Source of the DNA: Dickeya aquatica
GTDB lineage: Bacteria; Pseudomonadota; Gammaproteobacteria; Enterobacterales; Enterobacteriaceae
Length of the DNA: 64,000 nt
Direction of reading: 5' to 3'
Assembly: GCF_900095885.1 (NCBI RefSeq)
Contig: NZ_LT615367.1
Location: 2,852,001-2,916,000 of the forward strand
The first letter of the stretch is position 1. Each line of letters begins with the position of its first letter. Position numbers and translations under genes: made by a program. The notes below the pieces were generated by a model that saw only the letters and a program-made list of their open reading frames with translations, was not told the origin of the DNA and searched no databases. Below, one piece after another: positions 1 to 64,000 of the stretch.

Positions 1-155
1 TGCTGTGCCGCCCGCTGCAAGCGCTGAATATGTCGCTCCAGCCAGACGATACGCCCATGAACGACGCGGGCCGTTGTAAAACAGCCATCGCCAAACTGTA
101 CGCTGCGATCCGAAACCGGCAGGAACTGCTCCGCTTTACCGTTAATCCACCACAT
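1..155 (-). CDS. pabC: Aminodeoxychorismate lyase PabC, N-terminal part
   Basis: Partial gene: only the first 51 codons are in the window. On the minus strand the ATG at 153-155 is preceded by a GAGGGG ribosome site and gives a protein starting MWWINGKAEQFLPVSD, followed by the motif FGDGCFTTARV typical of the fold-type IV PLP enzyme PabC. The enzyme converts 4-amino-4-deoxychorismate to p-aminobenzoate and pyruvate in folate synthesis. It lies downstream of fabF in the same direction, as in E. coli, but a strong terminator separates the two, so it may depend partly on readthrough or its own promoter. Confidence 0.9.
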   Translation of the reverse strand, partial: MWWINGKAEQFLPVSDRSVQFGDGCFTTARVVHGRIVWLERHIQRLQRAAQ

Positions 156-232
156 TATCGCCCCTCACCGCCCACACGTGCCCGCCGGACAGGATGTCGC
201 CTGCTCCTGCGACCTGCTGATATGCGTCAGAC

Positions 233-261
233 AAAAAAAAGCCCGGCATAACCGGGCTTTT
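233..261 (-). terminator. Rho-independent terminator after fabF
   Basis: A GCCCGG/CCGGGC stem (241-257) with a 5-base loop is flanked by an A-run on one side and a T-run on the other. Read on the minus strand it ends in eight T residues, so it is a good intrinsic terminator for the fab operon, 15 bases past the fabF stop. Confidence 0.9.
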
Positions 262-275
262 CAAGATGAACCACA

Positions 276-1517
276 TCAGACCTTACGAAACACCACGGAA
301 CCGTTGGTGCCACCGAAGCCAAACGAGTTACACAGCGTGTATTCCAGGTTGCTAACCTGACGTGCCTCGTGAGGCACAAAATCCAGATCACATCCCTCAT
401 CCGGGTTATCCAGATTAATCGTCGGCGGAACGGCGTTATCACGCAATGCCAAAATACTGAAAATCGACTCTATCGCACCCGCCGCACCTAACAGGTGGCC
501 GGTCATGGATTTGGTGGAGCTGACCATCACGCGAGAGGCATCAGCACCGAACACCGACTTCACCGCCTGCGTTTCTGCTTTATCCCCTACCGGGGTCGAT
601 GTACCGTGCGCATTGATATAACCAACCTGCCCGGTGGTAATACCCGCATCGCGTAGCGCATTGACCATCGCCAGCGCCGCGCCAGAACCGTCTTCCGGTG
701 GAGAGGTCATATGATAGGCATCGCTGCTCATACCAAAACCAACGATTTCGGCATAAATTTTTGCCCCACGTTTTTTGGCATGCTCATATTCTTCCAGCAC
801 CAGGATACCGGCACCATCTCCCAGCACAAAACCGTCACGATCTTTATCCCACGGGCGACTTGCCGCCTGCGGATTATCATTACGGGTTGACAAGGCACGA
901 GCGGCACCGAACCCACCTACACCTAACGGGGTACTGGCTTTCTCTGCGCCACCGGCCAACATAACATCGGCATCGTTATACGCAATAATGCGTGCAGCAT
1001 GGCCGATGTTATGCACACCAGATGTACAGGCAGTAGCAATAGAAATGGTTGGGCCACGCAGGTTAAACATAATGCTTAGATGACCTGCGACCATATTCAC
1101 GATAGTTGAAGGCACAAAGAATGGACTGATTTTACGCGGGCCACCATGCACCAGCGCGCTATGGTTTTCCTCAATCAGCCCCAGACCACCAATACCCGAC
1201 CCGATAGCGGCTCCGATACGGCCCGCATTCTCAGGCGTGACTTCAAGGCCAGAATCCTGCATAGCCTGAACGCCTGCTGCAATTCCGTATTGAATAAAGG
1301 CATCCATCTTGCGCGCTTCTTTGCGCGAGATGAAATCTTCACTGTTAAAGTCCTTTACTAAGCCAGCAAAACGCGTTGCATAGACACTAGTATCGAAATG
1401 GTCAATCAAGCTGATACCACTCTGACCGGCAAGCAGAGCATTCCAGGTTGACTCTACTGTGTTGCCGACAGGAGATAACATGCCAAGACCAGTCACAACT
1501 ACTCGACGCTTAGACAC
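276..1517 (-). CDS. fabF: 3-oxoacyl-ACP synthase II FabF
   Basis: 413-residue KAS II condensing enzyme that extends acyl-ACP with malonyl-ACP in type II fatty acid synthesis; in E. coli it controls temperature-dependent cis-vaccenate formation. The nucleophile Cys164 sits in ATACTSG. The two active-site histidines are in [12 protein letters not shown] and [13 protein letters not shown], and the C-terminal NSFGFGGTN loop is present. Length equals the family norm. The start is GTG at 1515-1517, chosen because CTGGAGG lies 6 bases upstream and the sequence [10 protein letters not shown] aligns with the family. It is the last gene of the fab cluster and is separated from acpP by 81 bases. Confidence 0.97.
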
Positions 1518-1598
1518 GCTTATCCTCCAGGGAGGGAAAAAATGATTCTGAGGTAGAAGAAAACTTAGGCGGTCGGACGACCGCCTAGATATGTCCGA

Positions 1599-1835
1599 TT
1601 ACTGCTGATTAGCCTGAATGAAATCAATAGCTGCCTGAACAGTTGTGATTTTTTCAGCTTCTTCGTCTGGGATCTCGGTATCGAATTCTTCTTCCAATGC
1701 CATTACCAGTTCAACAGTGTCAAGAGAATCAGCGCCCAGGTCATCAACGAAAGAGGCATTGTTCACGACTTCTTCCGGCTTAACACCCAGCTGTTCAACG
1801 ATGATTTTCTTAACGCGTTCTTCGATAGTGCTCAT
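1599..1835 (-). CDS. acpP: Acyl carrier protein AcpP
   Basis: 78-residue central acyl carrier of fatty acid, lipid A and phospholipid synthesis. The motif [12 protein letters not shown] carries the phosphopantetheine serine (Ser37 counting Met1), and the protein is highly acidic with the usual four-helix pattern. The C-terminus ANQQ differs from the E. coli tail I remember. It lies between fabG and fabF. The 154-base gap to fabG probably holds an extra acpP promoter, as expected for such an abundant protein. It should not be confused with the second, divergent ACP at 50767-51003, which serves the flagellin island. Confidence 0.98.
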
Positions 1836-1989
1836 ACTCTTAAATTTCCTATCAAAACTCGCTTTCGCGATGGTTTTCGTAGTGTATAAAATGTTGAAAA
1901 AGATGCAACAAAATCAAGACTGGTCGAACCAAGATTTTGTGCTTTTTGCAGTTTTCGCTGCAAATTAACGCAGATTACGGTGGTACTCG

Positions 1990-2724
1990 TTAGATCATAT
2001 ACATGCCACCATTGACATGCAATGTTTCACCGGTAATGTAACCCGCCTCATCAGAGGCTAAAAACGCCACAGCACTGGCGATCTCTTTGGCATCACCCAA
2101 ACGGCTGGCAGGAACATTCGCCAAAATGCCCGCCCGCTGTTCTTCTGTCAATGCCCGCGTCATATCGGTTTCAATAAAACCCGGTGCCACTACGTTCACC
2201 GTAATGCCACGCGACGCCACTTCCTGAGCCAGAGATTTACTAAAACCAACCAGACCCGCCTTGGCGGCAGCATAATTCGCCTGCCCGGCATTGCCACGAG
2301 AGCCAATGACCGAACCAACGGTAACAATGCGTCCAAACCGTTTTTTCATCATAGCGCGTAATACCGCTTTCGACAGACGGAAAACGGAACTCAGGTTGGT
2401 ATCCAGCACTTCCTGCCAGGCGTCATCTTTCATACGCAGCATCAAGTCATCACGGGTAATACCGGCATTGTTCACCAGAATATCAATATCCCCAAACGTT
2501 TCTTTGATGCTGGCTAATACGCTCTCGATAGACGCGCTATCGGTCACGTTTAATGCATAGCCTTTGCCCTTCGGGCCCAGCCACTCGCTGATATCCGCAG
2601 CGCCTTTCTCACTGGTTGCCGTACCGATAACAGTCGCCCCACGGGCAGCCAACGTTTCAGCAATTGCACGACCAATGCCACGACTCGCGCCCGTCACCAG
2701 GGCAATTTTTCCATCAAAACTCAT
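1990..2724 (-). CDS. fabG: 3-oxoacyl-ACP reductase FabG
   Basis: NADPH-dependent short-chain dehydrogenase that reduces 3-oxoacyl-ACP. The cofactor motif TGASRGIG is at residues 11-18, NNAG at 85-88, and the catalytic triad is Ser138, Tyr151 and Lys155 (YAAAK). I start at the ATG at 2722-2724 (MSFDGKIALV), which gives 244 residues, the usual FabG length, with GGTGAAG a few bases upstream. An in-frame GTG nine bases earlier overlaps that ribosome site and is unlikely. It is 14 bases after fabD, so the two are co-translated. Confidence 0.97.
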   Translation of the reverse strand: MSFDGKIALVTGASRGIGRAIAETLAARGATVIGTATSEKGAADISEWLGPKGKGYALNVTDSASIESVLASIKETFGDIDILVNNAGITRDDLMLRMKDDAWQEVLDTNLSSVFRLSKAVLRAMMKKRFGRIVTVGSVIGSRGNAGQANYAAAKAGLVGFSKSLAQEVASRGITVNVVAPGFIETDMTRALTEEQRAGILANVPASRLGDAKEIASAVAFLASDEAGYITGETLHVNGGMYMI

Positions 2725-2738
2725 TATCTTCACCGTTT

Positions 2739-3668
2739 TTACTGTTCAAGCGCTGCGGATAAGGAAGCAGGATCATTAATCGCTGTTGCCGTGAGACTAT
2801 CAACGATGCGTTTAGTCAGCCCGGTCAACACTTTGCCAGGGCCGACTTCCAGCAAGGTTGATACGCCCTGGGTTGAGATATATTCGACACACTCCGTCCA
2901 GCGAACCGGATTGTACAACTGACGTACCAGCGCGCTACGAATAGCTTGCGCAGAGGTTTCAACACGCACATCCACGTTATTTACCACCGGAATGGCTGGC
3001 GTATTAAAGGTAATATCCTCAAGCGCCAGAGCCAGTTTACGCGCAGCCGGTTCCATCAACGCACAATGAGAGGGCACGCTGACTGGCAACGGCAGCGCAC
3101 GTTTTGCACCAGCGGCTTTACAAGCCGCACCGGCGCGTTCTACCGCAGCTTTGTCGCCAGCGATAACCACCTGCCCCGGTGAATTAAAGTTGACTGGTGA
3201 TACCACCTGGCCCTGTGCCGCTTCAACGCAAGCCTGAGCGATAGAGGCGTTATCCAGACCAATAATCGCGTACATGGCCCCCGTTCCTTCTGGAACGGCT
3301 TCTTGCATTAATTTGCCACGCAACTCAACCAGGCTAACAGCCTGTTTGAAATCCATCACACCTGCACACACCAGCGCAGAGTATTCGCCCAGACTATGGC
3401 CGGACATCAATAACGGCAACGGCCCACCCTGCTGTTGCCAGACACGCCACAGCGCAACCGAAGCACACAACAGTGCAGGCTGGGTTTGCCAGGTTTTATT
3501 CAGTTCTTCTGCCGGCCCTTGCTGGACAAGCTGCCACACATCGTAGCCGAGTACCGAAGCGGCTTCATCAAAGGTTTCCTTGATAACCGGAAACTGTTCC
3601 GCCAGTTCAGCCAGCATCCCCACAGACTGGGAACCCTGACCGGGAAATACCATCGCAAATTGCGTCAT
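2739..3668 (-). CDS. fabD: Malonyl-CoA:ACP transacylase FabD
   Basis: 309 residues, the normal length. It transfers malonyl groups from CoA to ACP to supply the condensing enzymes. The N-terminal FPGQGSQ motif (residues 8-14) and the nucleophile elbow GHSLGEY with Ser92 are intact, and the catalytic histidine lies in VPSHCALM. It sits between fabH and fabG in the canonical order with short gaps, consistent with one operon. Confidence 0.97.
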   Translation of the reverse strand: MTQFAMVFPGQGSQSVGMLAELAEQFPVIKETFDEAASVLGYDVWQLVQQGPAEELNKTWQTQPALLCASVALWRVWQQQGGPLPLLMSGHSLGEYSALVCAGVMDFKQAVSLVELRGKLMQEAVPEGTGAMYAIIGLDNASIAQACVEAAQGQVVSPVNFNSPGQVVIAGDKAAVERAGAACKAAGAKRALPLPVSVPSHCALMEPAARKLALALEDITFNTPAIPVVNNVDVRVETSAQAIRSALVRQLYNPVRWTECVEYISTQGVSTLLEVGPGKVLTGLTKRIVDSLTATAINDPASLSAALEQ

Positions 3669-3687
3669 AGTAATAGGTCCTGAATAA

Positions 3688-4644
3688 TCAAAAACGAATC
3701 AGAGCAGAGCCCCAGGTGAAACCGCCACCAAACGCTTCCAGCAAAATCAGCTGGCCTCGCTGAATCCGACCGTCACGAACGGCTTCATCCAGCGCAGAGG
3801 GAACAGACGCCGCCGAGGTGTTGCCATGTCTGTCCAGCGTGACCACCACTTTATCCATCCCCATGGCGAGCTTTTTAGCCGTCGCGCTGATAATACGCAG
3901 GTTGGCCTGATGAGGAACCAGCCAGTCCAGCTCACTTTTATCCAAACCCGAGGCATCCAGCGTTTCTTCAACAATATGCGCCAGTTCCGTTACGGCCACT
4001 TTAAAGACTTCATTGCCTGCCATCGAGAGGTAGGCCGATTGCGACTCATGCTCATGGCGGTCGGCATATGGCAGTGCCAACAAACTGCCATAACGACCAT
4101 CTGCATGCAGATGTGTAGAGAGAATACCCGGTTCTTCCGAACGCCCGACTAATACGGCTCCGGCTGCATCACCAAACAGAATTAATGTGCCTCTGTCTTC
4201 AGGATTCAACGTTCTTGACAGGGTATCGGAGCCAATCACCAGCGCGTAGTCTACCGCTCCGTTTTTTACATATTGGTCAGCGACACTAAGCGCATAAGTA
4301 AAGCCCGCACAGGCGGCCGCAAGATCAAAGGCTATCGTATCCTTGATCCCCAACATCTGCTGGATCTGACAGGCTGAACTGGGAAACGCATGACTGGACG
4401 ACGTCGTGGCAACAATGATCAGTCCCACCTGTTCTTTGTCCACTCCCGCCATGTCGAGTGCATTCTGCGCAGCCCGGTAACCCATAGACGCAACATTCTC
4501 GTCAGGTGCGGCGATACGGCGTTCGCGAATACCGGTACGAGTGACTATCCACTCGTCCGACGTATCCACCATCTTCTCTAAATCAGCGTTCGTCCTGATT
4601 TGCGCGGGTAAATAACTGCCCGTTCCGATAATCTTTGTATACAT
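3688..4644 (-). CDS. fabH: 3-oxoacyl-ACP synthase III FabH
   Basis: 318-residue initiating condensing enzyme that joins acetyl-CoA and malonyl-ACP. The catalytic Cys112 lies in [11 protein letters not shown], the His and Asn of the triad are in VPHQANLRI and HGNTSAASV, and the C-terminal [13 protein letters not shown] is typical. It begins 6 bases after the plsX stop, which suggests translational coupling and links initiation of fatty acid synthesis with phospholipid acyltransfer. Confidence 0.97.
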
Positions 4645-4650
4645 GTACGC

Positions 4651-5697
4651 TTAGTCACTCTTGGGTAATACAGCCTTTAGTCGCGACGCAATCCTCTCGG
4701 GAAGTTGCCGCTGCACTGCCTGCACCGCCTGTTCAATGGCCATTGCAAACGCATTCTGATTCGCTGCACCGTGGCTTTTTATGACAGTTCCACGTAATCC
4801 TAACAGACATGCACCGTTATAGTGGTCAGGGTTCAGGTGCCCAAAGCGTTTTGCCAGACGTTTTTGTACCCAACGCCCTAAAAAACGCAACCACCACGAC
4901 CGTGTTTGTTGCCCGACACCCTTACCCGATGGCCCTTTTAGCAGGGACAAAAACATTCTCACTACACCTTCCAGGGTTTTTAATGTGACATTACCCACAA
5001 AACCGTCACAGACCATGACATCCGTTTTACCCGTCAGTAATTCATTACCTTCCAGATAGCCGATGTAGTGGATTGATGGCATCGCTTTTAGCTGTGCTGC
5101 GGCATCACGGATGCTGGCAAGCCCTTTCGTTTCTTCTTCACCAATATTGAGTAAAGCGACCCGTGGGTGTGCCAATCCAAGCACTTCCTCTGCCATGACA
5201 GCCCCCATCACGGCAAATTGCACCAGCATGGTGCTGCTACACGCCACATTCGCGCCCAAATCCAAAACAACACTTTTTCCATGCTGTTGATGCGGCAATA
5301 ATGTGACCAGTGCCGGGCGGTCAATCCCGTCAACGGGTTTGATCAGCAACGTTGCCAGCCCCATCAACACGCCGGTATTACCCGCACTCACACATGCCTG
5401 TGCCCGCCCGTCTCTGATTAACTCCAGGGCGATACGCATAGACGTACCCCGACTGGCGCGGATAGCCTGAGATGGGCGTGCATCACCCGCGATCACCGAT
5501 TCGGCAGGAACAATGTCCAAACGGGAAAGTAGGGAGAAATCGACTTTGGCAAGTAATGGGGTAAGCGCGGAAGGATCACCCACCAATAAAAGATGGAGAT
5601 CTGGATTAGAAGCCAGTGCCTGCAATGATGCAGGCACTGTGACGCAGGGACCAAAATCCCCGCCCATTGCATCTAACGCCAAGGTTAGGCGCGTCAA
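4651..5697 (-). CDS. plsX: Phosphate acyltransferase PlsX
   Basis: 348-residue enzyme that makes acyl-phosphate from acyl-ACP for PlsY-dependent glycerol-3-phosphate acylation. The start [17 protein letters not shown] contains the family signature DAMGGD; later motifs are [10 protein letters not shown] and [12 protein letters not shown] peripheral membrane association is known for the family. It lies between rpmF and fabH, the conserved arrangement that couples ribosome and membrane synthesis. Confidence 0.96.
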
Positions 5698-5723
5698 AGT
5701 TTTTCCTTGCTAAATCGCAGGAA

Positions 5724-5894
5724 TTACTTAGCGATAACCTTGCGACCGCGGTAGTAGCCATCCGCAGTGACGTGGTGACGCAGATGCGTTTCGCCAGAAA
5801 CTTTATCTACGGATACAGCGGAAGTGGTCAGCGCATCGTGAGCACGACGCATACCACGCTTGGAACGGCTAGGTTTATTCTGTTGTACGGCCAT
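5724..5894 (-). CDS. rpmF: 50S ribosomal protein bL32
   Basis: 56-residue basic protein beginning [17 protein letters not shown] and ending [11 protein letters not shown], unmistakably bL32. It is short enough to escape a long-ORF scan, so I read it directly from the minus strand (ATG at 5892-5894, stop at 5724-5726). A clear AAGGAGTAAGGTCC region precedes the start. It is one residue shorter than the E. coli protein as I recall it. It is cotranscribed with yceD upstream (16-base gap) and plsX downstream. Confidence 0.97.
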
Positions 5895-5910
5895 GGACCT
5901 TACTCCTTAA

Positions 5911-6432
5911 TTACTTACGCTTTAAACTGGCTAATACGGCAAATGGATTCGGTTTTTCCGCCTCGGCGGGCAACTGACCAAACACCATATCCGCTTCGGA
6001 CACTTCACAGTGTTCAGAATCATGCACCGGTGCAATAGGCAAAGAGAGGATTAACTCATCTTCGATCATTGCCAGCAAATCAACCTCGCCAAATTCATTG
6101 ACTTCGACAGGCTCATATGCTTCCGGCAACGCTTCGGCCTGCTCATCATTGATGACCGGGCTAAAACAGAACGAGGTGTGCACATGATGTTCGAAAGACT
6201 TGCCACAGCGCTGACACCGTAACGTCACCATTACGTCAGCCTGTCCGTCAATCACTGCCAGCCTTTGACTGTCAATGCCAAACGATAGCGTCGCGTTTAC
6301 ATCGCTGTCCACACTCACCACTGACTCGGCAACACGCATCACCTGTTCAGCGGCATAGACACCAACATAATCTAAACGCTTTTGAGCAGTGCGAACCGCA
6401 TCAAGGGTTAAGGGTAATTTTACCTTTTGCAT
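5911..6432 (-). CDS. yceD: 23S rRNA accumulation protein YceD (DUF177)
   Basis: 173 residues, matching the E. coli length. The protein belongs to the DUF177 family, whose members are linked to 23S rRNA accumulation. A CQRCGKSF motif in the middle and a cysteine in HDSEHCEV near the C-terminus could bind metal, and the C-terminal half is strongly acidic. It is the first gene of the rpmF-plsX-fab operon, so its promoters should lie in 6433-6682. Confidence 0.92.
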
Positions 6433-6682
6433 AGGGCGCGCATATTAACGTCGTAACGACGGAGAGTCAAAGAAAAAGGTGGTCAAGCGCGGACTTTCCC
6501 GAAAATTTACTGTCGGCCACCTCGATTGGCTTCCAGAGCACAGTAAAGTTTAAAATGCATTTCTTGATTACACCCTACTCCTCCTGCACCAGGTTGCAGG
6601 GATCACGATTTTGTGGCGCGCTATCCAGCGATGACATAGCTCATCGCGCCACAGCGTGGGAGATTACCGAGGCTAACATATA
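6433..6682. promoter_or_regulatory. Divergent yceD/maf intergenic region with inverted repeat
   Basis: 250 bases between the divergent yceD and maf genes. TGTGGCGCG (6612-6620) and CGCGCCACA (6645-6653) form a perfect 9-base inverted repeat, enclosing a second dyad GCGATGA/TCATCGC. A smaller CCTGCA/TGCAGG hairpin is at 6583-6600. In E. coli an sRNA (SraB) is encoded at the equivalent position, so a transcript here is possible, but I cannot show one. Promoters for both operons must lie here. Confidence 0.45.
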
Positions 6683-7267
6683 ATGTATCCGTTGGTGCTT
6701 GCATCCACCTCACCTTATCGACAGGCATTACTGCGCAAACTTGGCCTGCCTTTTCTTTGTGCGCCCCCCAATACCGATGAAACACCGATAGCAGATGAAC
6801 GCGCCTGCGACCTGGTTCAGCGGCTGGCCACCGATAAAGCACGGGCGCTGGCTAACGACTACCCTCATCATCTGATCATTGGCTGCGACCAGGTTTGCGT
6901 GCTGGCAGGCAACATCACCGGTAAACCACATACCAGAGAGAATGCGCTTCGCCAGTTACGTCTCGCCAGTGGCAACTGCGTCACTTTTTATACCGGACTG
7001 ACGCTGTTTAACAGTGCGACAGACCGGCTGCAATCTGTTGTCGAACCGTTTGAGGTCTATTTTCGCCCGCTCAGTTCAGCGGAAATAGAGCACTATGTTG
7101 ATACCGACACCCCTTTTGACTGCGCCGGCAGTTTTAAAAGCGAAGGGCTTGGTATCACGTTGTTTGACCGGTTGGTCGGGCGTGACCCAAATACGCTGAT
7201 TGGACTTCCGCTCATAGCATTGCTGGCATTGTTACGTGATGAAGGTGTTAACCCGTTACGGCCTTAA
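6683..7267 (+). CDS. yceF: Maf/YceF nucleotide pyrophosphatase
   Basis: 194-residue Maf-family protein ([17 protein letters not shown]). Family members hydrolyse non-canonical or modified nucleoside triphosphates; the YceF branch is described as acting on 7-methyl-GTP. Conserved elements visible are the SxSPYR start, DETP, the IGCDQV motif with its acidic residue, GKP and the SFKSEGLG loop. It is transcribed away from yceD and converges on rluC, with a hairpin between them. Confidence 0.93.
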
Positions 7268-7303
7268 TCCGCCCGGGCACGTCCTCAGATCAACCTGATA
7301 ACC

Positions 7304-7333
7304 ACAAGCCCTGAATCGTCACCCAGGGCTTGT
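7304..7333. terminator. Hairpin between convergent maf and rluC
   Basis: A perfect 10-base stem ACAAGCCCTG/CAGGGCTTGT with a 10-base loop lies between the maf stop and the rluC stop. It has only a weak T-rich tail, so it is probably a bidirectional terminator of modest strength. Confidence 0.6.
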
Positions 7334-7351
7334 GTTATCCATCACTGAGCG

Positions 7352-8308
7352 TTATTGCTGGCGCTGACGTAATGCGTTCAGGCAATAGCGCAGCATGGGG
7401 TCGAGCGGCGCTTCGATACGCATGGTTTCGCCGCTGTGGGGGTGCTCAAAACGCAATGCCTGAGCGTGAAGAAACAAACGGTTGAGCCTGGTATCTACCA
7501 GTTGTGTATCAAAATCACGATCGCCATAGCGGTCATCAAACGCGATAGGATGACCGGCATATTGCGCATGTACGCGAATCTGATGGGTTCGGCCGGTCAC
7601 CGGGCTGGCTCGCACCAGTGTGGCACAGTCAAAGCGCTCTTCTACTTTAAACAACGTCTCAGACGGCTTACCTTCACTGTTGACACGCACAATGCGCTCA
7701 CCACTTTGTAATATATTTTTCAGCAGTGGGGCCTGAACCGTTTTACAGTGTGATTGCCACTGCCCTCGGACTAACGCCAGATAATCTTTTTGCATTCCTT
7801 TGCCACGCAATTGCTCATGCAGTGAGCGCAGCGCCGAGCGTTTTTTCGCCACCAGCAACACGCCTGAAGTATCACGATCCAGGCGATGCACTAATTCCAG
7901 AAAGCGCGCGTCCGGGCGAAGTGCTCTCAAACCTTCAATCACCCCAAAGCTCAGCCCGCTTCCGCCGTGGACCGCTGTCCCTGAAGGCTTATTAAGAATT
8001 AACAAATAGTCGTCTTCAAATAAAATGCACTCAGCCAGCGCAGAAACTTTCCCCAGACTGGCTGAGACTGGAGCATCTTCACGTTCTGCCTGTCGGACAG
8101 GGGGAATGCGTAATTCATCACCATCAAGCAATTTATATTCAGGCTTAACGCGCTTTTTGTTAACCCGCACCTCGCCTTTACGCAAGATGCGATAAATCAT
8201 GCTTTTTGGCACACCTTTCAGTCTGGTGCGCAAAAAGTTGTCGATTCGCTGACCAGATTCCTCGGCGGAAATTGTCAGAAACTGTACGGTTGGGTTCTCT
8301 GTTTTCAT
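7352..8308 (-). CDS. rluC: 23S rRNA pseudouridine synthase RluC
   Basis: 318 residues. An N-terminal S4-like RNA-binding domain (about 18-80) precedes the RluA-type catalytic domain with HRLDRDTSG, in which Asp144 is the catalytic aspartate. The E. coli enzyme makes pseudouridine 955, 2504 and 2580 in 23S rRNA. It is divergent from rne across a 578-base gap, as in E. coli. Confidence 0.96.
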   Translation of the reverse strand: MKTENPTVQFLTISAEESGQRIDNFLRTRLKGVPKSMIYRILRKGEVRVNKKRVKPEYKLLDGDELRIPPVRQAEREDAPVSASLGKVSALAECILFEDDYLLILNKPSGTAVHGGSGLSFGVIEGLRALRPDARFLELVHRLDRDTSGVLLVAKKRSALRSLHEQLRGKGMQKDYLALVRGQWQSHCKTVQAPLLKNILQSGERIVRVNSEGKPSETLFKVEERFDCATLVRASPVTGRTHQIRVHAQYAGHPIAFDDRYGDRDFDTQLVDTRLNRLFLHAQALRFEHPHSGETMRIEAPLDPMLRYCLNALRQRQQ

Positions 8309-8520
8309 GAAGGCGAATTTTAAAGAGCACTCACCGATAGCGCCACATCTTTTTCTATGCTTAACTGTCAGTCTGACTTATGAAGATGACGTTGCTGCAA
8401 TGACTCACTCTGTCATTAGCATCAAGATGCGTCAGTTTGATTAAAAACAGCACAATAATCTTCATATTGGCAGGCAGTCACCTTGCTATTGATGTATCAG
8501 CAATGGAATAATGCTTTGGC

Positions 8521-8886
8521 TTTCCGTGCTGATTTCCGATAAAACAAGGGAAATTGCGGAATTATTATCTTTGCCGGATTACTCATAAACGCAGCAATGG
8601 CGTAAGACGTATTGAATAATCAGGCAGTTAGCGAGCTGTGGTTGACAGCTTGGCCGGCATATGGAATCAGATCTGGCAACGTATTTTCAGAAGCTATTCC
8701 CGCAGTAAATGCGCTGTATTCCATCAGGAAATACAGGCTACCGAAACATGCGCCTCTATGCAGGCGACAACCGTGAGGTTGACGCACCTGCGATAAGACA
8801 CGAGGCCATCGGTCCCCTCCGGTCACGCACCGCGTTCACCCGCTGCTCTTATCAATAATGCAAGTAAAAATAACGAGTTAAGTACG
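8521..8886 (+). ncRNA. rne 5' UTR autoregulatory element (rne5-like)
   Basis: The 578-base rluC/rne gap contains a leader that I recognise from the E. coli rne 5' UTR. Blocks such as GCAGCAATGGCGTAAGACG (8591-8609), CAGGCAGTTAGCG (about 8621-8633), ACCGTGAGGTTGACG and ACACGAGGCCATCGGT (8795-8811) are conserved. An upstream hairpin with TTCCG and CGGAA arms lies at about 8522-8558. In E. coli this leader is cleaved by RNase E itself and adjusts rne mRNA stability. The exact 5' end is inferred; a promoter should lie just upstream, near 8485-8515. Confidence 0.75.
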
Positions 8887-11800
8887 ATGAAAAGAATGTT
8901 GATTAACGCAACTCAACAGGAAGAGTTGCGTGTTGCCTTGGTTGATGGTCAACGGCTGTATGATTTGGATATTGAAAGTCCCGGTCATGAGCAGAAAAAG
9001 GCAAACATTTACAAAGGCAAAATCACCCGCATAGAACCCAGTCTCGAAGCCGCTTTTGTTGATTATGGCGCAGAGCGACATGGCTTTCTCCCTCTCAAAG
9101 AAATCGCACGCGAATATTTCCCCAGCCACTACAACGCTCACGGACGCCCCAATATCAAGGACGTACTGCGCGAAGGTCAGGAAGTTATCGTTCAGGTGGA
9201 TAAAGAAGAGCGCGGAAACAAAGGCGCGGCCTTGACCACCTTTATCAGTCTGGCGGGCAGCTATCTGGTTTTAATGCCCAATAACCCGCGTGCTGGCGGT
9301 ATTTCTCGCCGTATCGAAGGCGATGACCGAACAGAATTAAAAGAGGCGCTCGGTTCACTGGAGCTGCCTGAAGGCATGGGACTGATTGTGCGCACCGCTG
9401 GCGTGGGCAAATCCGCTGAGGCCTTACAGTGGGATTTAGCCTTTCGCCTAAAACACTGGGAAGCCATCAAGAAAGCGGCAGAAGGCCGCTCTGCACCGTT
9501 TCTTATTCATCAGGAAAGTAATGTCATCGTTCGCGCATTCCGAGACTATTTACGTCCTGACATCGGCGAAATCCTGATAGATAACCCGAAAATTCTTGAA
9601 CTGGCCAAGGAACACATCGCCGCACTGGGTCGCCCAGATTTCAGCAGCAAAATTAAACTGTACACCGGTGAAATCCCGCTGTTTAGCCACTATCAAATCG
9701 AATCGCAAATCGAGTCTGCTTTCCAGCGCGAGGTTCGCCTGCCTTCCGGTGGTTCTATTGTCATTGATACCACTGAAGCCTTGACTGCGATTGATATCAA
9801 CTCAGCCCGAGCCACTCGCGGTGGCGATATCGAAGAAACAGCATTCAACACCAATCTGGAGGCAGCCGATGAGATTGCCCGCCAGTTACGCCTGCGCGAC
9901 CTGGGTGGCCTGATTGTTATCGACTTTATCGACATGACGCCGGTTCGCCATCAGCGCGAAGTGGAAAACCGGTTGCGTGATGCAGTACGGCAGGACAGGG
10001 CCCGTATCCAGATAGGCCGTATTTCCCGTTTTGGCCTGCTGGAAATGTCTCGCCAGCGCCTTAGCCCTTCACTGGGCGAATCCAGCCATCACGTTTGTCC
10101 GCGCTGTAACGGCACAGGAACGATTCGTGATAATGAATCCCTGTCGCTGTCTATTTTGCGGTTAATTGAAGAAGAAGCGCTCAAAGAAAATACGCGTGAA
10201 GTTCATGCCATCGTCCCGGTGCCCATTGCCTCTTATTTGCTTAACGAAAAACGAGAAGCCGTCAATGCTATCGAAAAGCGCCAGGGTGGCGTAAAGGCAA
10301 TTATCGTGCCGCATGATGGTATGCAGACACCGCATTATGCCGTCGTCCGTGTCCGCAAAGGTGAAGAAAAACAAACGCTGAGTTACATGCTACCGCAGTT
10401 GCTGGAATCTGAAGCCCAGACGACAACGGAGGAGCAGACAGCTGAACGCCGTGCACCCGAACAACCCGCGCTGGTTTCGTTTGCTATTCCGGACATTCCA
10501 CCAACTGACAGCCAACCGACAGCCGCTGAAGCCCCGGCAGCTCAACCTGAGAGCAACCCGGTCGCTAACGATAAAGGCCTGTTTGGCCGCTTGTTTGGCG
10601 CGCTAAAAGGACTGTTCAGCGCTCCGGCAGAAGAGAAACCACAGGCATCAGGTGAGGACACCACTGAATCTGGTGAACAGCAGCAGAAACAGGAGCGTCG
10701 CAACAACCGTCGTCAGCCTAACCGACGTGAACGCAATGGCAACGAGCGTACACGCGAACCACGCGAACGCGATGAGCAGCGTCGTAATAAGCGCCCTCAA
10801 TCACCAAATGCCGTGGCTGACGTAACGCCATCAGATGACGCTCAGGCTCAGGATCGCACCGCTCGAGATGAGCAACGCCGCGAGCAACGAGCCGATCGCC
10901 AGCGCCGTCGTCAGGAAGAGAAGCGTCAGGCTCAGAGCGATGTAAAAGAGCTCAATACCACGCTGACAGAGACTGAAGTTGAAGAGGTTCAGCCACAAGA
11001 GCAGGAAAAACCGGCACCAGTCATGGTTCGCCGCCAGCGTCGAAATCTGTCCCAGAAAGTGCGGGTGCAGGATGAAACAAATAGCGATGCCGCAACCTCT
11101 GTTCCGCCGATCGAAGCTCAGCCAGAGGCTATCGCCCTGCCCGTAGTGCCGACTGTGGTACCAGAGCCCGAACAAGCAGCGGACGTTAGCGAAACGGAAA
11201 GTGAAACCAGCAGCACGGAAAACGCTCGTGAAAATGGCTTACCTCGCCGCTCTCGCCGTTCACCACGCCACCTGCGCGTGAGTGGTCAGCGCCGTCGTCG
11301 TTATCGCGATGAGCGTTATCCGGCACAATCGCCAATGCCTTTGGCTCAGGCATCTGCGGCTCCAGAGATGGCATCAGGCAAAGTGTGGGTGCGTTACCCG
11401 GTAGTCCAGCCTCAGCAACCTGAAATCACGGAGGCGGTGACAACTGAACGTACGGATATTCAGGCGACAGAGGCCGTCGGGCAATTATCCTCGCAGCAGG
11501 CAGCAGCAGTAGCACTGACTAAGGTCGATACGCTGGTACAGGTTGTAACGCCTGACAATGAACCCTCGCCTCTTGCTCTTGCTGAAGCCACGCCGTCGTT
11601 GGCAGAACCGGTGGCAACCGAACAGGAAGCAGCACGGGCTGGTGAGATATCCGAAGAGGAGCACAGCAAAGCAGCCGATGCCGAAACGCCGGTAACACCG
11701 GTTGTAGCTACGGTGTCATCTGATGTCAGCCCCTCGGTAATAGACACCGTCAACGTAACACCGTCAGAAACAGAGCTTACTCATGCCACACCGGCTGTTG

Positions 11801-12123
11801 AGGCCGAAACGGTGACAGCACATCAGCCGCATGTTGTCGAGGCAGACGTTGCAGACACCTCATCACCGGTCGTGACACCAGCGCTGAAAAGCCATGCCGC
11901 TGAAACGCAGCAGAGTACCAATACGCCATCGGCTGTTGTTGCTCCGTTGCGCTACGCCAGTGCTCCGATGACACGAGCGCCTGCACCAGCTTACGTGCCA
12001 GAAGCCCCGCGGGTAAGCCACTGGCAACGCCCGGTATTTGATTTTAGTGGCAAAGGTTCTGCAGGTGGTCATGCAGCTGAGCATCATGCCAGCGCACCAG
12101 CAACACGCCCGGAAAGCGAATAA
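8887..12123 (+). CDS. rne: Ribonuclease E
   Basis: 1078-residue essential endoribonuclease and degradosome scaffold. The N-terminal half contains the S1 RNA-binding domain (about 35-125), the catalytic aspartates in TAIDINSA and VIDFIDM, and the Zn-link CPRCNGTG starting at Cys404. After about residue 530 it becomes low-complexity. A Gly/Phe-rich segment ([15 protein letters not shown]) matches the membrane-anchoring amphipathic helix, and long Arg-rich stretches match the RNA/RhlB-binding regions. The Pro/Ala/Val/Thr-rich tail then ends in a short conserved block ([17 protein letters not shown]), probably the PNPase-binding site. Expression is probably set by the leader just upstream. Confidence 0.97.
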
Positions 12124-12128
12124 ACGAT

Positions 12129-12155
12129 GCCCCCTGTTGAGGGGGCTTGTTTCTG
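12129..12155 (+). terminator. rne terminator
   Basis: GCCCCC/GGGGGC stem with a TGTTGA loop, followed by TTGTTTCT, six bases after the rne stop. Confidence 0.75.
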
Positions 12156-12170
12156 CGCTACGCTGTAAAG

Positions 12171-12201
12171 ATGAAGCCCGCTATTATGCGGGCTTCATTA
12201 T
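12171..12201. terminator. Bidirectional terminator between rne and the monooxygenase gene
   Basis: GAAGCCCGC/GCGGGCTTC (12173-12196), a perfect 9-base stem with a 6-base loop and flanking ATG/CATTATT. It serves the convergent genes on both sides. Confidence 0.7.
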
Positions 12202-12489
12202 TCAGGCAATGGTACTGAGCTGCTTAATATCTATACCTTCGATTTTTCCTTCCAGTTGAGCCACAAATGCCTGAAAATGCGTTGTCTGCTCATGCGCTTT
12301 TATTGCCTCCTGATTTTTCCAGCGCTCAAAAAAGACGAATGCCCCTGTTTTATTCAGTTCTTCATGCAACTCATACTGCAAATTACCTTCTTCCAGACGG
12401 CTTGGGGCAACCACTTGCCGGACGGCAACGGCCACATCATCAACAAACTCCGGCTTAGCCTGAACACTGGCAACAATACGAATTTCCAT
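12202..12489 (-). CDS. Antibiotic biosynthesis monooxygenase-family protein (YgiN-like)
   Basis: 95-residue single-domain ferredoxin-like ABM protein (MEIRIVASVQAKPEF). The conserved core includes EEGNLQYELHEE and a FFERWKNQEAIKAH stretch with the family histidine. Related proteins act as quinol monooxygenases or cofactor-free oxygenases, but the substrate cannot be inferred. I choose the ATG at 12487-12489 because AAGGAG lies 7 bases upstream. An ATG six bases earlier almost touches the ribosome site, and the long upstream extension has no support. Confidence 0.8.
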   Translation of the reverse strand: MEIRIVASVQAKPEFVDDVAVAVRQVVAPSRLEEGNLQYELHEELNKTGAFVFFERWKNQEAIKAHEQTTHFQAFVAQLEGKIEGIDIKQLSTIA

Positions 12490-12667
12490 CTTCATTCTCC
12501 TTTGATATGAATTAACGACGAATCTCACCATAAAACGCCAAGCTTTGGCTGATTTCAACCTTTTCACAACAAACGGGATGCATTCACAACTTTTTCCGCT
12601 TATGCTTATTCCCCGCCGTATCACGCCCTGATTCAGGGACGTTATTTACTGACCGCCGGAGCTTGTC

Positions 12668-13711
12668 ATGACCCCGTTGCCCACTACTCTTACCATTCGT
12701 CGCCCCGACGACTGGCATCTTCACCTGCGTGATGATCTGATGCTCAGAGCCGTACTCCCTTATACTAGCCGGGTGTTTGCCAGGGCTATCGTCATGCCGA
12801 ACCTGACGCCGCCTGTCACAACCATTGCGCAGGCTGAGGCGTACCGTCAGCGAATTTTATCTGCCGTACCGACAGAACACCGCTTTGAACCGTTAATGAC
12901 CTGCTACTTAACGGAATTCCTGAACAAAGATGAAATCATTTCAGGCCATCAGCAGGGGGTGTTTACTGCGGCCAAACTGTACCCGGCACACGCCACCACC
13001 AACTCCAGCCACGGTGTTTCTGATATCAAAACCATTTACCCGATACTGGAAGCGATGCAGAAACTCGGGATGCCACTACTGGTTCACGGTGAGGTCACCG
13101 ATCCGCAAGTTGATATTTTCGATCGCGAAGCCCGCTTTATTGAACGCATCATGATGCCACTACGAGCACACTTTCCTGAACTCAAAGTAGTATTTGAACA
13201 CATAACAACCCGAGAGGCCGCACAGTACGTGCAATCCGCCGATCGGTTTGTCGCCGCAACCATTACCCCACAGCATCTGATGTTTAATCGTAACCATATG
13301 TTGGTCGGCGGTATTCGCCCACATCTTTACTGTTTACCGATTCTAAAACGGAATACTCACCAGCAGGCATTGCGTGAAGCGGTCGTCAGTGGCAGCGAGA
13401 AATTTTTCCTTGGTACGGATTCAGCCCCTCACAGTAAACATCGCAAAGAGTCATCTTGTGGGTGTGCGGGGGTTTTCAATGCACAGGCATCATTAGGTGC
13501 TTATGCTACGGTATTTGAGGAAATGAACGCGTTAGACAAGCTGGAAGCCTTCTGTTCGTTAAATGGCCCGCGATTTTATGGATTACCCGTTAACGAAGAG
13601 AGCATTGTTTTACACCGTACACCAGAACAGTTTCCGGCAGAAATTACTATTGATGATGACACCATTGTGCCTTTTCTGGCCGGCCAGAGCCTTAACTGGT
13701 CTATAGCCTGA
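12668..13711 (+). CDS. pyrC: Dihydroorotase PyrC
   Basis: 347-residue type II dihydroorotase interconverting carbamoyl aspartate and dihydroorotate in pyrimidine synthesis. The metal-binding HLH (His17, His19) is in DDWHLHLRD, the carboxylated lysine in [12 protein letters not shown], further histidines in LLVHGE and VFEHIT, and the catalytic aspartate in GTDSAPH. GGAG precedes the ATG by 7 bases. In enteric bacteria pyrC is controlled by pyrimidine-sensitive start-site switching that forms a leader hairpin over this site; I did not identify that hairpin with certainty here. Confidence 0.96.
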
Positions 13712-13719
13712 TAGCCCGT

Positions 13720-13750
13720 CGCTCTCTGCCAGGCAGAGAGCGCTATTTTC
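13720..13750 (+). terminator. pyrC terminator
   Basis: CGCTCTCTGCC/GGCAGAGAGCG dyad (13720-13742) followed by CTATTTTCC, nine bases after the pyrC stop. Confidence 0.75.
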
Positions 13751-13781
13751 CTTTCCACTGCTATTGCTTTCCTAAAAAAAC

Positions 13782-13797
13782 ATGTATAAATAAACAG
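13782..13797 (+). promoter_or_regulatory. LexA (SOS) box upstream of dinI
   Basis: ATGT-ATAAATAA-ACAG matches the LexA consensus CTGT-N8-ACAG at all but one base and ends 18 bases before the dinI ATG. The central ATAAATAA is the same as I recall in the E. coli dinI operator. Confidence 0.85.
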
Positions 13798-13815
13798 TGC
13801 ATTAAGGAGACCATC

Positions 13816-14058
13816 ATGCGTGTTGAACTGACGATAGCAAAAACTCTCACCCTTCCTGCGGGTGCCCTGGATGCGTTAACCGGTGAATTCAGTCGGCGCA
13901 TTCATTGCCACTATCCAGAGACCTCCGTTCAGGTACGTTATGCTGCCAGTAACAATCTCAGCGTGCTGGGAGGCAGTAAAGAAGATAAGGAACGGATATC
14001 GGAGCTCTTACAAGAAACCTGGGAAAGTGCTGACGACTGGTTTATACAAAACGAGTAG
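13816..14058 (+). CDS. dinI: DNA damage-inducible protein DinI
   Basis: 80-residue SOS protein that modulates RecA filaments and UmuD processing. The sequence (MRVELTIAKT, SRRIHCHYP, AASNNLSVLGG, ending LQETWESADDWFIQNE) follows E. coli DinI closely, including the acidic C-terminal helix that mimics DNA. AAGGAG lies 8 bases before the ATG, and a near-perfect LexA box sits immediately upstream. It is 104 bases downstream of pyrC, as in other enterics. Confidence 0.96.
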   Translation: MRVELTIAKTLTLPAGALDALTGEFSRRIHCHYPETSVQVRYAASNNLSVLGGSKEDKERISELLQETWESADDWFIQNE

Positions 14059-14348
14059 CGTTCATTGTTAGCAGCTCCCCTCCTGTTTTTGTGTGGCGCG
14101 TTTGGCTGCAATTGACTGTTATTGCAATGAACGGGTCTGGAAACAACAGTTGCGCAGACGGATTCGTGTTTCTTACCGCCTTTCTTTGCGATGATTATGG
14201 TCATTAACCAGCACATCCATTTGAGTTTTTTTACATTTAATTTCCATAAATGAATCTGGCAGGGATATACTGATATAGCTCATTGACAAGAGCCGCCTTA
14301 AACCTCGTTTAGTCACTCACGGTAGTCACTAGTTAATAAGGGGGATTT

Positions 14349-14603
14349 ATGGACAGAAACAATGAAATTATTCAGACGCACCCGCTTGTCGGCTGGGATA
14401 TCAGCACCGTTGACAGTTATGACGCCATGATGATCCGCTTGCATTATCTTTCTACAGCGGATCAGGCCCCTGATGAGGCGCACGTTGACCGGACATTGTG
14501 GTTAACCACTGATGTGGCAAAACAGCTCATCTCTATTCTTGAGGCGGGTATTGCCAAAATTGAATCTAAAGAATGTCATCCTCTTGATTATCTAAAGCAT
14601 TAG
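14349..14603 (+). CDS. bssS: Biofilm regulator BssS
   Basis: 84-residue small protein similar throughout to E. coli BssS (YceP): IIQTHPLVGWDISTVDSYDAMM and LWLTTDVAKQLISILEAGIAKIES. BssS affects biofilm formation and AI-2/indole-related signalling in E. coli, with an unknown molecular mechanism. GGGGG lies 6 bases before the ATG. The 290-base region before it shows no gene; it presumably carries the bssS promoter. Confidence 0.93.
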   Translation: MDRNNEIIQTHPLVGWDISTVDSYDAMMIRLHYLSTADQAPDEAHVDRTLWLTTDVAKQLISILEAGIAKIESKECHPLDYLKH

Positions 14604-14932
14604 TATTTTTAATATTCCACCATACTTCGTTAATCTTTGTGCATGACACCCCTTACGGGGTGTCATCACGCCGTTGGTTGAAAACACGATATCTACAATC
14701 AATAAAAGTCTATTTAAAATAAAACAAGATAAAGAAATAACATGCGTTAATAACCCAAAAATAACTTTTAAAAAAACAATCTTACACATGAAAATTTAAT
14801 GCGTTATTTCTCATATCATCATTTTTATTGATATAACAAAACAACATTTAATCATGATAATTTTTTATTGATTTTATGTATCATGATGTTTATTTTTATT
14901 CTGGACATACATCTTCGATAAGGAACTCGATA
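14604..14932. other. AT-rich intergenic region with a hairpin
   Basis: No gene is visible in these 329 bases. A perfect 10-base stem ATGACACCCC/GGGGTGTCAT with a TTAC loop (14643-14666) could end bssS transcription, although no T-run follows on the plus strand. The rest is strongly AT-rich and probably holds the cybB promoter. Confidence 0.6.
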
Positions 14933-15487
14933 ATGATTTGGCGTAATACGTCAACCCGATATGGATATGTGAGTATTTTTCTGCACTGGCTCTCGGCTGC
15001 TACTGTATATGGTATGTTTGCACTTGGTTTATGGATGGTCGGACTGGGTTATTACGATCCCTGGTATCATAAAGCGCCAGACATACATAAAAGTATTGGT
15101 ACCTTACTTTTTGTAATCCTGCTTTTCCGCATCATATGGCGCTGGTTCTCTCCCGTTCCAAAGCCGTTATCCAGTTACTCAGCAGTAACACGAATAGGTG
15201 CAACACTGGCGCATATTTTTCTGTATCTGCTCTTATTTGGTATTTTGATTAGCGGCTATCTAATTTCCACTGCTGAAAACCAGGCTGTCTCTGTTTTTGG
15301 CTGGATTTCTATCCCCGCCACACTCAGTGGAATTCCAGGTCAGGCTGATATAGCCGGTGCTTTGCATTTATATCTCGCCTGGAGTGTGGTGATATTATCG
15401 GTTCTTCATCTGCTGGCTGCGTTAAAACACCATATTATTGATCGTGACAGTACGTTAAAGCGGATGTTAGGCCGAAATACCGACTAG
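14933..15487 (+). CDS. cybB: Cytochrome b561 (CybB/YceJ)
   Basis: 184-residue inner-membrane diheme cytochrome b561. Four hydrophobic segments are visible (about 15-35, 48-68, 88-108, 143-163), with histidines in FLHWLS, DIHKSIG, AHIFLY and [10 protein letters not shown] that fit heme ligands. The E. coli protein is a superoxide:ubiquinone oxidoreductase. I start at the ATG at 14933 because AAGGAA lies 9 bases upstream and [11 protein letters not shown] matches the family; an earlier in-frame ATG adds 19 unlikely residues. It is 26 bases from yceI, so the two are probably cotranscribed. Confidence 0.92.
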
Positions 15488-15513
15488 TCCCTCTCTGGTT
15501 AAAGGAAAAACCA

Positions 15514-16092
15514 ATGTCAAAGAAAAAATTTTTAGGTATCACTCTGGCTTCATTATTTATCCTTGCCGGTACAGTTCAGGCGGCAGAGTATAAAATTGAT
15601 AAAGAAGGTCAGCATGCGTTTATTCAATTCAGAATTAAGCATCTTGGGTACAGTTGGTTATATGGCACATTCAAGGACTTTGATGGAACCTTCACATTTG
15701 ATGAAAATAATCCCCCGGCAGATAAAGTCAATGTCACTATTAATACTAACAGTGTGGACACAAATCATGCAGAACGTGATAAACATATCCGCAGCGCTGA
15801 ATTTTTGAATTCCGCAAAATATCCGCAGGCCACATTTACCTCAAGTGAGGTCAAAAAAGAGGGGGATGAGCTAAAAATCGCAGGTAATTTGACATTAAAT
15901 GGCATCACAAAACCGTTAATATTGGAAGCGAAAGCCATTGGCCAGGGTAATGACCCCTGGGGGAATTACCGTGCGGGATTTGAAGCTGAAAGCGAGATCA
16001 AACTGAAAGACTTCAATATTAATACCGATCTTGGCCCTGCCTCACAAACCGTAGAGTTGATTATTTCAGTAGAAGGTATTCGTCAAAAATAA
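15514..16092 (+). CDS. yceI: Periplasmic YceI-family lipid-binding protein
   Basis: 192 residues with an N-terminal Sec signal peptide cleaved after VQA (about residue 24). The mature protein is a YceI-like lipocalin fold; family members bind polyisoprenoids or other hydrophobic molecules. Typical motifs are the [13 protein letters not shown] strand and FTSSEVK. It is paired with cytochrome b561, a common pairing that suggests a role with a quinone-like ligand, though that is inference. Confidence 0.93.
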
Positions 16093-16127
16093 CCTTTCAA
16101 CTGCGCTATTGCTATAAATAAACAATC

Positions 16128-16156
16128 TGGCCCAGAGCATAATACTCCGGGCCAAT
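16128..16156. terminator. Imperfect hairpin between yceI and trhO
   Basis: GGCCC-A-GAG and CTC-C-GGGCC arms with a CATAATA loop lie between the convergent yceI and trhO genes and probably terminate one or both. Confidence 0.5.
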
Positions 16157-16170
16157 GCCTTCAGCGATAG

Positions 16171-17226
16171 TTATTTCTCATCAGGTACAGGAATACCTAA
16201 TGTCATGTTCAATCGCCCTTTTGATTTATTGAATATTTTCATTTCCACTTCTCGGTTTTTACGCCGTTCACGCTGTTCGGCCTGGGGTAATGTTGTTTCT
16301 TCCAGACAGGTAAGACTACAGCATCCTGCATATTTTTCTGAACACTGGGCACATTGAATAAATAGCAAATGGCAACCTTGATTGCGGCAATTCGTATGGC
16401 TATCACAGGGATTACCACACTGATGACAATGTGCAATGACATCATTCGAAACCCGCTCGCCCATGCGTTCGTCGAAAACAAAATTTTTGCCAATAAACTT
16501 CAGCGGTAATCCTTTTTCCCTTGCCTGACGCACATACTCAATAATCCCCCCCTCTACGTGATAGACATGACGAAAGCCATGATGCAGCATGTAGGCGCTG
16601 GCTTTCTCACAGCGGATCCCACCGGTGCAATACATCACAATATTTTTATCTCGTTTATCTGCCAGCTTATCCAGCGCCATAGGCAACTGCTCACGAAAGG
16701 TATCAGAAGGAATTTCAATGGCGTTCTCAAAGTGTCCGACTTCATATTCATAGTGATTACGCATATCCACAAACACAGTTTGTGGGTCTTCCGCCATACG
16801 GTTAACCTCTTCCGCTTGCAGATATTGCCCTACCCGGCTCGGGTCAAAACTTTCATCATCGATACCATCAGCAACAATACGTGAACGAACTTTCATCCGC
16901 AGCACCCAGAATGATTTACCATCATCCTCAAGAGCAATATTAAGACGGACGCCATCAAGAGAAGGATGTGACAGAAACAGCCGGTCACGAAACCCTTCAA
17001 ACTGACTCGCCGGCACACTGACCTGTGCATTAATGCCTTCTCTGGCGATATAGACACGTCCAAATACTTTGAGCTCCATCAATGCGATATATAGCGCATC
17101 ACGAAACGCATGCGGATCATCGAGTTGAAAGTATTTATAAAAGGAGACTGTGGTGCGAGGCTCGGTTTCGGCAAGCATGCGCGCTTTCAGTTCCTCATTG
17201 GAAACACGGTTATGTAACACTGGCAT
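16171..17226 (-). CDS. trhO: tRNA uridine(34) hydroxylase TrhO (YceA)
   Basis: 351-residue rhodanese-fold protein that forms 5-hydroxyuridine at position 34 of tRNAs in an oxygen-dependent way. An N-terminal ferredoxin-like domain precedes the rhodanese domain, whose active-site loop [12 protein letters not shown] carries the catalytic Cys200. A Cys-rich C-terminal region ([26 protein letters not shown]) can bind zinc. It is convergent with yceI. Confidence 0.94.
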
Positions 17227-17416
17227 GGTGTACTGTCCTGTTTTAATTGAGGGGAATGACGTTAATATGGTGTTGGAGTGATGTTACGTATCAATTAGGT
17301 GCCGCATCATACACGATGAAAGACCAGACTGTCAGCGCACGAGCAATCTGGTCAGCAAAGCATGGTGAGAGCACGTCTGATTTTTAATCTGCCCACGCAA
17401 GAGAGGAGTCATCATT

Positions 17417-18514
17417 ATGAGTATGTTGTTCAGCCCATTAACGCTGGGAAACCTGACGCTCCCTAACCGTATAATTATCGCCCCTATGTGCCAGTATGCG
17501 GCTGAAAATGGCAAAGCAACCGAATGGCATATGATGCACTTTGGTACGTTATCGCACTCTGGTGCCGGTTTATTCATCATTGAAGCAACAGCAGTCACAC
17601 CTGAAGGACGAATCTCACCGCAGGATCTGGGGTTGTGGGATGATGATACTGAGCGAGCCTTGCTGCCGATTATTCGCGCAGTTCGTAAACATTCAGCCAT
17701 ACTGCTTGGTATACAACTTAGCCATGCCGGGCGAAAAGCCTCAACCTGTGTCCCGTGGGCTGGCAGGGCATTCCTTTCTCCGGAGCAAGGTGGCTGGCAA
17801 ACCTTAGCCCCTTCAGCGCAGCCTTATCATCCTGATGATATTCCGCCTGTTGCCATGAGCCATGCACAAATTAAAAACCTGATCGATGCCTTTGCAGCTT
17901 CAGCCAAAAGAGCCGACAGGCTTGGATTTGATGTAATAGAAATTCATGCCGCTCATGGCTATTTATTGCACCAGTTTCTCTCACCGCTCACGAACTTGCG
18001 TGACGATGAGTACGGTGGCTCACTCTCAAACCGTTTACGCCTGCTACATGATGTTTATCTGGCCGTTCGCAAAAGTGTTGCTTCTCATAAGGTTGTGGGC
18101 GTACGTATCTCGGCAACAGATGGTGTAGACGCAGGCTGGGATTTGGCTCAATCCATCACGCTAGGCACCATGTTAAAGCAACTGGGTTGCGATTATATTC
18201 ATGTCTCAAGCGGTGGCCTCTCCCCCTGCAACAGATTAAGCCCAGCCCCTAACTATCAGGTGCCGTTTGCCAGAAAGATCCGCGAGGAAACAGGCTTGAC
18301 TACTTTTGCCGTAGGGTTAATAACCGAGCCTGAACAGGCTGAAGCGATTGTGGCCACCGGTGATGCTGATGCCGTCGCTCTCGCACGTGCAATATTGTTT
18401 AATCCAAGGTGGCCCTGGCATGCCGCAGTAAAACTGCAAGCCCAGGTCACTACTGCACCTCAGTTTTGGCGCAGTGAACCGCGTTATGCCAGCGGGCTTT
18501 TCCGTCAATCATAA
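17417..18514 (+). CDS. NADPH-dependent old yellow enzyme (NamA/YqjM-like)
   Basis: 365-residue FMN TIM-barrel ene-reductase. The N-terminus LTLPNRIIIAPMCQYAA carries the Cys that distinguishes the YqjM class, HAGRKA and the substrate-binding pair in EIHAAHGYLLHQFLSP follow, and the C-terminal RAILFNPRWPWHAA is typical. Related enzymes reduce activated C=C bonds and nitro compounds; the natural substrate is unknown. GGAG lies 8 bases before the ATG. It stands alone between trhO and lpxL. Confidence 0.88.
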   Translation: MSMLFSPLTLGNLTLPNRIIIAPMCQYAAENGKATEWHMMHFGTLSHSGAGLFIIEATAVTPEGRISPQDLGLWDDDTERALLPIIRAVRKHSAILLGIQLSHAGRKASTCVPWAGRAFLSPEQGGWQTLAPSAQPYHPDDIPPVAMSHAQIKNLIDAFAASAKRADRLGFDVIEIHAAHGYLLHQFLSPLTNLRDDEYGGSLSNRLRLLHDVYLAVRKSVASHKVVGVRISATDGVDAGWDLAQSITLGTMLKQLGCDYIHVSSGGLSPCNRLSPAPNYQVPFARKIREETGLTTFAVGLITEPEQAEAIVATGDADAVALARAILFNPRWPWHAAVKLQAQVTTAPQFWRSEPRYASGLFRQS

Positions 18515-18737
18515 GCCGCTTCCCTCGTGAAAAAGCGGGGGAAACGTTATAGCAAATGTCATCAAACGTTAAAAACCTCACACAGCAGGTGCTATTATAA
18601 ATATTACGTTGAATTTACGAGCAAAAATGCTGCTTGTATTGTTTATCTGGTAACGCTATCTCAGGCCATGAGCTTAGGGAGCCCTGATTACCCTGTTAAC
18701 TATCAGCACATTACTGCCGCTTTTTGATACTGAATCC

Positions 18738-19664
18738 ATGACACACATTCCCTCTTTCAACCGATCGTTGCTACACCCCCGTTATTGGGCAACATGGGCC
18801 GGCATTGCCCTGCTTTATCTGGTCGTTTTGCTTCCTTACCCGCTGATTTATCGTATCGGAACCAGGCTTGGACGACTCTCGATGAAGGTATTAAAACGCC
18901 GTGTCGCGATAGCAGATCGTAACCTGCAACTCTGTTTTCCCGATATGTCAGAACAAGAGCGTGAGCAACGGGTTATAAAAAATTTCGAATCGGTCGGCAT
19001 GGGAGTAATGGAAACAGGCATGGCATGGTTTTGGCCTGACTGGCGTGTGGCCCGCTGGTTTACGGTAATGGGTATTGAACACATGCTACCGCTGCGTGAG
19101 AAAAAACATGGCATCCTGTTGATTGGTTTGCATTTTCTTACACTGGAATTGGGGGCGCGCATTTTTGGCATGCAAAATGCCGGTATTGGTGTTTATCGTC
19201 CGAATGACAACAAACTGCTCGACTGGCTGCAAACCAGAGGAAGAATGCGTTCCAACAAATCAATGTTAGATCGTAAAGACTTGAAAGGCATGATTCGAGC
19301 GCTAAAACAGGGGGAAATCATCTGGTACGCCCCCGACCATGACTATGGCCCACGTAGTAGTGTCTTTGTGCCTTTATTTGCAGTTGAGAAAGCCGCAACC
19401 ACCGTAGGCAGCCATATGCTGGCCCGGACAGCCAAGCCGGCTATTGTGCCATTTGTGCCACGCCGATTAGCTGATGGTAAAGGGTATGAATTGATCATTC
19501 GCCCGGCACAGTTGGATATCCCGCTCGACAGTGAGGAGGCGACCGCCGCCTGGATGAATAAACTGATTGAAGAAAATATCCTGCTGGCGCTTGACCAATA
19601 CATGTGGCTACATCGGCGTTTTAAAACCCGGCCAGAGGGCGAACGTTCTTTGTATACAGATTGA
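18738..19664 (+). CDS. lpxL: Lipid A late acyltransferase LpxL
   Basis: 308-residue inner-membrane acyltransferase that adds lauroyl (or a similar chain) from acyl-ACP to Kdo2-lipid IVA. One N-terminal membrane segment (about 20-38) precedes the HxxxxE catalytic motif with His132 and Glu137 in HFLTLE. Blocks such as [34 protein letters not shown] and [14 protein letters not shown] agree with LpxL rather than LpxM. A 223-base gap upstream shows no gene. The paralog LpxP is an alternative. Confidence 0.9.
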
Positions 19665-19832
19665 TGACCATAGCAACAGTAACACACTGCTTCGTTTTGA
19701 AAGAGGGCGTTATATTACCCCGTATTGGCTATTCATCATAACATCAAGAGTCGTGCCGGTATGCAGTCTTATACAGTGGAATATTGCCAGACAGCAAAAT
19801 AAAAATGCGATACCTGATTATTCAATATGCAT

Positions 19833-19863
19833 AAAAAAAGCAACGGCCAAAGCCGTTGCTTTT
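19833..19863. terminator. Bidirectional terminator between lpxL and opgH
   Basis: AAAGCAACGGC/GCCGTTGCTTT stem with a CAAA loop, with an A-run on one side and TTTT on the other. On the minus strand the stem is followed by seven T residues, so it terminates opgGH. Confidence 0.88.
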
Positions 19864-19882
19864 AAATTGAATCATTGATTCG

Positions 19883-22438
19883 TTAGATGTTTTTTATCAC
19901 CGGGGCATGGAGAGCCTGATAGGCATGATGCCAGTTTTGATAACTATCCGGCTGGCTCCATAAACGATAATGCAGACGAGCCAGCGTAACCGGGTCACTT
20001 AACAACGCCAAACGCAACGCACCATCGATATCTTGTGGCTTACGAGCTAATGCCTCGTTAACACGCTGCTCACGCATATTCTCAATAGGCTGGCTAAAGC
20101 CGTGGCGGGCTGTTGCCATCGCACTGGCCAACGCATTGATTGAAGGATCAAACACCGCATGCATAAAACCGTGCTCAAGCTTACGCTCACGATTACGGCG
20201 GAAATATTCATCCGTCGCCACCAATTCGCGCGGCGGGTCAGACTCTTCGGGGATCAGCAACAACTGATTGCGTTTACACGCCAGCCCGAGATTGGCTCGG
20301 CTAGAAAGCACAGAAACCAGCGGAGACAAGATCAGTGAGAATACAATTGGAGCAAGCCACCACAGGAAGCGCAGATCAAGCCACGCCATGCCAATTGCCC
20401 ATACCAACCCAAGTAACAGTTGTGAGCCATGGCGGGCAAAAGCCTCACTCCAGGGGGTCGCATCATCATCACGCTGTGGCGATTTCCATTGCACAGACCA
20501 GCCAAGGAATGCACTAACCACAAAAACGGTGTGGAATAGCATGCGTACCGGGGCCAATAGTACGGAGAAAAGCATCTCAATCAGTAATGAGGCAAACAAT
20601 CTGACTGCACCGCCGTAAGCTTTCGCGCCCTTGGCACAAACAAGAATCACACTTAACAACTTTGGCAGAAACAGTAACACCAATGTGGTCGAGAAAAGGG
20701 CAATGGCCAGTTCAGGACGCCACTGAGGCCAGACCGGAAAAAGCTGGCGAGGCTGCAAAAAATACTGCGGTTCCATCAGAGTGTGTACAACCTGTAAGGC
20801 CGTAGACAGCGCCAGGAACATAAACCACAGTGGAGCTGACAAATAAGACATCACCCCGGTCAGGAACACAGCACGATGTACAGGGTGCATACCTTTAACC
20901 AAAAACAACCGGAAATTCATCAAATTACCGTGGCACCAGCGGCGGTCACGTTTTAATTCATCAAGCAAATTGGGTGGTAATTCTTCATAACTTCCAGGTA
21001 AATCGTAAGCAATCCACACACCCCAGCCTGCACGGCGCATTAATGCAGCCTCAACAAAGTCATGAGACAGAATAGAACCGGCAAACGATCCCTCTCCCGG
21101 CAGCGGAGCCAGTGCACAATGCTCAATGAAGGGTTTTACCCGAATAATCGCATTATGCCCCCAATAATGCGATTCACCCAGTTGCCAGAAGTGCAACCCT
21201 GCCGTAAATAGCGGGCCATAAACACGCGTCGCAAACTGCTGACAACGGGCATACAGCGTATCCATACCTGATGCCCTTGGCGCAGACTGGATAATACCGG
21301 CATTGGGATTAGCCTCCATCAAGCGAACCAGTGATGTCAAACACTCACCACTCATCACACTATCAGCATCCAGCACCACCATATAGCTATACTGATTTCC
21401 CCAACGGCGACAGAAATCATCAATGTTGCCGCTCTTACGTTTTACGCGGCGGCGGCGGCGGCGATAGAAAATACGACCAGCACCGTCTACTTCACGGCAC
21501 AGATCTATCCAGGCTTTCTGCTCAGCAACACAGATGTCAGGATCATTACTATCACTCAGAACATAAATATCAAAATGATCCAACTCACCCGTTGCCGCCA
21601 CTGATTCATACGTCGCACGCAATCCGGCAAAAACACGCTCCACGTCCTCATTACAGATAGGCATAATGAGCGCGGTTCGATGGGCAGGATTGAGGGGCTC
21701 ATTTCCAACCGTTGTTGAAGAGATACTGTACTTATCCTTACCTATCAGCAGTTGCAGGAATCCCATCAACGCGGTCCAGAAACCCGCCGAGACCCAACAG
21801 AACAGCACAGCAAACAGAATAAGAATGCCACTTTGCAATACATAAGGCAGTAACTGCATTAAAGTACGCCATACATCCTGATGCACCATGGCAAAAGGAT
21901 CAATCAGCGCCCAGCCCTGGTAAGGGAGAATGGTTTTCATATACCAGGTAGCAATGGCCGTCTGGAAAAGGGTTAGCACCAGCAAAATATAGCGGCGCAG
22001 TGTACCTACTTTGCGCCAGCGGTTTTCCGCTTCGTTTTCTTCGGTGCTCTTGTACTGATGGCGAAGCGGTTTAACGCGACCATTAATGTTATCCCACCAT
22101 CGCACCATCGGGTTAGTCTGCCAGGCATCAGGAAACATCGACGCACGGGTAATCTTCGGCATCGCCTGCAACGCAGTGCGTCCTTCACGATCTTTACCCA
22201 GCTGTTCACCCCCATTTAGCCCATCGTTCCACGCCAGTTCCAGACGACGTTGAACCGAGGCCAATGGCACATCATCTGGCGAACGCATCGATACCGCCGT
22301 GTCGTTACCAGATAGTGATTGGTGTAGCGAAGAGAGATCCTGAGACTGTGATAGCGTCTCGCGCAGGCCCTCTGCCTGGCCAGCAGGCAGAGGTAATTTC
22401 TCGATATAATCGAGGGAAGAAGGAGTTGACTTATTCAT
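19883..22438 (-). CDS. opgH: Osmoregulated periplasmic glucan synthase OpgH
   Basis: 851-residue inner-membrane family 2 glycosyltransferase that makes and exports the beta-1,2-glucan backbone of periplasmic glucans from UDP-glucose. A cytoplasmic N-terminus (about 1-140), two membrane helices, a GT2 domain with LDADSVM and the RDRRWCHGN (QxxRW-like) motif, and several C-terminal membrane helices are visible. The ATG overlaps the opgG stop by eight bases (ATGAATAA), so translation is coupled. opgGH mutants of Dickeya and Pectobacterium are known to be avirulent. Confidence 0.96.
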
Positions 22439-23999
22439 TAGCAGGCAACTGATAGCTCCAGGTTTCAGTCAATGTCGTTTCACCATTGACCAATGCCGCT
22501 CGCATTTCCGTCGGTTGCTTATTGTCTTTCACCTTCATACGCAGTGTCAGACGCCAACCATGAGTTACCGGATTATAGCGAACACTGTTTTCCACAATTT
22601 CACCGTTGTCACCGATACTGACTTGTGATGCTACCGGCGTATTCGGGTCCAGATCCTTCACGTTGCCCCCGACAAAATCGACCAAAAAGGCGGTCGTTCC
22701 ATCTGGCTGACGAATCAGGTTAGATTGCTTTACATCGCCAGTAGAACGCATTGTCTTCATGACATAGGCCAGTTCTTGCGAATGCAGCGCTTCTTCGTCT
22801 TTTGTGAAGTGCAAACGGTATTTGACTTCCAGCGGCTTACCCTTCTCTGGCAATGCCTCTGGAGTCCAGAACGCAACAATATTGTCGTTCGTTTCATCCG
22901 CTGTTGGAATTTCTACGAGTTCAACCCGGCCTTTACCCCAATCGCCTTTGGTTTCAACCCAGCCACTGGGACGTAAATCATAGCGATCATCCAGGTCTTC
23001 ATAACCAGAGAAGTCACGACCACGTTGTAATAACCCAAAACCCTTAGGATTTTCAATCGTGTAAGTGCTTACCGACAAATGTTTCGGATTATTTAACGGA
23101 CGCCAAATCCATTCGCCATTACCGGCATGAATGGACAAACCATTTGAATCATGCAAAGCCGGACGGTAATTCAGCGTTGGCGATGGCTGGCTAGGTCCAA
23201 ACAAGAACATGCTGGTCAGCGGTGCCACACCCAGCTTACCGACTTTATCTCGCAGATAAACCTTCGCCTCTACATCCACCATGCTGTCACTGCCAGGATA
23301 GACAACGAACCGGTAGGCACCGACAGAACGCGGCGAATCAAGCAATGCATAAATCACCAGATGCTTGTCTTCAGGTTTTGGATGCTCAATCCAGAACTCT
23401 CGAAAACGCGGGAATTCTTCACCTGATGGCAATGCGGTATCAATTGCCAAACCGCGCGCAGACAAACCGTAAACCTGGCCTTTACCAACAACACGGAAGT
23501 AACTGGCTCCCAGCATACTGAGAATTTCGTCGTTCTTATCCGCTTTGTTGACAGGATACAGAACCCTGAAACCAGCAAATCCCAGATCCTTCACCGTTGC
23601 CGCATCATGATTGACAGAGCCAAAGTCAAAATAATCCGTGGAATATTTTATTTCATTGACTTCAGTAGCCGTTACTTCGTTGATTTTGACCGGAACGTCA
23701 AAATACATACCCTGATGGTAGAATTGCAGTTTGAAAGGCGTCTGGTCTGAATTCCAGTAGGATTTGTCCTGGTTGAAGCGAATCTGCTGGTAATCAGCGA
23801 ATTTCATATCGCGGAACTGAGCAGGCAAATTGCTCTTTGGTGCTTCATACCCTTTTTCAGCAAGCTTTTCTGCTTGTTGCGCAACATCATCAATAGAAAA
23901 AGCCCAAGCGTGTAATGACGTCAGCGACAACATCACAGCGGCTGAAATCCAGCGAAGCGAAACGCTACGCGGCTTAACCCTAAATTTATTAACCAGCAC
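22431..23999 (-). CDS. opgG: Periplasmic glucan biosynthesis protein OpgG
   Basis: About 522 residues with a signal peptide (hydrophobic core [16 protein letters not shown]). The mature protein is a beta-sandwich glucan-branching protein acting with OpgH. Sequence blocks [37 protein letters not shown] and [19 protein letters not shown] are highly conserved. I favour the GTG at 23997-23999; GGGGGAG lies only 2 bases upstream, so initiation at the adjacent CTG (better spaced) cannot be excluded. A much longer in-frame extension to 24101 lacks any ribosome site. Confidence 0.92.
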
Positions 24000-24407
24000 A
24001 TCTCCCCCTGTATGTGTGCCTAAATCAACTAAAACCCATATTAAAGGATAAGTTAGCTTTCCGACAACTTGAGAAAAGAATGCGTCATCATAAAAGCTCA
24101 CCGTTTAAACAACATTTCCCCGTACATGAGGGTGAAGGACTTTTTACAAAGCGATCGCTATCACGTTCTCTGCCTGATAAGGCACAAAAATAGCCTGTGA
24201 TAACGCGGAGGTAAATTCTCCTCTCACCAGGCAGCAGTGGCAAGAAACTTCTGGGGACGATGGTGTGCTATAGATGTTTTATGGAAAGCTTGCCGCATTT
24301 TTTTTACTTAACACCCTCAAAAGAAAACATCGCCTTAACCATCCTGATCGGTTCAGGTAATATGATTTCATGTGATCCATTATCATTCTCATACTAACAA
24401 CCACTTG
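24000..24407. promoter_or_regulatory. Divergent opgG / DUF2946 control region
   Basis: 408 bases between divergent operons. It must contain the opgGH promoter on the minus strand and, towards the right end, the Fur-like operator described separately. No further gene is visible. Confidence 0.5.
24374..24392 (-). promoter_or_regulatory. Putative Fur box
   Basis: Read on the minus strand the site begins GAGAATGATAATGGATC. It matches the 19-base Fur consensus (GATAATGATAAT-CATTATC) at about 13 positions, including 11 of the first 12. It ends 16 bases before the likely DUF2946 start, a position suited to repression by iron-loaded Fur. Confidence 0.65.
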
Positions 24408-24926
24408 ATGTCTTTGCTTGAACTAAGACGCTCGCGTTTTCCGGCGTGGCTCGCGATTTTAGCGCTTCTCGCTATCTTTCTCGCACCACCAATCTCGCAA
24501 TTTCTGCGGGCACACCATCATGTTCAAGCTCAGCCCTGCCCATCAAACGATGTAACGCTTTCCCTGCCAGACTCGGTCAACACCCTATCGGGGCACGGGC
24601 AACATCCCCATCATCATACCCTGCCTATGCCTTCCTCTGCGTCCATGATGGGCCACGATCATATGGGCGAAATGGGTATGGATCATGCAGCCTGTGGCTA
24701 TTGTGTGCTGTTTACCTATCTGCCCGTGCTGGTCATATCCGGCGCACTGCACCTTGCTGCCACACGCTGGCGACAACATGGGCGAGAAAGCAGGCATCAT
24801 CAAGCCCATTTTTATCATGTTTGGTCTCTTTTCCCTCAACCTCGTGCTCCCCCCTCGTCTTGCTCATTCGCTTTCACGACACGATTAAGATTAACAATGG
24901 CTCACGCTGGCCTGGCCGACGGGTAA
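24408..24926 (+). CDS. DUF2946-like His/Met-rich membrane-anchored protein
   Basis: 172-residue protein of unknown function. An N-terminal hydrophobic segment (FPAWLAILALLAIFLAPPIS) is followed by a His/Met-rich stretch (HGQHPHHH, SASMMGHDHMGEMGMDHAACGYC). A second hydrophobic segment (VLFTYLPVLVISGALHLAA) then leads to an RAPP motif typical of DUF2946 proteins. The metal-ligand-rich segment would face the periplasm. The GTG 36 bases upstream lies inside the Fur-like box, so I prefer the ATG at 24408, although its ribosome site is weak. The tail after RAPP is longer than expected. It is probably cotranscribed with the PepSY gene. Confidence 0.7.
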   Translation: MSLLELRRSRFPAWLAILALLAIFLAPPISQFLRAHHHVQAQPCPSNDVTLSLPDSVNTLSGHGQHPHHHTLPMPSSASMMGHDHMGEMGMDHAACGYCVLFTYLPVLVISGALHLAATRWRQHGRESRHHQAHFYHVWSLFPQPRAPPSSCSFAFTTRLRLTMAHAGLADG

Positions 24927-25023
24927 TCAGCCCGCGTTAGAACGCGTGTCCAATCATGACTTGCATCTATCGAATCATTCCCGATAGGTCTTCTTACTGA
25001 CTCTTTCTTAAGAGAGGGGTTTT

Positions 25024-26508
25024 ATGTCCGTATCTGCAACGGGAAAAACAGCTGTCCAATCAGCAAAATCGGTGACGCCAACACTTTCCGATACACATCA
25101 CAATACGACTACCCGCTCACAGCGGGCTGCATTACACGCCTTACTCATGCGATTACATTTTTATATTGGCCTGTTCGTCGGGCCTTTTATTTTTGTCGCA
25201 GCCCTGACTGGCACCGTGTATGTGTTAACACCGCAAATAGAATCAATGTATTACTCCACATTTCTTTTTACCGGCAACACCGGAGAGGCACATCCGTTAT
25301 CACAGCAAATAAATGCCGCCACACAGGCATTGAGCCGCCAACAGCCAGCGGCCAAACTCACTGCGGTACGCCCCTCGCCAAGCGCAGGTCAAACGACACG
25401 CGTGATGTTTTCGCTCCCCTCACTCGGCCCTTCGGAGAGTTATGCGGTGTTTGTCGATCCCGTATCGCTTGAGGTCCGTGGCTCTGCGACCGTATATGGC
25501 ACCAGTGGTATTTTACCGTTTCGGACGATGCTGGATTACCTGCACCGTCAGCTGTTACTTGGCGAAGTAGGACGTAATTACAGCGAACTGGCTGCTTCAT
25601 GGCTATGGCTTGCGGCGCTGGGAGGAGTTTATCTTTGGATAAGCACGCGAAAAGTCGCCCCTAAATTACGCCAATTGACTCAGTCTGCCAGCAGAAAATT
25701 CAGCCCGGTGAGACAGCACCAGCATCTTCGCCACCGCCACTCAATGATGGGATTGTGCTTAATTATCGGTCTGGTTTTCTTTTCCGCGACGGGCCTGACA
25801 TGGTCACGTTGGGCCGGCGATAACGTTGCTGCACTAAGAGCCGCGATGGGCTGGCTCACCCCTTCGGTTAACACCCAGCTAAAAACTCCTTCACTGCATG
25901 ATATGAGTGTTCATGCAGAGCATCAGTTGCTGACAATACCTGCTGCATCCCCCCCTCTGCGGACAACGTTTGACAAAATACTGGCTGTCGCCCGTGAGGC
26001 TGGAATTGACGCGGGAAAAATTGAAATTAGGCCTGCAACAAAACCGCAACGAGCCTGGACGGTAAGTGAAATTGATCGTTCATGGCCAACTCAAGTCGAT
26101 GCCATCGCTATCGACCCAATCACATTGACCGTGATTGATAAAGTCCGCTTTGCTGACTACCCGTTAGCCGCCAAACTCACTCGCTGGGGCATTGATGCAC
26201 ATATGGGCATCCTGTTCGGTTTACCCAATCAGCTATTGCTGGCAGCGTTTGGCCTTAGCCTGTGTACGTTGATTATTTGGGGATATAAAATGTGGTGGAT
26301 TCGTCGCCCTCGCCATCGAGCAGTACCCCATCCGATACAAACGCTGACGACAGCGTTCCTGGCTTTACGAACCACAGCAAAAGCGTTGGTATTGTTGATA
26401 ACCACGCTACTGGCCATCACCTTACCCGTCATGGGAATAAGCCTGGTGCTCTTCTTGCTGGTTGATATTTGGCGTTGGACACGCGCCAGACGTTACGCGA
26501 TTGCGTAA
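25024..26508 (+). CDS. PepSY-domain transmembrane protein (iron-regulated oxidoreductase-like)
   Basis: 494-residue PepSY-associated TM protein. Membrane segments are visible at about 44-66, 185-205, 240-258 and 395-415, with a further hydrophobic region near the C-terminus; PepSY-like periplasmic parts lie between. His residues flank the helices (HALLMRLHFYIGLFVG, LHRQLLLGEV, HRHSMMGLCLII, DAHMGILFG), as in proteins proposed to bind heme or reduce ferric siderophores at the inner membrane. AGAGAGGGG lies 4 bases before the ATG. It follows the DUF2946 gene by 97 bases under one putative Fur box. The specific substrate is unknown. Confidence 0.8.
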   Translation: MSVSATGKTAVQSAKSVTPTLSDTHHNTTTRSQRAALHALLMRLHFYIGLFVGPFIFVAALTGTVYVLTPQIESMYYSTFLFTGNTGEAHPLSQQINAATQALSRQQPAAKLTAVRPSPSAGQTTRVMFSLPSLGPSESYAVFVDPVSLEVRGSATVYGTSGILPFRTMLDYLHRQLLLGEVGRNYSELAASWLWLAALGGVYLWISTRKVAPKLRQLTQSASRKFSPVRQHQHLRHRHSMMGLCLIIGLVFFSATGLTWSRWAGDNVAALRAAMGWLTPSVNTQLKTPSLHDMSVHAEHQLLTIPAASPPLRTTFDKILAVAREAGIDAGKIEIRPATKPQRAWTVSEIDRSWPTQVDAIAIDPITLTVIDKVRFADYPLAAKLTRWGIDAHMGILFGLPNQLLLAAFGLSLCTLIIWGYKMWWIRRPRHRAVPHPIQTLTTAFLALRTTAKALVLLITTLLAITLPVMGISLVLFLLVDIWRWTRARRYAIA

Positions 26509-26528
26509 CCCGGCGTGATACCGCCTAG

Positions 26529-26554
26529 TAAACCGCAGCCTGTGCTGCGGTTTA
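26529..26554. terminator. Bidirectional terminator between the PepSY and chemoreceptor genes
   Basis: TAAACCGCAGC/GCTGCGGTTTA, a perfect 11-base stem with a CTGT loop, lies between the convergent genes. Confidence 0.75.
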
Positions 26555-26587
26555 CATCACGATATTATCAGTCCGATAGCCAGGTTA

Positions 26588-28240
26588 TCAAAATGTTGCC
26601 CATTGTGGTGTTCTTACCCGTTCTTTATCATTAAGCACCGCCAACTCCGCCTCCAGAACACTATGCTGATGCTGCCACACCGCCTGGGTTGCCTGCGCAC
26701 CTAATTTAAACACACTCACTGTTTTCGCTAATGCATGAGCCTGCTCTTGTAATGACAAAGCTGCCGCTGCCGACTCTTCCACTAATGCTGCATTTTGCTG
26801 TGTGGTGACATCTATCTGCCCAACAGCCAGATTAATCTGATTAATTCCATCACTTTGCTCTTGGCTGGCCTGCGCTATCTCTCGAATAATTCCCCCTGTA
26901 TGATGGGCATTATTAATGACCTCATCCATGGTCTGTTCGGTATTTTCAACCAGCAACATGCCGTCTTTAATTCTCTGTACCGAACTGTCAATTAACGCTT
27001 TTATTTCCTTAGCTGAATTAGCACTACGTTGTGCTAAAGCCCGAACTTCACTGGCCACCACGGCAAAGCCTCTCCCCTGCTCCCCGGCTCGTGCAGCTTC
27101 AACTGCGGCATTAAGTGCCAGAATATTGGTCTGAAACGCAATGCTGTCTATCACACTGACAATCTCTGCCATTCGCTGAGAACCATCGTGAATTTCGCGC
27201 ATTTCACGGGTGACATTCGCCATCATCTCACCACTTTGACGCACGATATCAGATGCCTGCCCCGCCAATGACGCCGCATGGTTCGTATTCTCTGTTGTGT
27301 TCTTGATCGTCGCTGTCAACTGCTCGACAGAGGCGGCAGTTTGTTCCAGTGAGCTGGCCTGCTCTTCAGTACGAGCGGATAAGTCCTGATTACCGGCAGC
27401 AATCTGCGATGCAGCAGACGAGATAGTTTCTGCACCATCACGAACCTGACCAACAATATTACGCAAGCTATCATTCATGTTATATAAAGCATGAAGCAAC
27501 TGACCGGTTTCATCTTGATGACATACTGTTGGCTCAAATGTCAGATCACCCGTTGAGACTCTTTCTGCCAGCTTTACAGCGTCACGTAATGGATGTGTCA
27601 CACTACGAGTCATCCACCAGGCTATAATACCGCCAGCGATGATACTGAATATCAAAACCAGCCAGAGCCCTAATTTAATTTCGGTATAACTTCTCTGTAC
27701 ATTCTCACTTGAGGCAACCATTTGATCATCTTGATAATCAATAAACTCTGCAATTTTAGCTTTGTATTTCTTTTGTAATTGCAAAGAAACATGGAGTAAC
27801 TCAGCAATCGCACTTTGCTTATCACCACGGCTGGCGAGTTCCATTAATTTATTACCCGAAGTTGAGTATTCAGCACGGAGCTGTTGAATATCTCGTAACA
27901 AACTGGCAGAACGCTCATCATTTGCGTGTGAGCTTAAATCTGACAATAACGCCGTAATTTCCGCAGAATTTTTTCTGGTTTCTTCATTTCGCTGTCTTAT
28001 TTCTTCTTTGGAGTCCAGCATCAATATCAGCTGCTGCCCCATCAACGCATTATTTAACTCTTCAATCAGCCTATGCCCCTTTGCTGTTACCGGATAAAGT
28101 GTAGAAACGGTATAATTCATTTTTCGATTAAACTCGCTTAATTTACTTAATGCAACAGAGCCTGTAATTAACAGCATAACGATAATAAATGAGAATCCTA
28201 TCGCAAGCCTATATCCTATTTTAAGATTAGAAAAATTCAT
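26588..28240 (-). CDS. Methyl-accepting chemotaxis protein, Tsr/Tar type
   Basis: 550-residue chemoreceptor. TM1 (about 8-30), a helical periplasmic ligand domain, TM2 (about 187-208), a HAMP domain and the signalling coiled coil are visible. The hairpin tip reads [29 protein letters not shown]: [20 protein letters not shown] is the conserved core. The C-terminus ends QWATF, a variant of the NWETF pentapeptide that tethers CheR and CheB, so this is a high-abundance-type receptor. I start at the ATG at 28238-28240 because GGAGG lies 8 bases upstream. The ligand is unknown. Confidence 0.93.
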
Positions 28241-28412
28241 TTTGCACGCCTCCATAAAATCCCTTTGACGACCTTCCGATAAATAATGCATGAGCAATAG
28301 ATTCATCCATCATACATTATGTCCATTATACTTCACCCGGCATCTGCTCCGATAACCGGCCTTCATCAACCACTGATACTGTAAACGCCAGCGTTGCTCC
28401 ACATTTGCCATT

Positions 28413-28441
28413 TTCTAATAGTACAGTCTTCTAATAGTACA
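28413..28441. repeat. 13-base tandem-like direct repeat
   Basis: TTCTAATAGTACA occurs at 28413-28425 and again at 28429-28441, a period of 16 bases, in the gap between the chemoreceptor and a small hypothetical ORF. It could be a regulator site or a slippage duplication. Confidence 0.6.
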
Positions 28442-28455
28442 CATGCCTGTTAATA

Positions 28456-28680
28456 TTACATTAAAACACCATAAACGCTGGAAGAGGACATTTGAAAACA
28501 ATGCCGCCATATTTCAGTAACAGCGGAGCTCTTACCTGTTTTTAATAAGGTATTAAACGTCTTGATATTGTCATATGACATCATAAAGAAATAGCTTTTG
28601 ATTGAGACATGATTGCTCAGTAATAGGTTCCATACCGATTGTGTGGTAGGACCATATGTAATATCTGATTTGGAAATCAC
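28456..28680 (-). CDS. Hypothetical small protein
   Basis: 74 codons from a GTG at 28678-28680 (VISKSDITYGPTTQSV) to a stop at 28456. The only support is a strong GGAGG ribosome site five bases before the GTG (28686-28690). The protein has no motif that I recognise and its composition is unremarkable. It may equally be a remnant or a chance ORF; a longer version starting at 28731 exists but lacks a ribosome site. Confidence 0.3.
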   Translation of the reverse strand: MISKSDITYGPTTQSVWNLLLSNHVSIKSYFFMMSYDNIKTFNTLLKTGKSSAVTEIWRHCFQMSSSSVYGVLM

Positions 28681-29157
28681 TTTATCCTCCATGACATTGA
28701 TTTCCGCTGAAAACAGTGACCCTGCCGTCACATTTAGGCTACGAGGGCACCGATAAAATTTCCCAAGGTGACAGAAAAATTTTCTCGATTACTCGATAAA
28801 CGCCTAAAAAAACACCCTGTTATTTCTATGATTGCCTATTGCTTAACATAAGGTGAGCGGCAATCAATTCTTTCACAATACAATAAAAATGATAAGTATA
28901 TTGTGTCCAAGAGCAAGAAAATTTACAGAACTCATTCGACCACAAGCAAAGGATTATGCTGTACCCAAAGTCCATTCGGGCATTAAGTGACGAAACCTCG
29001 CCTCTCGTTCCCAACACCAGAAGAAAATTATGGTTTCTTGAGAATCGATACCAGGTATAGATGATGTATCAGGATGGTATGGGAATGGCCGCGATTATTT
29101 TATAGTGGGCGATTATCCCGTGCCCGATATGGGCACGGCACAGAAGGAAAATAAGAA
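28681..29157. other. Intergenic region without recognised genes
   Basis: 477 bases. The one structure I see is CCGTGCCC/GGGCACGG (29118-29138) with a short loop, lying downstream of the ribbon-helix-helix gene on the minus strand and possibly its terminator, though no T-run follows. Confidence 0.4.
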
Positions 29158-29433
29158 TTATTTTTTCTTGGTCAATCCTTTACCTTTTAATAACTGACGA
29201 AGTTTCTTTATCTCTTTTGCTGTCAGCGGCTGTTCAGTAATTTCTTCTGTGTTTTGATTATCAATCGCGTCTGCCGCATCTGCATCATCGGCATGTTCTT
29301 CGATATCAAAACTTTTCAGCAGACGAGCGCTGACCTCGGCACTAAGAGAAACCTCATTCTCCAGAGCAGCCGCTTTGATCTTCTCTTTGAGATCCTGCGG
29401 AATTTTCAGGGATAGACTTGATATCTCACTCAT
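29158..29433 (-). CDS. Arc/Mnt-type ribbon-helix-helix DNA-binding protein
   Basis: 91 residues. The N-terminal half (SLSLKIPQDLKEKIKAAALENEVSLSAEVSARLLKSF) has the beta-strand plus two-helix pattern of Arc-family repressors. It is followed by an acidic linker (EEHADDADAADA) and a basic Lys-rich tail. I start at M of MSEISSLSL, with AAAGGT upstream. No partner toxin gene is adjacent, so this is more likely a free-standing regulator than an antitoxin. Targets are unknown. Confidence 0.72.
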   Translation of the reverse strand: MSEISSLSLKIPQDLKEKIKAAALENEVSLSAEVSARLLKSFDIEEHADDADAADAIDNQNTEEITEQPLTAKEIKKLRQLLKGKGLTKKK

Positions 29434-30045
29434 TTTATTACCTTTATGGCAGCACAAAACTCCAAGCTATGCCAGTATGCAGTCAAAGTCCATACGGAAA
29501 CAAAAAATTAATATAATTGTCATATCATGTTAAGGAAAATGCCAAACAAACGTGTTGTTGGTGTGATATAGGCCAAATTTTCATCTTTTTTGTAAAAAAC
29601 CACGGCAAAACAAACATCATACGGCTGCAAACCCGCGCGCCAAATACTCTGACACATGCGATAAACTCATCGGATACTCCCCCAGACAGCGAATCAGAAT
29701 TTTCTGCATTACATTTTTTTGACGTGACCGCCAAAAATAAATAGCAACTCAACCTATTATTAATGCCTGACAGGCCATTTTGCTGTTGATGTTTTGCAAC
29801 CACACCAAAGACCACAAATTATTAACATTTTCAGCAGTGCATTCGTTGCGGTGCACAACACATCATCCCATAACGTGACGTGCGGCAGATCACATCTCAG
29901 CCCATAGCGTATCTGGCCTGGATATCTTTACCCCCCGAGAAGAGGAGCATCACAAAGAAGAGAAAAAACAACGGCAAGTTAATCGATTGATCATGAAATT
30001 TTAACGGCATAGAATACGCCCCCCTACGACCATAAGGATGCCAGC
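29434..30045. other. Intergenic region without recognised genes
   Basis: 612 bases between the ribbon-helix-helix gene and the small membrane toxin gene. Possible short reading frames show no ribosome site or recognisable sequence. Promoters for both neighbours must lie here. No GhoS-like antitoxin gene is present. Confidence 0.5.
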
Positions 30046-30231
30046 GTGTCACACCATCATTTGTGGGAAACGATAAGAACCCTTTATTTCATTGGCTTCC
30101 CGGTATCAATGTTATTCACGTTTTTTATGAGCCGGGATAATTCGTTAACCATGCGTTTTCTGGCTTCAATATTAATCGGTGTAACCTGGCCATTGAGCTT
30201 TCCGATAGTGGTGGTTTTTTCGTTTTTTTAA
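30046..30231 (+). CDS. OrtT/GhoT-family small membrane toxin
   Basis: 61-residue protein with two hydrophobic segments (about 9-29 and 37-61). Its C-terminal half SILIGVTWPLSFPIVVVFSF is very close to the ATWPMSFPVALLFSLF ending of E. coli OrtT and GhoT, and the centre FFMSRDNS matches their FLSHDK. These proteins insert in the inner membrane, lower the proton motive force and ATP, and promote growth arrest or persistence. The start is GTG, with AAGGA 7 bases upstream. No antitoxin gene is adjacent, which favours the orphan OrtT type over GhoT. Confidence 0.8.
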   Translation: MSHHHLWETIRTLYFIGFPVSMLFTFFMSRDNSLTMRFLASILIGVTWPLSFPIVVVFSFF

Positions 30232-30379
30232 TTATAATTAATTAAAAAATTAACTCGATTGCACTATTAACCATAAAATAAAAAAGGATTTAAACCAACG
30301 AGCTCGACCTTTCCCCAACAGGCGATGAGGCTAACGTCAACATCTGGCTGCGCTGACGCAGCCTGTAAGACAAAAAACA
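30232..30379. other. AT-rich spacer between ortT-like gene and matP
   Basis: The convergent gap begins with a very AT-rich run (AATTATAATTAATTAAAAAATT) and contains no strong hairpin or gene. Confidence 0.4.
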
Positions 30380-30868
30380 TCAATCCGAATCTTTCGCCAG
30401 AGGCGTCTGTTCTATCGATGATGGCTCAAGAATAGCCGCCAGATCCTGCTTTAATACAGACATTTGATTCGCGTATTTCTCTTTATACTCAGCATCTTCG
30501 ATTAATTGCACAATCGTCTCTGACAGTGTGATTTCTCGTCGTTGCGCCAGCGCTGCCAGACGCTGCCAGACCAAATACTCTAAATCGATGGATTTCTTAC
30601 GGGTATGCTGATGCTCGGCGTTGAAATGCCGTTTGCGACGGGCGCGAATGGTCTGCTTCATCCGGTTCTCCAGCGCCGGACTCATAAAGCGCTTTATCCA
30701 CTCCAGCACGTCTACCGGGTGGTTCTCCATTGCCAGTAACTGCGCAACCGCCTCATCCGCAGCACTCTGTTCAATAAACCGCGTAATGGGCTCACCTTCC
30801 CGATGTTTTTTGACCAGATATTTCCATTTCCAGCCGCACTCAAGATTTTTTAATTGTTGATATTTCAT
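30380..30868 (-). CDS. matP: Macrodomain Ter protein MatP
   Basis: 162-residue DNA-binding protein that organises the terminus macrodomain by binding matS sites and links it to the divisome through ZapB. It starts [27 protein letters not shown]. The block [20 protein letters not shown] and the ribbon-helix-helix [15 protein letters not shown] are almost identical to E. coli. The C-terminal coiled coil is longer by about 12 residues. It is divergent from lonH, the usual enterobacterial arrangement. Confidence 0.97.
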
Positions 30869-31076
30869 GCTTTATTCTGTTGTGATCGTGTAACATGGCT
30901 GAATATAGGCTCATTGTTGCCTGATATGCCACTACAGGCAATCCTTTGCTGGTTATTTTTCACCCAGTATTTTACACCAGATGCTCTCTGCCTCGCATCT
31001 CATGGCACAGCACATATGCAGCCTCAAGAATTCTTGTATAATTGCGGTTTCCCTTTAAACGATTACAGCAGATACT

Positions 31077-32804
31077 TTGACCAATAACCGACTCGAATGG
31101 CAGCAACTACTGCCCGATCATACGCCATATCAGACATTATTCTCCCAGGCAGCCCAACTTGCTCCTGCCGAGTTTGCAACGGTGCAACCACGTCTGGCTA
31201 ATGCACTGACGATTTTTTGTCACCCTCGCTCACCCTCGCGCTTTATGCTATTGAAAGCGCAAGAGAATAATGCTTATCTGGCGCTGATTGACCAGGCTAT
31301 CAATCAATTGCCACCGTCATCAGAGATGTTACACGGCTGCCGTTATCAGATTGATGGCAACCAGGTTAGCTGCCACCCCGCTCAGTATCCTGATGATAAC
31401 TTTGCCGCCAGCCAGCGCTGTGGTTATCAGGAATGGATTGAGCCTGAACAACTCTTTGGTTGTGTGCGTATCTTTAAAGACCAAATCAGCCTTCAGCCTG
31501 GGCTTATCCACCGCGTTAACGGCGGTACGCTCATTCTCTCAGCCCGTACCTTGCTGGCTCAACCGCTTATGTGGTTGAGACTAAAACAAATTATCCTGGA
31601 TGGACACTATCATTGGTTGTCACCCGATGAACGTGCGCCCCTGCCAGTGAATATTCCGCCGATGCCCCTCGAGCTGCGCTTAATTGTACTTGGCGATCGT
31701 GACAGCCTGGCCGACATTCATGACATGGAGCCCGAACTGGGCGAACTGGCGATTTATGGTGAGTTTGAATCGCAACGGCAATTAATCGACCCGGAAGACA
31801 TGGTGCACTGGTGCGCTTATATCAATGCGCTATGTCTTGAATATCAGTTGCCTGCATTATCTGCGGATGCCTGGCCTGAACTGTTTACGCTCGCCGTCCG
31901 TTATAGCGGTGATCAGGGGAGCGTTCCACTCTGCCCACAGTGGTTAGCGCATCAACTCAAACATGCCGCGATCTACACTCGCCAGGAAGAAATTACCGCA
32001 CAGACGATTATTGATGCCGTAACCACTCGCCGCTGGCGTGAAGGTTATCTCTCCGAGCGCATGCAGGATGACATTGAACTGGGTCAGATTCTGATTGAAA
32101 CCGACGGGGAAGTCATCGGGCAGGTAAACGCATTGTCAGTGCTGGAATACCCAGGTTATCCGCTGATGTTTGGCGAACCGACCCGTATTACCTGTGTTGT
32201 GCATCCCGGTGATGGCGAGTTGACGGACGTTGAGCGCAAAGCTGAACTGGGCGGTAATCTGCATGCTAAAGGCATGATGATCATGCAAGCCTTCCTGATA
32301 GCTGAACTGGAACTCGATCAACAGTTACCTTTCTCCGCGTCGATTGTCTTTGAGCAATCTTATAGCGAAGTCGATGGTGACAGTGCATCTTTGGCGGAAC
32401 TTTGCGCGTTGGTCAGCGCATTATCGCAGCAACCAATCAACCAGCAATTAGCCGTTACCGGTTCCGTGGACCAGTTTGGTCATGTGCAGCCTATTGGTGG
32501 CGTGAATGAAAAAATCGAAGGGTTCTTTGAGGTTTGTCAACGTCGGGGGCTGACGGGCCAACAAGGTGTAATTATCCCGGCCACCAACCAGCGTCACTTA
32601 TGCCTGCAACAAGATGTCATTGATGCTGTACGTGAAGGCACTTTCCACGTTTATGTGGTGGAATCTGTTGCTGAAGCGGTGACCATCCTGACCCAGGTTC
32701 CGTACGATGACGAGCACCAACCCTGCTTGCTGGCCGCTATTCGGGAACGTATTGCACAATTGTTGCCTCAAGAGCGGCGTCGTTTCCCCTGGTTTTTCCG
32801 CTAA
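31077..32804 (+). CDS. lonH: Lon-like protease LonH (YcbZ)
   Basis: 575 residues. The N-terminal region resembles a degenerate AAA-like Lon domain without a clear Walker A, and the C-terminal Lon protease domain is intact. The Ser-Lys dyad is Ser436 (GDSAS) and Lys479 (GGVNEKIEG), with the same 43-residue spacing as in Lon. Start is TTG at 31077. In E. coli it lies between matP and fabA, exactly as here. Substrates are not known. Confidence 0.93.
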   Translation: MTNNRLEWQQLLPDHTPYQTLFSQAAQLAPAEFATVQPRLANALTIFCHPRSPSRFMLLKAQENNAYLALIDQAINQLPPSSEMLHGCRYQIDGNQVSCHPAQYPDDNFAASQRCGYQEWIEPEQLFGCVRIFKDQISLQPGLIHRVNGGTLILSARTLLAQPLMWLRLKQIILDGHYHWLSPDERAPLPVNIPPMPLELRLIVLGDRDSLADIHDMEPELGELAIYGEFESQRQLIDPEDMVHWCAYINALCLEYQLPALSADAWPELFTLAVRYSGDQGSVPLCPQWLAHQLKHAAIYTRQEEITAQTIIDAVTTRRWREGYLSERMQDDIELGQILIETDGEVIGQVNALSVLEYPGYPLMFGEPTRITCVVHPGDGELTDVERKAELGGNLHAKGMMIMQAFLIAELELDQQLPFSASIVFEQSYSEVDGDSASLAELCALVSALSQQPINQQLAVTGSVDQFGHVQPIGGVNEKIEGFFEVCQRRGLTGQQGVIIPATNQRHLCLQQDVIDAVREGTFHVYVVESVAEAVTILTQVPYDDEHQPCLLAAIRERIAQLLPQERRRFPWFFR

Positions 32805-32807
32805 GGA

Positions 32808-32824
32808 AACTGGTTGGGCCAGAA
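32808..32824 (+). promoter_or_regulatory. FadR-like operator upstream of fabA
   Basis: AACTGGTTGGGCCAGAA resembles the FadR site AACTGGTCNGACCAGTT, with CTGG/CCAG arms at the right spacing. FadR activates fabA in E. coli from this position. Confidence 0.55.
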
Positions 32825-32839
32825 GTAACAGACTTGCTC

Positions 32840-32857
32840 AGCGTACATCTGTACGCT
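32840..32857 (+). promoter_or_regulatory. FabR operator upstream of fabA
   Basis: AGCGTACATCTGTACGCT is a perfect 18-base palindrome that fits the known FabR site of fabA and fabB. FabR represses unsaturated fatty acid synthesis in response to acyl-ACP composition. It lies 37 bases before the fabA ATG. Confidence 0.88.
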
Positions 32858-32894
32858 AACCTGCGTGCTCCACAAAAACAGGGCTTATAGAAAC

Positions 32895-33413
32895 ATGGTA
32901 GATAAACGCGATTCCTATTCCAAAGAAGACCTTTTCGCCAGCGGCCGGGGTGAACTGTTTGGCTCACAGGGCCCACAATTGCCAGCCGGTAACATGCTGA
33001 TGATGGATCGTGTCATCTCAATGACCGAAGAAGGTGGCCTGCATGGAAAAGGCTATGTGGAAGCAGAGCTGGATATCCACCCGGACCTGTGGTTCTTCGG
33101 TTGCCATTTTATCGGTGACCCAGTAATGCCAGGCTGTCTGGGCCTGGATGCCATGTGGCAGTTAGTCGGATTTTATCTGGGCTGGCTGGGCGGTGAAGGC
33201 AAAGGTCGTGCTCTGGGTGTGGGCGAAGTCAAATTTACCGGACAGGTCCTGCCAGATGCCAAAAAAGTGACTTATCGCATCCACTTTAAACGTGTCATCA
33301 ACCGCAAACTGATCATGGGCATCGCCGATGGTGAGGTACTGGTTGACGGTCGTCTTATTTATACAGCCACCGATCTGAAAGTCGGCCTGTTTAAAGATAC
33401 CAGCACATTCTAG
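32895..33413 (+). CDS. fabA: 3-hydroxydecanoyl-ACP dehydratase/isomerase FabA
   Basis: 172-residue enzyme that introduces the cis double bond in anaerobic unsaturated fatty acid synthesis. Catalytic His71 and Asp85 are in [19 protein letters not shown] start at the ATG at 32895 ([13 protein letters not shown]), the family start; an in-frame ATG 30 bases earlier adds non-conserved residues. FabR and FadR-like sites lie immediately upstream. Confidence 0.97.
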
Positions 33414-33418
33414 TCTTG

Positions 33419-33450
33419 ACCCGGCACGGCACATGTCGTGCCGGGTATTT
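33419..33450 (+). terminator. fabA terminator
   Basis: ACCCGGCACG and CGTGCCGGGT arms with a short loop, followed by ATTT, eight bases after the fabA stop. Confidence 0.82.
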
Positions 33451-33700
33451 GTATCGCAACCGTCGTACGCCACAGATTGCGTAATACCGTTACCCGGCTC
33501 ATTTGCACATAAACGGCTTTCCTTTATTTTGATGATGTTATCAAGGTCTTCGCCGGCAACAGGTTCCTCCCCTTTATTGCGTAAAATTGTCGACTGACTC
33601 TTCTTTCGAAAACCCCGTATCCATAGCCTGGCATTCGTACACCTGCGTTTAAGGACGCGACCAGGTCACGTTTTTGCGATCAATTCCCAATTCTGGTGGT

Positions 33701-33728
33701 TTGCGGTTTTAATTGAGCAAGGTATACT
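33701..33728 (+). promoter_or_regulatory. Putative promoter of the RpiB-family gene
   Basis: TATACT at 33723-33728 is 16 bases after a weak -35 TTGCGG at 33701-33706, about 85 bases before the start codon. The rest of the 360-base gap after the fabA terminator shows no gene. Confidence 0.4.
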
Positions 33729-33811
33729 GAAGCATCTAAATGAAATAGTGTTTTAAAAAAATGTAATTCTCCGCACACAATGGCGTCGTGCGCATCAATA
33801 AAGGAACGAAC

Positions 33812-34450
33812 ATGAAAATTGCACTGATTAACGAGAACAGCCAGGCTGCTAAAAATGCGATCATCGCTGCTGCATTGACCAAAGCGGTAGAGCCTCTGGG
33901 GCACACCGTTGATAACTACGGTCAGTACGCTGTTGAAGATGCTGCTCAGCTGACTTACATCCAGAATGGCATTCTGGCTGCTATTTTGCTGAACTCCGGT
34001 GCCGCTGATTTCGTGGTAACCGGTTGTGGTACGGGTCAGGGTGCAATGCTGGCTTGCAACTCTTTCCCGGGCGTTATCTGCGGTCTGGTTGTTGACCCGT
34101 CTGACGCCTATCTGTTTTCCCAGATCAACAACGGGAACGCCGTTTCTCTGCCTTATGCCAAAGGTTTCGGCTGGGGTGCTGAACTGAATCTGGAAAACCT
34201 GTTTACTCAGCTCTTCAAAGAAGAAGGTGGCCGTGGCTACCCAAGCGATCGCGTTGCTCCGCAGCAGCGTAACAAGAAAATTCTGGATGCGGTGAAAGAA
34301 GTCACCTACCGCGACCTGATCACCATTCTGAAAGGGCTGGATCAGGACCTGGTTAAAGGCGCGATCGCTGGTCCGAAATTTCAGGAATACTTCTTTGCCA
34401 ACAGCAAAGACGCTGAACTGACCAGCTACATCAAATCACTGCTGGCCTGA
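33812..34450 (+). CDS. RpiB/LacA/LacB-family sugar-phosphate isomerase
   Basis: 212 residues. The N-terminal 140 residues match the RpiB/LacAB fold: MKIALINENSQAAKN, the active-site GCGTGQGAMLACNSFPG and VDPSDAYLF. A C-terminal extension (about 145-212) is longer than in classic 150-residue RpiB, as in a subgroup of proteobacterial homologues of unsettled substrate. Start MKIALI is chosen over an ATG-less extension because AAGGAACGAAC precedes it. Codon use is strongly biased to common codons, which suggests high expression. It is monocistronic, with its own terminator. Confidence 0.85.
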   Translation: MKIALINENSQAAKNAIIAAALTKAVEPLGHTVDNYGQYAVEDAAQLTYIQNGILAAILLNSGAADFVVTGCGTGQGAMLACNSFPGVICGLVVDPSDAYLFSQINNGNAVSLPYAKGFGWGAELNLENLFTQLFKEEGGRGYPSDRVAPQQRNKKILDAVKEVTYRDLITILKGLDQDLVKGAIAGPKFQEYFFANSKDAELTSYIKSLLA

Positions 34451-34485
34451 TTGATTCGGCCTGCGCCAGCAAGATATCCATCATC

Positions 34486-34514
34486 AGACCACCGCCCTGT
34501 CGGTGGTCTTTTTT
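34486..34514 (+). terminator. Terminator after the RpiB-family gene
   Basis: AGACCACCG/CGGTGGTCT stem with a CCCTGT loop followed by six T residues. Confidence 0.92.
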
Positions 34515-34643
34515 ACTCCCAGCCAGTGAATTTTCCTTGTTCGTTCAACACTTCACCAGATTTTTCAAAAGCCTGAAATACTGCTTGACCCTGACCTGAC
34601 GACTCCCTATAGTAGCGCCGCATTACCACATGATGGTAATCCC

Positions 34644-34733
34644 GGTGAGGTGTCCGAGTGGCTGAAGGAGCACGCCTGGAAAGTGTGTATACGTGAAAAC
34701 GTATCGAGGGTTCGAATCCCTCCCTCACCGCCA
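34644..34733 (+). tRNA. tRNA-Ser(GGA)
   Basis: 90-nucleotide class II tRNA. The acceptor stem is GGTGAGG/CCTCACC with discriminator G and encoded CCA, the anticodon loop CTGGAAA has anticodon GGA, the variable arm TACGTGAAAACGTA is long, and the T loop is GGTTCGAATCC. It reads UCC and UCU serine codons and corresponds to serW/serX of E. coli. An intrinsic terminator follows directly. Confidence 0.97.
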
Positions 34734-34744
34734 AATGATTTGCG

Positions 34745-34780
34745 AAAAGGCCCTATGAATCTCATAGGGCCTTTTTATTT
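34745..34780 (+). terminator. tRNA-Ser terminator
   Basis: AGGCCCTATGA/TCATAGGGCCT stem with an ATC loop and a TTTTTATTTT tail, twelve bases after the tRNA CCA. Confidence 0.93.
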
Positions 34781-35007
34781 TCAGACTGGAATATTTTTCT
34801 GGTTTAACCAAATGGAACTGTCATACATTTTAGCAACCTGTCTCAGGCACCCGCTGTCCATACCGTCCTCTCTTCCTGATACGCATGTTCGTACCCTTAT
34901 CATGTTAGTGACCTGCCCCCAGTATTAGATACAACGATCAGTTAGTAATGGACTGCCCCCACCCCGGTAGACGATCCTGCTCTATAGTTTGAGCATAGGG
35001 GGAGCAT

Positions 35008-35292
35008 ATGGGCACACCACGATTTACACCTGAATTTAAGGAAGAAGCCGTCCGTCAAATAACGGAACGCGGTTATTCCGTTGCCGAAGTATCTGACCGT
35101 CTGGGGGTTTCTGCACACAGCCTCTACAAGTGGCTACGGGCTATCAAACCTGATAACAGTGAACAGCATGCCCGTGATTTACTGGAAGCCAAAAGCGAGA
35201 TCCTGAAACTACGGGCGCAGCTAAAACGCACCGAAGAAGAACGGGATATCCTGAAAAAGGCCGCGCGGTACTTTGCAAGGGAGCCCGACTGA
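35008..35292 (+). CDS. IS3-family OrfA of the inner element
   Basis: 94 residues with an N-terminal helix-turn-helix (FKEEAVRQITERGYSVAEV, LGVSAHSLYKWLR) and a C-terminal leucine-zipper-like coiled coil (ILKLRAQLKRTEEERDILKKA). It binds the IS ends and dimerises. GGGGGAG precedes the ATG. A GAAAAAG run at 35253-35259 near the end could promote the -1 frameshift that fuses OrfA to OrfB. Confidence 0.9.
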   Translation: MGTPRFTPEFKEEAVRQITERGYSVAEVSDRLGVSAHSLYKWLRAIKPDNSEQHARDLLEAKSEILKLRAQLKRTEEERDILKKAARYFAREPD

Positions 35293-35330
35293 AGTACCGC
35301 TTTATCAATGAGCACCGCAATATATGGGGT

Positions 35331-36143
35331 GTGATGACGATGTGTCGGGTACTGAATGTCGCCCGGGCCGGGTTCTATGCGTGGCTGCATAACCCTGTCT
35401 CGGCGCGTGATAAAGATAACGAGCGCCTGCTGATGCTTATCCGTGACTCATACTCACTGAGCGGAGGCGTGTATGGTTACCGGCGGGTTCATGGCGACCT
35501 GAACGAAATCGGGGAAACCTGCGGTAAAAACCGGGTGAGCCGCATCATGCAACTGAACCGGATTAAAGCTGTGCGCGGCTATAAAGCGCCACGCCGTATC
35601 GCTGGCAGACCCTCAGTAGTCGCGCCTAATCGCGTGCAGCGGCAGTTTACTGTTGTCCGGGCCAATCAGGTCTGGGTCACCGACATCACTTATATCCGCA
35701 CCTGGCAGGGCTGGTTGTATCTGGCGGTAGTTATCGACCTCTTCGCCCGTAACGTAGTGGGCTGGTCGATGAAGCCGACTCTCTCACGCGAACTGGCGCT
35801 GGATGCGCTGATGATGGCTGTCTGGCGACGTAAACCCGACGGCGAGGTCATCGTACATAGCGATCAGGGCAGCCAGTACGGCAGCGATGACTGGCAGCGC
35901 TTCTGCCGGGCCAATAACCTGGCCCCGAGCATGAGCCGGCGTGGCAACTGCTGGGATAATGCGGTGGCCGAATCGTTCTTCAGTTCACTGAAAAAAGAAC
36001 GCATCAGAAAGAGAATATACAAAACCCGGGATCTGGCCCGAGCGGATATCTTCGATTACATTGAAGTGTTTTACAACCGGGCCCGGCGCCACAGTCATCT
36101 CGGCGGCGTCAGCCCGGAGGCCTTTGAACAGGCCTCGTCGTGA
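35331..36143 (+). CDS. IS3-family OrfB transposase (DDE) of the inner element
   Basis: 270 residues from the first ATG; the frame is open further upstream in the -1 phase relative to OrfA, so the active protein is probably an OrfA-OrfB frameshift fusion. The rve integrase core has the DDE residues in VTDITYIRT, HSDQGSQYGS and NAVAESFFSSLKKE. The sequence is complete. Confidence 0.92.
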   Translation: MMTMCRVLNVARAGFYAWLHNPVSARDKDNERLLMLIRDSYSLSGGVYGYRRVHGDLNEIGETCGKNRVSRIMQLNRIKAVRGYKAPRRIAGRPSVVAPNRVQRQFTVVRANQVWVTDITYIRTWQGWLYLAVVIDLFARNVVGWSMKPTLSRELALDALMMAVWRRKPDGEVIVHSDQGSQYGSDDWQRFCRANNLAPSMSRRGNCWDNAVAESFFSSLKKERIRKRIYKTRDLARADIFDYIEVFYNRARRHSHLGGVSPEAFEQASS

Positions 36144-36170
36144 GGACAGGTTTTGTCTACTGTCGTGGGG

Positions 36171-37004
36171 TCAGTCCATAATATCGGTTTGTTTACCTTC
36201 TAATTTTCCATTTCTCCAGCTTGCTGCAAATTCAGACGGCGTCTGGTAATTCAGCGATGAATGAGGTCTGGACTCGTTATAGTCCTGCCGCCAGTCATTA
36301 ATGATTTTCCGGGCATGAAGAATATCGCTGAACCAGTGTTCATTCAGGCATTCATCCCGAAAGCGACCGTTGAAACTCTCAATAAATCCGTTCTGCGTTG
36401 GCTTACCTGGCTGGATAAGTCGCAACTCCACACCATGCTCAAAGGCCCATTGATCGAGCGCACGGCAGGTAAATTCCGGGCCCTGATCGGTTCTTATTGT
36501 CGCCGGATAGCCACGAAAGAGCGCGATGCTGTCCAGAATACGCGTGACCTGAACGCCTGAAATACCGAAAGCAGCAGTGATCGTCAGACACTCCTTCGTG
36601 AAATCATCCACACAAGTCAGGCACTTAATCCGGCGGCCGCTGGCAAGTGCATCCATGACAAAATCCATCGACCATGTCAGGTTCGGCGCATCCGGGCGAA
36701 GAAGCGGAAGCCGCTCAGTCGCCAGACCCTTACGGCGCTGTCTGCGTTTTACGCCCAGGCCATTGAGATGATAGATGCGGTAGACCCGTTTGTGGTTAAC
36801 GCAAAGGCCTTCACGACGCAGAAGCTGCCAGATACGCCGGTAACCGAAACGTCGGCGTTCCATTGCCAGTTCGGTGATACGTGCAGACAGATACGCATCA
36901 GTAGCCGGGCGGTGCGCATCATAACGGCAGGTCGACAGGGACAAACCTGTCAGCCTGCAGGCACGCCGTTGCGACAGACCTGTCGCTTTGCACATCACTG
37001 TCAC
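36171..37004 (-). CDS. IS407-like OrfB transposase with altered C-terminus
   Basis: 277 residues with a complete DDE core ([35 protein letters not shown]) typical of the IS407 group. The stop and last two codons are supplied by the inner IS: the reading frame enters its right end as ATT-ATG-GAC-TGA, giving ...TDIMD. Removing the inner IS and one TAA copy restores ATT-ACT-AAC-TGA, i.e. ...TDITN, the ending expected for this group. The enzyme may therefore still work, but the outer element is split from its left end by 1.2 kb. Confidence 0.85.
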
Positions 37005-37027
37005 GGCTTCCCGCTTCTGGTCTGTCG

Positions 37028-37291
37028 TCAGTACTTTCGGCCCAAAGCCACCTGTAGTGCCTCTTTATCCAGCATGGCTTCGGCGAGCAGCTTCTTGAGG
37101 CGGGCGTTCTCTTCTTCAAGTGACTTAAGCCTTTTTACTTCAGGTACGTCCATGCCACCAAACTTCTTACGCCACGTATAAAACGTGGCGTCGGAGATGG
37201 CGTACTTACGGCAAAGTTCGCGGGCGGAAACACCCGCCTCGGCTTCGCGAAGAATATTGATGATCTGTTCGTCGGAAAAACGCTTCTTCAT
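37028..37291 (-). CDS. IS407-like OrfA
   Basis: 87 residues ([20 protein letters not shown]), with a helix-turn-helix followed by a leucine-zipper region ([20 protein letters not shown]). OrfB is in the -1 frame relative to it, 23 bases on, as usual for programmed frameshifting in this family. GAGGACAACCCC precedes the ATG. Confidence 0.9.
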
Positions 37292-37568
37292 GGGGTTGTC
37301 CTCATGTTGCTGATGAAGACATTACTAACATCGTCGTGTGTTAATCAATGGGGAGCAGGTCAAACATGGATAACCCCTCCAGCATCGTGCACAGTAACTA
37401 ATAAGCTTGATTATAGTTATCTGTTTTATATTTACGTGGTAAATATAAATATAAAGTTAACCGTTAGTCTCATTAATGTTCACTTAATCTAATTAAAATA
37501 GATTGGCTACAGAAAATGAGTTATACCCTTACATTCTTACCATGCAGTCTCTGGCGGAGTACTCCAAT

Positions 37569-39173
37569 ATGACTATCGTGAAAAAATTAGCCATTGCTAT
37601 CAGCATCTTCACTCTTGCACTGATTAGCGTGGGTGGTCTTGGCTTACAATTATTGAGCCAATCAAAAGATCGTCTGGACTATGTGATGGTCAACACATTA
37701 CCCAGCCTCGATAATCTGGTAAGAGCGAACAATGCATTAAGCAATGCTCTTAACGATCTTTCACTGATGTTTCTGACCCGTGATGAACAACAACGTAATA
37801 CATTAAAAAGAACGCTTGAAAATAATCTGGCCAACGTAGAAAAGCTCAGCACGGCATACCGTGATGGCCTGGTTTCTGACAAGCAAGACTTGCAGATGTC
37901 AAACGATAACCTGAAATATTTAAATGACTTTCGCGCAGCCAAAGATAAATTGCTCCAGCAGGCACAAACTGATAATCAGGCCGTTGAAAAAGCGTTTTCT
38001 GACAGTGGATACCTGAATCAGGCCCAGGCTAAGTTGGTTAAAGGATTTCAGGAGCAGTACAACTACAATGTCGAGCTGGCCGGTGGGCTTCAGGCTCAAA
38101 ACGGCAGCAGCTTTAAGCAAGCATTCTTCGGCCTGGTTAGCCTTATCGTGATTGCGCTACTTACCGCAGGCACACTGTCTACGATCATTATCAGTTATGT
38201 ACGCCGCAGCCTGAATGCACTGCGCCAGACGCTTATTTCTGTCAGCGAGAATTTGGATTTAACGCTGCGTGCCGATACCAGTAAAAACGATGAGATAGGT
38301 CAAACCTCAAGCGCGTTTAATCACCTGATTGAACGATTCTCGACGGTGCTCTCCGATGTCCGTTCCGCAAGTGAGAGTGTCTCTACAGCAGCAGGAGAAA
38401 TTGCCGCAGCCAATGAGGATCTCTCCGCCCGTACCGAAGAGCAGGCCTCATCACTGGCACAAACGGCAGCCAGTATGCACGAGATTTCATCCACCATAGA
38501 GAGCAATGTTGAGAACACGGCCCAGACTAACCGCCTGAGTCAGCAAGCAGGTAATGTCGTCGAACATGGCAACGAATCCGTACAACGCATGATGCATGCC
38601 ATGGAGGAAATCGCGAGCGGCTCAGAAAAAGTGGCCGATATTACCAACCTGATTGAAGGCATTGCCTTTCAGACCAATATCCTGGCACTGAATGCGGCGG
38701 TTGAGGCCGCCAGAGCGGGTGAGCATGGCCGAGGGTTCGCCGTGGTTGCCAGCGAGGTGAGAAACTTGTCGCAACGTTCGTCCTCTGCGGCCAAAGAGAT
38801 CAAAACACTGATTGATAGCGCTATCACCGCAGTACAACGCGGCACTGTACAAGCTGACGATGTACGCGAAGCTATCGGGAACGTAAAGAATGTCATCCAG
38901 AGTGTTTCAGGCTTAGTGAATGAGGTGTCGCTGGCATCAGAAGAGCAAAGTCGTGGTATCTCGCAAATTAATATCGCGATTAACCAAATGGAGTCCGTCA
39001 CTCAGCAGAATGCTGCCATGGTCGAGCAAGCTTCCTCGGCGGCAGACTCGCTAAACGATCAGGCTATCCGGTTGCGCCAGTCTGTAGAAATTTTTAAACT
39101 GGCAAACACCAGCCATCATGGCTCTAACCAACCGATGGAAGGTATGCGTTCTCTGCGTTTAGGGCATCGCTGA
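37569..39173 (+). CDS. Methyl-accepting chemotaxis protein
   Basis: 534-residue chemoreceptor. TM1 (about 6-28), a four-helix-bundle-like periplasmic domain, TM2 (about 183-206), HAMP, and a signalling domain with the conserved tip [34 protein letters not shown] core are visible. It lacks the C-terminal NWETF-like pentapeptide, so it would rely on other receptors for CheR docking. I start at the ATG at 37569 ([10 protein letters not shown]) with GGCGGAG 9 bases upstream; a TTG 66 bases earlier would also be in frame. It lies 206 bases from the IS end, so the IS may affect its promoter region. Confidence 0.9.
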
Positions 39174-39194
39174 CAGGTAAATCGTTTTGGTAAG

Positions 39195-39222
39195 CGGGGC
39201 TGCCTGGCAGCCCCGTTATTAT
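39195..39222. terminator. Bidirectional terminator between chemoreceptor and phoH
   Basis: CGGGGCTGC/GCAGCCCCG stem with a CTG loop, followed by TTATTATG, between convergent genes. Confidence 0.8.
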
Positions 39223-39223
39223 G

Positions 39224-40012
39224 TCAGGAATACGCCACCAATGTTCGCTGACAAAGTTCGGAGCGAACACAGTCTTGCGTAACAAAGTTAACAATTCCCA
39301 CCATCTCATCTTCGGAAAAACGCTCTAATGCATCACGCAAGCCGGATTTTACGCCCGCGGGTAAATCACATTGAGTGATATCACCATTAACAATGACAGT
39401 GACATTCTCACCTAAACGGGTCAGGAACATTTTCATTTGATTAACGGTTACATTCTGCGCTTCATCGAGAATAACAAACGCATTCTCAAATGTACGACCT
39501 CGCATATATGCAAACGGTGCAATCTCCACCTTGGCGATTTCTGGTCGCAAACAATACTGTAAGAACGATGAGCCCAGACGGCGCTGGAGCACATCGTAAA
39601 CCGGACGGAAATAAGGAGCGAACTTTTCAGCGATATCACCGGGCAGAAACCCAAGATCTTCTTCTGCCTGTAGCACGGGTCTGGTCACAATAATGCGGTC
39701 GACCTCTTTATGAAGCAAAGCTTCCGCTGCTTTAGCAGCACTAAGAAATGTTTTTCCACACCCGGCCTCACCACTGGCGAAGATTAATGACTTATTTTCT
39801 ATTGCAGACAAGTAGTACTGCTGGGCCAGATTACGCGCTTCAATGGCAGAAGCATCACGGCTTTCACGAGCCATACCGATGGCTTCGATTCCGCCTAGCT
39901 GCACCAGAGAAGTGACCGAATCCTCTTCACGCTGACGATGATTACGCGACTCGCGCCTGATAACCCGTTTCGCTTCACGACGCGCTTTGATCACTGCTTT
40001 TTGTCTTCCCAT
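39224..40012 (-). CDS. PhoH-family ATPase
   Basis: 262-residue P-loop protein. A basic, helical N-terminus (residues 1-45) precedes the PhoH domain with Walker A GEAGCGKT, the RPVLQAEEDLGFLPGD block, Walker B VILDEAQN and NGDITQCDLP. E. coli PhoH is a phosphate-starvation-inducible ATPase, and the domain resembles the helicase RecA-like core; a role in RNA metabolism is suggested for the family. AAGGTG precedes the ATG. It lies between a chemoreceptor and fliZ, which is a curious setting. Confidence 0.9.
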   Translation of the reverse strand: MGRQKAVIKARREAKRVIRRESRNHRQREEDSVTSLVQLGGIEAIGMARESRDASAIEARNLAQQYYLSAIENKSLIFASGEAGCGKTFLSAAKAAEALLHKEVDRIIVTRPVLQAEEDLGFLPGDIAEKFAPYFRPVYDVLQRRLGSSFLQYCLRPEIAKVEIAPFAYMRGRTFENAFVILDEAQNVTVNQMKMFLTRLGENVTVIVNGDITQCDLPAGVKSGLRDALERFSEDEMVGIVNFVTQDCVRSELCQRTLVAYS

Positions 40013-40033
40013 AGTGGCACCTTACAGTTTGTT

Positions 40034-40378
40034 TCACTGACAATTCGGCAAAATGCCGAAGGTGTTTCGTTCACAAATGAGATTTGGCTTCCTTACTAAG
40101 CCACAACAAAGATGAAATGAGAAAAGCCGGCGTTTACCCCACCCTATCAGTTTATCAATAGGAATGGTTTTTCCGGCATCGTATTGATGAGAACAAACAG
40201 CGGACATAGAACAGGCAGGCTTACAGCAACAATAGCGATAAGCGGCGACGGTGGCTATAAACAGGCTGGACAAAATCACGCTGGAGAAAATAGTGCGGGA
40301 GAAACGAACACCGCATTGAATATGCGGCAAAGACAGGCGAATATGCTGACTGCTATGTCCAGAGAAGGACTCTACCAT
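40034..40378 (-). CDS. Hypothetical Cys-rich small membrane protein
   Basis: 114-codon ORF whose ATG (40376-40378) is preceded by a very good AAGGAG site five bases upstream. One hydrophobic segment (TIFSSVILSSLFIATVAAY) is followed by a run rich in Cys (RYCCCKPACS). I do not recognise the family. It is downstream of fliZ and upstream of phoH on the same strand. The ribosome site argues for it; the unusual composition argues against it. Confidence 0.35.
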   Translation of the reverse strand: MVESFSGHSSQHIRLSLPHIQCGVRFSRTIFSSVILSSLFIATVAAYRYCCCKPACSMSAVCSHQYDAGKTIPIDKLIGWGKRRLFSFHLCCGLVRKPNLICERNTFGILPNCQ

Positions 40379-40478
40379 TCGCGCTCCTTACTGTGACAAT
40401 GACTATTCAGATGAATAATGATTGATCGCATCGGGCTTCCGACATCATGAAAACGTTATCGTTCATTGATGTCAGTAA

Positions 40479-40531
40479 GATGACAGTGCGCTATTTTGCC
40501 CCTGTTTGGCAAGTATTTTTGCACTGTCATC
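40479..40531. repeat. Nested inverted repeat downstream of fliZ
   Basis: GATGACAGTGC (40479-40489) and GCACTGTCATC (40521-40531) form a perfect 11-base inverted repeat. Inside it TTGCC/GGCAA forms a second dyad. It is 55 bases past the fliZ stop and could be the end of the fliAZ transcript, a protein binding site, or a small mobile-element remnant. Confidence 0.6.
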
Positions 40532-40585
40532 ATATAATGGTATACACCAGCATACCGCTACTGATGGACGATATTATCGAAGGGG

Positions 40586-41098
40586 TCAATAATGTTTCTG
40601 CCAATGCAGGTATTGGTCGTACTTCCGTAAGGCACTGCGGTAGGTTGTTTGCTCAATATCGGGTAAATAATCGCAGATACGCTGCTGAACATTACCGTCT
40701 GAAGCAAAACTTTCCTGTGGGTAATTTTTCGCCACCAATAACTCATCGAGACGACGTAACCGAATAACATATTCACGCATCGTGCTATGCCGGACTTCAG
40801 TCTGCTCGATCAGATATTGAGTGAAGGACTTGATATCAAAATAATTGGCGTGAGTATTGCAAAAAACTTCGCTACAAAAGCGACATAGCGGGACAAGTTC
40901 TTCCTGAACTGACTCCCAGATAGCGTGATCGATTAAGCGATCCATCATGGCTATCGATTTCTTATTGATAAGCTGATCGCGAAATACCAAAGAGACGCGA
41001 TCAAGTTCTTTCGCACAGTTAGCACAGTGTGTCTGTTTGTGCTTAAAATCTTTCAGATAACGACTAAGAAGCTGCTTCTTCCTGGTTGATTGAGGCAT
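40586..41098 (-). CDS. fliZ: Flagellar regulator FliZ
   Basis: 170-residue regulator with an integrase-like core-binding fold. LLSRYLKDFKHKQTHCANC and MREYVIRLRRLDELL match enteric FliZ. In enteric bacteria FliZ antagonises sigma-S-dependent promoters and affects FlhDC activity, tuning the motility-to-sessility switch. It follows fliA by 52 bases and should be cotranscribed with it. It is about 13 residues shorter than the E. coli protein at the C-terminus. Confidence 0.95.
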   Translation of the reverse strand: MPQSTRKKQLLSRYLKDFKHKQTHCANCAKELDRVSLVFRDQLINKKSIAMMDRLIDHAIWESVQEELVPLCRFCSEVFCNTHANYFDIKSFTQYLIEQTEVRHSTMREYVIRLRRLDELLVAKNYPQESFASDGNVQQRICDYLPDIEQTTYRSALRKYDQYLHWQKHY

Positions 41099-41150
41099 GA
41101 GTCCATTCCTGACTGTAGAGTGATACTACTTCCATGTCTGCGCGCCTAAA

Positions 41151-41873
41151 TTAAACGTCGCTCATTAATTTCGCACGCAGACGCTTTATCGCCTGGCTAT
41201 GCAACTGACTAACGCGTGACTCTCCCACCTCCAGAACAGCACCAATTTCCTTTAGGTTCAGTTCTTCCTGATAGTAGAGTGTCAATACCATTTTTTCACG
41301 TTCTGGAAGATTTTCAATCGCATCCATCACCCGCTGGCGCACATTAACATCCATCAGTTGATTAAGCGGATTCGCTTCTTCATTTCCTTCCAGTAACGCC
41401 TCGGCACTATCCCCGTGCTCTTCACGCCATTCATCGTAAGAAAACAACTGGCTATTGTTAGTATCCAGAAGAATCTGTCGATACTCTTCAAGCGGAATAT
41501 TCAGGGTATGGGCAACTTCCAGCTCGGTTGGTGCCCGGCCAAGAGACTGTTCAGCCTGTTGCATTGCCTGTGCGACTTCACGGGCATTACGCCTGACGCT
41601 GCGTGGTGCCCAGTCCCGGCTGCGTAACTCATCCAGCATTGCGCCACGAATTCGTTGCACAGCATACGTAGTAAACGCCGTACCTTGTAACGAATCATAA
41701 CGTTCTACTGCACTAAGTAACCCAATCCCTCCGGCTTGCAAGAGGTCATCGAGTTCCACACTTGCCGGAAGACGAACCTGTAAGCGCAAGGCTTCATGGC
41801 GCACCAAAGGAGCATAGCGCTTCCATAGTGAATTTTTATCCATTGTGCCTTCAGCGGTATACAGTTCGCTCAC
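41151..41873 (-). CDS. fliA: Flagellar sigma factor FliA (sigma-28)
   Basis: 240-residue sigma factor that drives late flagellar genes. Regions 2 (LQAGGIGLLSAVERYDSLQGTAF), 3 (SRDWAPRSVRRNAREV) and 4 (LPEREKMVLTLYYQEELNLKEIG, VLEVGESRVSQLHSQAIKRL) are all intact. Start is GTG at 41871-41873 (MSELYTAEG). Its targets include the exact sigma-28 promoters found here before fliC and fliD. Confidence 0.97.
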   Translation of the reverse strand: MSELYTAEGTMDKNSLWKRYAPLVRHEALRLQVRLPASVELDDLLQAGGIGLLSAVERYDSLQGTAFTTYAVQRIRGAMLDELRSRDWAPRSVRRNAREVAQAMQQAEQSLGRAPTELEVAHTLNIPLEEYRQILLDTNNSQLFSYDEWREEHGDSAEALLEGNEEANPLNQLMDVNVRQRVMDAIENLPEREKMVLTLYYQEELNLKEIGAVLEVGESRVSQLHSQAIKRLRAKLMSDV

Positions 41874-42241
41874 AGTGATAAATACCTATAATTTAAGGTT
41901 CTACATAACATTATGCGTTTAGCATACAACGGCAATCGGAAGAATAGGTGTAGAAAAAAGGCTTTTTTCAGATATGCTGCCCAATTGCCATTTCTGAGTA
42001 TTGTAGCTTCTATCGCTGAAGCTGGACACCTGCACTATCCCAAATGAGAGCAATTTTTGTGATATCGCTCTACAGTGATTGACTGGTAATGAAAGAAACT
42101 ATTAACACATTAACCGTATGTCGATGAAAAACCAGATTACGTTCTTAGATATTCTTATCAGACTATTATAGAAATAATGGTCGGATGTGTCGGATGAAAT
42201 GACGTAAATAGTCGCCTTGATCTTTTTTTAACCGGATGCTA
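41874..42241. other. fliA upstream region
   Basis: 368 bases between the glycosyltransferase stop and fliA. The fliA promoter must be here, but I see no exact sigma-28 site. A weak GACTATTAT/ATAATGGTC hairpin near 42161-42183 might end island transcription. The sequence changes here from about 50% GC to the AT-rich island. Confidence 0.4.
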
Positions 42242-43663
42242 TCACGCAATGAGATTATATTTTTCAAGAAGATAATTTTTATATGCTGAGTAGTTATTTT
42301 CTGCGTCCTTGATGGTGGTGACTGCCCACATAAATGCCCCTTCTTGATGATTGATATCAAAGACAAGAGACGTATCAATCCGTGCAATATTTGTTGACTC
42401 TCCAACACCATCCAAAACAGCAGATAGTGCAACTTGATCCAAAAACCAGACAACATTGTTTTTCTTCAAATTATTCCATATAAAAAGGGCAACTTTTTTA
42501 ATAAACCGCCTGGACTCCTCACTACCATTAAGATAGACAAATCCAGCAATCGCTTTTTCCCAGAAAGGAGCACCTTCACTTTTGGTTAACGCTATATCGG
42601 AGGATACAAGTTTAGGCTCAACAAACCGCCAATTGTTTTTTATCAGAGAATCCGCATCAACAATTAGTAATGGCCCCTGAAATATCGATAAAAGATAATT
42701 TGCTGCGGTAAATCGCCTACACGCATAGTGAACATTAATACCCGATACATTCCCGATTGGCTCAAGAGTACAAGAGATATTTAACTCAGGCAGGGAGGCA
42801 TGTTTTATTTTTATATTTTCTATAGTCAACTCATCAGCATCATAGACGTGAAGGTGTACATTAAAACTATCACGATTAGACTCATATAAAGAATAGATGA
42901 GGGACACTGCATGTTGATGATAATATTTCACATCACAAGAAATCAGTATTGTAGGCTTGTCATTTTTTATTTCTCTCTTCAATAGCCACTGATAATGATC
43001 ATAACTAACATCGTCTTTTTTAGATATAAGTGAAGTGAAGTCGATATATGAATCAGGATAACCGCCACTCTTAAATATAGTAGTAACTACCATCAGCAAT
43101 GCTAGTGGATCTTCACCTATAAGATAAGAGTTAGCAGCCATCCTTTGTGCCAGTAACATTGCATACTGGTAATCTTCCTCAAGAATACAGGTGAGCAATA
43201 ATATCTTAAACACAACAGGCACATCCTGCAACACCTCTAGATTATTCTCAATCAAAGTAACAGCATGCTCTATAGCACCAATACGGAATAGTATCTGGAT
43301 AGACACTACTAAATATTCTAGATTCGGAGCTACATCCAGTACTTCCCCAAGATAACTAACAATGTTATCGATATATTCGCTCGGCAATCTTACCTGCTGT
43401 CCTTTCCATTTTTCATCCAGCGTCAGATTAGATAACGCAATAGCATTCAACAACAGCCTTAAAGCTTTATCCTGTTCTGGTGGTAAATTGCTTTGACTAA
43501 CCGATAATTTTTTATTCAAAGTGTAAATGTCACAACTTCTTTTGACGAAAATATCAACTATAATATCTTTTGATAATCCGCCAATATCACCAATAACCAA
43601 CTCACTACTAAACACATCTCGATAATATTGGTGAGCCGACTTAACATTGGAGTAATTTGACAT
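42242..43663 (-). CDS. Putative GT-A-fold glycosyltransferase of the flagellin island
   Basis: 473 residues. The N-terminal half (1-230) is helical and resembles a TPR-like or solenoid domain (LEYLVVSIQILFRIGAIEHAV, LLTCILEEDYQYAMLLAQR). The C-terminal half begins PTILISCDVKYYHQHAVSLIYSLYE and contains LLIVDADSLIKN, a DxD motif of nucleotide-sugar transferases, then GFVYLNGSEESRRF. I infer transfer of a sugar onto the flagellin glycan. The start at 43663 has GAGG 6 bases upstream. A terminator-like hairpin separates it from the genes before it, so it may have its own promoter. The gene is AT-rich. Confidence 0.7.
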   Translation of the reverse strand: MSNYSNVKSAHQYYRDVFSSELVIGDIGGLSKDIIVDIFVKRSCDIYTLNKKLSVSQSNLPPEQDKALRLLLNAIALSNLTLDEKWKGQQVRLPSEYIDNIVSYLGEVLDVAPNLEYLVVSIQILFRIGAIEHAVTLIENNLEVLQDVPVVFKILLLTCILEEDYQYAMLLAQRMAANSYLIGEDPLALLMVVTTIFKSGGYPDSYIDFTSLISKKDDVSYDHYQWLLKREIKNDKPTILISCDVKYYHQHAVSLIYSLYESNRDSFNVHLHVYDADELTIENIKIKHASLPELNISCTLEPIGNVSGINVHYACRRFTAANYLLSIFQGPLLIVDADSLIKNNWRFVEPKLVSSDIALTKSEGAPFWEKAIAGFVYLNGSEESRRFIKKVALFIWNNLKKNNVVWFLDQVALSAVLDGVGESTNIARIDTSLVFDINHQEGAFMWAVTTIKDAENNYSAYKNYLLEKYNLIA

Positions 43664-43751
43664 GAACAACCTCATTATTGATAAATGATTATAGCATTAG
43701 CGCAATATATCATTAGGATATTCGTTTTTTAAAACAGATAATTCTCTACAA

Positions 43752-43780
43752 TAAAAAAACCACTAATAAATTAATGGTGA
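43752..43780 (-). terminator. Intrinsic terminator inside the island
   Basis: On the minus strand ACCATTAA-TTTA-TTAGTGGT is followed by seven T residues, 34 bases after the luxC-like stop. It would end most transcripts of the upstream eleven-gene run before the glycosyltransferase. Confidence 0.7.
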
Positions 43781-43813
43781 GATTTTTAGAGAATTATGTA
43801 TTGACGTTCTTAA

Positions 43814-45013
43814 TTAAAAACCACGTGTCATTGAATAAACTAAATCATACCCATCCCATTTCATAGAAAAATCTAAGGTTTTTCCAATCGGAACGACTCT
43901 GTCAATACCAAGAGGTTTATAGTGCATCATGAAGTCATGAATAACTTCATTTCTGACACCTAATGTAGCTATCGTCTGACATCGCTCACCACATACTGGA
44001 TATATTTCAGAAATGTCATCAGCCATATACTCCATAAAGTAGCCACAGTTACCTGAATATGACATTGTGTTATTATCAAGATGACTCAGTTGAATTCTAA
44101 AAACAGTGTTATTATCATCAGATATTTTTTTCACTCCATCATGTGATGCACAAAGCTTATAAAAATCAGCTAATTTCCTGACTGCGGATACTGCATTGAG
44201 CTCGTATCTTTCATTAGCTAGAATTGAAAATTTTTCCCAAAATAAAGACATTGCAGTAGTCTTATTATTGCCAAGCCAGACAATAAGCTTAGGTGAAGTA
44301 CAGGCATTTTGGTCTGATAGAAGAGTGTCATTATAAAAATCAGAAGCAATCTTTTCTTTATTTTCAACAGCCAGGTATGATTCAGCATCAATAATACAGA
44401 TTGAATAACGATCTGAAAAAACGATATCCAGATTTCTCGGGTTTGCAGGTGAGGCCTGAAGCGTTGAAATAGTCAGGTCACCGCCCCATATTAATCTAGT
44501 TCTACAAATAGATGAAAAATAATCATTGATAATTTTATCGCGTGGATAGCGGAGAAGAATGATATAAGGAGATAAATCAGGGAAATCACTTAACGTTCGA
44601 TTAATTTCCTCACAAAGCAAATCAATTTGTGGGAATGCCTTTGATGGAACCCTGACAACGCTTGCATTTCCTGTTAATAATCCAGAAAATAAGGAGTATG
44701 CGAAATTCAATGCAACATTTGAGGGGGCGATATGAAATGCAACACCTCGACCTAGCCGATAACCTAAAGAAGGATATTCTTTATCTTTTATACCCAGAAT
44801 GGATGCCTTCCTACACCAAAATGCTAATGTAATAACATCAGGATGATCTTTTGCCTTTGTGTTTTTAAAAATATTTTTCGATAAAGAATCCAAAAAATCA
44901 ATAACTCTGCTTTCAAATGCAATCAAAGGCCTTGCTTCTGACAACTGTTCTATTAAGAGCTGGCTACCTACCAGAATAGTAATTCTCTCAAAATTATGAA
45001 GCATAGGTATCAC
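43814..45013 (-). CDS. LuxC-like acyl reductase
   Basis: 399-residue member of the LuxC/aldehyde dehydrogenase superfamily. FHIAPSNVALNFAYSLFSGLLTGNASVVRVPS matches the LuxC cofactor region, and the nucleophile Cys238 lies in SDQNACTSPKL. LuxC reduces activated acyl groups to aldehydes with NADPH. It overlaps the luxE-like gene by 20 bases; start is GTG (45013) with GAGG 5 bases upstream, or the ATG at 45004. No luciferase genes are present, so the aldehyde must serve biosynthesis, presumably of a flagellin glycan substituent. Confidence 0.85.
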   Translation of the reverse strand: MIPMLHNFERITILVGSQLLIEQLSEARPLIAFESRVIDFLDSLSKNIFKNTKAKDHPDVITLAFWCRKASILGIKDKEYPSLGYRLGRGVAFHIAPSNVALNFAYSLFSGLLTGNASVVRVPSKAFPQIDLLCEEINRTLSDFPDLSPYIILLRYPRDKIINDYFSSICRTRLIWGGDLTISTLQASPANPRNLDIVFSDRYSICIIDAESYLAVENKEKIASDFYNDTLLSDQNACTSPKLIVWLGNNKTTAMSLFWEKFSILANERYELNAVSAVRKLADFYKLCASHDGVKKISDDNNTVFRIQLSHLDNNTMSYSGNCGYFMEYMADDISEIYPVCGERCQTIATLGVRNEVIHDFMMHYKPLGIDRVVPIGKTLDFSMKWDGYDLVYSMTRGF

Positions 45014-46070
45014 TACACCCTCTTAATTCAGCGTTCTGGAACCGTCCCAAGACCGAAAAATACTTTCCCAGTCGCCCACAAGGACAGTCATCCTCACCTA
45101 AAACCACACCAACATCTTCAGTCAACAGTGAATGCCCTGGATATGATTCTGGAATCAAGGATAGAACCTGTATAATACCTGGACGCCCATTGGGAAGGAC
45201 TGAAAAATCTTTTGGATCTCGGATTATAATATCGGAGAAAACACTTGCATGGAGATGGCCGTGCTCGCATTGCATATATATACAGCCCGTTTGTTCGACC
45301 ATACCATAATAATCGAATGTCTGCTTGATTCCACAAGAATCATTTAATAGCCGAGAGAATTCTTTTTGAGATACGGCTTCAGATTGAAGTTTTTTCCATC
45401 CACCACCATGGATAAGAATAGCATTAGATAAGTCTATTTTTATATTTTTTTCTTTAAGGCTTTTATAAAAAAACTGCCAGACCATAAAAGTAAAACCAAA
45501 CAAGAGAACCTTTCTTCCTTTGTGCTTAGATAAGAAAGAAGAAACAGCCTCGATATCAATATTCATATGTTCATCAAGGCAAAAAATTTTATCCGATGCA
45601 AAAATAGAGAAACCCAAGATACCTGCACCGCGAGCAGAGAATAAATTTCTATCTTTCATCACTGTTGGTGTATCTATAACAATCAATGGAAGTCGGGATG
45701 TTCCAGTAAAATCACTAACAATCTTTACAAATGCTTTTTGCTGATTGCTCGCTGTGTCTTTATTTAAAAAAATTTTCGAAACCTGTTGTCCTGTAGTTCC
45801 TGATGATGTCATTGTTTTGATAATTTCATTTTTTTCGACACTATACAAATCTAGCTGCTTAAAAAGAGAAACAGGCAAAAAAGGAAAATCAGTAATTTTA
45901 TTTATTTTTTTAATATCAAACGAAATTCCATTCAACATCTTCTCATACGGCAAACATGAAGCTGCATGATATACAGTGAGATAACTCAAGCGTTCTATGA
46001 AGAGACTATTTTTTTCATTTTTATTTAAAGAGTATGGTGGAAGGGAGAATATATTATCGTAGCTAATCAT
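44994..46070 (-). CDS. LuxE-like acyl-protein synthetase
   Basis: 358-residue AMP-forming enzyme related to LuxE, which activates fatty acids and passes the acyl group to a cysteine for LuxC. The P-loop-like TSSGTTGQQVSKIF, the QTFDYYGMVEQTGC segment and a C-terminal Cys pair (DDCPCGRLGK) are visible. The ATG at 46068-46070 overlaps the previous stop (ATGATTAG), indicating translational coupling; a longer version would need an implausible extension into the upstream gene. LuxE and LuxC side by side form an acid-reductase pair. Confidence 0.85.
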   Translation of the reverse strand: MISYDNIFSLPPYSLNKNEKNSLFIERLSYLTVYHAASCLPYEKMLNGISFDIKKINKITDFPFLPVSLFKQLDLYSVEKNEIIKTMTSSGTTGQQVSKIFLNKDTASNQQKAFVKIVSDFTGTSRLPLIVIDTPTVMKDRNLFSARGAGILGFSIFASDKIFCLDEHMNIDIEAVSSFLSKHKGRKVLLFGFTFMVWQFFYKSLKEKNIKIDLSNAILIHGGGWKKLQSEAVSQKEFSRLLNDSCGIKQTFDYYGMVEQTGCIYMQCEHGHLHASVFSDIIIRDPKDFSVLPNGRPGIIQVLSLIPESYPGHSLLTEDVGVVLGEDDCPCGRLGKYFSVLGRFQNAELRGCSDTYAS

Positions 46071-47469
46071 AGTTGCAATCCAACTTTGAGTATAATGTTT
46101 TCCCTGCCTCATTTTTAGGTATATCAGAAATAACTTTAAAACTGAAGGCACTATGGTTTATTTTCATGCTATCTGATAGCATCTTTTTAATAGAATCGAT
46201 AAGCTCACAATCGACAATAAATATGGATATCTTATCATCAGTACCGCTACACGCACATTCTATACCAGAAAATCTTGATTTTATTAACCCTTCAACTTCA
46301 TCCAAATTAACTCGATTGCCAAACACCTTTAAAAAACGTTTTTTCCTTCCAACGATATAGTAGTAACCCTCTTCGTCTCTCTGAGCAACATCCCCTGTTT
46401 CAAGACGGTTATTTCTTTCATTACCTTTAGCCAGATCAAGCCGACATTCAGCATAACCCAAAGTAACATTTTCACCCCAATAGACCAACTCACCAACTGT
46501 ATTAGGTGTAGCTACTTCAATACCATTGTCATCAATAATAGAAAATTGACCACCGGGAATACTTTTCCCCATGCTACCAATTTTTTCTAAAGAAACTTCT
46601 GCCGGAAGATATCCCATACGAGAGGTAGCCTCTGCTGCACCATACATAACATAGAATCGCTTTCCTTTTTCTTTGGCATATTGAGCAAAATTTCTATGTA
46701 ATTCAGGTAACAACTTCCCTCCTGCCTGAGTCATTGTTTTAAGATCAGGCAAGTCCATATTAAAAAACCTTATTTTTTTCAACATCTCATATGTGTAAGG
46801 CACACCAGAAAAAGATGATGCTTTATATTCTTTGACAAAATTCCAGAAATCTTTCTGCATGACGCCTTTGTTAGTTAATAAAAGCATTGCACCTTTAATC
46901 AAATGGCTATTGATAATAGACAGCCCATAGACATAATGCATCGGCAAATTAACCAAAGCTCGCTCACCTTCATCAATATTCAAATATGAAGATATGCTAA
47001 GTGCATTACTGAAGATATTTTTATAACTTTGCCTGACGAGCTTAGGACTTCCTGTTGATCCTGATGTTGTAATCAGTAATGCAAGCTCATCATGGAGATG
47101 ACAATCAGGGCAATTAGTCTCAACTAATTCATAATCATGCAAGCGAAAGATAACCGTATACTTATCATTCGACCTGGAGACGGGTTGCCAGAAATAATTA
47201 GGTTGATATATCTCGATTAAATTTTCTAAGAAATCAGAATCGATATTTTTATCTATCAACAGAGGAACAACATGGTTCGATAAAAAAGTGACATAACCAA
47301 CAAGGCTACCAAAGGAATTCTCAGTAAAACATAAGACCAATGTTCCTTTTTTTATTTTCTTTGATAATGAATTTACACTATCAACCAATTCACCATAGGA
47401 CAGGCTATTGCCATTCTCATCAATTGCAACGAGATTTTCAGATGGATGTTTTTCTATATCAAGAAACAT
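46063..47469 (-). CDS. AMP-forming acyl/aryl ligase (ANL superfamily)
   Basis: 468 residues. The adenylate-forming motifs are LLITTSGSTGSPKLV (A3, about residue 132), YGAAEATSRM (A5), LETGDVAQRDEEGYYYIVGRKKRFLK (A7-A8) and the catalytic Lys in PKNEAGKTLYSKLD (A10). It should activate a carboxylic acid as an adenylate and load it on CoA or, more likely, the island ACP. It is relatively short for the family. The stop overlaps the luxE-like start, and the upstream transketolase stop is 2 bases away. Confidence 0.87.
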   Translation of the reverse strand: MFLDIEKHPSENLVAIDENGNSLSYGELVDSVNSLSKKIKKGTLVLCFTENSFGSLVGYVTFLSNHVVPLLIDKNIDSDFLENLIEIYQPNYFWQPVSRSNDKYTVIFRLHDYELVETNCPDCHLHDELALLITTSGSTGSPKLVRQSYKNIFSNALSISSYLNIDEGERALVNLPMHYVYGLSIINSHLIKGAMLLLTNKGVMQKDFWNFVKEYKASSFSGVPYTYEMLKKIRFFNMDLPDLKTMTQAGGKLLPELHRNFAQYAKEKGKRFYVMYGAAEATSRMGYLPAEVSLEKIGSMGKSIPGGQFSIIDDNGIEVATPNTVGELVYWGENVTLGYAECRLDLAKGNERNNRLETGDVAQRDEEGYYYIVGRKKRFLKVFGNRVNLDEVEGLIKSRFSGIECACSGTDDKISIFIVDCELIDSIKKMLSDSMKINHSAFSFKVISDIPKNEAGKTLYSKLDCNYD

Positions 47470-47471
47470 AA

Positions 47472-48440
47472 TTACTCACTTATGTTTTCCTTTATTTTTG
47501 TAACGATGTCAGACGCCGTCAATCCACTTATTGACAATAAATAATTATAATCTCCTGCATGAGGATATCCCTGGGGAATACCCATGATAAGTTGTCGAGG
47601 ACGGTTTACTTTATCTGATAGATACTCAGCAACCGCACTACCTAACCCACCAATAATACTATGCTCTTCGACCGTAACGATTAATTTTTTATCAAGGTTT
47701 TCTTCAAGAGTGTCAGTATCAAGGGGTTTTATTGTATGCATGTTTACAACTGAACACCTAATCCCATCATATTCTAAGGCCTCTGCGGCTTTAATAGATG
47801 GATAAACCATGCTTCCTGTCGCCACAATGCATACATCTGCCCCATCTCTCAGAGTTATAGCTTTACCTATCGAGAGCTCATAATCGGAGTTATACACTAT
47901 CGGAGCTCTCATATTTCCAGTGAGTCTGAGATATACAGGCCCTTGATACTGTAATGCCGCCTCTGTCATTTTTGCTGTTTCAACACAGTCAGCAGGAGAA
48001 AGTATCGTAATATTTGAAACTGCTCTTAGTACTGCTATATCTTCTATACCATGATGTGTTGCGCCAAACATTCCTGTCGCAACACCACTGGCAAGTCCAA
48101 CCAATTTTACATTTTCATTCATGTAGCCTAAATTATGGCGAACCTGCTCTCCAGCACGCATTGTCAAAAAATTCGCAAAAGATGTGACAAATGGAATAAA
48201 ACCGCCAGAAGCCAAGCCGGAGGCAACACCTATCATATTTTGCTCAGCAATTCCGGTATTAAAAAAACGATCAGGGTATGTACTACTAAAACGATCAAGT
48301 CCAGATGATTTACAGAGGTCGGCGGATAATGCTACCAGATTGGGGTATTGGTGAGCCAGCTCTAATAACACAATACCAAATGTTCCTCTGGAGCCTAGCA
48401 TTGACCATGAACGAATATTTGATGATTTAATATCTAGCAT
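47472..48440 (-). CDS. Transketolase-like C-terminal subunit
   Basis: 322-residue subunit with the pyrimidine-binding and C-terminal transketolase domains. The catalytic Glu66 lies in NTGIAEQNMIGVASGLA, where it activates thiamine diphosphate. Later segments (HGIEDIAVLRAV, VYLRLTGN, TVEEHSIIGGLGSAVAE) are typical of split transketolases and DXS-like proteins. Its ATG overlaps the stop of the N-terminal subunit by 7 bases. Together they should transfer a two-carbon ketol unit; the acceptor is unknown. Confidence 0.9.
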   Translation of the reverse strand: MLDIKSSNIRSWSMLGSRGTFGIVLLELAHQYPNLVALSADLCKSSGLDRFSSTYPDRFFNTGIAEQNMIGVASGLASGGFIPFVTSFANFLTMRAGEQVRHNLGYMNENVKLVGLASGVATGMFGATHHGIEDIAVLRAVSNITILSPADCVETAKMTEAALQYQGPVYLRLTGNMRAPIVYNSDYELSIGKAITLRDGADVCIVATGSMVYPSIKAAEALEYDGIRCSVVNMHTIKPLDTDTLEENLDKKLIVTVEEHSIIGGLGSAVAEYLSDKVNRPRQLIMGIPQGYPHAGDYNYLLSISGLTASDIVTKIKENISE

Positions 48441-49258
48441 GCTTTATTACCGTCTATTTCAGATAACGCTAACATGTGTTGCTCTTTAGATAATTTATTT
48501 CGATGAAATTCTTTATTGTTTTCCATAAAAGAAACTCCTTTACCTTTCACTGTGTTAGCTACGATAACTTTAGGCTTTCTATTATGAGGAATATTAAACG
48601 CTTCTATGAGTTCATCTATATTGTTACCATCACACTCAATTACGCACCATCCACATGCACGCCATAAAGCAGATAAATCAAGATTTATTATGTCGCGAGT
48701 CATCCCATCAGATTGCAAACCATTTTTATCCACAATAACAGTCAAAGAGTCCAAATGCTGCTGAGCAGCAAAAAAAGCGCCTTCCCAGATAGCCCCCTCG
48801 TTACACTCTCCATCCCCGACGAGAACATAACTATGCCAAGACTGCTTTTTTAAACGGTGGCTTAATGCCAAACCGATACCGAATGATAACCCCTGAGCTA
48901 AACTGCCACTCGAAAAGTCTATCCCTAACTCAGGACACTTCGTTGGGTGCACTTGCAAAACAGAACCATTTATTTCAAAAGAGTCAAGAGTCTCTTTACT
49001 GATTACATCAAACTCTTGTAAAGTAGCATAGAGTCCTAATGCAGCATGTCCTTTACTTAAAATAAATACATCTCGCTTTTTATCTATTATATTTGAAGCA
49101 TCATATCGCAGTACTGAACCATAAATTGTTGTCAGTATATCAACAATTGATAAAGCTGGTGAGATATGAACACCATCACTTGGTGCATGATGAGCGACCT
49201 GTAATATAGTCTTACGTATATTACGGGCTCGGTCAAATAGCATGGTTACATTATTCAT
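48434..49258 (-). CDS. Transketolase-like N-terminal subunit
   Basis: 274-residue thiamine-diphosphate-binding subunit. The ThDP/Mg motif runs from GDGECNEGAIWEG (148-160) to VDKNG (Asn179). HAALGLYATL and GSLAQGLSFGIGLAL are conserved transketolase blocks. Split two-gene transketolases are common in natural-product and sugar pathways and rare in enterobacterial core metabolism, where TktA is a single chain. It overlaps the SDR gene upstream by 4 bases (ATGA). Confidence 0.9.
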   Translation of the reverse strand: MNNVTMLFDRARNIRKTILQVAHHAPSDGVHISPALSIVDILTTIYGSVLRYDASNIIDKKRDVFILSKGHAALGLYATLQEFDVISKETLDSFEINGSVLQVHPTKCPELGIDFSSGSLAQGLSFGIGLALSHRLKKQSWHSYVLVGDGECNEGAIWEGAFFAAQQHLDSLTVIVDKNGLQSDGMTRDIINLDLSALWRACGWCVIECDGNNIDELIEAFNIPHNRKPKVIVANTVKGKGVSFMENNKEFHRNKLSKEQHMLALSEIDGNKAC

Positions 49259-50001
49259 GATTTTAAACCCCCATCAACACGAATAACCTGACCAGTAATA
49301 TAAGCAGATAAATCAGATGCAAGAAAAACAGCTGTATCAGCAATTTCCTTTGGATAACCTACCCTAAGAATATCTGTACTATTTATAGCACCTTCCAGAA
49401 TAACCGATGGTAATGTTGTTAACATGTCCGTGTCTGTCACACCTGGAGCAATGCTATTTACTCTTATCCCTGATTCTCCAAGCTCAGCAGCAATTGATTT
49501 AGTCATCGCTATTATTGCAGCTTTAGATGCACCATAAGCTGACTTCCCTGGATTTCCATCCTCGCCAGCTGTAGAAGAGATATTAATAATACTACCGTTT
49601 CTATGTCTGACCATTAATTTAGAGATATACTGAGTGAAAATAAAAACAGAGAAAAAATTCACTTCAAATTGATTTCTTAATGCATCTTCCGTCGTCATTT
49701 GGAATAGTGAATTTAATGTAACACCGGCATTATTTATCAAAGCATGAATAATTTTCTTCTCTGCCATTAATTTCTTTACTGCCAGTTTCATTCCTTCACG
49801 ATCGGTCATATCAAAATAGATGGGCCATATTTCGACCTGATAGCGGGATGCTATAGATTGGATCAGTGAGGCAAATTCAGGTGTCTCTTGTCTTGCATGA
49901 GCGTATATATTAGCGCCATTGGCAGCGAACGCTTCAAGCATCGCTTTCCCCATACCTCGAGCCGTTCCGGTAATGAGAACATTTTTCCCCGTCAACAACA
50001 T
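49255..50001 (-). CDS. Short-chain dehydrogenase (FabG-like), island copy 1
   Basis: 248-residue classical SDR. TGTARGMGKAM is the cofactor site, NNAG is intact, and the catalytic Ser, Tyr and Lys are in ISSTAGEDG and YGASKAA. The C-terminal TGQVIRVDGGLKS is typical. AGGTGG lies 5 bases before the ATG at 50001. It closely resembles the neighbouring SDR, indicating a tandem duplication. A role in reducing a 3-oxo or alpha-hydroxyketo acyl intermediate is inferred. Confidence 0.88.
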   Translation of the reverse strand: MLLTGKNVLITGTARGMGKAMLEAFAANGANIYAHARQETPEFASLIQSIASRYQVEIWPIYFDMTDREGMKLAVKKLMAEKKIIHALINNAGVTLNSLFQMTTEDALRNQFEVNFFSVFIFTQYISKLMVRHRNGSIINISSTAGEDGNPGKSAYGASKAAIIAMTKSIAAELGESGIRVNSIAPGVTDTDMLTTLPSVILEGAINSTDILRVGYPKEIADTAVFLASDLSAYITGQVIRVDGGLKS

Positions 50002-50013
50002 AATATCCACCTG

Positions 50014-50757
50014 TTATCCAATACCACCATCAACACGGATGACTTGTCCGGTGATATAGCTTGATGAATCCGATGCAAGATAAAGAATAGCATTAGCTAC
50101 TTCCTCTGGTAAGCCAATGCGATGCAGCTCGCATCGGTTTAATTGCCGGTCAAGAGCCTCTGTAGGTAAATCCTCAGTCATTCTGGTTTTAATAATACCA
50201 GGAGCAACAGCATTCACCCGTATACCGTGTTGTCCTAATTCAGTAGCCAACGTTTTTGTAGCTGCAATTATTGCAGCCTTTGATGATGAATAGGCAAGCT
50301 GCCCTGGATTACCATCAATAGCTGATATACTTGAAACATTTATAACGCTTCCCTTTTTATTTCTCACCATTAATTTTGTTATATATTGAGTGAGATACAT
50401 TTGGGAAAAAAAATTAATTGAGAATGTATTTCTCAATTGTTCCATAGTCATCATATGAAAATAGGCATCAATATTAGCGCCTGCTATATTTGCCAATATA
50501 TCTATGGATTTCTTGGTTTTTTGTATAAAATTTGCACCTTGCTTTATTGCATCATAGTCCATCAAATCAAAATATACTGGTATTATTTCAACATCATATT
50601 TTTTTTTAAGCTCCTCAATGTGTGAAATAAAATTATCATCAGTATACTGGCAGCAAGCAAAAACATTCGCACCCGCTGCGGCGAATGCATCTAACGTTGC
50701 CAAACCAATACCTTGCAAACAACCTGTAACTACAGCATTTTTTCCTGACAGCAGCAT
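50014..50757 (-). CDS. Short-chain dehydrogenase (FabG-like), island copy 2
   Basis: 247-residue classical SDR with TGCLQGIGLATLDAF and the triad in VSSISAIDGNPG and YSSSKAA. The NNAG motif is replaced by NIAGAN, which is unusual but tolerated in some SDRs. AGGAG lies 6 bases before the ATG. It begins 9 bases after the ACP stop, so the ACP is its probable substrate carrier. A different substrate from its paralogue is likely after duplication. Confidence 0.87.
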   Translation of the reverse strand: MLLSGKNAVVTGCLQGIGLATLDAFAAAGANVFACCQYTDDNFISHIEELKKKYDVEIIPVYFDLMDYDAIKQGANFIQKTKKSIDILANIAGANIDAYFHMMTMEQLRNTFSINFFSQMYLTQYITKLMVRNKKGSVINVSSISAIDGNPGQLAYSSSKAAIIAATKTLATELGQHGIRVNAVAPGIIKTRMTEDLPTEALDRQLNRCELHRIGLPEEVANAILYLASDSSSYITGQVIRVDGGIG

Positions 50758-50766
50758 GAATGACTC

Positions 50767-51003
50767 CTAAATTACCACGTCATACTTACTCAGAATTTCT
50801 TTTCCTTTTTCATAAGAAGAGAAATCAATAATATCTTCTGTATCCATCATAATATCAAATGCTTCTTCTAAAGCTGATATCATTGACATATGCCCAACAG
50901 AGTCCCATGATGCAGTATCCTGATATTTATATCCTGGTAATATATCTTCAGAAACCTCAAATGTTTGAATGAAAACTTGATTGTATTTTTCTAAATTACT
51001 CAT
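50767..51003 (-). CDS. Dedicated acyl carrier protein of the island
   Basis: 78 residues with the phosphopantetheine site WDSVGHMSMI (Ser35), quite unlike AcpP (DSLDTVE). The acidic helical pattern (ISALEEAFDIMMDTEDI) is typical of ACPs from secondary pathways. It likely carries the acyl group made by the ligase, SDRs and transketolase, keeping it apart from fatty acid synthesis. AcpP-type sequence constraints are absent. Confidence 0.88.
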   Translation of the reverse strand: MSNLEKYNQVFIQTFEVSEDILPGYKYQDTASWDSVGHMSMISALEEAFDIMMDTEDIIDFSSYEKGKEILSKYDVVI

Positions 51004-51044
51004 TAGTTAACCCTTTAGTAATAGATTATAACTTACAATAACAT

Positions 51045-51069
51045 GGCTATTATTAAATATAATAGCGCC
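51045..51069. other. AT-rich hairpin between the NeuD-like and ACP genes
   Basis: GGCTATTAT and ATAATAGCGCC pair as an imperfect hairpin (one bulge) in the 93-base gap, the only long gap in the operon between 43.8 and 52.9 kb. TATAAT occurs on the minus strand at 51025-51030, so an internal promoter is possible, but no good -35 is visible. Confidence 0.4.
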
Positions 51070-51096
51070 GTGAAACTGTTAATTAGCTAAAAAAAA

Positions 51097-51753
51097 TCAA
51101 TTGAAGACTTTTTTGCTATCATTCTTTCGTAAAATTCGTGCAGGATTGCCGAGTGCGATAACCTCATCCGGTATATCGTTAAATACTGCGGCCCCCATAC
51201 CTACAATGCTCATATTTCCAATTGACGTTTTTTCTTTTACGACTGCACCCATCCCTAGAAACGATTGCTCACCAACATGACACCCACCCGCAAGGCTAAC
51301 ATATGTGGATATTATTGAGTGATTTCCTATATAAGAATCGTGCCCTATACTAGAGTTAGGCTGAAAAAAAACATTTTTGCCAATGGATGTATCACAGGAT
51401 ATATAAACACCCATGTTAATCACACAACCTTCACTTATTTTTGTACATTTTGGCACAATTACTGAAGGGTGAATCAGCGTTGCTAACATTATCCCATTCG
51501 ACTCAATTCTATCGGCAAAACATGCTCGCAAAGAAGGTTCACCGACAGCAATGACCACTTCAATATCACTGAGGTCCTGCCCATTGAGTAGTGACTCAAA
51601 TGATACAACACAATGTTTTTTTACTATCCTGTCAAAGTTTAGATCATCTATGAAGAAAATATCATTCCATCGAGAATCTAGTGAGTTTATATATTCGGCC
51701 AGAACTAATACTTCTCTCCCCAACCCACCTGACCCATATATTCCAAGTTTCAT
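51097..51753 (-). CDS. NeuD/PglD/VioB-like acyltransferase
   Basis: 218-residue protein. A Rossmann-like N-terminus (MKLGIYGSGGLGREVLVLAEY) binds the nucleotide sugar, and the C-terminal left-handed beta-helix has hexapeptide repeats (VINMGVYISCDTSIGKNV, IGHDSYIGN, VVKEKTSIGNMSIVGMGA). The His in SSIGHDSYIG corresponds to the catalytic base of PglD. Placed directly after the VioA-like gene (8-base gap), it most likely N-acylates the 4-amino sugar. The acyl donor could be an ACP thioester rather than acetyl-CoA, given the operon. Confidence 0.85.
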   Translation of the reverse strand: MKLGIYGSGGLGREVLVLAEYINSLDSRWNDIFFIDDLNFDRIVKKHCVVSFESLLNGQDLSDIEVVIAVGEPSLRACFADRIESNGIMLATLIHPSVIVPKCTKISEGCVINMGVYISCDTSIGKNVFFQPNSSIGHDSYIGNHSIISTYVSLAGGCHVGEQSFLGMGAVVKEKTSIGNMSIVGMGAAVFNDIPDEVIALGNPARILRKNDSKKVFN

Positions 51754-51761
51754 ACAGCCCT

Positions 51762-52886
51762 CTATTTTATATATTTATTGATGATATCTCTGATAGCGAG
51801 AATGACCCTTTCTTGCTCATGAGAGGATAGGTCAGGATATATGGGAAGGCATAATACACGACTAGATATATCAGTTGCCACTGGCAGGTTGTCGCTATGC
51901 GAACTATCTAAACCACGGTACATTGGAAAAGAACTAATTAAAGGGAAAAAGTATCTTCTGGAATAAATATTTCTCTCTTTGAGCTCATTGTAAATGGCAT
52001 CCCTCATTCCATCGGGGCACTCTTCAAGAAAAATAGGGAAATAGGCATAATTCCAATCAATGCCATCTATATTTTTAAGCATTCTGATCTGCGGTATATT
52101 AGAAAAGGAACTAATGTACTTCTCATATATATGCATTCTGGCATCAAGTGCATTGTTAATGTATTTTAATTGAAGCAATCCAAATGCAGCCTGTACTTCA
52201 TTCATCTTTGAATTTATACCCGTAGCCACTACAGTTGTTTCATCTGCAAATCCAAAATTCTTCAAATAATCGATTCGCTGCTTCATTTTTTTATCATGAC
52301 AAATTATTGCGCCACCTTCTATTGTATTGAAGACTTTGGTCGCATGAAAACTGAGTATTGATAAATCACCATAGTTAAGAATACTGACATCTTGTTTTTT
52401 CACACCAAACGCATGAGCCGCGTCATAAATAACTTTAATACCATATACATCAGAAATCCTCTGGATCTCATCAACATCACATGGAATACCATAGCAATGT
52501 ACAGGTAATATTGCTGATGTCAGTGGTGTAATAGCTGCCTCTATTTTGGTTGGATCGAGATTACAACTAACAGGATCGATATCAACAAATACAGGCTTTA
52601 ATCCATTCCATAATAAAGAATGCGATGTTGCCACAAAAGAGTAAGGCGTTGTAATAACTTCACCAGTAATTCTTAGTGCCTGCAGTGCCGTTAACAACGC
52701 AAGCGTACCATTACTGAATAAGCTCAGATACTTTACACCGAGGTAATCAGCCAATTCCTTTTCTAATGCTTCATGGAATGGGCCGCCATTTGTAATGTGT
52801 TGATTACTCCATATTTTTTCAAGATAAGGTGTAAACTCTGCCAACGGCGGAAGCAACGGTCTTGTAACAAAAATATTATCTTTCAT
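51762..52886 (-). CDS. VioA-like sugar aminotransferase (DegT/DnrJ family)
   Basis: 374-residue PLP enzyme. Lys184 in SFHATKVFNTIEGG is the internal aldimine lysine, and Asp155 in IYDAAHAFG contacts the pyridine nitrogen. The start FVTRPLLPPLAEFTPYLEKIW and sequence throughout resemble VioA, which converts dTDP-4-keto-6-deoxyglucose to dTDP-viosamine (4-amino-4,6-dideoxyglucose). The upstream dTDP-sugar genes rmlA/rmlB are not in the window and must be elsewhere. A 119-base gap separates it from the OGT fusion. Confidence 0.88.
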   Translation of the reverse strand: MKDNIFVTRPLLPPLAEFTPYLEKIWSNQHITNGGPFHEALEKELADYLGVKYLSLFSNGTLALLTALQALRITGEVITTPYSFVATSHSLLWNGLKPVFVDIDPVSCNLDPTKIEAAITPLTSAILPVHCYGIPCDVDEIQRISDVYGIKVIYDAAHAFGVKKQDVSILNYGDLSILSFHATKVFNTIEGGAIICHDKKMKQRIDYLKNFGFADETTVVATGINSKMNEVQAAFGLLQLKYINNALDARMHIYEKYISSFSNIPQIRMLKNIDGIDWNYAYFPIFLEECPDGMRDAIYNELKERNIYSRRYFFPLISSFPMYRGLDSSHSDNLPVATDISSRVLCLPIYPDLSSHEQERVILAIRDIINKYIK

Positions 52887-53005
52887 ACATCCCCTTGTTA
52901 CAATTTTTCATTAACTTTTAGACTCTGGCAAAGCTACCGCCCTTGGCTATAGCTACCAATGTGCTACTCAATAACTCACTGCTACATACATGTGATACTT
53001 TTGCT

Positions 53006-56000
53006 CTATTTATCGACAGAAAACGTAATTGGTTTTCCAGCGCTACAGTAAATATCCCACGCTTTCCTAAGTATCTTCTCAAAATATAACGAAGGTTTAG
53101 TACCACTCATTATGGACTTCGTTATCTTTGTACGCAAATTTTCACGGACATAGGCAAGTCGTGAGTGATCCTTACTGAACGCGATAGCTTTTTCTTTATA
53201 CTCTTGCCGGGAATGAGCAACAAAGTCGTCTAATTCAAGCCCTCCTGTTGACAAAAAGCCTTGCAGCGTTGCTAACGTATCACCCACCATGGTCAATGTT
53301 GGTACCCCCATCCATAGCGCGTGATTGGTTGTTGTTCCTCCGGTATAAGGGAATGTATCCAGCAAAATATCCACTTCATGATGGCTGTGAAGATATGCCC
53401 CCATTCCTGTCTTGAGACGGAAAATTAATCGACTTTTATCGACACCCCAATTATTCATTTTCTGGGTAATTGAATTAATGAGTTCGTTTCCGGGCATATA
53501 TCCAAGTAATAACTTAGAGTCAGGGACTTCACATAAAATTTCCGCCCACAACTTCAACATATAATCATTAATTTTTTGTGGGCGATTAAATGTCCCAAAT
53601 GTTATATATCCGTTAGATAGTGCTGGTAGTTTATTAACTTCCGGGCTTCCCTTTGCCGGCTCAAACATCTTCACGAATGGCATGAAAATTAATTTTTCAG
53701 TAAATTGCTCTTGTAAACTTTCTGGCAAACTCACGTTTGCATTCACAATATAATAATCAAGAGCAGACATTCCTGTCGTTCCTGGATAACCTATCCAGCT
53801 CATCTGGATGGGCGCTGGTTTAAATGCAAGCACAGGAAGCCGGTTGTAGGCGGTATGACCAGACAGATCAATAAGGATGTCAATTTCATCTTTATTGATG
53901 AGTGCAGCCAATTCCAGATCACCCATCTTATCAACTTCATACCACCCCGCAGTCGTCTTTTTCAGACTATCTGCTTTCTCATCGTTACGTTGAAAACTGG
54001 AATAGGCATAAATAGAGAAGGTGTTGCGATCAAGTGAATTCCAGACAGGCTCCAGAAAATTTGTCACCGGGTGACCACCTAAGTCACCGGAAATAAAACC
54101 GATGCGCAGTGGGCGTTGAGAGTCTTTATTATCAGTATAAGTAAATCGGTGGCGGTAACCCGCAGCAACATCTTCGACACGTTTACCAAAAACGAGGTGC
54201 TCTTGAAACAATTCTGCGGGCGTCACAGTAACATCATGCGACAACCCCAACAATAAGTTACTATGTAAATGAAACGCACTAGGCATCAACTCAATTGTTT
54301 TACGGTGATATTTGATAGAGTCCTCTCTCCCCAAATTATGGCAGACCATGCCCATATGGCTAATAAAATTCGGGTTTTCTGGGTCAATTTGTAACGCCTT
54401 CTCCATACAAATAAATGCAGAATCAAAGTTATTGGTAACGTTTAATAGTACCGCCAACGTATCCCATGCAAAGCCTTTACGTTTGTCACATCGTAATACT
54501 TTTCTGGTTAGTGCTATCCCCGAATGTAATTCACTCTTTCTCCAGAAACATATAGCCATATCAATATAGAAATCCCAGCTAAATGGCATCAGTGCAATTG
54601 CTCTGGTAATAATGCTTAATGCGCCATCAAAATCCCCCGAGCGGACATAAGTATTAACAAAGGGGTACCATGCCCAAAGATTATCGCGATAGGTATTCAT
54701 GATAGCTTCTGCCTGAGCTCTGGCTTTAGTAAAATTTCCTATAGCCATCAGTTTATCTATTTCCTCGTACACCTTGGGGCTTAACGCATTTTTATCTTGC
54801 CGACTCTTTTTATGTGTTACTGATTTCTCTGGCTCAATAAAGCCACCAGCATTGCTTTCACTGACATATACCACCAGCGACTGGATATAAATAGCAACCT
54901 CAGCGGTATCAGCCTTGACAATAGCTTCCTGCAAATAGTCTCGCCATGCGCGCGGCGTTCCCCATACGACACCTTTGTTACGCAGCCCCCACAGTTGGCT
55001 ATAGAACGCTTTATCTTTATCTTTGATTGATGAAGGCAGTTCCTGCAAAAATTTTCTCTCAGCGCTATCGAGTGAAACCGGCTCATGCCAAAAATTAAAT
55101 GCCAGCCCGGTAGTTGCAAGCGCTGGTAAGGCGGTGAGCGTTTTGTAGCAACTGTTACGGTAAGGACAATTCCCTATACGGACGTAAAGACCACTGATAC
55201 CTTTTACAAACAGATTTTTTAGCGCCTGCAATACATCATGCCGGTGATTTTCATTTTCCTTTTCCGGCTGCTGAGTATTAAAAATTAGCTGTTCCAGGCT
55301 AAGACTAGCAGGCCATGCTTCTCCTAAGGCATCAAGAATACTTAATACTATATAATGCTCGGTGCTGATATTCTCACCAGTACCAGAGGTATGGGCATTC
55401 AACGTCTTATCGTCTAATTTGACGCGCTGAAAATTTCCTGCCCAGTTAAAGTCGATGAGTTTTGAGAGGTCTGGCTCAGGCAGAATCTCTCCTGCTCTTT
55501 CTTGTGGTGCTAGTATGCTGAATCGCTGAGAGCGGTTAACGGCAAAATCCAGGTATTGCTGACGTAAGTAAGTGGTATTTTTAGGGCAGACTGTCTCATG
55601 CAAATGTGAAACCTGGTCGCCATAATGGCTTGCCATCTCGGTATACGCACGAACATCTCCGACATAAGCAAATCCAGTTTTAGTAATCTGCGCGTAGAAA
55701 TCAACGAAATAGCAAGGCTGATTCAATCCTTGCAAATAATGCAGGGAAAAATCCACATCAGATTGTTTTTCAGCCTGCTCAATAAAGGCCTTCAGGGCTA
55801 TATTCTGGGCATTATCAGGAGAGGTACCTAAAGATAGATAGGTCAGCATTGCACGAGCACTGGCTTGCGCTGTCTTCTCATCGTCAGCAAGGCTACTGTG
55901 CAGTTGGATGGCATCACGCAAAATTTCGCCGGCCTTCCACCCTGGGTAAGTGTTGTAGCTATAACAAACGATACCTTCGGTAGTCAGGTGATCATGGCAG

Positions 56001-56440
56001 AACTGCAACAAGGCATCTCGGGTCTCACCACCAATCAGGCTAAACAATCCGTGGATAACAATGTAGTCAAATTTGCCTGGGTCACAGGCCAGTAACGACT
56101 CAAGATCTAACGCAAATAATGCAATGTTATCAAGTTCAAGCTGTTTTATTAAGGCACAGCCTTTTTCAATTTGATTGGCATCAAGATCGATCCCGATAGA
56201 TTGTGACTGTGGATTTGCCAGCGCGAAGGGTAATAAATTACCGCCATCCTTACACCCAATCTCAAGAACGCGTGCTGTTTCCGGTGCAGCGGATTTAATG
56301 CCGTAAAGATGTGCTGTCGCTTGCAGATGAAAAGGAGCGGTATGAGGAATCGGTGAGGATATTGAACTTAATAATGTTTCACCCGTATCGTCACCCAGAT
56401 CAGTGCTGTTCGCTAAAGGTTGTGTATCTGGCATGGTCAC
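53006..56440 (-). CDS. Methyltransferase-TPR-OGT (SPINDLY-type) fusion protein
   Basis: 1144-residue multidomain protein. Residues about 40-180 are a class I methyltransferase (SAM motif VLEIGCKDGGN at 58-68). About 210-310 resembles the methyltransferase regulatory domain of PKMT-type protein lysine methyltransferases, and 330-520 a PKMT-like C-terminal domain. TPR-like repeats occupy about 575-770. The C-terminal 370 residues are a family 41 glycosyltransferase, with GDLGGHPVTNF, LIDLSGHTAYNRLP, IGYPGTTG, FNRPQKIND and DTFPYTGGTTTNHALWMGVP. I infer O-glycosylation of flagellin Ser/Thr, plus methylation of protein or glycan. The start is GTG with AAGGA 8 bases upstream. GC is higher than in the rest of the island. 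Confidence 0.88.
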   Translation of the reverse strand: MTMPDTQPLANSTDLGDDTGETLLSSISSPIPHTAPFHLQATAHLYGIKSAAPETARVLEIGCKDGGNLLPFALANPQSQSIGIDLDANQIEKGCALIKQLELDNIALFALDLESLLACDPGKFDYIVIHGLFSLIGGETRDALLQFCHDHLTTEGIVCYSYNTYPGWKAGEILRDAIQLHSSLADDEKTAQASARAMLTYLSLGTSPDNAQNIALKAFIEQAEKQSDVDFSLHYLQGLNQPCYFVDFYAQITKTGFAYVGDVRAYTEMASHYGDQVSHLHETVCPKNTTYLRQQYLDFAVNRSQRFSILAPQERAGEILPEPDLSKLIDFNWAGNFQRVKLDDKTLNAHTSGTGENISTEHYIVLSILDALGEAWPASLSLEQLIFNTQQPEKENENHRHDVLQALKNLFVKGISGLYVRIGNCPYRNSCYKTLTALPALATTGLAFNFWHEPVSLDSAERKFLQELPSSIKDKDKAFYSQLWGLRNKGVVWGTPRAWRDYLQEAIVKADTAEVAIYIQSLVVYVSESNAGGFIEPEKSVTHKKSRQDKNALSPKVYEEIDKLMAIGNFTKARAQAEAIMNTYRDNLWAWYPFVNTYVRSGDFDGALSIITRAIALMPFSWDFYIDMAICFWRKSELHSGIALTRKVLRCDKRKGFAWDTLAVLLNVTNNFDSAFICMEKALQIDPENPNFISHMGMVCHNLGREDSIKYHRKTIELMPSAFHLHSNLLLGLSHDVTVTPAELFQEHLVFGKRVEDVAAGYRHRFTYTDNKDSQRPLRIGFISGDLGGHPVTNFLEPVWNSLDRNTFSIYAYSSFQRNDEKADSLKKTTAGWYEVDKMGDLELAALINKDEIDILIDLSGHTAYNRLPVLAFKPAPIQMSWIGYPGTTGMSALDYYIVNANVSLPESLQEQFTEKLIFMPFVKMFEPAKGSPEVNKLPALSNGYITFGTFNRPQKINDYMLKLWAEILCEVPDSKLLLGYMPGNELINSITQKMNNWGVDKSRLIFRLKTGMGAYLHSHHEVDILLDTFPYTGGTTTNHALWMGVPTLTMVGDTLATLQGFLSTGGLELDDFVAHSRQEYKEKAIAFSKDHSRLAYVRENLRTKITKSIMSGTKPSLYFEKILRKAWDIYCSAGKPITFSVDK

Positions 56441-56591
56441 AAGGAATTTCCTTCAATACTTTATGCGGAGATAAAATTGCCTCTAGTATATAAGAAAGTT
56501 CTTTTCACCAATCCCTCGATCATCAAATTATAACATCTCTATTTCATCGTTTAAGAAGCCAATTTTATTTATCCCTGTCATATCTCAGAAT

Positions 56592-56625
56592 AAATAAAAA
56601 ACCAACCCAAGAGGGTTGGTTTCTC
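56592..56625 (-). terminator. fliC terminator
   Basis: AACCAACCC/GGGTTGGTT stem with a four-base loop; on the minus strand it is followed by a T-rich run (TTTTTTATTTATT). It lies about 28 bases beyond the fliC stop and separates fliC from the OGT gene. Confidence 0.9.
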
Positions 56626-56649
56626 AATCGACAACTAGGTAAACAAGGA

Positions 56650-57492
56650 TTACTGCAACAGTTTCAGAACTGTCTGCGGTACCTGATTCGCCTGAGACAG
56701 TACAGAAGTACCAGCCTGCTGCAGAATCTGCGCTCGGCTCATGTTGGATACTTCGGTTGCGTAGTCAGCATCCTGAATACGGCTACGTGCAGTGGTCAGG
56801 TTGTTAATGGTGTTGCTCAGGTTATCAATGGTAGACTGGAAGCGGTTCAGCGTCGCACCAATGTTGGCCTTGGCGTTGTTAATATTCTTCAATGCAGTGT
56901 CAACCGCCTGAACGACTGCTGTCGCTTTAGCAGCAGTAGAGACATCAGTCGCTGTTGCACCAATACCCAAGCCGACGGTGGTTGCGTTGATCAACGCGGA
57001 GCTACCCACAGAAATGGCATCGTTGGTTGTAGTGCCAGCACCAACCTGAATGTTGAAACCAGTAGCGTTAACGCTACCGTCCAGCAGAGCCTGGCCGTTA
57101 AAGTTCGCGCTGGCGGCAACACGGTTGATTTCATCAACACGACGGTTAATTTCAGTCTGGATAGAATCACGGTTGACGGTGTTGTTGGTATCGTTCGCCG
57201 CCTGTACCGCCAGCTCACGAATACGCTGCAAGTTATCGTTGATGGTGTTCAGGTTACCTTCAGCGGTCTGCACCAGAGAGATACCGTCGTTGGCGTTTTT
57301 AGAAGCCTGAGTCAGACCACGGATCTGAGCGGTCATATCGTTGGAGATACCCGCACCAGCTGCGTTATCTTTGGCGCTGTTGATAGCCAGACCAGAAGAC
57401 AGACGCTCGATAGCAGTCTGCAGAGAAGATTGAGATTTGTTCAGATTGGACTGGGCCAACAGCGACATACTGTTTGTATTAATGACTGCCAT
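56650..57492 (-). CDS. fliC: Flagellin FliC
   Basis: 280-residue flagellin, much shorter than the ~500-residue E. coli form. The D0/D1 N-terminus (MAVINTNSMSLLAQSNLNKSQSSL) and C-terminus (RSRIQDADYATEVSNMSRAQILQQAG, ending TVLKLLQ) are conserved. The variable D2/D3 region is reduced to a Ser/Thr/Ala/Gly-rich segment (about 150-195), the probable O-glycosylation zone for the adjacent OGT. An exact sigma-28 promoter and AAGGAATATAATT leader lie upstream. Confidence 0.97.
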   Translation of the reverse strand: MAVINTNSMSLLAQSNLNKSQSSLQTAIERLSSGLAINSAKDNAAGAGISNDMTAQIRGLTQASKNANDGISLVQTAEGNLNTINDNLQRIRELAVQAANDTNNTVNRDSIQTEINRRVDEINRVAASANFNGQALLDGSVNATGFNIQVGAGTTTNDAISVGSSALINATTVGLGIGATATDVSTAAKATAVVQAVDTALKNINNAKANIGATLNRFQSTIDNLSNTINNLTTARSRIQDADYATEVSNMSRAQILQQAGTSVLSQANQVPQTVLKLLQ

Positions 57493-57561
57493 AATTATAT
57501 TCCTTTTATCTCTGTTAATGGGGGTGGGCTGTTGCCCCCGGTGTCATCACCGTCACTAACT

Positions 57562-57588
57562 GTATCGGCCGGGGTAAAACAACCTTTA
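57562..57588 (-). promoter_or_regulatory. Sigma-28 promoter of fliC
   Basis: On the minus strand TAAA, exactly 15 bases, then GCCGATAC, matching the FliA consensus TAAA-N15-GCCGATAA at all but the last base. It lies 70 bases before the fliC ATG. Confidence 0.92.
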
Positions 57589-57751
57589 GCTTTTTTTTGA
57601 AATTTTTGTATCCCCCAGATAACGCCACCTATCTTACAGCACTGTACTCAATGAAACGGTACTTCCTTGAGTGATATCTCCCCGCATGGCCACACGTACA
57701 TGATGGAAATCAGGGCGAATAACGATTACGCTGAAATTTACATTACGGCTA

Positions 57752-57778
57752 TAAATTTTTGGTATACAGTGCCGATAA
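57752..57778 (+). promoter_or_regulatory. Sigma-28 promoter of fliDST
   Basis: TAAA (57752-57755), 15 bases, GCCGATAA (57771-57778): a perfect FliA promoter, 37 bases before the fliD start and divergent from fliC. Confidence 0.94.
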
Positions 57779-57815
57779 GATTGTCAGTTCATAATTTAAA
57801 CGGAAGGGTATGTCT

Positions 57816-59231
57816 ATGGCGACTTCAGTTAGCTCCAACTCAGATATTGTCTCATCAATCGGTTTGAACCTGGGGTCGACAATTAGGGGTCAATCGCTTG
57901 ATTTAAGTAATCTTATTACCAAGCTACAATCTGTCGAAGAACAGCGATTAAAACCGTATACAAACAAACAAACCTCGTTGAGCGCACAGGCCACCGCCTA
58001 CAGCGCAGTCGAGACAGCGATGAAAACCCTGCAAAGCGCTACGACCACGTTGCAGAACATGAAAACCATCACATCAACGGCAGTCACCAGCACCAATACT
58101 GCATTCAGTGCCACTACGGATAGCACTGCGGTGGCTGGCTCGTATAGTGTTTTCGTCAATAATCTCGCGCAGGCACAGTCACAAATATCCGGGGCTTTTA
58201 GCAGTGCATCAACCGCGCTGGTCTCAGGCGGTACTTCCAGTACCAGCAGCACGATCACGATATCTCAGTCCAGCCAGTCTACCCCGCTGACGATTACGCT
58301 GACTGATGACAAAACATCGTTAAATGATATCCGCGATGCTATCAACAATGCCGGTGGTAGCGTCAATGCCAGTATTGTTAATGACGGCACCAGCAACTAT
58401 TTAATGCTAACGGCAAAAGATACTGGCACAAAATCCGCAATGACTATTTCAGTCAGCGGTTCACTTTCCAGTTCGCTGGGCAGCAGCAGCTTTAGCGAGC
58501 AGGTTGCAGCTAAAGATGCCTCATTTACGCTCAATGGCATGGCGATAACCAGCCAGAGTAACACTGTCACTACTGCGGTCAGTGGTGTAACAATCAACCT
58601 CAAATCGGCATCTACTGTAGGTTCGACCGCCGAAAACCTGACGATTGCATCCAATATCACCAACACCAAAAAAGCCGTTCAGGATTGGGTCACGGCTTAC
58701 AACAACGTGCTGGATGTGATTAAAACCCAAACCAATGCCAGCACTGGGGCACTGAACGGTAGCGGTACGGTTCGTGCTCTCCAACAGCAACTGCAAAGTT
58801 TGATGACGAACGTTCAGAGCAGTAGCGGTTCGCTACGCATCATGGCCGATATGGGCATTACCCAAGATTCAAAGAACAATGGCAAACTGGAGATTGACAA
58901 TACCATACTGGAAAATACGCTGAAAACCAGCGCCAGCAGCGTAACCACATTCTTCACGGGTGACGGAACCACCACCGGATTCGCGACCCAGGTGGGAAAT
59001 TTCCTGACCAAGACTGTGGACTCGTCTGATGGTCTGCTCAAATCTGCCAAAGCAGGTATTGAGACCAGCCAGCAAAATCTGGCAAGGCAGATAACCAGCA
59101 TCCAGGACAGTATTGATGCCACGATGAAACGTTATAAAACACAGTTTACTCAGCTCAACACTGCGCTAGCCAAAATGACATCAACCAGTAGTTACCTGAC
59201 AAAACAGTTTGACAGCAGTAAATCCAGTTAA
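57816..59231 (+). CDS. fliD: Flagellar cap protein FliD
   Basis: 471-residue hook-associated protein 2, which caps the filament and guides flagellin folding. N-terminal coiled-coil IGLNLGSTIRGQSLDLSNLITKLQSVEEQRLKPY, a Ser/Thr-rich variable middle and the C-terminal coiled-coil (SIQDSIDATMKRYKTQFTQLNTALAKM) are typical. I choose the second of two close ATGs (57816) because GGAAGG is 8 bases upstream of it but only 2 from the first. Transcribed from an exact sigma-28 promoter. Confidence 0.96.
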   Translation: MATSVSSNSDIVSSIGLNLGSTIRGQSLDLSNLITKLQSVEEQRLKPYTNKQTSLSAQATAYSAVETAMKTLQSATTTLQNMKTITSTAVTSTNTAFSATTDSTAVAGSYSVFVNNLAQAQSQISGAFSSASTALVSGGTSSTSSTITISQSSQSTPLTITLTDDKTSLNDIRDAINNAGGSVNASIVNDGTSNYLMLTAKDTGTKSAMTISVSGSLSSSLGSSSFSEQVAAKDASFTLNGMAITSQSNTVTTAVSGVTINLKSASTVGSTAENLTIASNITNTKKAVQDWVTAYNNVLDVIKTQTNASTGALNGSGTVRALQQQLQSLMTNVQSSSGSLRIMADMGITQDSKNNGKLEIDNTILENTLKTSASSVTTFFTGDGTTTGFATQVGNFLTKTVDSSDGLLKSAKAGIETSQQNLARQITSIQDSIDATMKRYKTQFTQLNTALAKMTSTSSYLTKQFDSSKSS

Positions 59232-59243
59232 TTAGTACAACGA

Positions 59244-59267
59244 GAAGTGCCGTATCAACGGCACTTC
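59244..59267 (+). terminator. Hairpin after fliD
   Basis: GAAGTGCCGT/ACGGCACTTC, a perfect 10-base stem with an ATCA loop, lies between fliD and fliS. No T-run follows, so it may attenuate rather than stop transcription, giving more FliD than FliST. Confidence 0.65.
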
Positions 59268-59325
59268 CCTTACGATGAATATTACTGTCTTTTTTATTGT
59301 TAATCGGTTATTTCAACATATGGTC

Positions 59326-59736
59326 ATGTATAGAAAGAATGTCAGTCAGGCTTACACACAGGTGGGGGTGGAAAGTGCAGTAATGAGCGCTAGCCCACAT
59401 CAGTTGATTGTCATGCTGTTTGACGGTGCCAAGAGTGCCCTTATTCGGGCAAGAATTCTTATTGGACAGAATGATATCGTCGGAAAAGGGAACGCCTTAT
59501 CAAAAGCCATCGACATTATCAGTAACGGGTTAAAACTCGGACTGGACATGGAAAAGGGGGGCGAACTGGCAGAGAATCTTGCCGAGCTTTACGATTACAT
59601 GGTGCGTCGATTATTGCATGCCAATATTAATAATGATGTGCAGGCAATAATGGAAGTAGAAGCTCTTATTGATAATATTTCGGATGCCTGGAAACAGATC
59701 GGGCCTGGTTATCAACCAACGACGGAAACGCGCTAA
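59326..59736 (+). CDS. fliS: Flagellin export chaperone FliS
   Basis: 136-residue chaperone that binds the C-terminus of flagellin and prevents premature polymerisation. MYRKNVSQAYTQVGVESAVMSASPHQLIVMLFDGA is the family N-terminus, so I start at the ATG at 59326; earlier in-frame ATGs at 59275 and 59320 add non-conserved residues. No strong ribosome site is visible. Its stop overlaps the fliT start (TAATG). Confidence 0.94.
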   Translation: MYRKNVSQAYTQVGVESAVMSASPHQLIVMLFDGAKSALIRARILIGQNDIVGKGNALSKAIDIISNGLKLGLDMEKGGELAENLAELYDYMVRRLLHANINNDVQAIMEVEALIDNISDAWKQIGPGYQPTTETR

Positions 59737-60098
59737 TGGAAAAGCTCTATCCATTACTAAATGAGTATCAGAGGCTACTCACACTCATCCGAAATATTAA
59801 AACCATGGCTATCAATGGGCTATGGGATGATGTTGTAGAACAGGAGATTGTTTACATTCAGTCGATCGAGAGAATCAGTCAGGTTAACGTCCCGACCAAT
59901 ATTCCCAGTACCGTGCAGTTGCAGTTTCGGCAACTTCTTCAGGATATACTGGATACGGAAGCACAAGTGAAAGAGCTTTTGCAAAACAGAATGCAAGAAC
60001 TGGCAATACTGATACAGCAGTCTCAAAATCAAAAGTCGGTGAACAGTGTATACGCCGAGTTTTCCAATGACGTTCTTCCAGGCAGACCGCAATCTTAA
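59736..60098 (+). CDS. fliT: Flagellar chaperone/regulator FliT
   Basis: 120 residues, helical, in the usual place after fliS and of the family length. FliT is the export chaperone for FliD and, when free, inhibits FlhDC. The sequence is weakly conserved, as is normal for FliT. The one-base overlap with fliS implies coupling. Confidence 0.85.
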   Translation: MEKLYPLLNEYQRLLTLIRNIKTMAINGLWDDVVEQEIVYIQSIERISQVNVPTNIPSTVQLQFRQLLQDILDTEAQVKELLQNRMQELAILIQQSQNQKSVNSVYAEFSNDVLPGRPQS

Positions 60099-60119
60099 TT
60101 ACTGTCCATTTATTAAATC

Positions 60120-60148
60120 ATGAGCCCCAATCCTTAAAGTGGGCTCAT
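60120..60148 (+). terminator. Hairpin after fliT
   Basis: ATGAGCCC/GGGCTCAT stem, 22 bases after fliT; a second hairpin GGTGAAT/ATTCACC lies at about 60191-60215. Together they probably end convergent transcription from fliT and fliE. No gene lies between 60099 and 60302. Confidence 0.6.
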
Positions 60149-60302
60149 AGATACTATCAACGTGTCTTTCCTGGTCTCTCTTAAAAAACGGGGTGAATAG
60201 CTACTAATCATTCACCCGGCCTTTCGAAAATAACGAAACCAAGCTGATTTATAAAAATTGCAGATGATATAGTTGCGGTATTCGTTTGCTTGTACAGTGA
60301 TA

Positions 60303-60623
60303 TTATATTGTCATATTCATGACTTCCTGATAGGCAGATACCAGTTTGTTTCGTACCTGAACGCCCATCTGCAAAGCGATAGAGGCCTTCTGGTTATCAA
60401 CCATGACATCATTCAGTGCAATACCCGGTTTACCCAGCGTAAAGGCTTCTGCCTGGGTCCGTGCCTGAACGCGTGTTTCGTTTATTTTGTCAAGGGCAGC
60501 TTTTAATTCTTCAGCAAACCCGGAAGGTGCCGTGACGCCAGAACCTGAGTTAAGCCCACCAGCGGCTTTGGTAGCGGTTACCTGCATTTGCTGTAATACT
60601 GTATCAATACCTTGAATGGACAT
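60303..60623 (-). CDS. fliE: Flagellar hook-basal body protein FliE
   Basis: 106-residue rod-MS ring junction protein. The N-terminus [17 protein letters not shown] and C-terminus [25 protein letters not shown] are conserved. Divergent from fliF, as in enteric bacteria. Confidence 0.95.
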
Positions 60624-60955
60624 GCCTGATTCCCCAAGTAAATGTCATGGGTGTTACAAAAACTTATAAATGAGAGACATAGCCAAAGCCAGCATGCGAT
60701 AGTAACAAGCCAGAACTGTCTATTTCACATGCATCTCTTTACAAGTTCAATACGCTACCATATCCCCGGGATGGTAAATCGTATAAATGAGATTAAAAAT
60801 GCTGGCTTATCGACCCATCAATTTCTACGTAACGGAAAATAATGGCATGCCGATAAATGTAGGCGATGAGTTTTTATGATTGCGCAATCAGGGAGTTCTG
60901 TTTTGTTACGTTACAACGTTACCTATATCGTTCAGCAACCAGGCAGAGAGAGAGT
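60624..60955. promoter_or_regulatory. fliE/fliF divergent control region
   Basis: 332 bases that should hold the divergent class 2 (FlhDC-dependent) promoters of fliE and the fliFGH operon. I did not identify an FlhDC box with confidence. No gene is visible. Confidence 0.5.
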
Positions 60956-62662
60956 ATGAACGCCTTAACATCCGGAGCCGCAACCGGTGGGAAAAGCTTT
61001 GGCGAAATACTCAACCGTTTGCGCACTAACCCTAAAATTCCTTTACTAATCGCTTCTGCGGCAACCATTGCCATTGTTGTCGCATTGTCACTCTGGGCCC
61101 GTAGTCCCGATTATCGCGTTCTTTATACCAACCTGAATGAGCGTGATGGTGGCAGCATTGTTTCCGAATTGGGCAAAATGAACATCCCTTACCGCTTTAC
61201 AGAAAGCGGTGCTGCCATCATGATTCCGGCAGATAAAGTCTATGAAACCCGCCTGAGACTTGCCCAGCAAGGTTTACCAAAGGGTGGAGCCGTTGGTTTT
61301 GAGTTACTCGATCAAGAAAAATTTGGCATCAGTCAGTTCAGCGAACAAATCAACTACCAGCGCGCACTGGAAGGTGAACTGGCTCGTACCATGGAGACGC
61401 TCGGGCCGATTCAAAATGCGCGAGTCCATCTTGCTATTCCTAAACCATCATTGTTTGTCAGGGATCAAAAATCTCCATCTGCTGCGGTTACCGTTACTCT
61501 CCAGCCAGGACGCGCGCTGGATGACAGCCAGATAAGTGCCATTTCCTATCTCGTATCAAGCAGCGTCGCCGGGTTGCCTGCCGATAAAGTCACGATCGTT
61601 GACCAAACCGGAAAATTACTGACACAAAATGATGGTTCAGGGCGAGACCTGAATGCAGCACAATTAAAATACGCCAATGAAATCGAAAATAATTATCAGC
61701 GTCGCATAGAGGCAATTCTTTTACCCGTTGTTGGTCCAGGCAATGTTCATGCGCAGGTAACCGCACAAATTGATTTTGCAAGCCGTGAGCAGACAGATGA
61801 GCAGTACCAGCCCAATCAGCCGCCCAATCAGTCCGCCGTACGATCTCAACAGATAAGCCAGAGCGATCAGCGTGGTGGTCCAAACGTTGGCGGAGTTCCT
61901 GGCGCGCTGTCAAATACGCCGACGCCTGCGCCTACAGCGCCGATTTCTACACCACCAGCGGCGAATACCAATAATGCCAACGCCAATGGAAATACAACGA
62001 GCACTAATGCTCAGACGTCAGCGGGTAGCAGTAGCTCTGCCAGTCAGACGTTTAATAGCCGCCACGACCAAACGATTAACTATGAAGTTGACCGTACCAT
62101 TCGCCATACCAAGCAAAATACCGGTAATGTCCAACGCCTGTCTGTCGCTGTAGTGGTTAACTACACGTTAGGAACCGATGGCAAACCCGCAGCACTCAGC
62201 GATGAGCAGTTAAAGAAAATTGAAGCGCTGGTCCGTGAAGCAATGGGTTTCTCAGGCGATCGCGGAGATTCATTAAACGTTGTAAACACACCATTTACCG
62301 TCACAGATAGCGCCGCAGGCCAGTTACCATTCTGGCAGAAACAAGCCTTCTTTGATCTGTTGATTGAGGCCGGTCGCTGGTTACTGGTGTTAATTGTTGG
62401 TTGGATTCTGTATCGCAAATTGGTGCGCCCGCAATTGCAACGGCGCGCCGAGCTTCATGAAGCTGCGCTGGCTGCGGCATCTTTACGCGGACAAGATGCT
62501 GATGTCAGTGTGACGATAAGTAGTCTCGAAGCTGAGCAGCAGAAGAAGTCCGAGCAGCGGGTTCATACCGAGATGCACAGCCAGCGTATTCGTGAACTGG
62601 CCGAGAATGATCCTCGCGTCGTGGCCCTGGTCATTCGCCACTGGATGAGTAACGAACTATGA
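60956..62662 (+). CDS. fliF: Flagellar MS-ring protein FliF
   Basis: 568 residues. Two membrane helices (about 28-48 and 465-485) flank a large periplasmic region with ring-building motifs and a low-complexity Ala/Asn/Ser/Thr-rich loop (about 310-370). The cytoplasmic C-terminus, ending [13 protein letters not shown], binds FliG. I start at the ATG at 60956 ([14 protein letters not shown]) after GAGAGAG; a longer in-frame extension has no support. Its stop overlaps fliG by four bases. Confidence 0.95.
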
Positions 62663-63651
62663 GTCTGACAGGTACAGAAAAAAGCGCAGTGTTACTGATG
62701 ACTATCGGTGAAGACCGTGCGGCAGAAGTTTTTACGCACCTCTCAACCCGTGAAGTTCAGCATCTCAGTACTGCGATGGCGAATATGAAACAGGTATCGC
62801 AATCAGAGTTGCTGGATGTGTTGCGCGAATTTGATATGGAAGCGGAACAGTATGCAGCTCTCGGCGTTAATGCTGGCGAGTATCTGCGTTCCGTACTGGT
62901 CAAGGCTCTGGGCGAAGAACGTGCATCAAGCCTGCTGGAAGATATTCTTGAGAGCAAAGAAACGTCATCCGGTATGGAAACGCTCAACTTCATGGAGCCA
63001 CAGAGTGCTGCCGACCTTATCCGCGACGAACACCCACAGATTATTGCCACCATTCTTGTGCATTTAAAACGCGCGCAGGCTGCTGATATTTTGGCCCATT
63101 TTGACGAGCGTATGCGTAATGATGTCATGCTTCGTATCGCAACTTTCGGTGGTGTACAGCCTTCCGCATTAGCCGAACTGACCGAGGTACTTAACGGGTT
63201 GTTGGATGGTCAAAACCTGAAACGCAGTAAAATGGGTGGTGTTCGTACTGCGGCCGAAATCATCAACCTGATGAAGACGCAGCATGAAGAGGCCGTTATT
63301 GATGCCGTACGCGAATTCGATGGCGAGCTGGCACAGAAAATCATCGATGAGATGTTCCTGTTCGAAAACCTGGTGGAAGTGGACGATCGCAGTATCCAGC
63401 GCCTGCTTCAGGAAGTGGAGTCCGAGTCTCTGCTTATTGCACTGAAAGGTGCAGAACAGCCATTGCGCGAGAAATTCCTGCGCAACATGTCGCAGCGTGC
63501 AGCAGAAATCTTGCGCGACGACCTGGCGACACGCGGCCCTGTACGTATGTCTCAGGTGGAAAACGAACAGAAAGCAATTTTGCTCATTGTACGTCGTCTG
63601 GCAGACAGCGGCGAAATGATTATCGGTGGTGGCGATGACGCGTTTGTCTAA
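62659..63651 (+). CDS. fliG: Flagellar motor switch protein FliG
   Basis: 330 residues, the usual length. The N-terminal domain binds FliF, the middle [14 protein letters not shown] block contains the EHPQR-type motif that contacts FliM, and the C-terminal domain has the charged torque helix ([35 protein letters not shown]). Four-base ATGA overlap with fliF. Confidence 0.97.
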
Positions 63652-64000
63652 TTACTCCAATAATCTTGACTGGCAACCATGGAAGCTGGATGACTTGGCC
63701 TCGCCGTCGTTGTCATCAGCAAACGAAACCTCTGCAACAGTCTCTTCTGCTGCGCCGTTAGCGCGTTCAGATGACGAAGGTAGCGAGTTTTTCTCCATGT
63801 CTGATTTCCAGCAGCCTCAGGACGATCTGGCCACATTGCGCGAGCAAGTGCTGCAACAAGCCCGCGAAACAGGTTTCAACGAAGGCAAGCAGCAAGGTTA
63901 CGCAGCAGGTTATCAGGATGGTCACCATGCAGGTATGCAGCAAGGGTTGCAAGATGCTGCTGCGCAGCAGCAGCCCGTTATTGCACACATGCAGCAGATG
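63635..64000 (+). CDS. fliH: Flagellar export ATPase regulator FliH, N-terminal part
   Basis: Partial: 122 codons are in the window, which ends inside the gene. The sequence [14 protein letters not shown] matches the FliH N-terminus that docks on the C-ring. A Gly-repeat region follows ([30 protein letters not shown]), with the family GxxxG pattern. The ATG at 63635 overlaps the fliG 3' end by 17 bases; a TTG at 63644 is an alternative start that fits the E. coli alignment better. Confidence 0.9.

What the first reader, a model, noticed from the sequence alone, without database searches (positions are those of the whole stretch)
42242..56440. Flagellin-modification island combining acid-reductase, split transketolase, ACP and amino-sugar genes
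Between fliA and fliC, twelve same-strand genes encode an OGT-type transferase, VioA-like aminotransferase, NeuD/VioB-like acyltransferase, ACP, two SDRs, split transketolase, ANL ligase, LuxE, LuxC and a GT-A-like transferase. Seen: domains, order, and tight overlaps from 46 to 50 kb. Established: VioA/VioB make and acylate viosamine; flagellin glycosylation islands in this locus exist in Dickeya and, in related form, in Pseudomonas. Inference: the middle genes build a custom acyl group, carried on the ACP, that decorates the amino sugar before transfer to FliC. The chemistry of this central block appears undefined.
Basis: partly seen in the sequence, partly recalled or inferred. Interest (0 to 1): 0.8.

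Follow-up and report, generated by a model that had tools for sequence, protein, structure and literature searches.

The report
Flagellin island with aldehyde-route acyl genes
Twelve genes beside the flagellin gene look like a pathway that builds a small, water-loving acid group by way of an aldehyde, perhaps lengthened by a retargeted transketolase, and hangs it on a sugar attached to the bacterial flagellum; the gene set was already published as "fatty acid" genes, but this chemistry would be new.

Summary
In detail: twelve minus-strand genes lie between fliA and fliC. The gene list is not new: the same cluster is published for Dickeya zeae, and related islands in Enterobacteriaceae, the middle genes read as fatty-acid or "liposugar" genes. 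My evidence points elsewhere. A cassette ACP-ANL-LuxE-LuxC recurs in loci of seven phyla with its catalytic residues kept. A homologous core sits in an Aeromonas-type island; one Aeromonas strain of that type has a 376 Da flagellin sugar, which fits a C4H6O3 (dihydroxybutanoyl) group, not a fatty acid. Vibrio genomes carry ACP, ligase, Fe-alcohol dehydrogenase and a LuxE-LuxC fusion, the gene kinds proposed for tetronate in V. cholerae O1. The window adds a split transketolase: catalytic and most donor residues are kept, but acceptor Asp469 and His461 are absent in all 38 module copies examined, while 10 of 10 ordinary split transketolases from the same genomes keep Asp469. I propose: acid to aldehyde (LuxE/LuxC), C2 addition (transketolase), reduction (SDR), loading (ligase/ACP), N-acylation of a 4-amino sugar (NeuD), transfer to FliC (GT41). 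Every reaction is inferred; none was assayed. New variant of a known kind.

The parts
53006..56440 (-). Methyltransferase + TPR + GT41 (OGT-type) protein, 1144 aa; predicted to put the first sugar on FliC Ser/Thr
   Evidence: Pfam Glyco_transf_41, Methyltransf_12, MethyTransf_Reg; an OGT-type gene of the D. dadantii fliA-fliC island lowers FliC mass when disrupted (PMC6637903, passages)
51762..52886 (-). DegT/VioA-like NDP-4-keto-6-deoxysugar aminotransferase
   Evidence: PF01041 329 bits; best NCBIfam TIGR04427 287 bits, below its 650 cut-off; PDB matches include 2po3, QdtB, perosamine synthases
51097..51753 (-). NeuD/PglD/VioB-type hexapeptide N-acyltransferase, predicted acyl-ACP user
   Evidence: TIGR03570 173.4 bits, over cut-off; PDB matches include perosamine N-acetyltransferase 4ea7 and VioB 7txp
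50767..51003 (-). Specialised acyl carrier protein, 78 aa, Ser35 attachment site
   Evidence: 55-79% identical in the 33 relatives aligned; Ser 67/67; profile match to GmACP3 2lml, E 1.1e-5; ACP fold model
50014..50757 (-). SDR 1 (FabG-like), predicted ketone/aldehyde reductase
   Evidence: adh_short_C2; TIGR01830 222 bits, below cut-off 298
49255..50010 (-). SDR 2 (FabG-like)
   Evidence: adh_short_C2; the two SDRs cross-match at 48-49% identity in the second species' island
48434..49258 (-). TktN: thiamine-diphosphate half of a split transketolase
   Evidence: PF00456; nearest solved 6yak; His26, 66, 261 kept in 36, 35, 36 of 36 and His100 in 24 of 36 module copies; the window has all four
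47472..48440 (-). TktC: pyrimidine + C-terminal half; Glu411 and His473 kept, Asp469 and His461 replaced (Phe, Ala)
   Evidence: PF02779, PF02780; nearest solved 6yaj; residues
46063..47469 (-). ANL adenylate-forming ligase, predicted to load the acid on the ACP
   Evidence: PF00501; Lys457 70/70 and Glu280 70/70 in aligned relatives
44994..46151 (-). LuxE-type acyl-protein synthetase (true start probably 46070)
   Evidence: PF04443 208 bits; matches LuxE chain 7xc6_E through the C-terminal GCS; Cys379 82/82
43814..45013 (-). LuxC-type acyl reductase, predicted to release an aldehyde (true start probably 45004)
   Evidence: PF05893 67 bits; Cys238 79/79
42242..43675 (-). Helical domain + GT-A glycosyltransferase, predicted to add the second sugar
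56650..57492 (-). fliC, flagellin, presumed acceptor
   Evidence: Flagellin_N/C
41151..41873 (-). fliA, sigma-28, island border
   Evidence: NF005413 350 bits, over cut-off

Best explanation
The island glycosylates flagellin with a 4-amino-4,6-dideoxyhexose carrying a custom short hydroxylated acyl group made through an aldehyde. Inferred order: LuxE adenylates one carboxyl of a small (probably di-)carboxylic acid, the best guess being malate, and LuxC reduces it to the semialdehyde. The split transketolase adds a two-carbon ketol unit to that aldehyde, which has no alpha-hydroxyl and no phosphate. One or both SDRs reduce the new ketone. The ANL ligase loads the remaining carboxyl on the dedicated ACP. 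The NeuD-type transferase moves the acyl group to the amino group that VioA put on the nucleotide sugar. The GT41 protein puts the sugar on FliC Ser/Thr and the GT-A protein adds a second residue. If malate is the start, the acyl group is a 3-deoxyhexonyl (C6H10O5, +162.05 Da, isobaric with a hexose) and the acylated sugar residue is 307.13 Da. Found here by comparison: gene content, conservation, catalytic residues, loss of acceptor residues, interchange of carboligases. Inferred: every reaction, the substrate, the order and the link to FliC.
For: Core constancy: in 80 loci chosen by LuxC similarity, LuxE is found in 80, ANL in 75 and ACP in 67. Catalytic residues in aligned copies: LuxC Cys 79/79, LuxE Cys 82/82, ANL Lys 70/70, ACP Ser 67/67. 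LuxE and LuxC form one reading frame in 6 of the 80 loci and in four Vibrio-genus loci (825-827 aa) beside ACP, ANL and a 374-375 aa gene that is Fe-ADH in L176, suggesting one acid-to-aldehyde unit; two acid-activating enzymes (LuxE and ANL) suit two different carboxyls. Transketolase: in 38 module TktC, Glu411 38/38 and His473 36/38 but Asp469 0/38 and His461 0/38; 10 ordinary split transketolases from the same genomes keep Asp469 10/10 and His461 9/10; an Arg at or near position 520 (10/10 controls) and Arg91 (9/10) are gone in all but at most one module copy. Engineered E. coli transketolase changes at 385, 469 and 520 shift acceptors to non-phosphorylated, non-polar aldehydes (PMC5073344). 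Transketolase travels with its own LuxE-LuxC pair in L010, L042, L054, L059, L063, L072. It is exchanged for an acetolactate-synthase-type enzyme: both in 1, TPP only 14, Tkt only 39, neither 26 of 80 loci, Fisher p 3e-4. An Aeromonas-type island has a homologous core (L151: ACP 45%, SDR 43%, ANL 35%, LuxE 47%, LuxC 28%); in A. piscicola AH-3, a strain of that island group, the linking sugar is 376.14 Da; pseudaminic acid + acetyl + C4H6O3 = 376.148, and the distal unknown is 102 Da.
Against: No biochemistry. The 80 loci were selected by LuxC and are related, so the Fisher test is not corrected for kinship, and the presence of LuxE/LuxC beside Tkt is partly by construction. The window's TktC keeps Arg358 and Ser385, part of the phosphate site, so a phosphorylated donor is not excluded. 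The genome's other split enzyme (L084), outside the module, keeps Asp469 but also lacks His461 and aligns a gap at 520, so those two losses alone are not diagnostic. The Carboxydothermus split transketolase takes bulky non-phosphorylated aldehydes although it keeps the usual residues, so their loss is not needed for that. Only 30 of 80 loci have a NeuD-type gene. A thioesterase in 19 of 80 loci, in 18 of them between ANL and LuxE, would suit the opposite flow, ACP to free acid to aldehyde. 376.14 Da fits other make-ups (O-methylglyceroyl, or two C3H4O2 groups), and A. hydrophila AH-1, which the authors give as a single-sugar strain (islands without the LuxC genes), has a 403 Da sugar, so odd masses arise without this module. 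Two SDRs are unexplained. No Fe-ADH is in the window's island.
Confidence: 0.45

Rival explanations
1. Reverse, lux-like flow: the ANL ligase loads an acid on the ACP, it is tailored there and released, LuxE/LuxC reduce it to a free aldehyde, and the transketolase turns the aldehyde into a hydroxyketone that becomes the final group without ever being an amide.
For: Gene order ACP-ANL-(thioesterase)-LuxE-LuxC with a thioesterase gene in 19 of 80 loci resembles a LuxD-LuxE-LuxC channel; FabH/FabZ genes are present in some loci.
Against: Leaves the NeuD-type transferase beside the ACP without a role, gives no route to attach a hydroxyketone to a sugar, and does not explain a C4H6O3 acyl in Aeromonas. 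None of the window's twelve proteins matched a thioesterase family.
Confidence: 0.2
2. Fatty-acid or liposugar reading of the literature: the genes make a fatty acyl or fatty aldehyde that makes the flagellin glycan lipid-like.
For: Domain names; proposed in PMC4875605 (section 9), PMC7575072 and PMC7874193. The SDRs match PF13561, described as enoyl-ACP reductase.
Against: No ketosynthase or dehydratase family among the twelve proteins. LuxC scores 28.7 against a 750 cut-off for the long-chain equivalog and LuxE 87.5 against 550. The Aeromonas sugar mass leaves room only for a C4-size polar group.
Confidence: 0.07
3. The transketolase is an ordinary paralogue serving sugar-phosphate supply (pentoses, higher-carbon sugars) for the glycan, unrelated to the acyl group.
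For: Annotated as 'sugar biosynthetic' in PMC7575072; catalytic and most donor-site residues are kept; Arg358 and Ser385 are kept in the window.
Against: Acceptor Asp469 and His461 are absent in the 38 module copies aligned but kept in 10/10 and 9/10 ordinary split enzymes; the genome has its own full-length TktA.
Confidence: 0.06
4. The island decorates another surface glycan (LPS or exopolysaccharide) and sits beside fliC only by site-specific insertion.
For: The core also lies in loci without a flagellar gene found in the fetched stretch: 70 of 80; L154 looks like an exopolysaccharide locus (by eye).
Against: An OGT-type gene in the same island site glycosylates flagellin in D. dadantii (PMC6637903); the fliA-fliC islands are reported in all 44 Dickeya surveyed (PMC4875605); none of the twelve proteins matched a flippase or polymerase family.
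Confidence: 0.08

Closest known systems
Dickeya zeae EC1/EC2/MS1 fliA-fliC cluster (PMC7575072, passages)
   Different: Read there as fatty-acid and sugar genes; the gene called fkbM there occupies the place of what is here a GT-A protein by model; no chemistry of the middle block in the passages seen
[quoted passage not shown] cholerae O1, VC0248-VC0252 (PMC3441752, passages; Morona 1995, title only)
   Same: ACP, AMP-ligase (WbeL 471 aa), LuxC-type reductase and acyltransferase acylating a 4-amino-4,6-dideoxyhexose (gene assignments recalled; such a set without the named acyltransferase seen here in Vibrio-genus loci L175-L178)
   Different: Window has SDRs instead of Fe-ADH, separate LuxE and LuxC, and an added split transketolase; V. 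cholerae sequences were not compared
Aeromonas polar-flagellum glycosylation island, Group II (PMC7874193)
   Same: ACP-SDR-ANL-LuxE-LuxC in a flagellin glycosylation island; homologous by sequence in L151/L152
   Different: Acts on a pseudaminic-acid derivative, no transketolase, PseH-type GNAT beside the ACP
Enterobacterial flagellin glycosylation islands (PMC4875605)
   Same: Site, GT41 with methyltransferase region, DegT, NeuD, ACP, LuxE, LuxC, CaiC, FabG
   Different: A survey; the word transketolase does not occur in the held main text
GmACP3 of Geobacter metallireducens (PDB 2lml)
   Same: Best profile match of the ACP among solved structures (E 1.1e-5); its paper's title proposes a role in LPS biosynthesis (title seen)
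   Different: Paper not held; its operon was not compared
Carboxydothermus hydrogenoformans split transketolase (PDB 6yaj/6yak)
   Same: Two-chain transketolase, best solved relative of both halves
   Different: Keeps His461 and Asp469 equivalents (alignment); gene context not examined

Membership tests
Enterobacterial flagellin glycosylation island | Lies between fliA and fliC | tested here: met
Enterobacterial flagellin glycosylation island | GT41 glycosyltransferase with methyltransferase region | tested here: met
Enterobacterial flagellin glycosylation island | Flagellin actually modified | not testable with these tools
   needs mass spectrometry
Tetronate pathway (V. cholerae O1 type) | ACP + ANL ligase + LuxE/LuxC reductase | tested here: met
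Tetronate pathway (V. cholerae O1 type) | Fe-containing alcohol dehydrogenase reducing the semialdehyde (recalled) | tested here: not met
   no PF00465 among the twelve proteins; two SDRs instead. It is present in L176, so the window's cluster is not filed as a member
Tetronate pathway (V. cholerae O1 type) | Product is 3-deoxy-tetronyl amide | not testable with these tools
   needs NMR or mass spectrometry
Transketolase (EC 2.2.1.1) | Catalytic Glu411 and donor/ThDP His26, His66, His261, His473 | tested here: met
   the window has all
Transketolase (EC 2.2.1.1) | Sugar-phosphate acceptor site (His461, Asp469, Arg520) | tested here: not met
   window Ala, Phe and an alignment gap; 0/38 for the first two in module copies. 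Arg358 and Ser385 are kept in the window
Bacterial luminescence fatty-acid reductase (LuxC/LuxE/LuxD) | NCBIfam equivalog cut-offs for LuxC and LuxE | tested here: not met
   28.7 against 750 and 87.5 against 550 bits
NeuD/PglB/VioB sugar N-acyltransferase | TIGR03570 cut-off | tested here: met
   173.4 against 160.8; the acyl donor was not tested
VioA (dTDP-4-keto-6-deoxyglucose aminotransferase) | Equivalog-level match | tested here: inconclusive
   TIGR04427 287.5, cut-off 650; DegT family clear
Acyl carrier protein | Phosphopantetheine Ser in a four-helix ACP fold | tested here: met
   for the window's ACP Pfam PP-binding stays below its cut-off (14.9 against 20.8) and no Foldseek match reaches E 0.001
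Pseudomonas viosamine/3-hydroxybutyryl flagellin islands | 3-oxoacyl-ACP synthase III building 3-hydroxybutyryl (recalled) | tested here: not met
   no ketosynthase family among the twelve proteins

The most novel reading that the evidence does not exclude
The ACP-ANL-LuxE-LuxC cassette is a general acid-to-aldehyde machine for decorating surface sugars, moved between at least seven phyla. It takes interchangeable thiamine enzymes that lengthen the aldehyde: a split transketolase whose acceptor pocket was rebuilt in nature at positions where protein engineers rebuilt the E. coli enzyme, or an acetolactate-synthase type. In the window it makes a 3-deoxyaldonic-acid amide on a flagellin amino sugar, isobaric with a hexose, so that such groups would pass for a hexose in mass spectra.
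Probability: 0.3. Interest if true: 0.75.

Novelty: new variant of a known kind. Interest (0 to 1): 0.6.

Why it matters
Three published papers read these genes as fatty-acid genes giving a lipid-like flagellin glycan. If the aldehyde route is right, the group is small and polar; the same cassette could explain an unusual acyl group in Aeromonas flagellin and point to unknown ones in gut Clostridia; transketolase would join the glycan toolbox as a carbon-carbon bond maker; and a +162 increment on a bacterial amino sugar could no longer be taken as a hexose. The claim can be tested with a handful of purified proteins and flagellin mass spectra.

Tried and rejected
Rejected: ordinary transketolase paralogue (acceptor residues). 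Fatty-acid synthesis (no ketosynthase or dehydratase family in the island; equivalog scores). Flagellum-specific module (10 of 80 loci with a flagellar gene in the fetched stretch; only this window's genes were the queries and the flanks are at most 10 kb, so this undercounts). Shewanella MR-1 sfm as the same system: it shares gene kinds NeuB, TPP enzyme and SDR with the alternative loci, but no LuxE or LuxC is among its five genes (passages).

D. dadantii FliC masses (PMC6637903) were divided by possible site numbers in thought and not used, since that strain's six-gene island lacks the module.

One search listed LuxC in 76 loci; the other four were LuxE-LuxC frames labelled LuxE, and with them LuxC is in 80. 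TktC frames with at least 85% coverage (38) and TktN frames (36) were aligned; loci with any match number 40 and 39. For the acceptor control, of 30 fetched loci 6 are module copies (from loci already searched as module loci), 10 I took as ordinary split transketolases, 3 a third type, 4 E1-beta-like, 7 DXS-like by motif, size and identity; that sorting is mine. The gene labels for FabZ, TPP, NeuB, thioesterase, FabH, MBL and LDH in the 80 loci come from one Pfam-scanned representative each.
Full report

What was already known. The same gene kinds in the same order are published for D. zeae strains (PMC7575072, passages read), and ACP, LuxE, LuxC, CaiC and FabG genes in flagellin islands are counted for 71-80 Enterobacteriaceae strains (PMC4875605, passages and section 9). 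Both suggest fatty acid or a liposugar component. In D. dadantii, whose six-gene island lacks the middle block, mutation of either glycosyltransferase lowers FliC mass (32170 Da in the wild type, 31034 and 28890 in the mutants; PMC6637903, passages). Searches of the held library for papers joining transketolase, LuxE and flagellin modification or glycan found none.

A cassette in seven phyla. The LuxC search scored 7,998 candidates and 6,909 passed E 0.001. The 80 best named loci include many Clostridia at 41-51% identity. In these 80, LuxE is found in 80, ANL in 75, ACP in 67, TktC in 40, TktN in 39, VioA-like in 42 and NeuD-like in 30; LuxC is there by construction (80 with fused frames). 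LuxC rows of the tree carry seven phylum labels, with Bacteroidota, Spirochaetota and Elusimicrobiota rows among Bacillota rows (quick tree only, 73 rows). The catalytic Cys of LuxC (79/79), Cys of LuxE (82/82), Lys of ANL (70/70) and Ser of the ACP (67/67) are kept in the aligned copies. The ACP is 55-79% identical to the window's in the 33 relatives aligned, yet the window's own stays below the Pfam cut-off. Ten of the 80 loci show flagellar genes in the fetched stretch: nine with fliA, one with fliD and fliS. So the cassette does not look tied to flagella.

What varies. Upstream of the cassette lies SDR-TktN-TktC, or FabZ with an acetolactate-synthase-type TPP enzyme and a NeuB-type gene, or SDRs alone, with mixed cases. 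Tkt and the TPP enzyme occur together in 1 of 80 loci, TPP alone in 14, Tkt alone in 39, neither in 26 (Fisher p 2.9e-4; 8e-5 in the 70 loci of at least 11 kb; not corrected for kinship). In six loci (L010, L042, L054, L059, L063, L072) the transketolase has a LuxE-LuxC pair of its own besides the main cassette. In six loci (L037, L042, L043, L057, L059, L081) LuxE and LuxC of the main cassette are one reading frame of 763-805 aa. This is the pattern expected if LuxE and LuxC are one unit that makes an aldehyde and a thiamine enzyme uses it.

The transketolase. Numbering follows the genome's own TktA, whose motifs sit at the E. coli positions (E. coli positions recalled, 385, 469, 520, 91, 26, 261 also named in PMC5073344). 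In 38 module TktC, Glu411 is kept in 38 and His473 in 36, but Asp469 in none (Leu 18, Phe 12, Ser 6, Tyr 1, Gln 1) and His461 in none. In 36 module TktN, His26 and His261 are kept in 36, His66 in 35 and His100 in 24. Ten split transketolases from the same genomes outside the module keep Asp469 in 10 and His461 in 9, while the six module copies among the 30 loci of that search keep neither. The comparison also shows an Arg near position 520 (10/10 controls), Arg91 (9/10) and the Gly25 and Pro27 that flank His26 (10/10, 9/10) gone in all but at most one module copy. Engineered S385Y/D469T/R520Q E. coli transketolase was walked from phosphorylated to non-polar aldehydes (PMC5073344, abstract start and passages). 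Against the reading: the window keeps Arg358 and Ser385; the genome's other split enzyme (L084) keeps Asp469 but lacks His461 and shows a gap at 520 as well; and the Carboxydothermus enzyme takes bulky aldehydes with the usual residues (PMC7661550, passages). The donor stays open.

What the core makes. That is the layout and GT length published for Aeromonas Group II (PMC7874193, passages and section 15). A. piscicola AH-3, a Group II strain, links its glycan through a 376.14 Da pseudaminic-acid derivative and ends it with an unknown 102 Da moiety; A. caviae Sch3 has plain Pse5Ac7Ac (PMC9290775, passages), 316.127 by my arithmetic. 376.14 less (Pse + acetyl) is 102.02, and C4H6O3 gives 376.148. 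A dihydroxybutanoyl group fits; O-methylglyceroyl fits equally, and a C3H4NO3 increment was within the tolerance too. Strain AH-1, given by the authors as a single-sugar strain, has 403 Da (PMC4691044, passages), so unusual masses are not unique to the module.

The tetronate parallel. V. [quoted passage not shown] five genes are assigned to it by putative function and deletion of wbeL (471 aa) removes the O antigen (PMC3441752, passages). The assignment of those genes as ACP, ligase, alcohol dehydrogenase, LuxC-type reductase and acyltransferase, and malate as possible start, are recalled. In Vibrio-genus genomes 19 of 196 have a LuxE relative at E 1e-15; four of them carry ACP, ANL of 472-479 aa, a 374-375 aa gene that is Fe-alcohol dehydrogenase in L176, and an 825-827 aa LuxE-LuxC fusion (L175-L178; Pfam run on L176 only). 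The next gene there (355 aa in L176) has no family, so an acyltransferase was not shown. The window's cluster has the same logic without the Fe-ADH, so I do not file it as a member; it works like one with SDRs and a transketolase added.

Mechanism, and how sure. Malic semialdehyde (aldehyde at C4) and succinic semialdehyde have no hydroxyl next to the aldehyde, which suits the loss of Asp469. Transfer of a C2 ketol unit and one reduction gives a 3-deoxyhexonyl group from malate (+162.0528, the same formula as a hexose residue; 307.127 with the amino sugar) or a trihydroxyhexanoyl group from succinate (291.132). I hold the amide-acyl aldehyde route at 0.45, the lux-like reverse flow at 0.2. The substrate guess is weaker than the route. 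That the island acts on FliC rests on position and on the D. dadantii counterpart.

Noticed in passing
L010, L042, L054, L059, L063, L072: A second Tkt-LuxE-LuxC block, with a more diverged LuxE/LuxC, beside or opposite the ANL-LuxE-LuxC cassette
   Followed up: partly
L037, L042, L043, L057, L059, L081: LuxE and LuxC in one reading frame of 763-805 aa in Bacillota loci, apart from the Vibrio fusions
   Followed up: partly
L175-L178 (Vibrio-genus genomes): LuxE-LuxC fusions of 825-827 aa with ACP, ANL and Fe-ADH; in L175 and L178 NeuB- and NeuA-type genes are near: tetronate-type operons
   Followed up: partly
L002, L013, L025, L030, L041, L045, L046, L051, L074, L179: FabZ-TPP-NeuB trio with the LuxE/LuxC cassette; the NeuB-type enzyme may add phosphoenolpyruvate to an aldehyde
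   Followed up: no
L053: Island beside fliA of a Symbiopectobacterium with several frames split into pieces (TPP, NeuB, LuxE), apparently decaying
   Followed up: no
L180:15548-17464: Second genome of the genus has two fliC-like stretches beside the same island
   Followed up: no
L097, L098, L100: A third type of split transketolase-like C half in Enterobacteria with Asn at 469 and Asp at 461, outside the module
   Followed up: no
window 35334-36143 and 36171-36995: Two ORFs that look like IS3-type transposase parts (by eye, not searched), 4-6 kb beyond fliA
   Followed up: no
L151:6175-6711: PseH-like GNAT directly before the ACP scores 46.5 against the PseH cut-off 93.1: perhaps an acyl-ACP user
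   Followed up: no
L011:3031-3792 and 11 more loci: Unknown protein of about 250 aa (representative without Pfam match) in 12 loci, in five of them directly before an SDR-Tkt block
   Followed up: no
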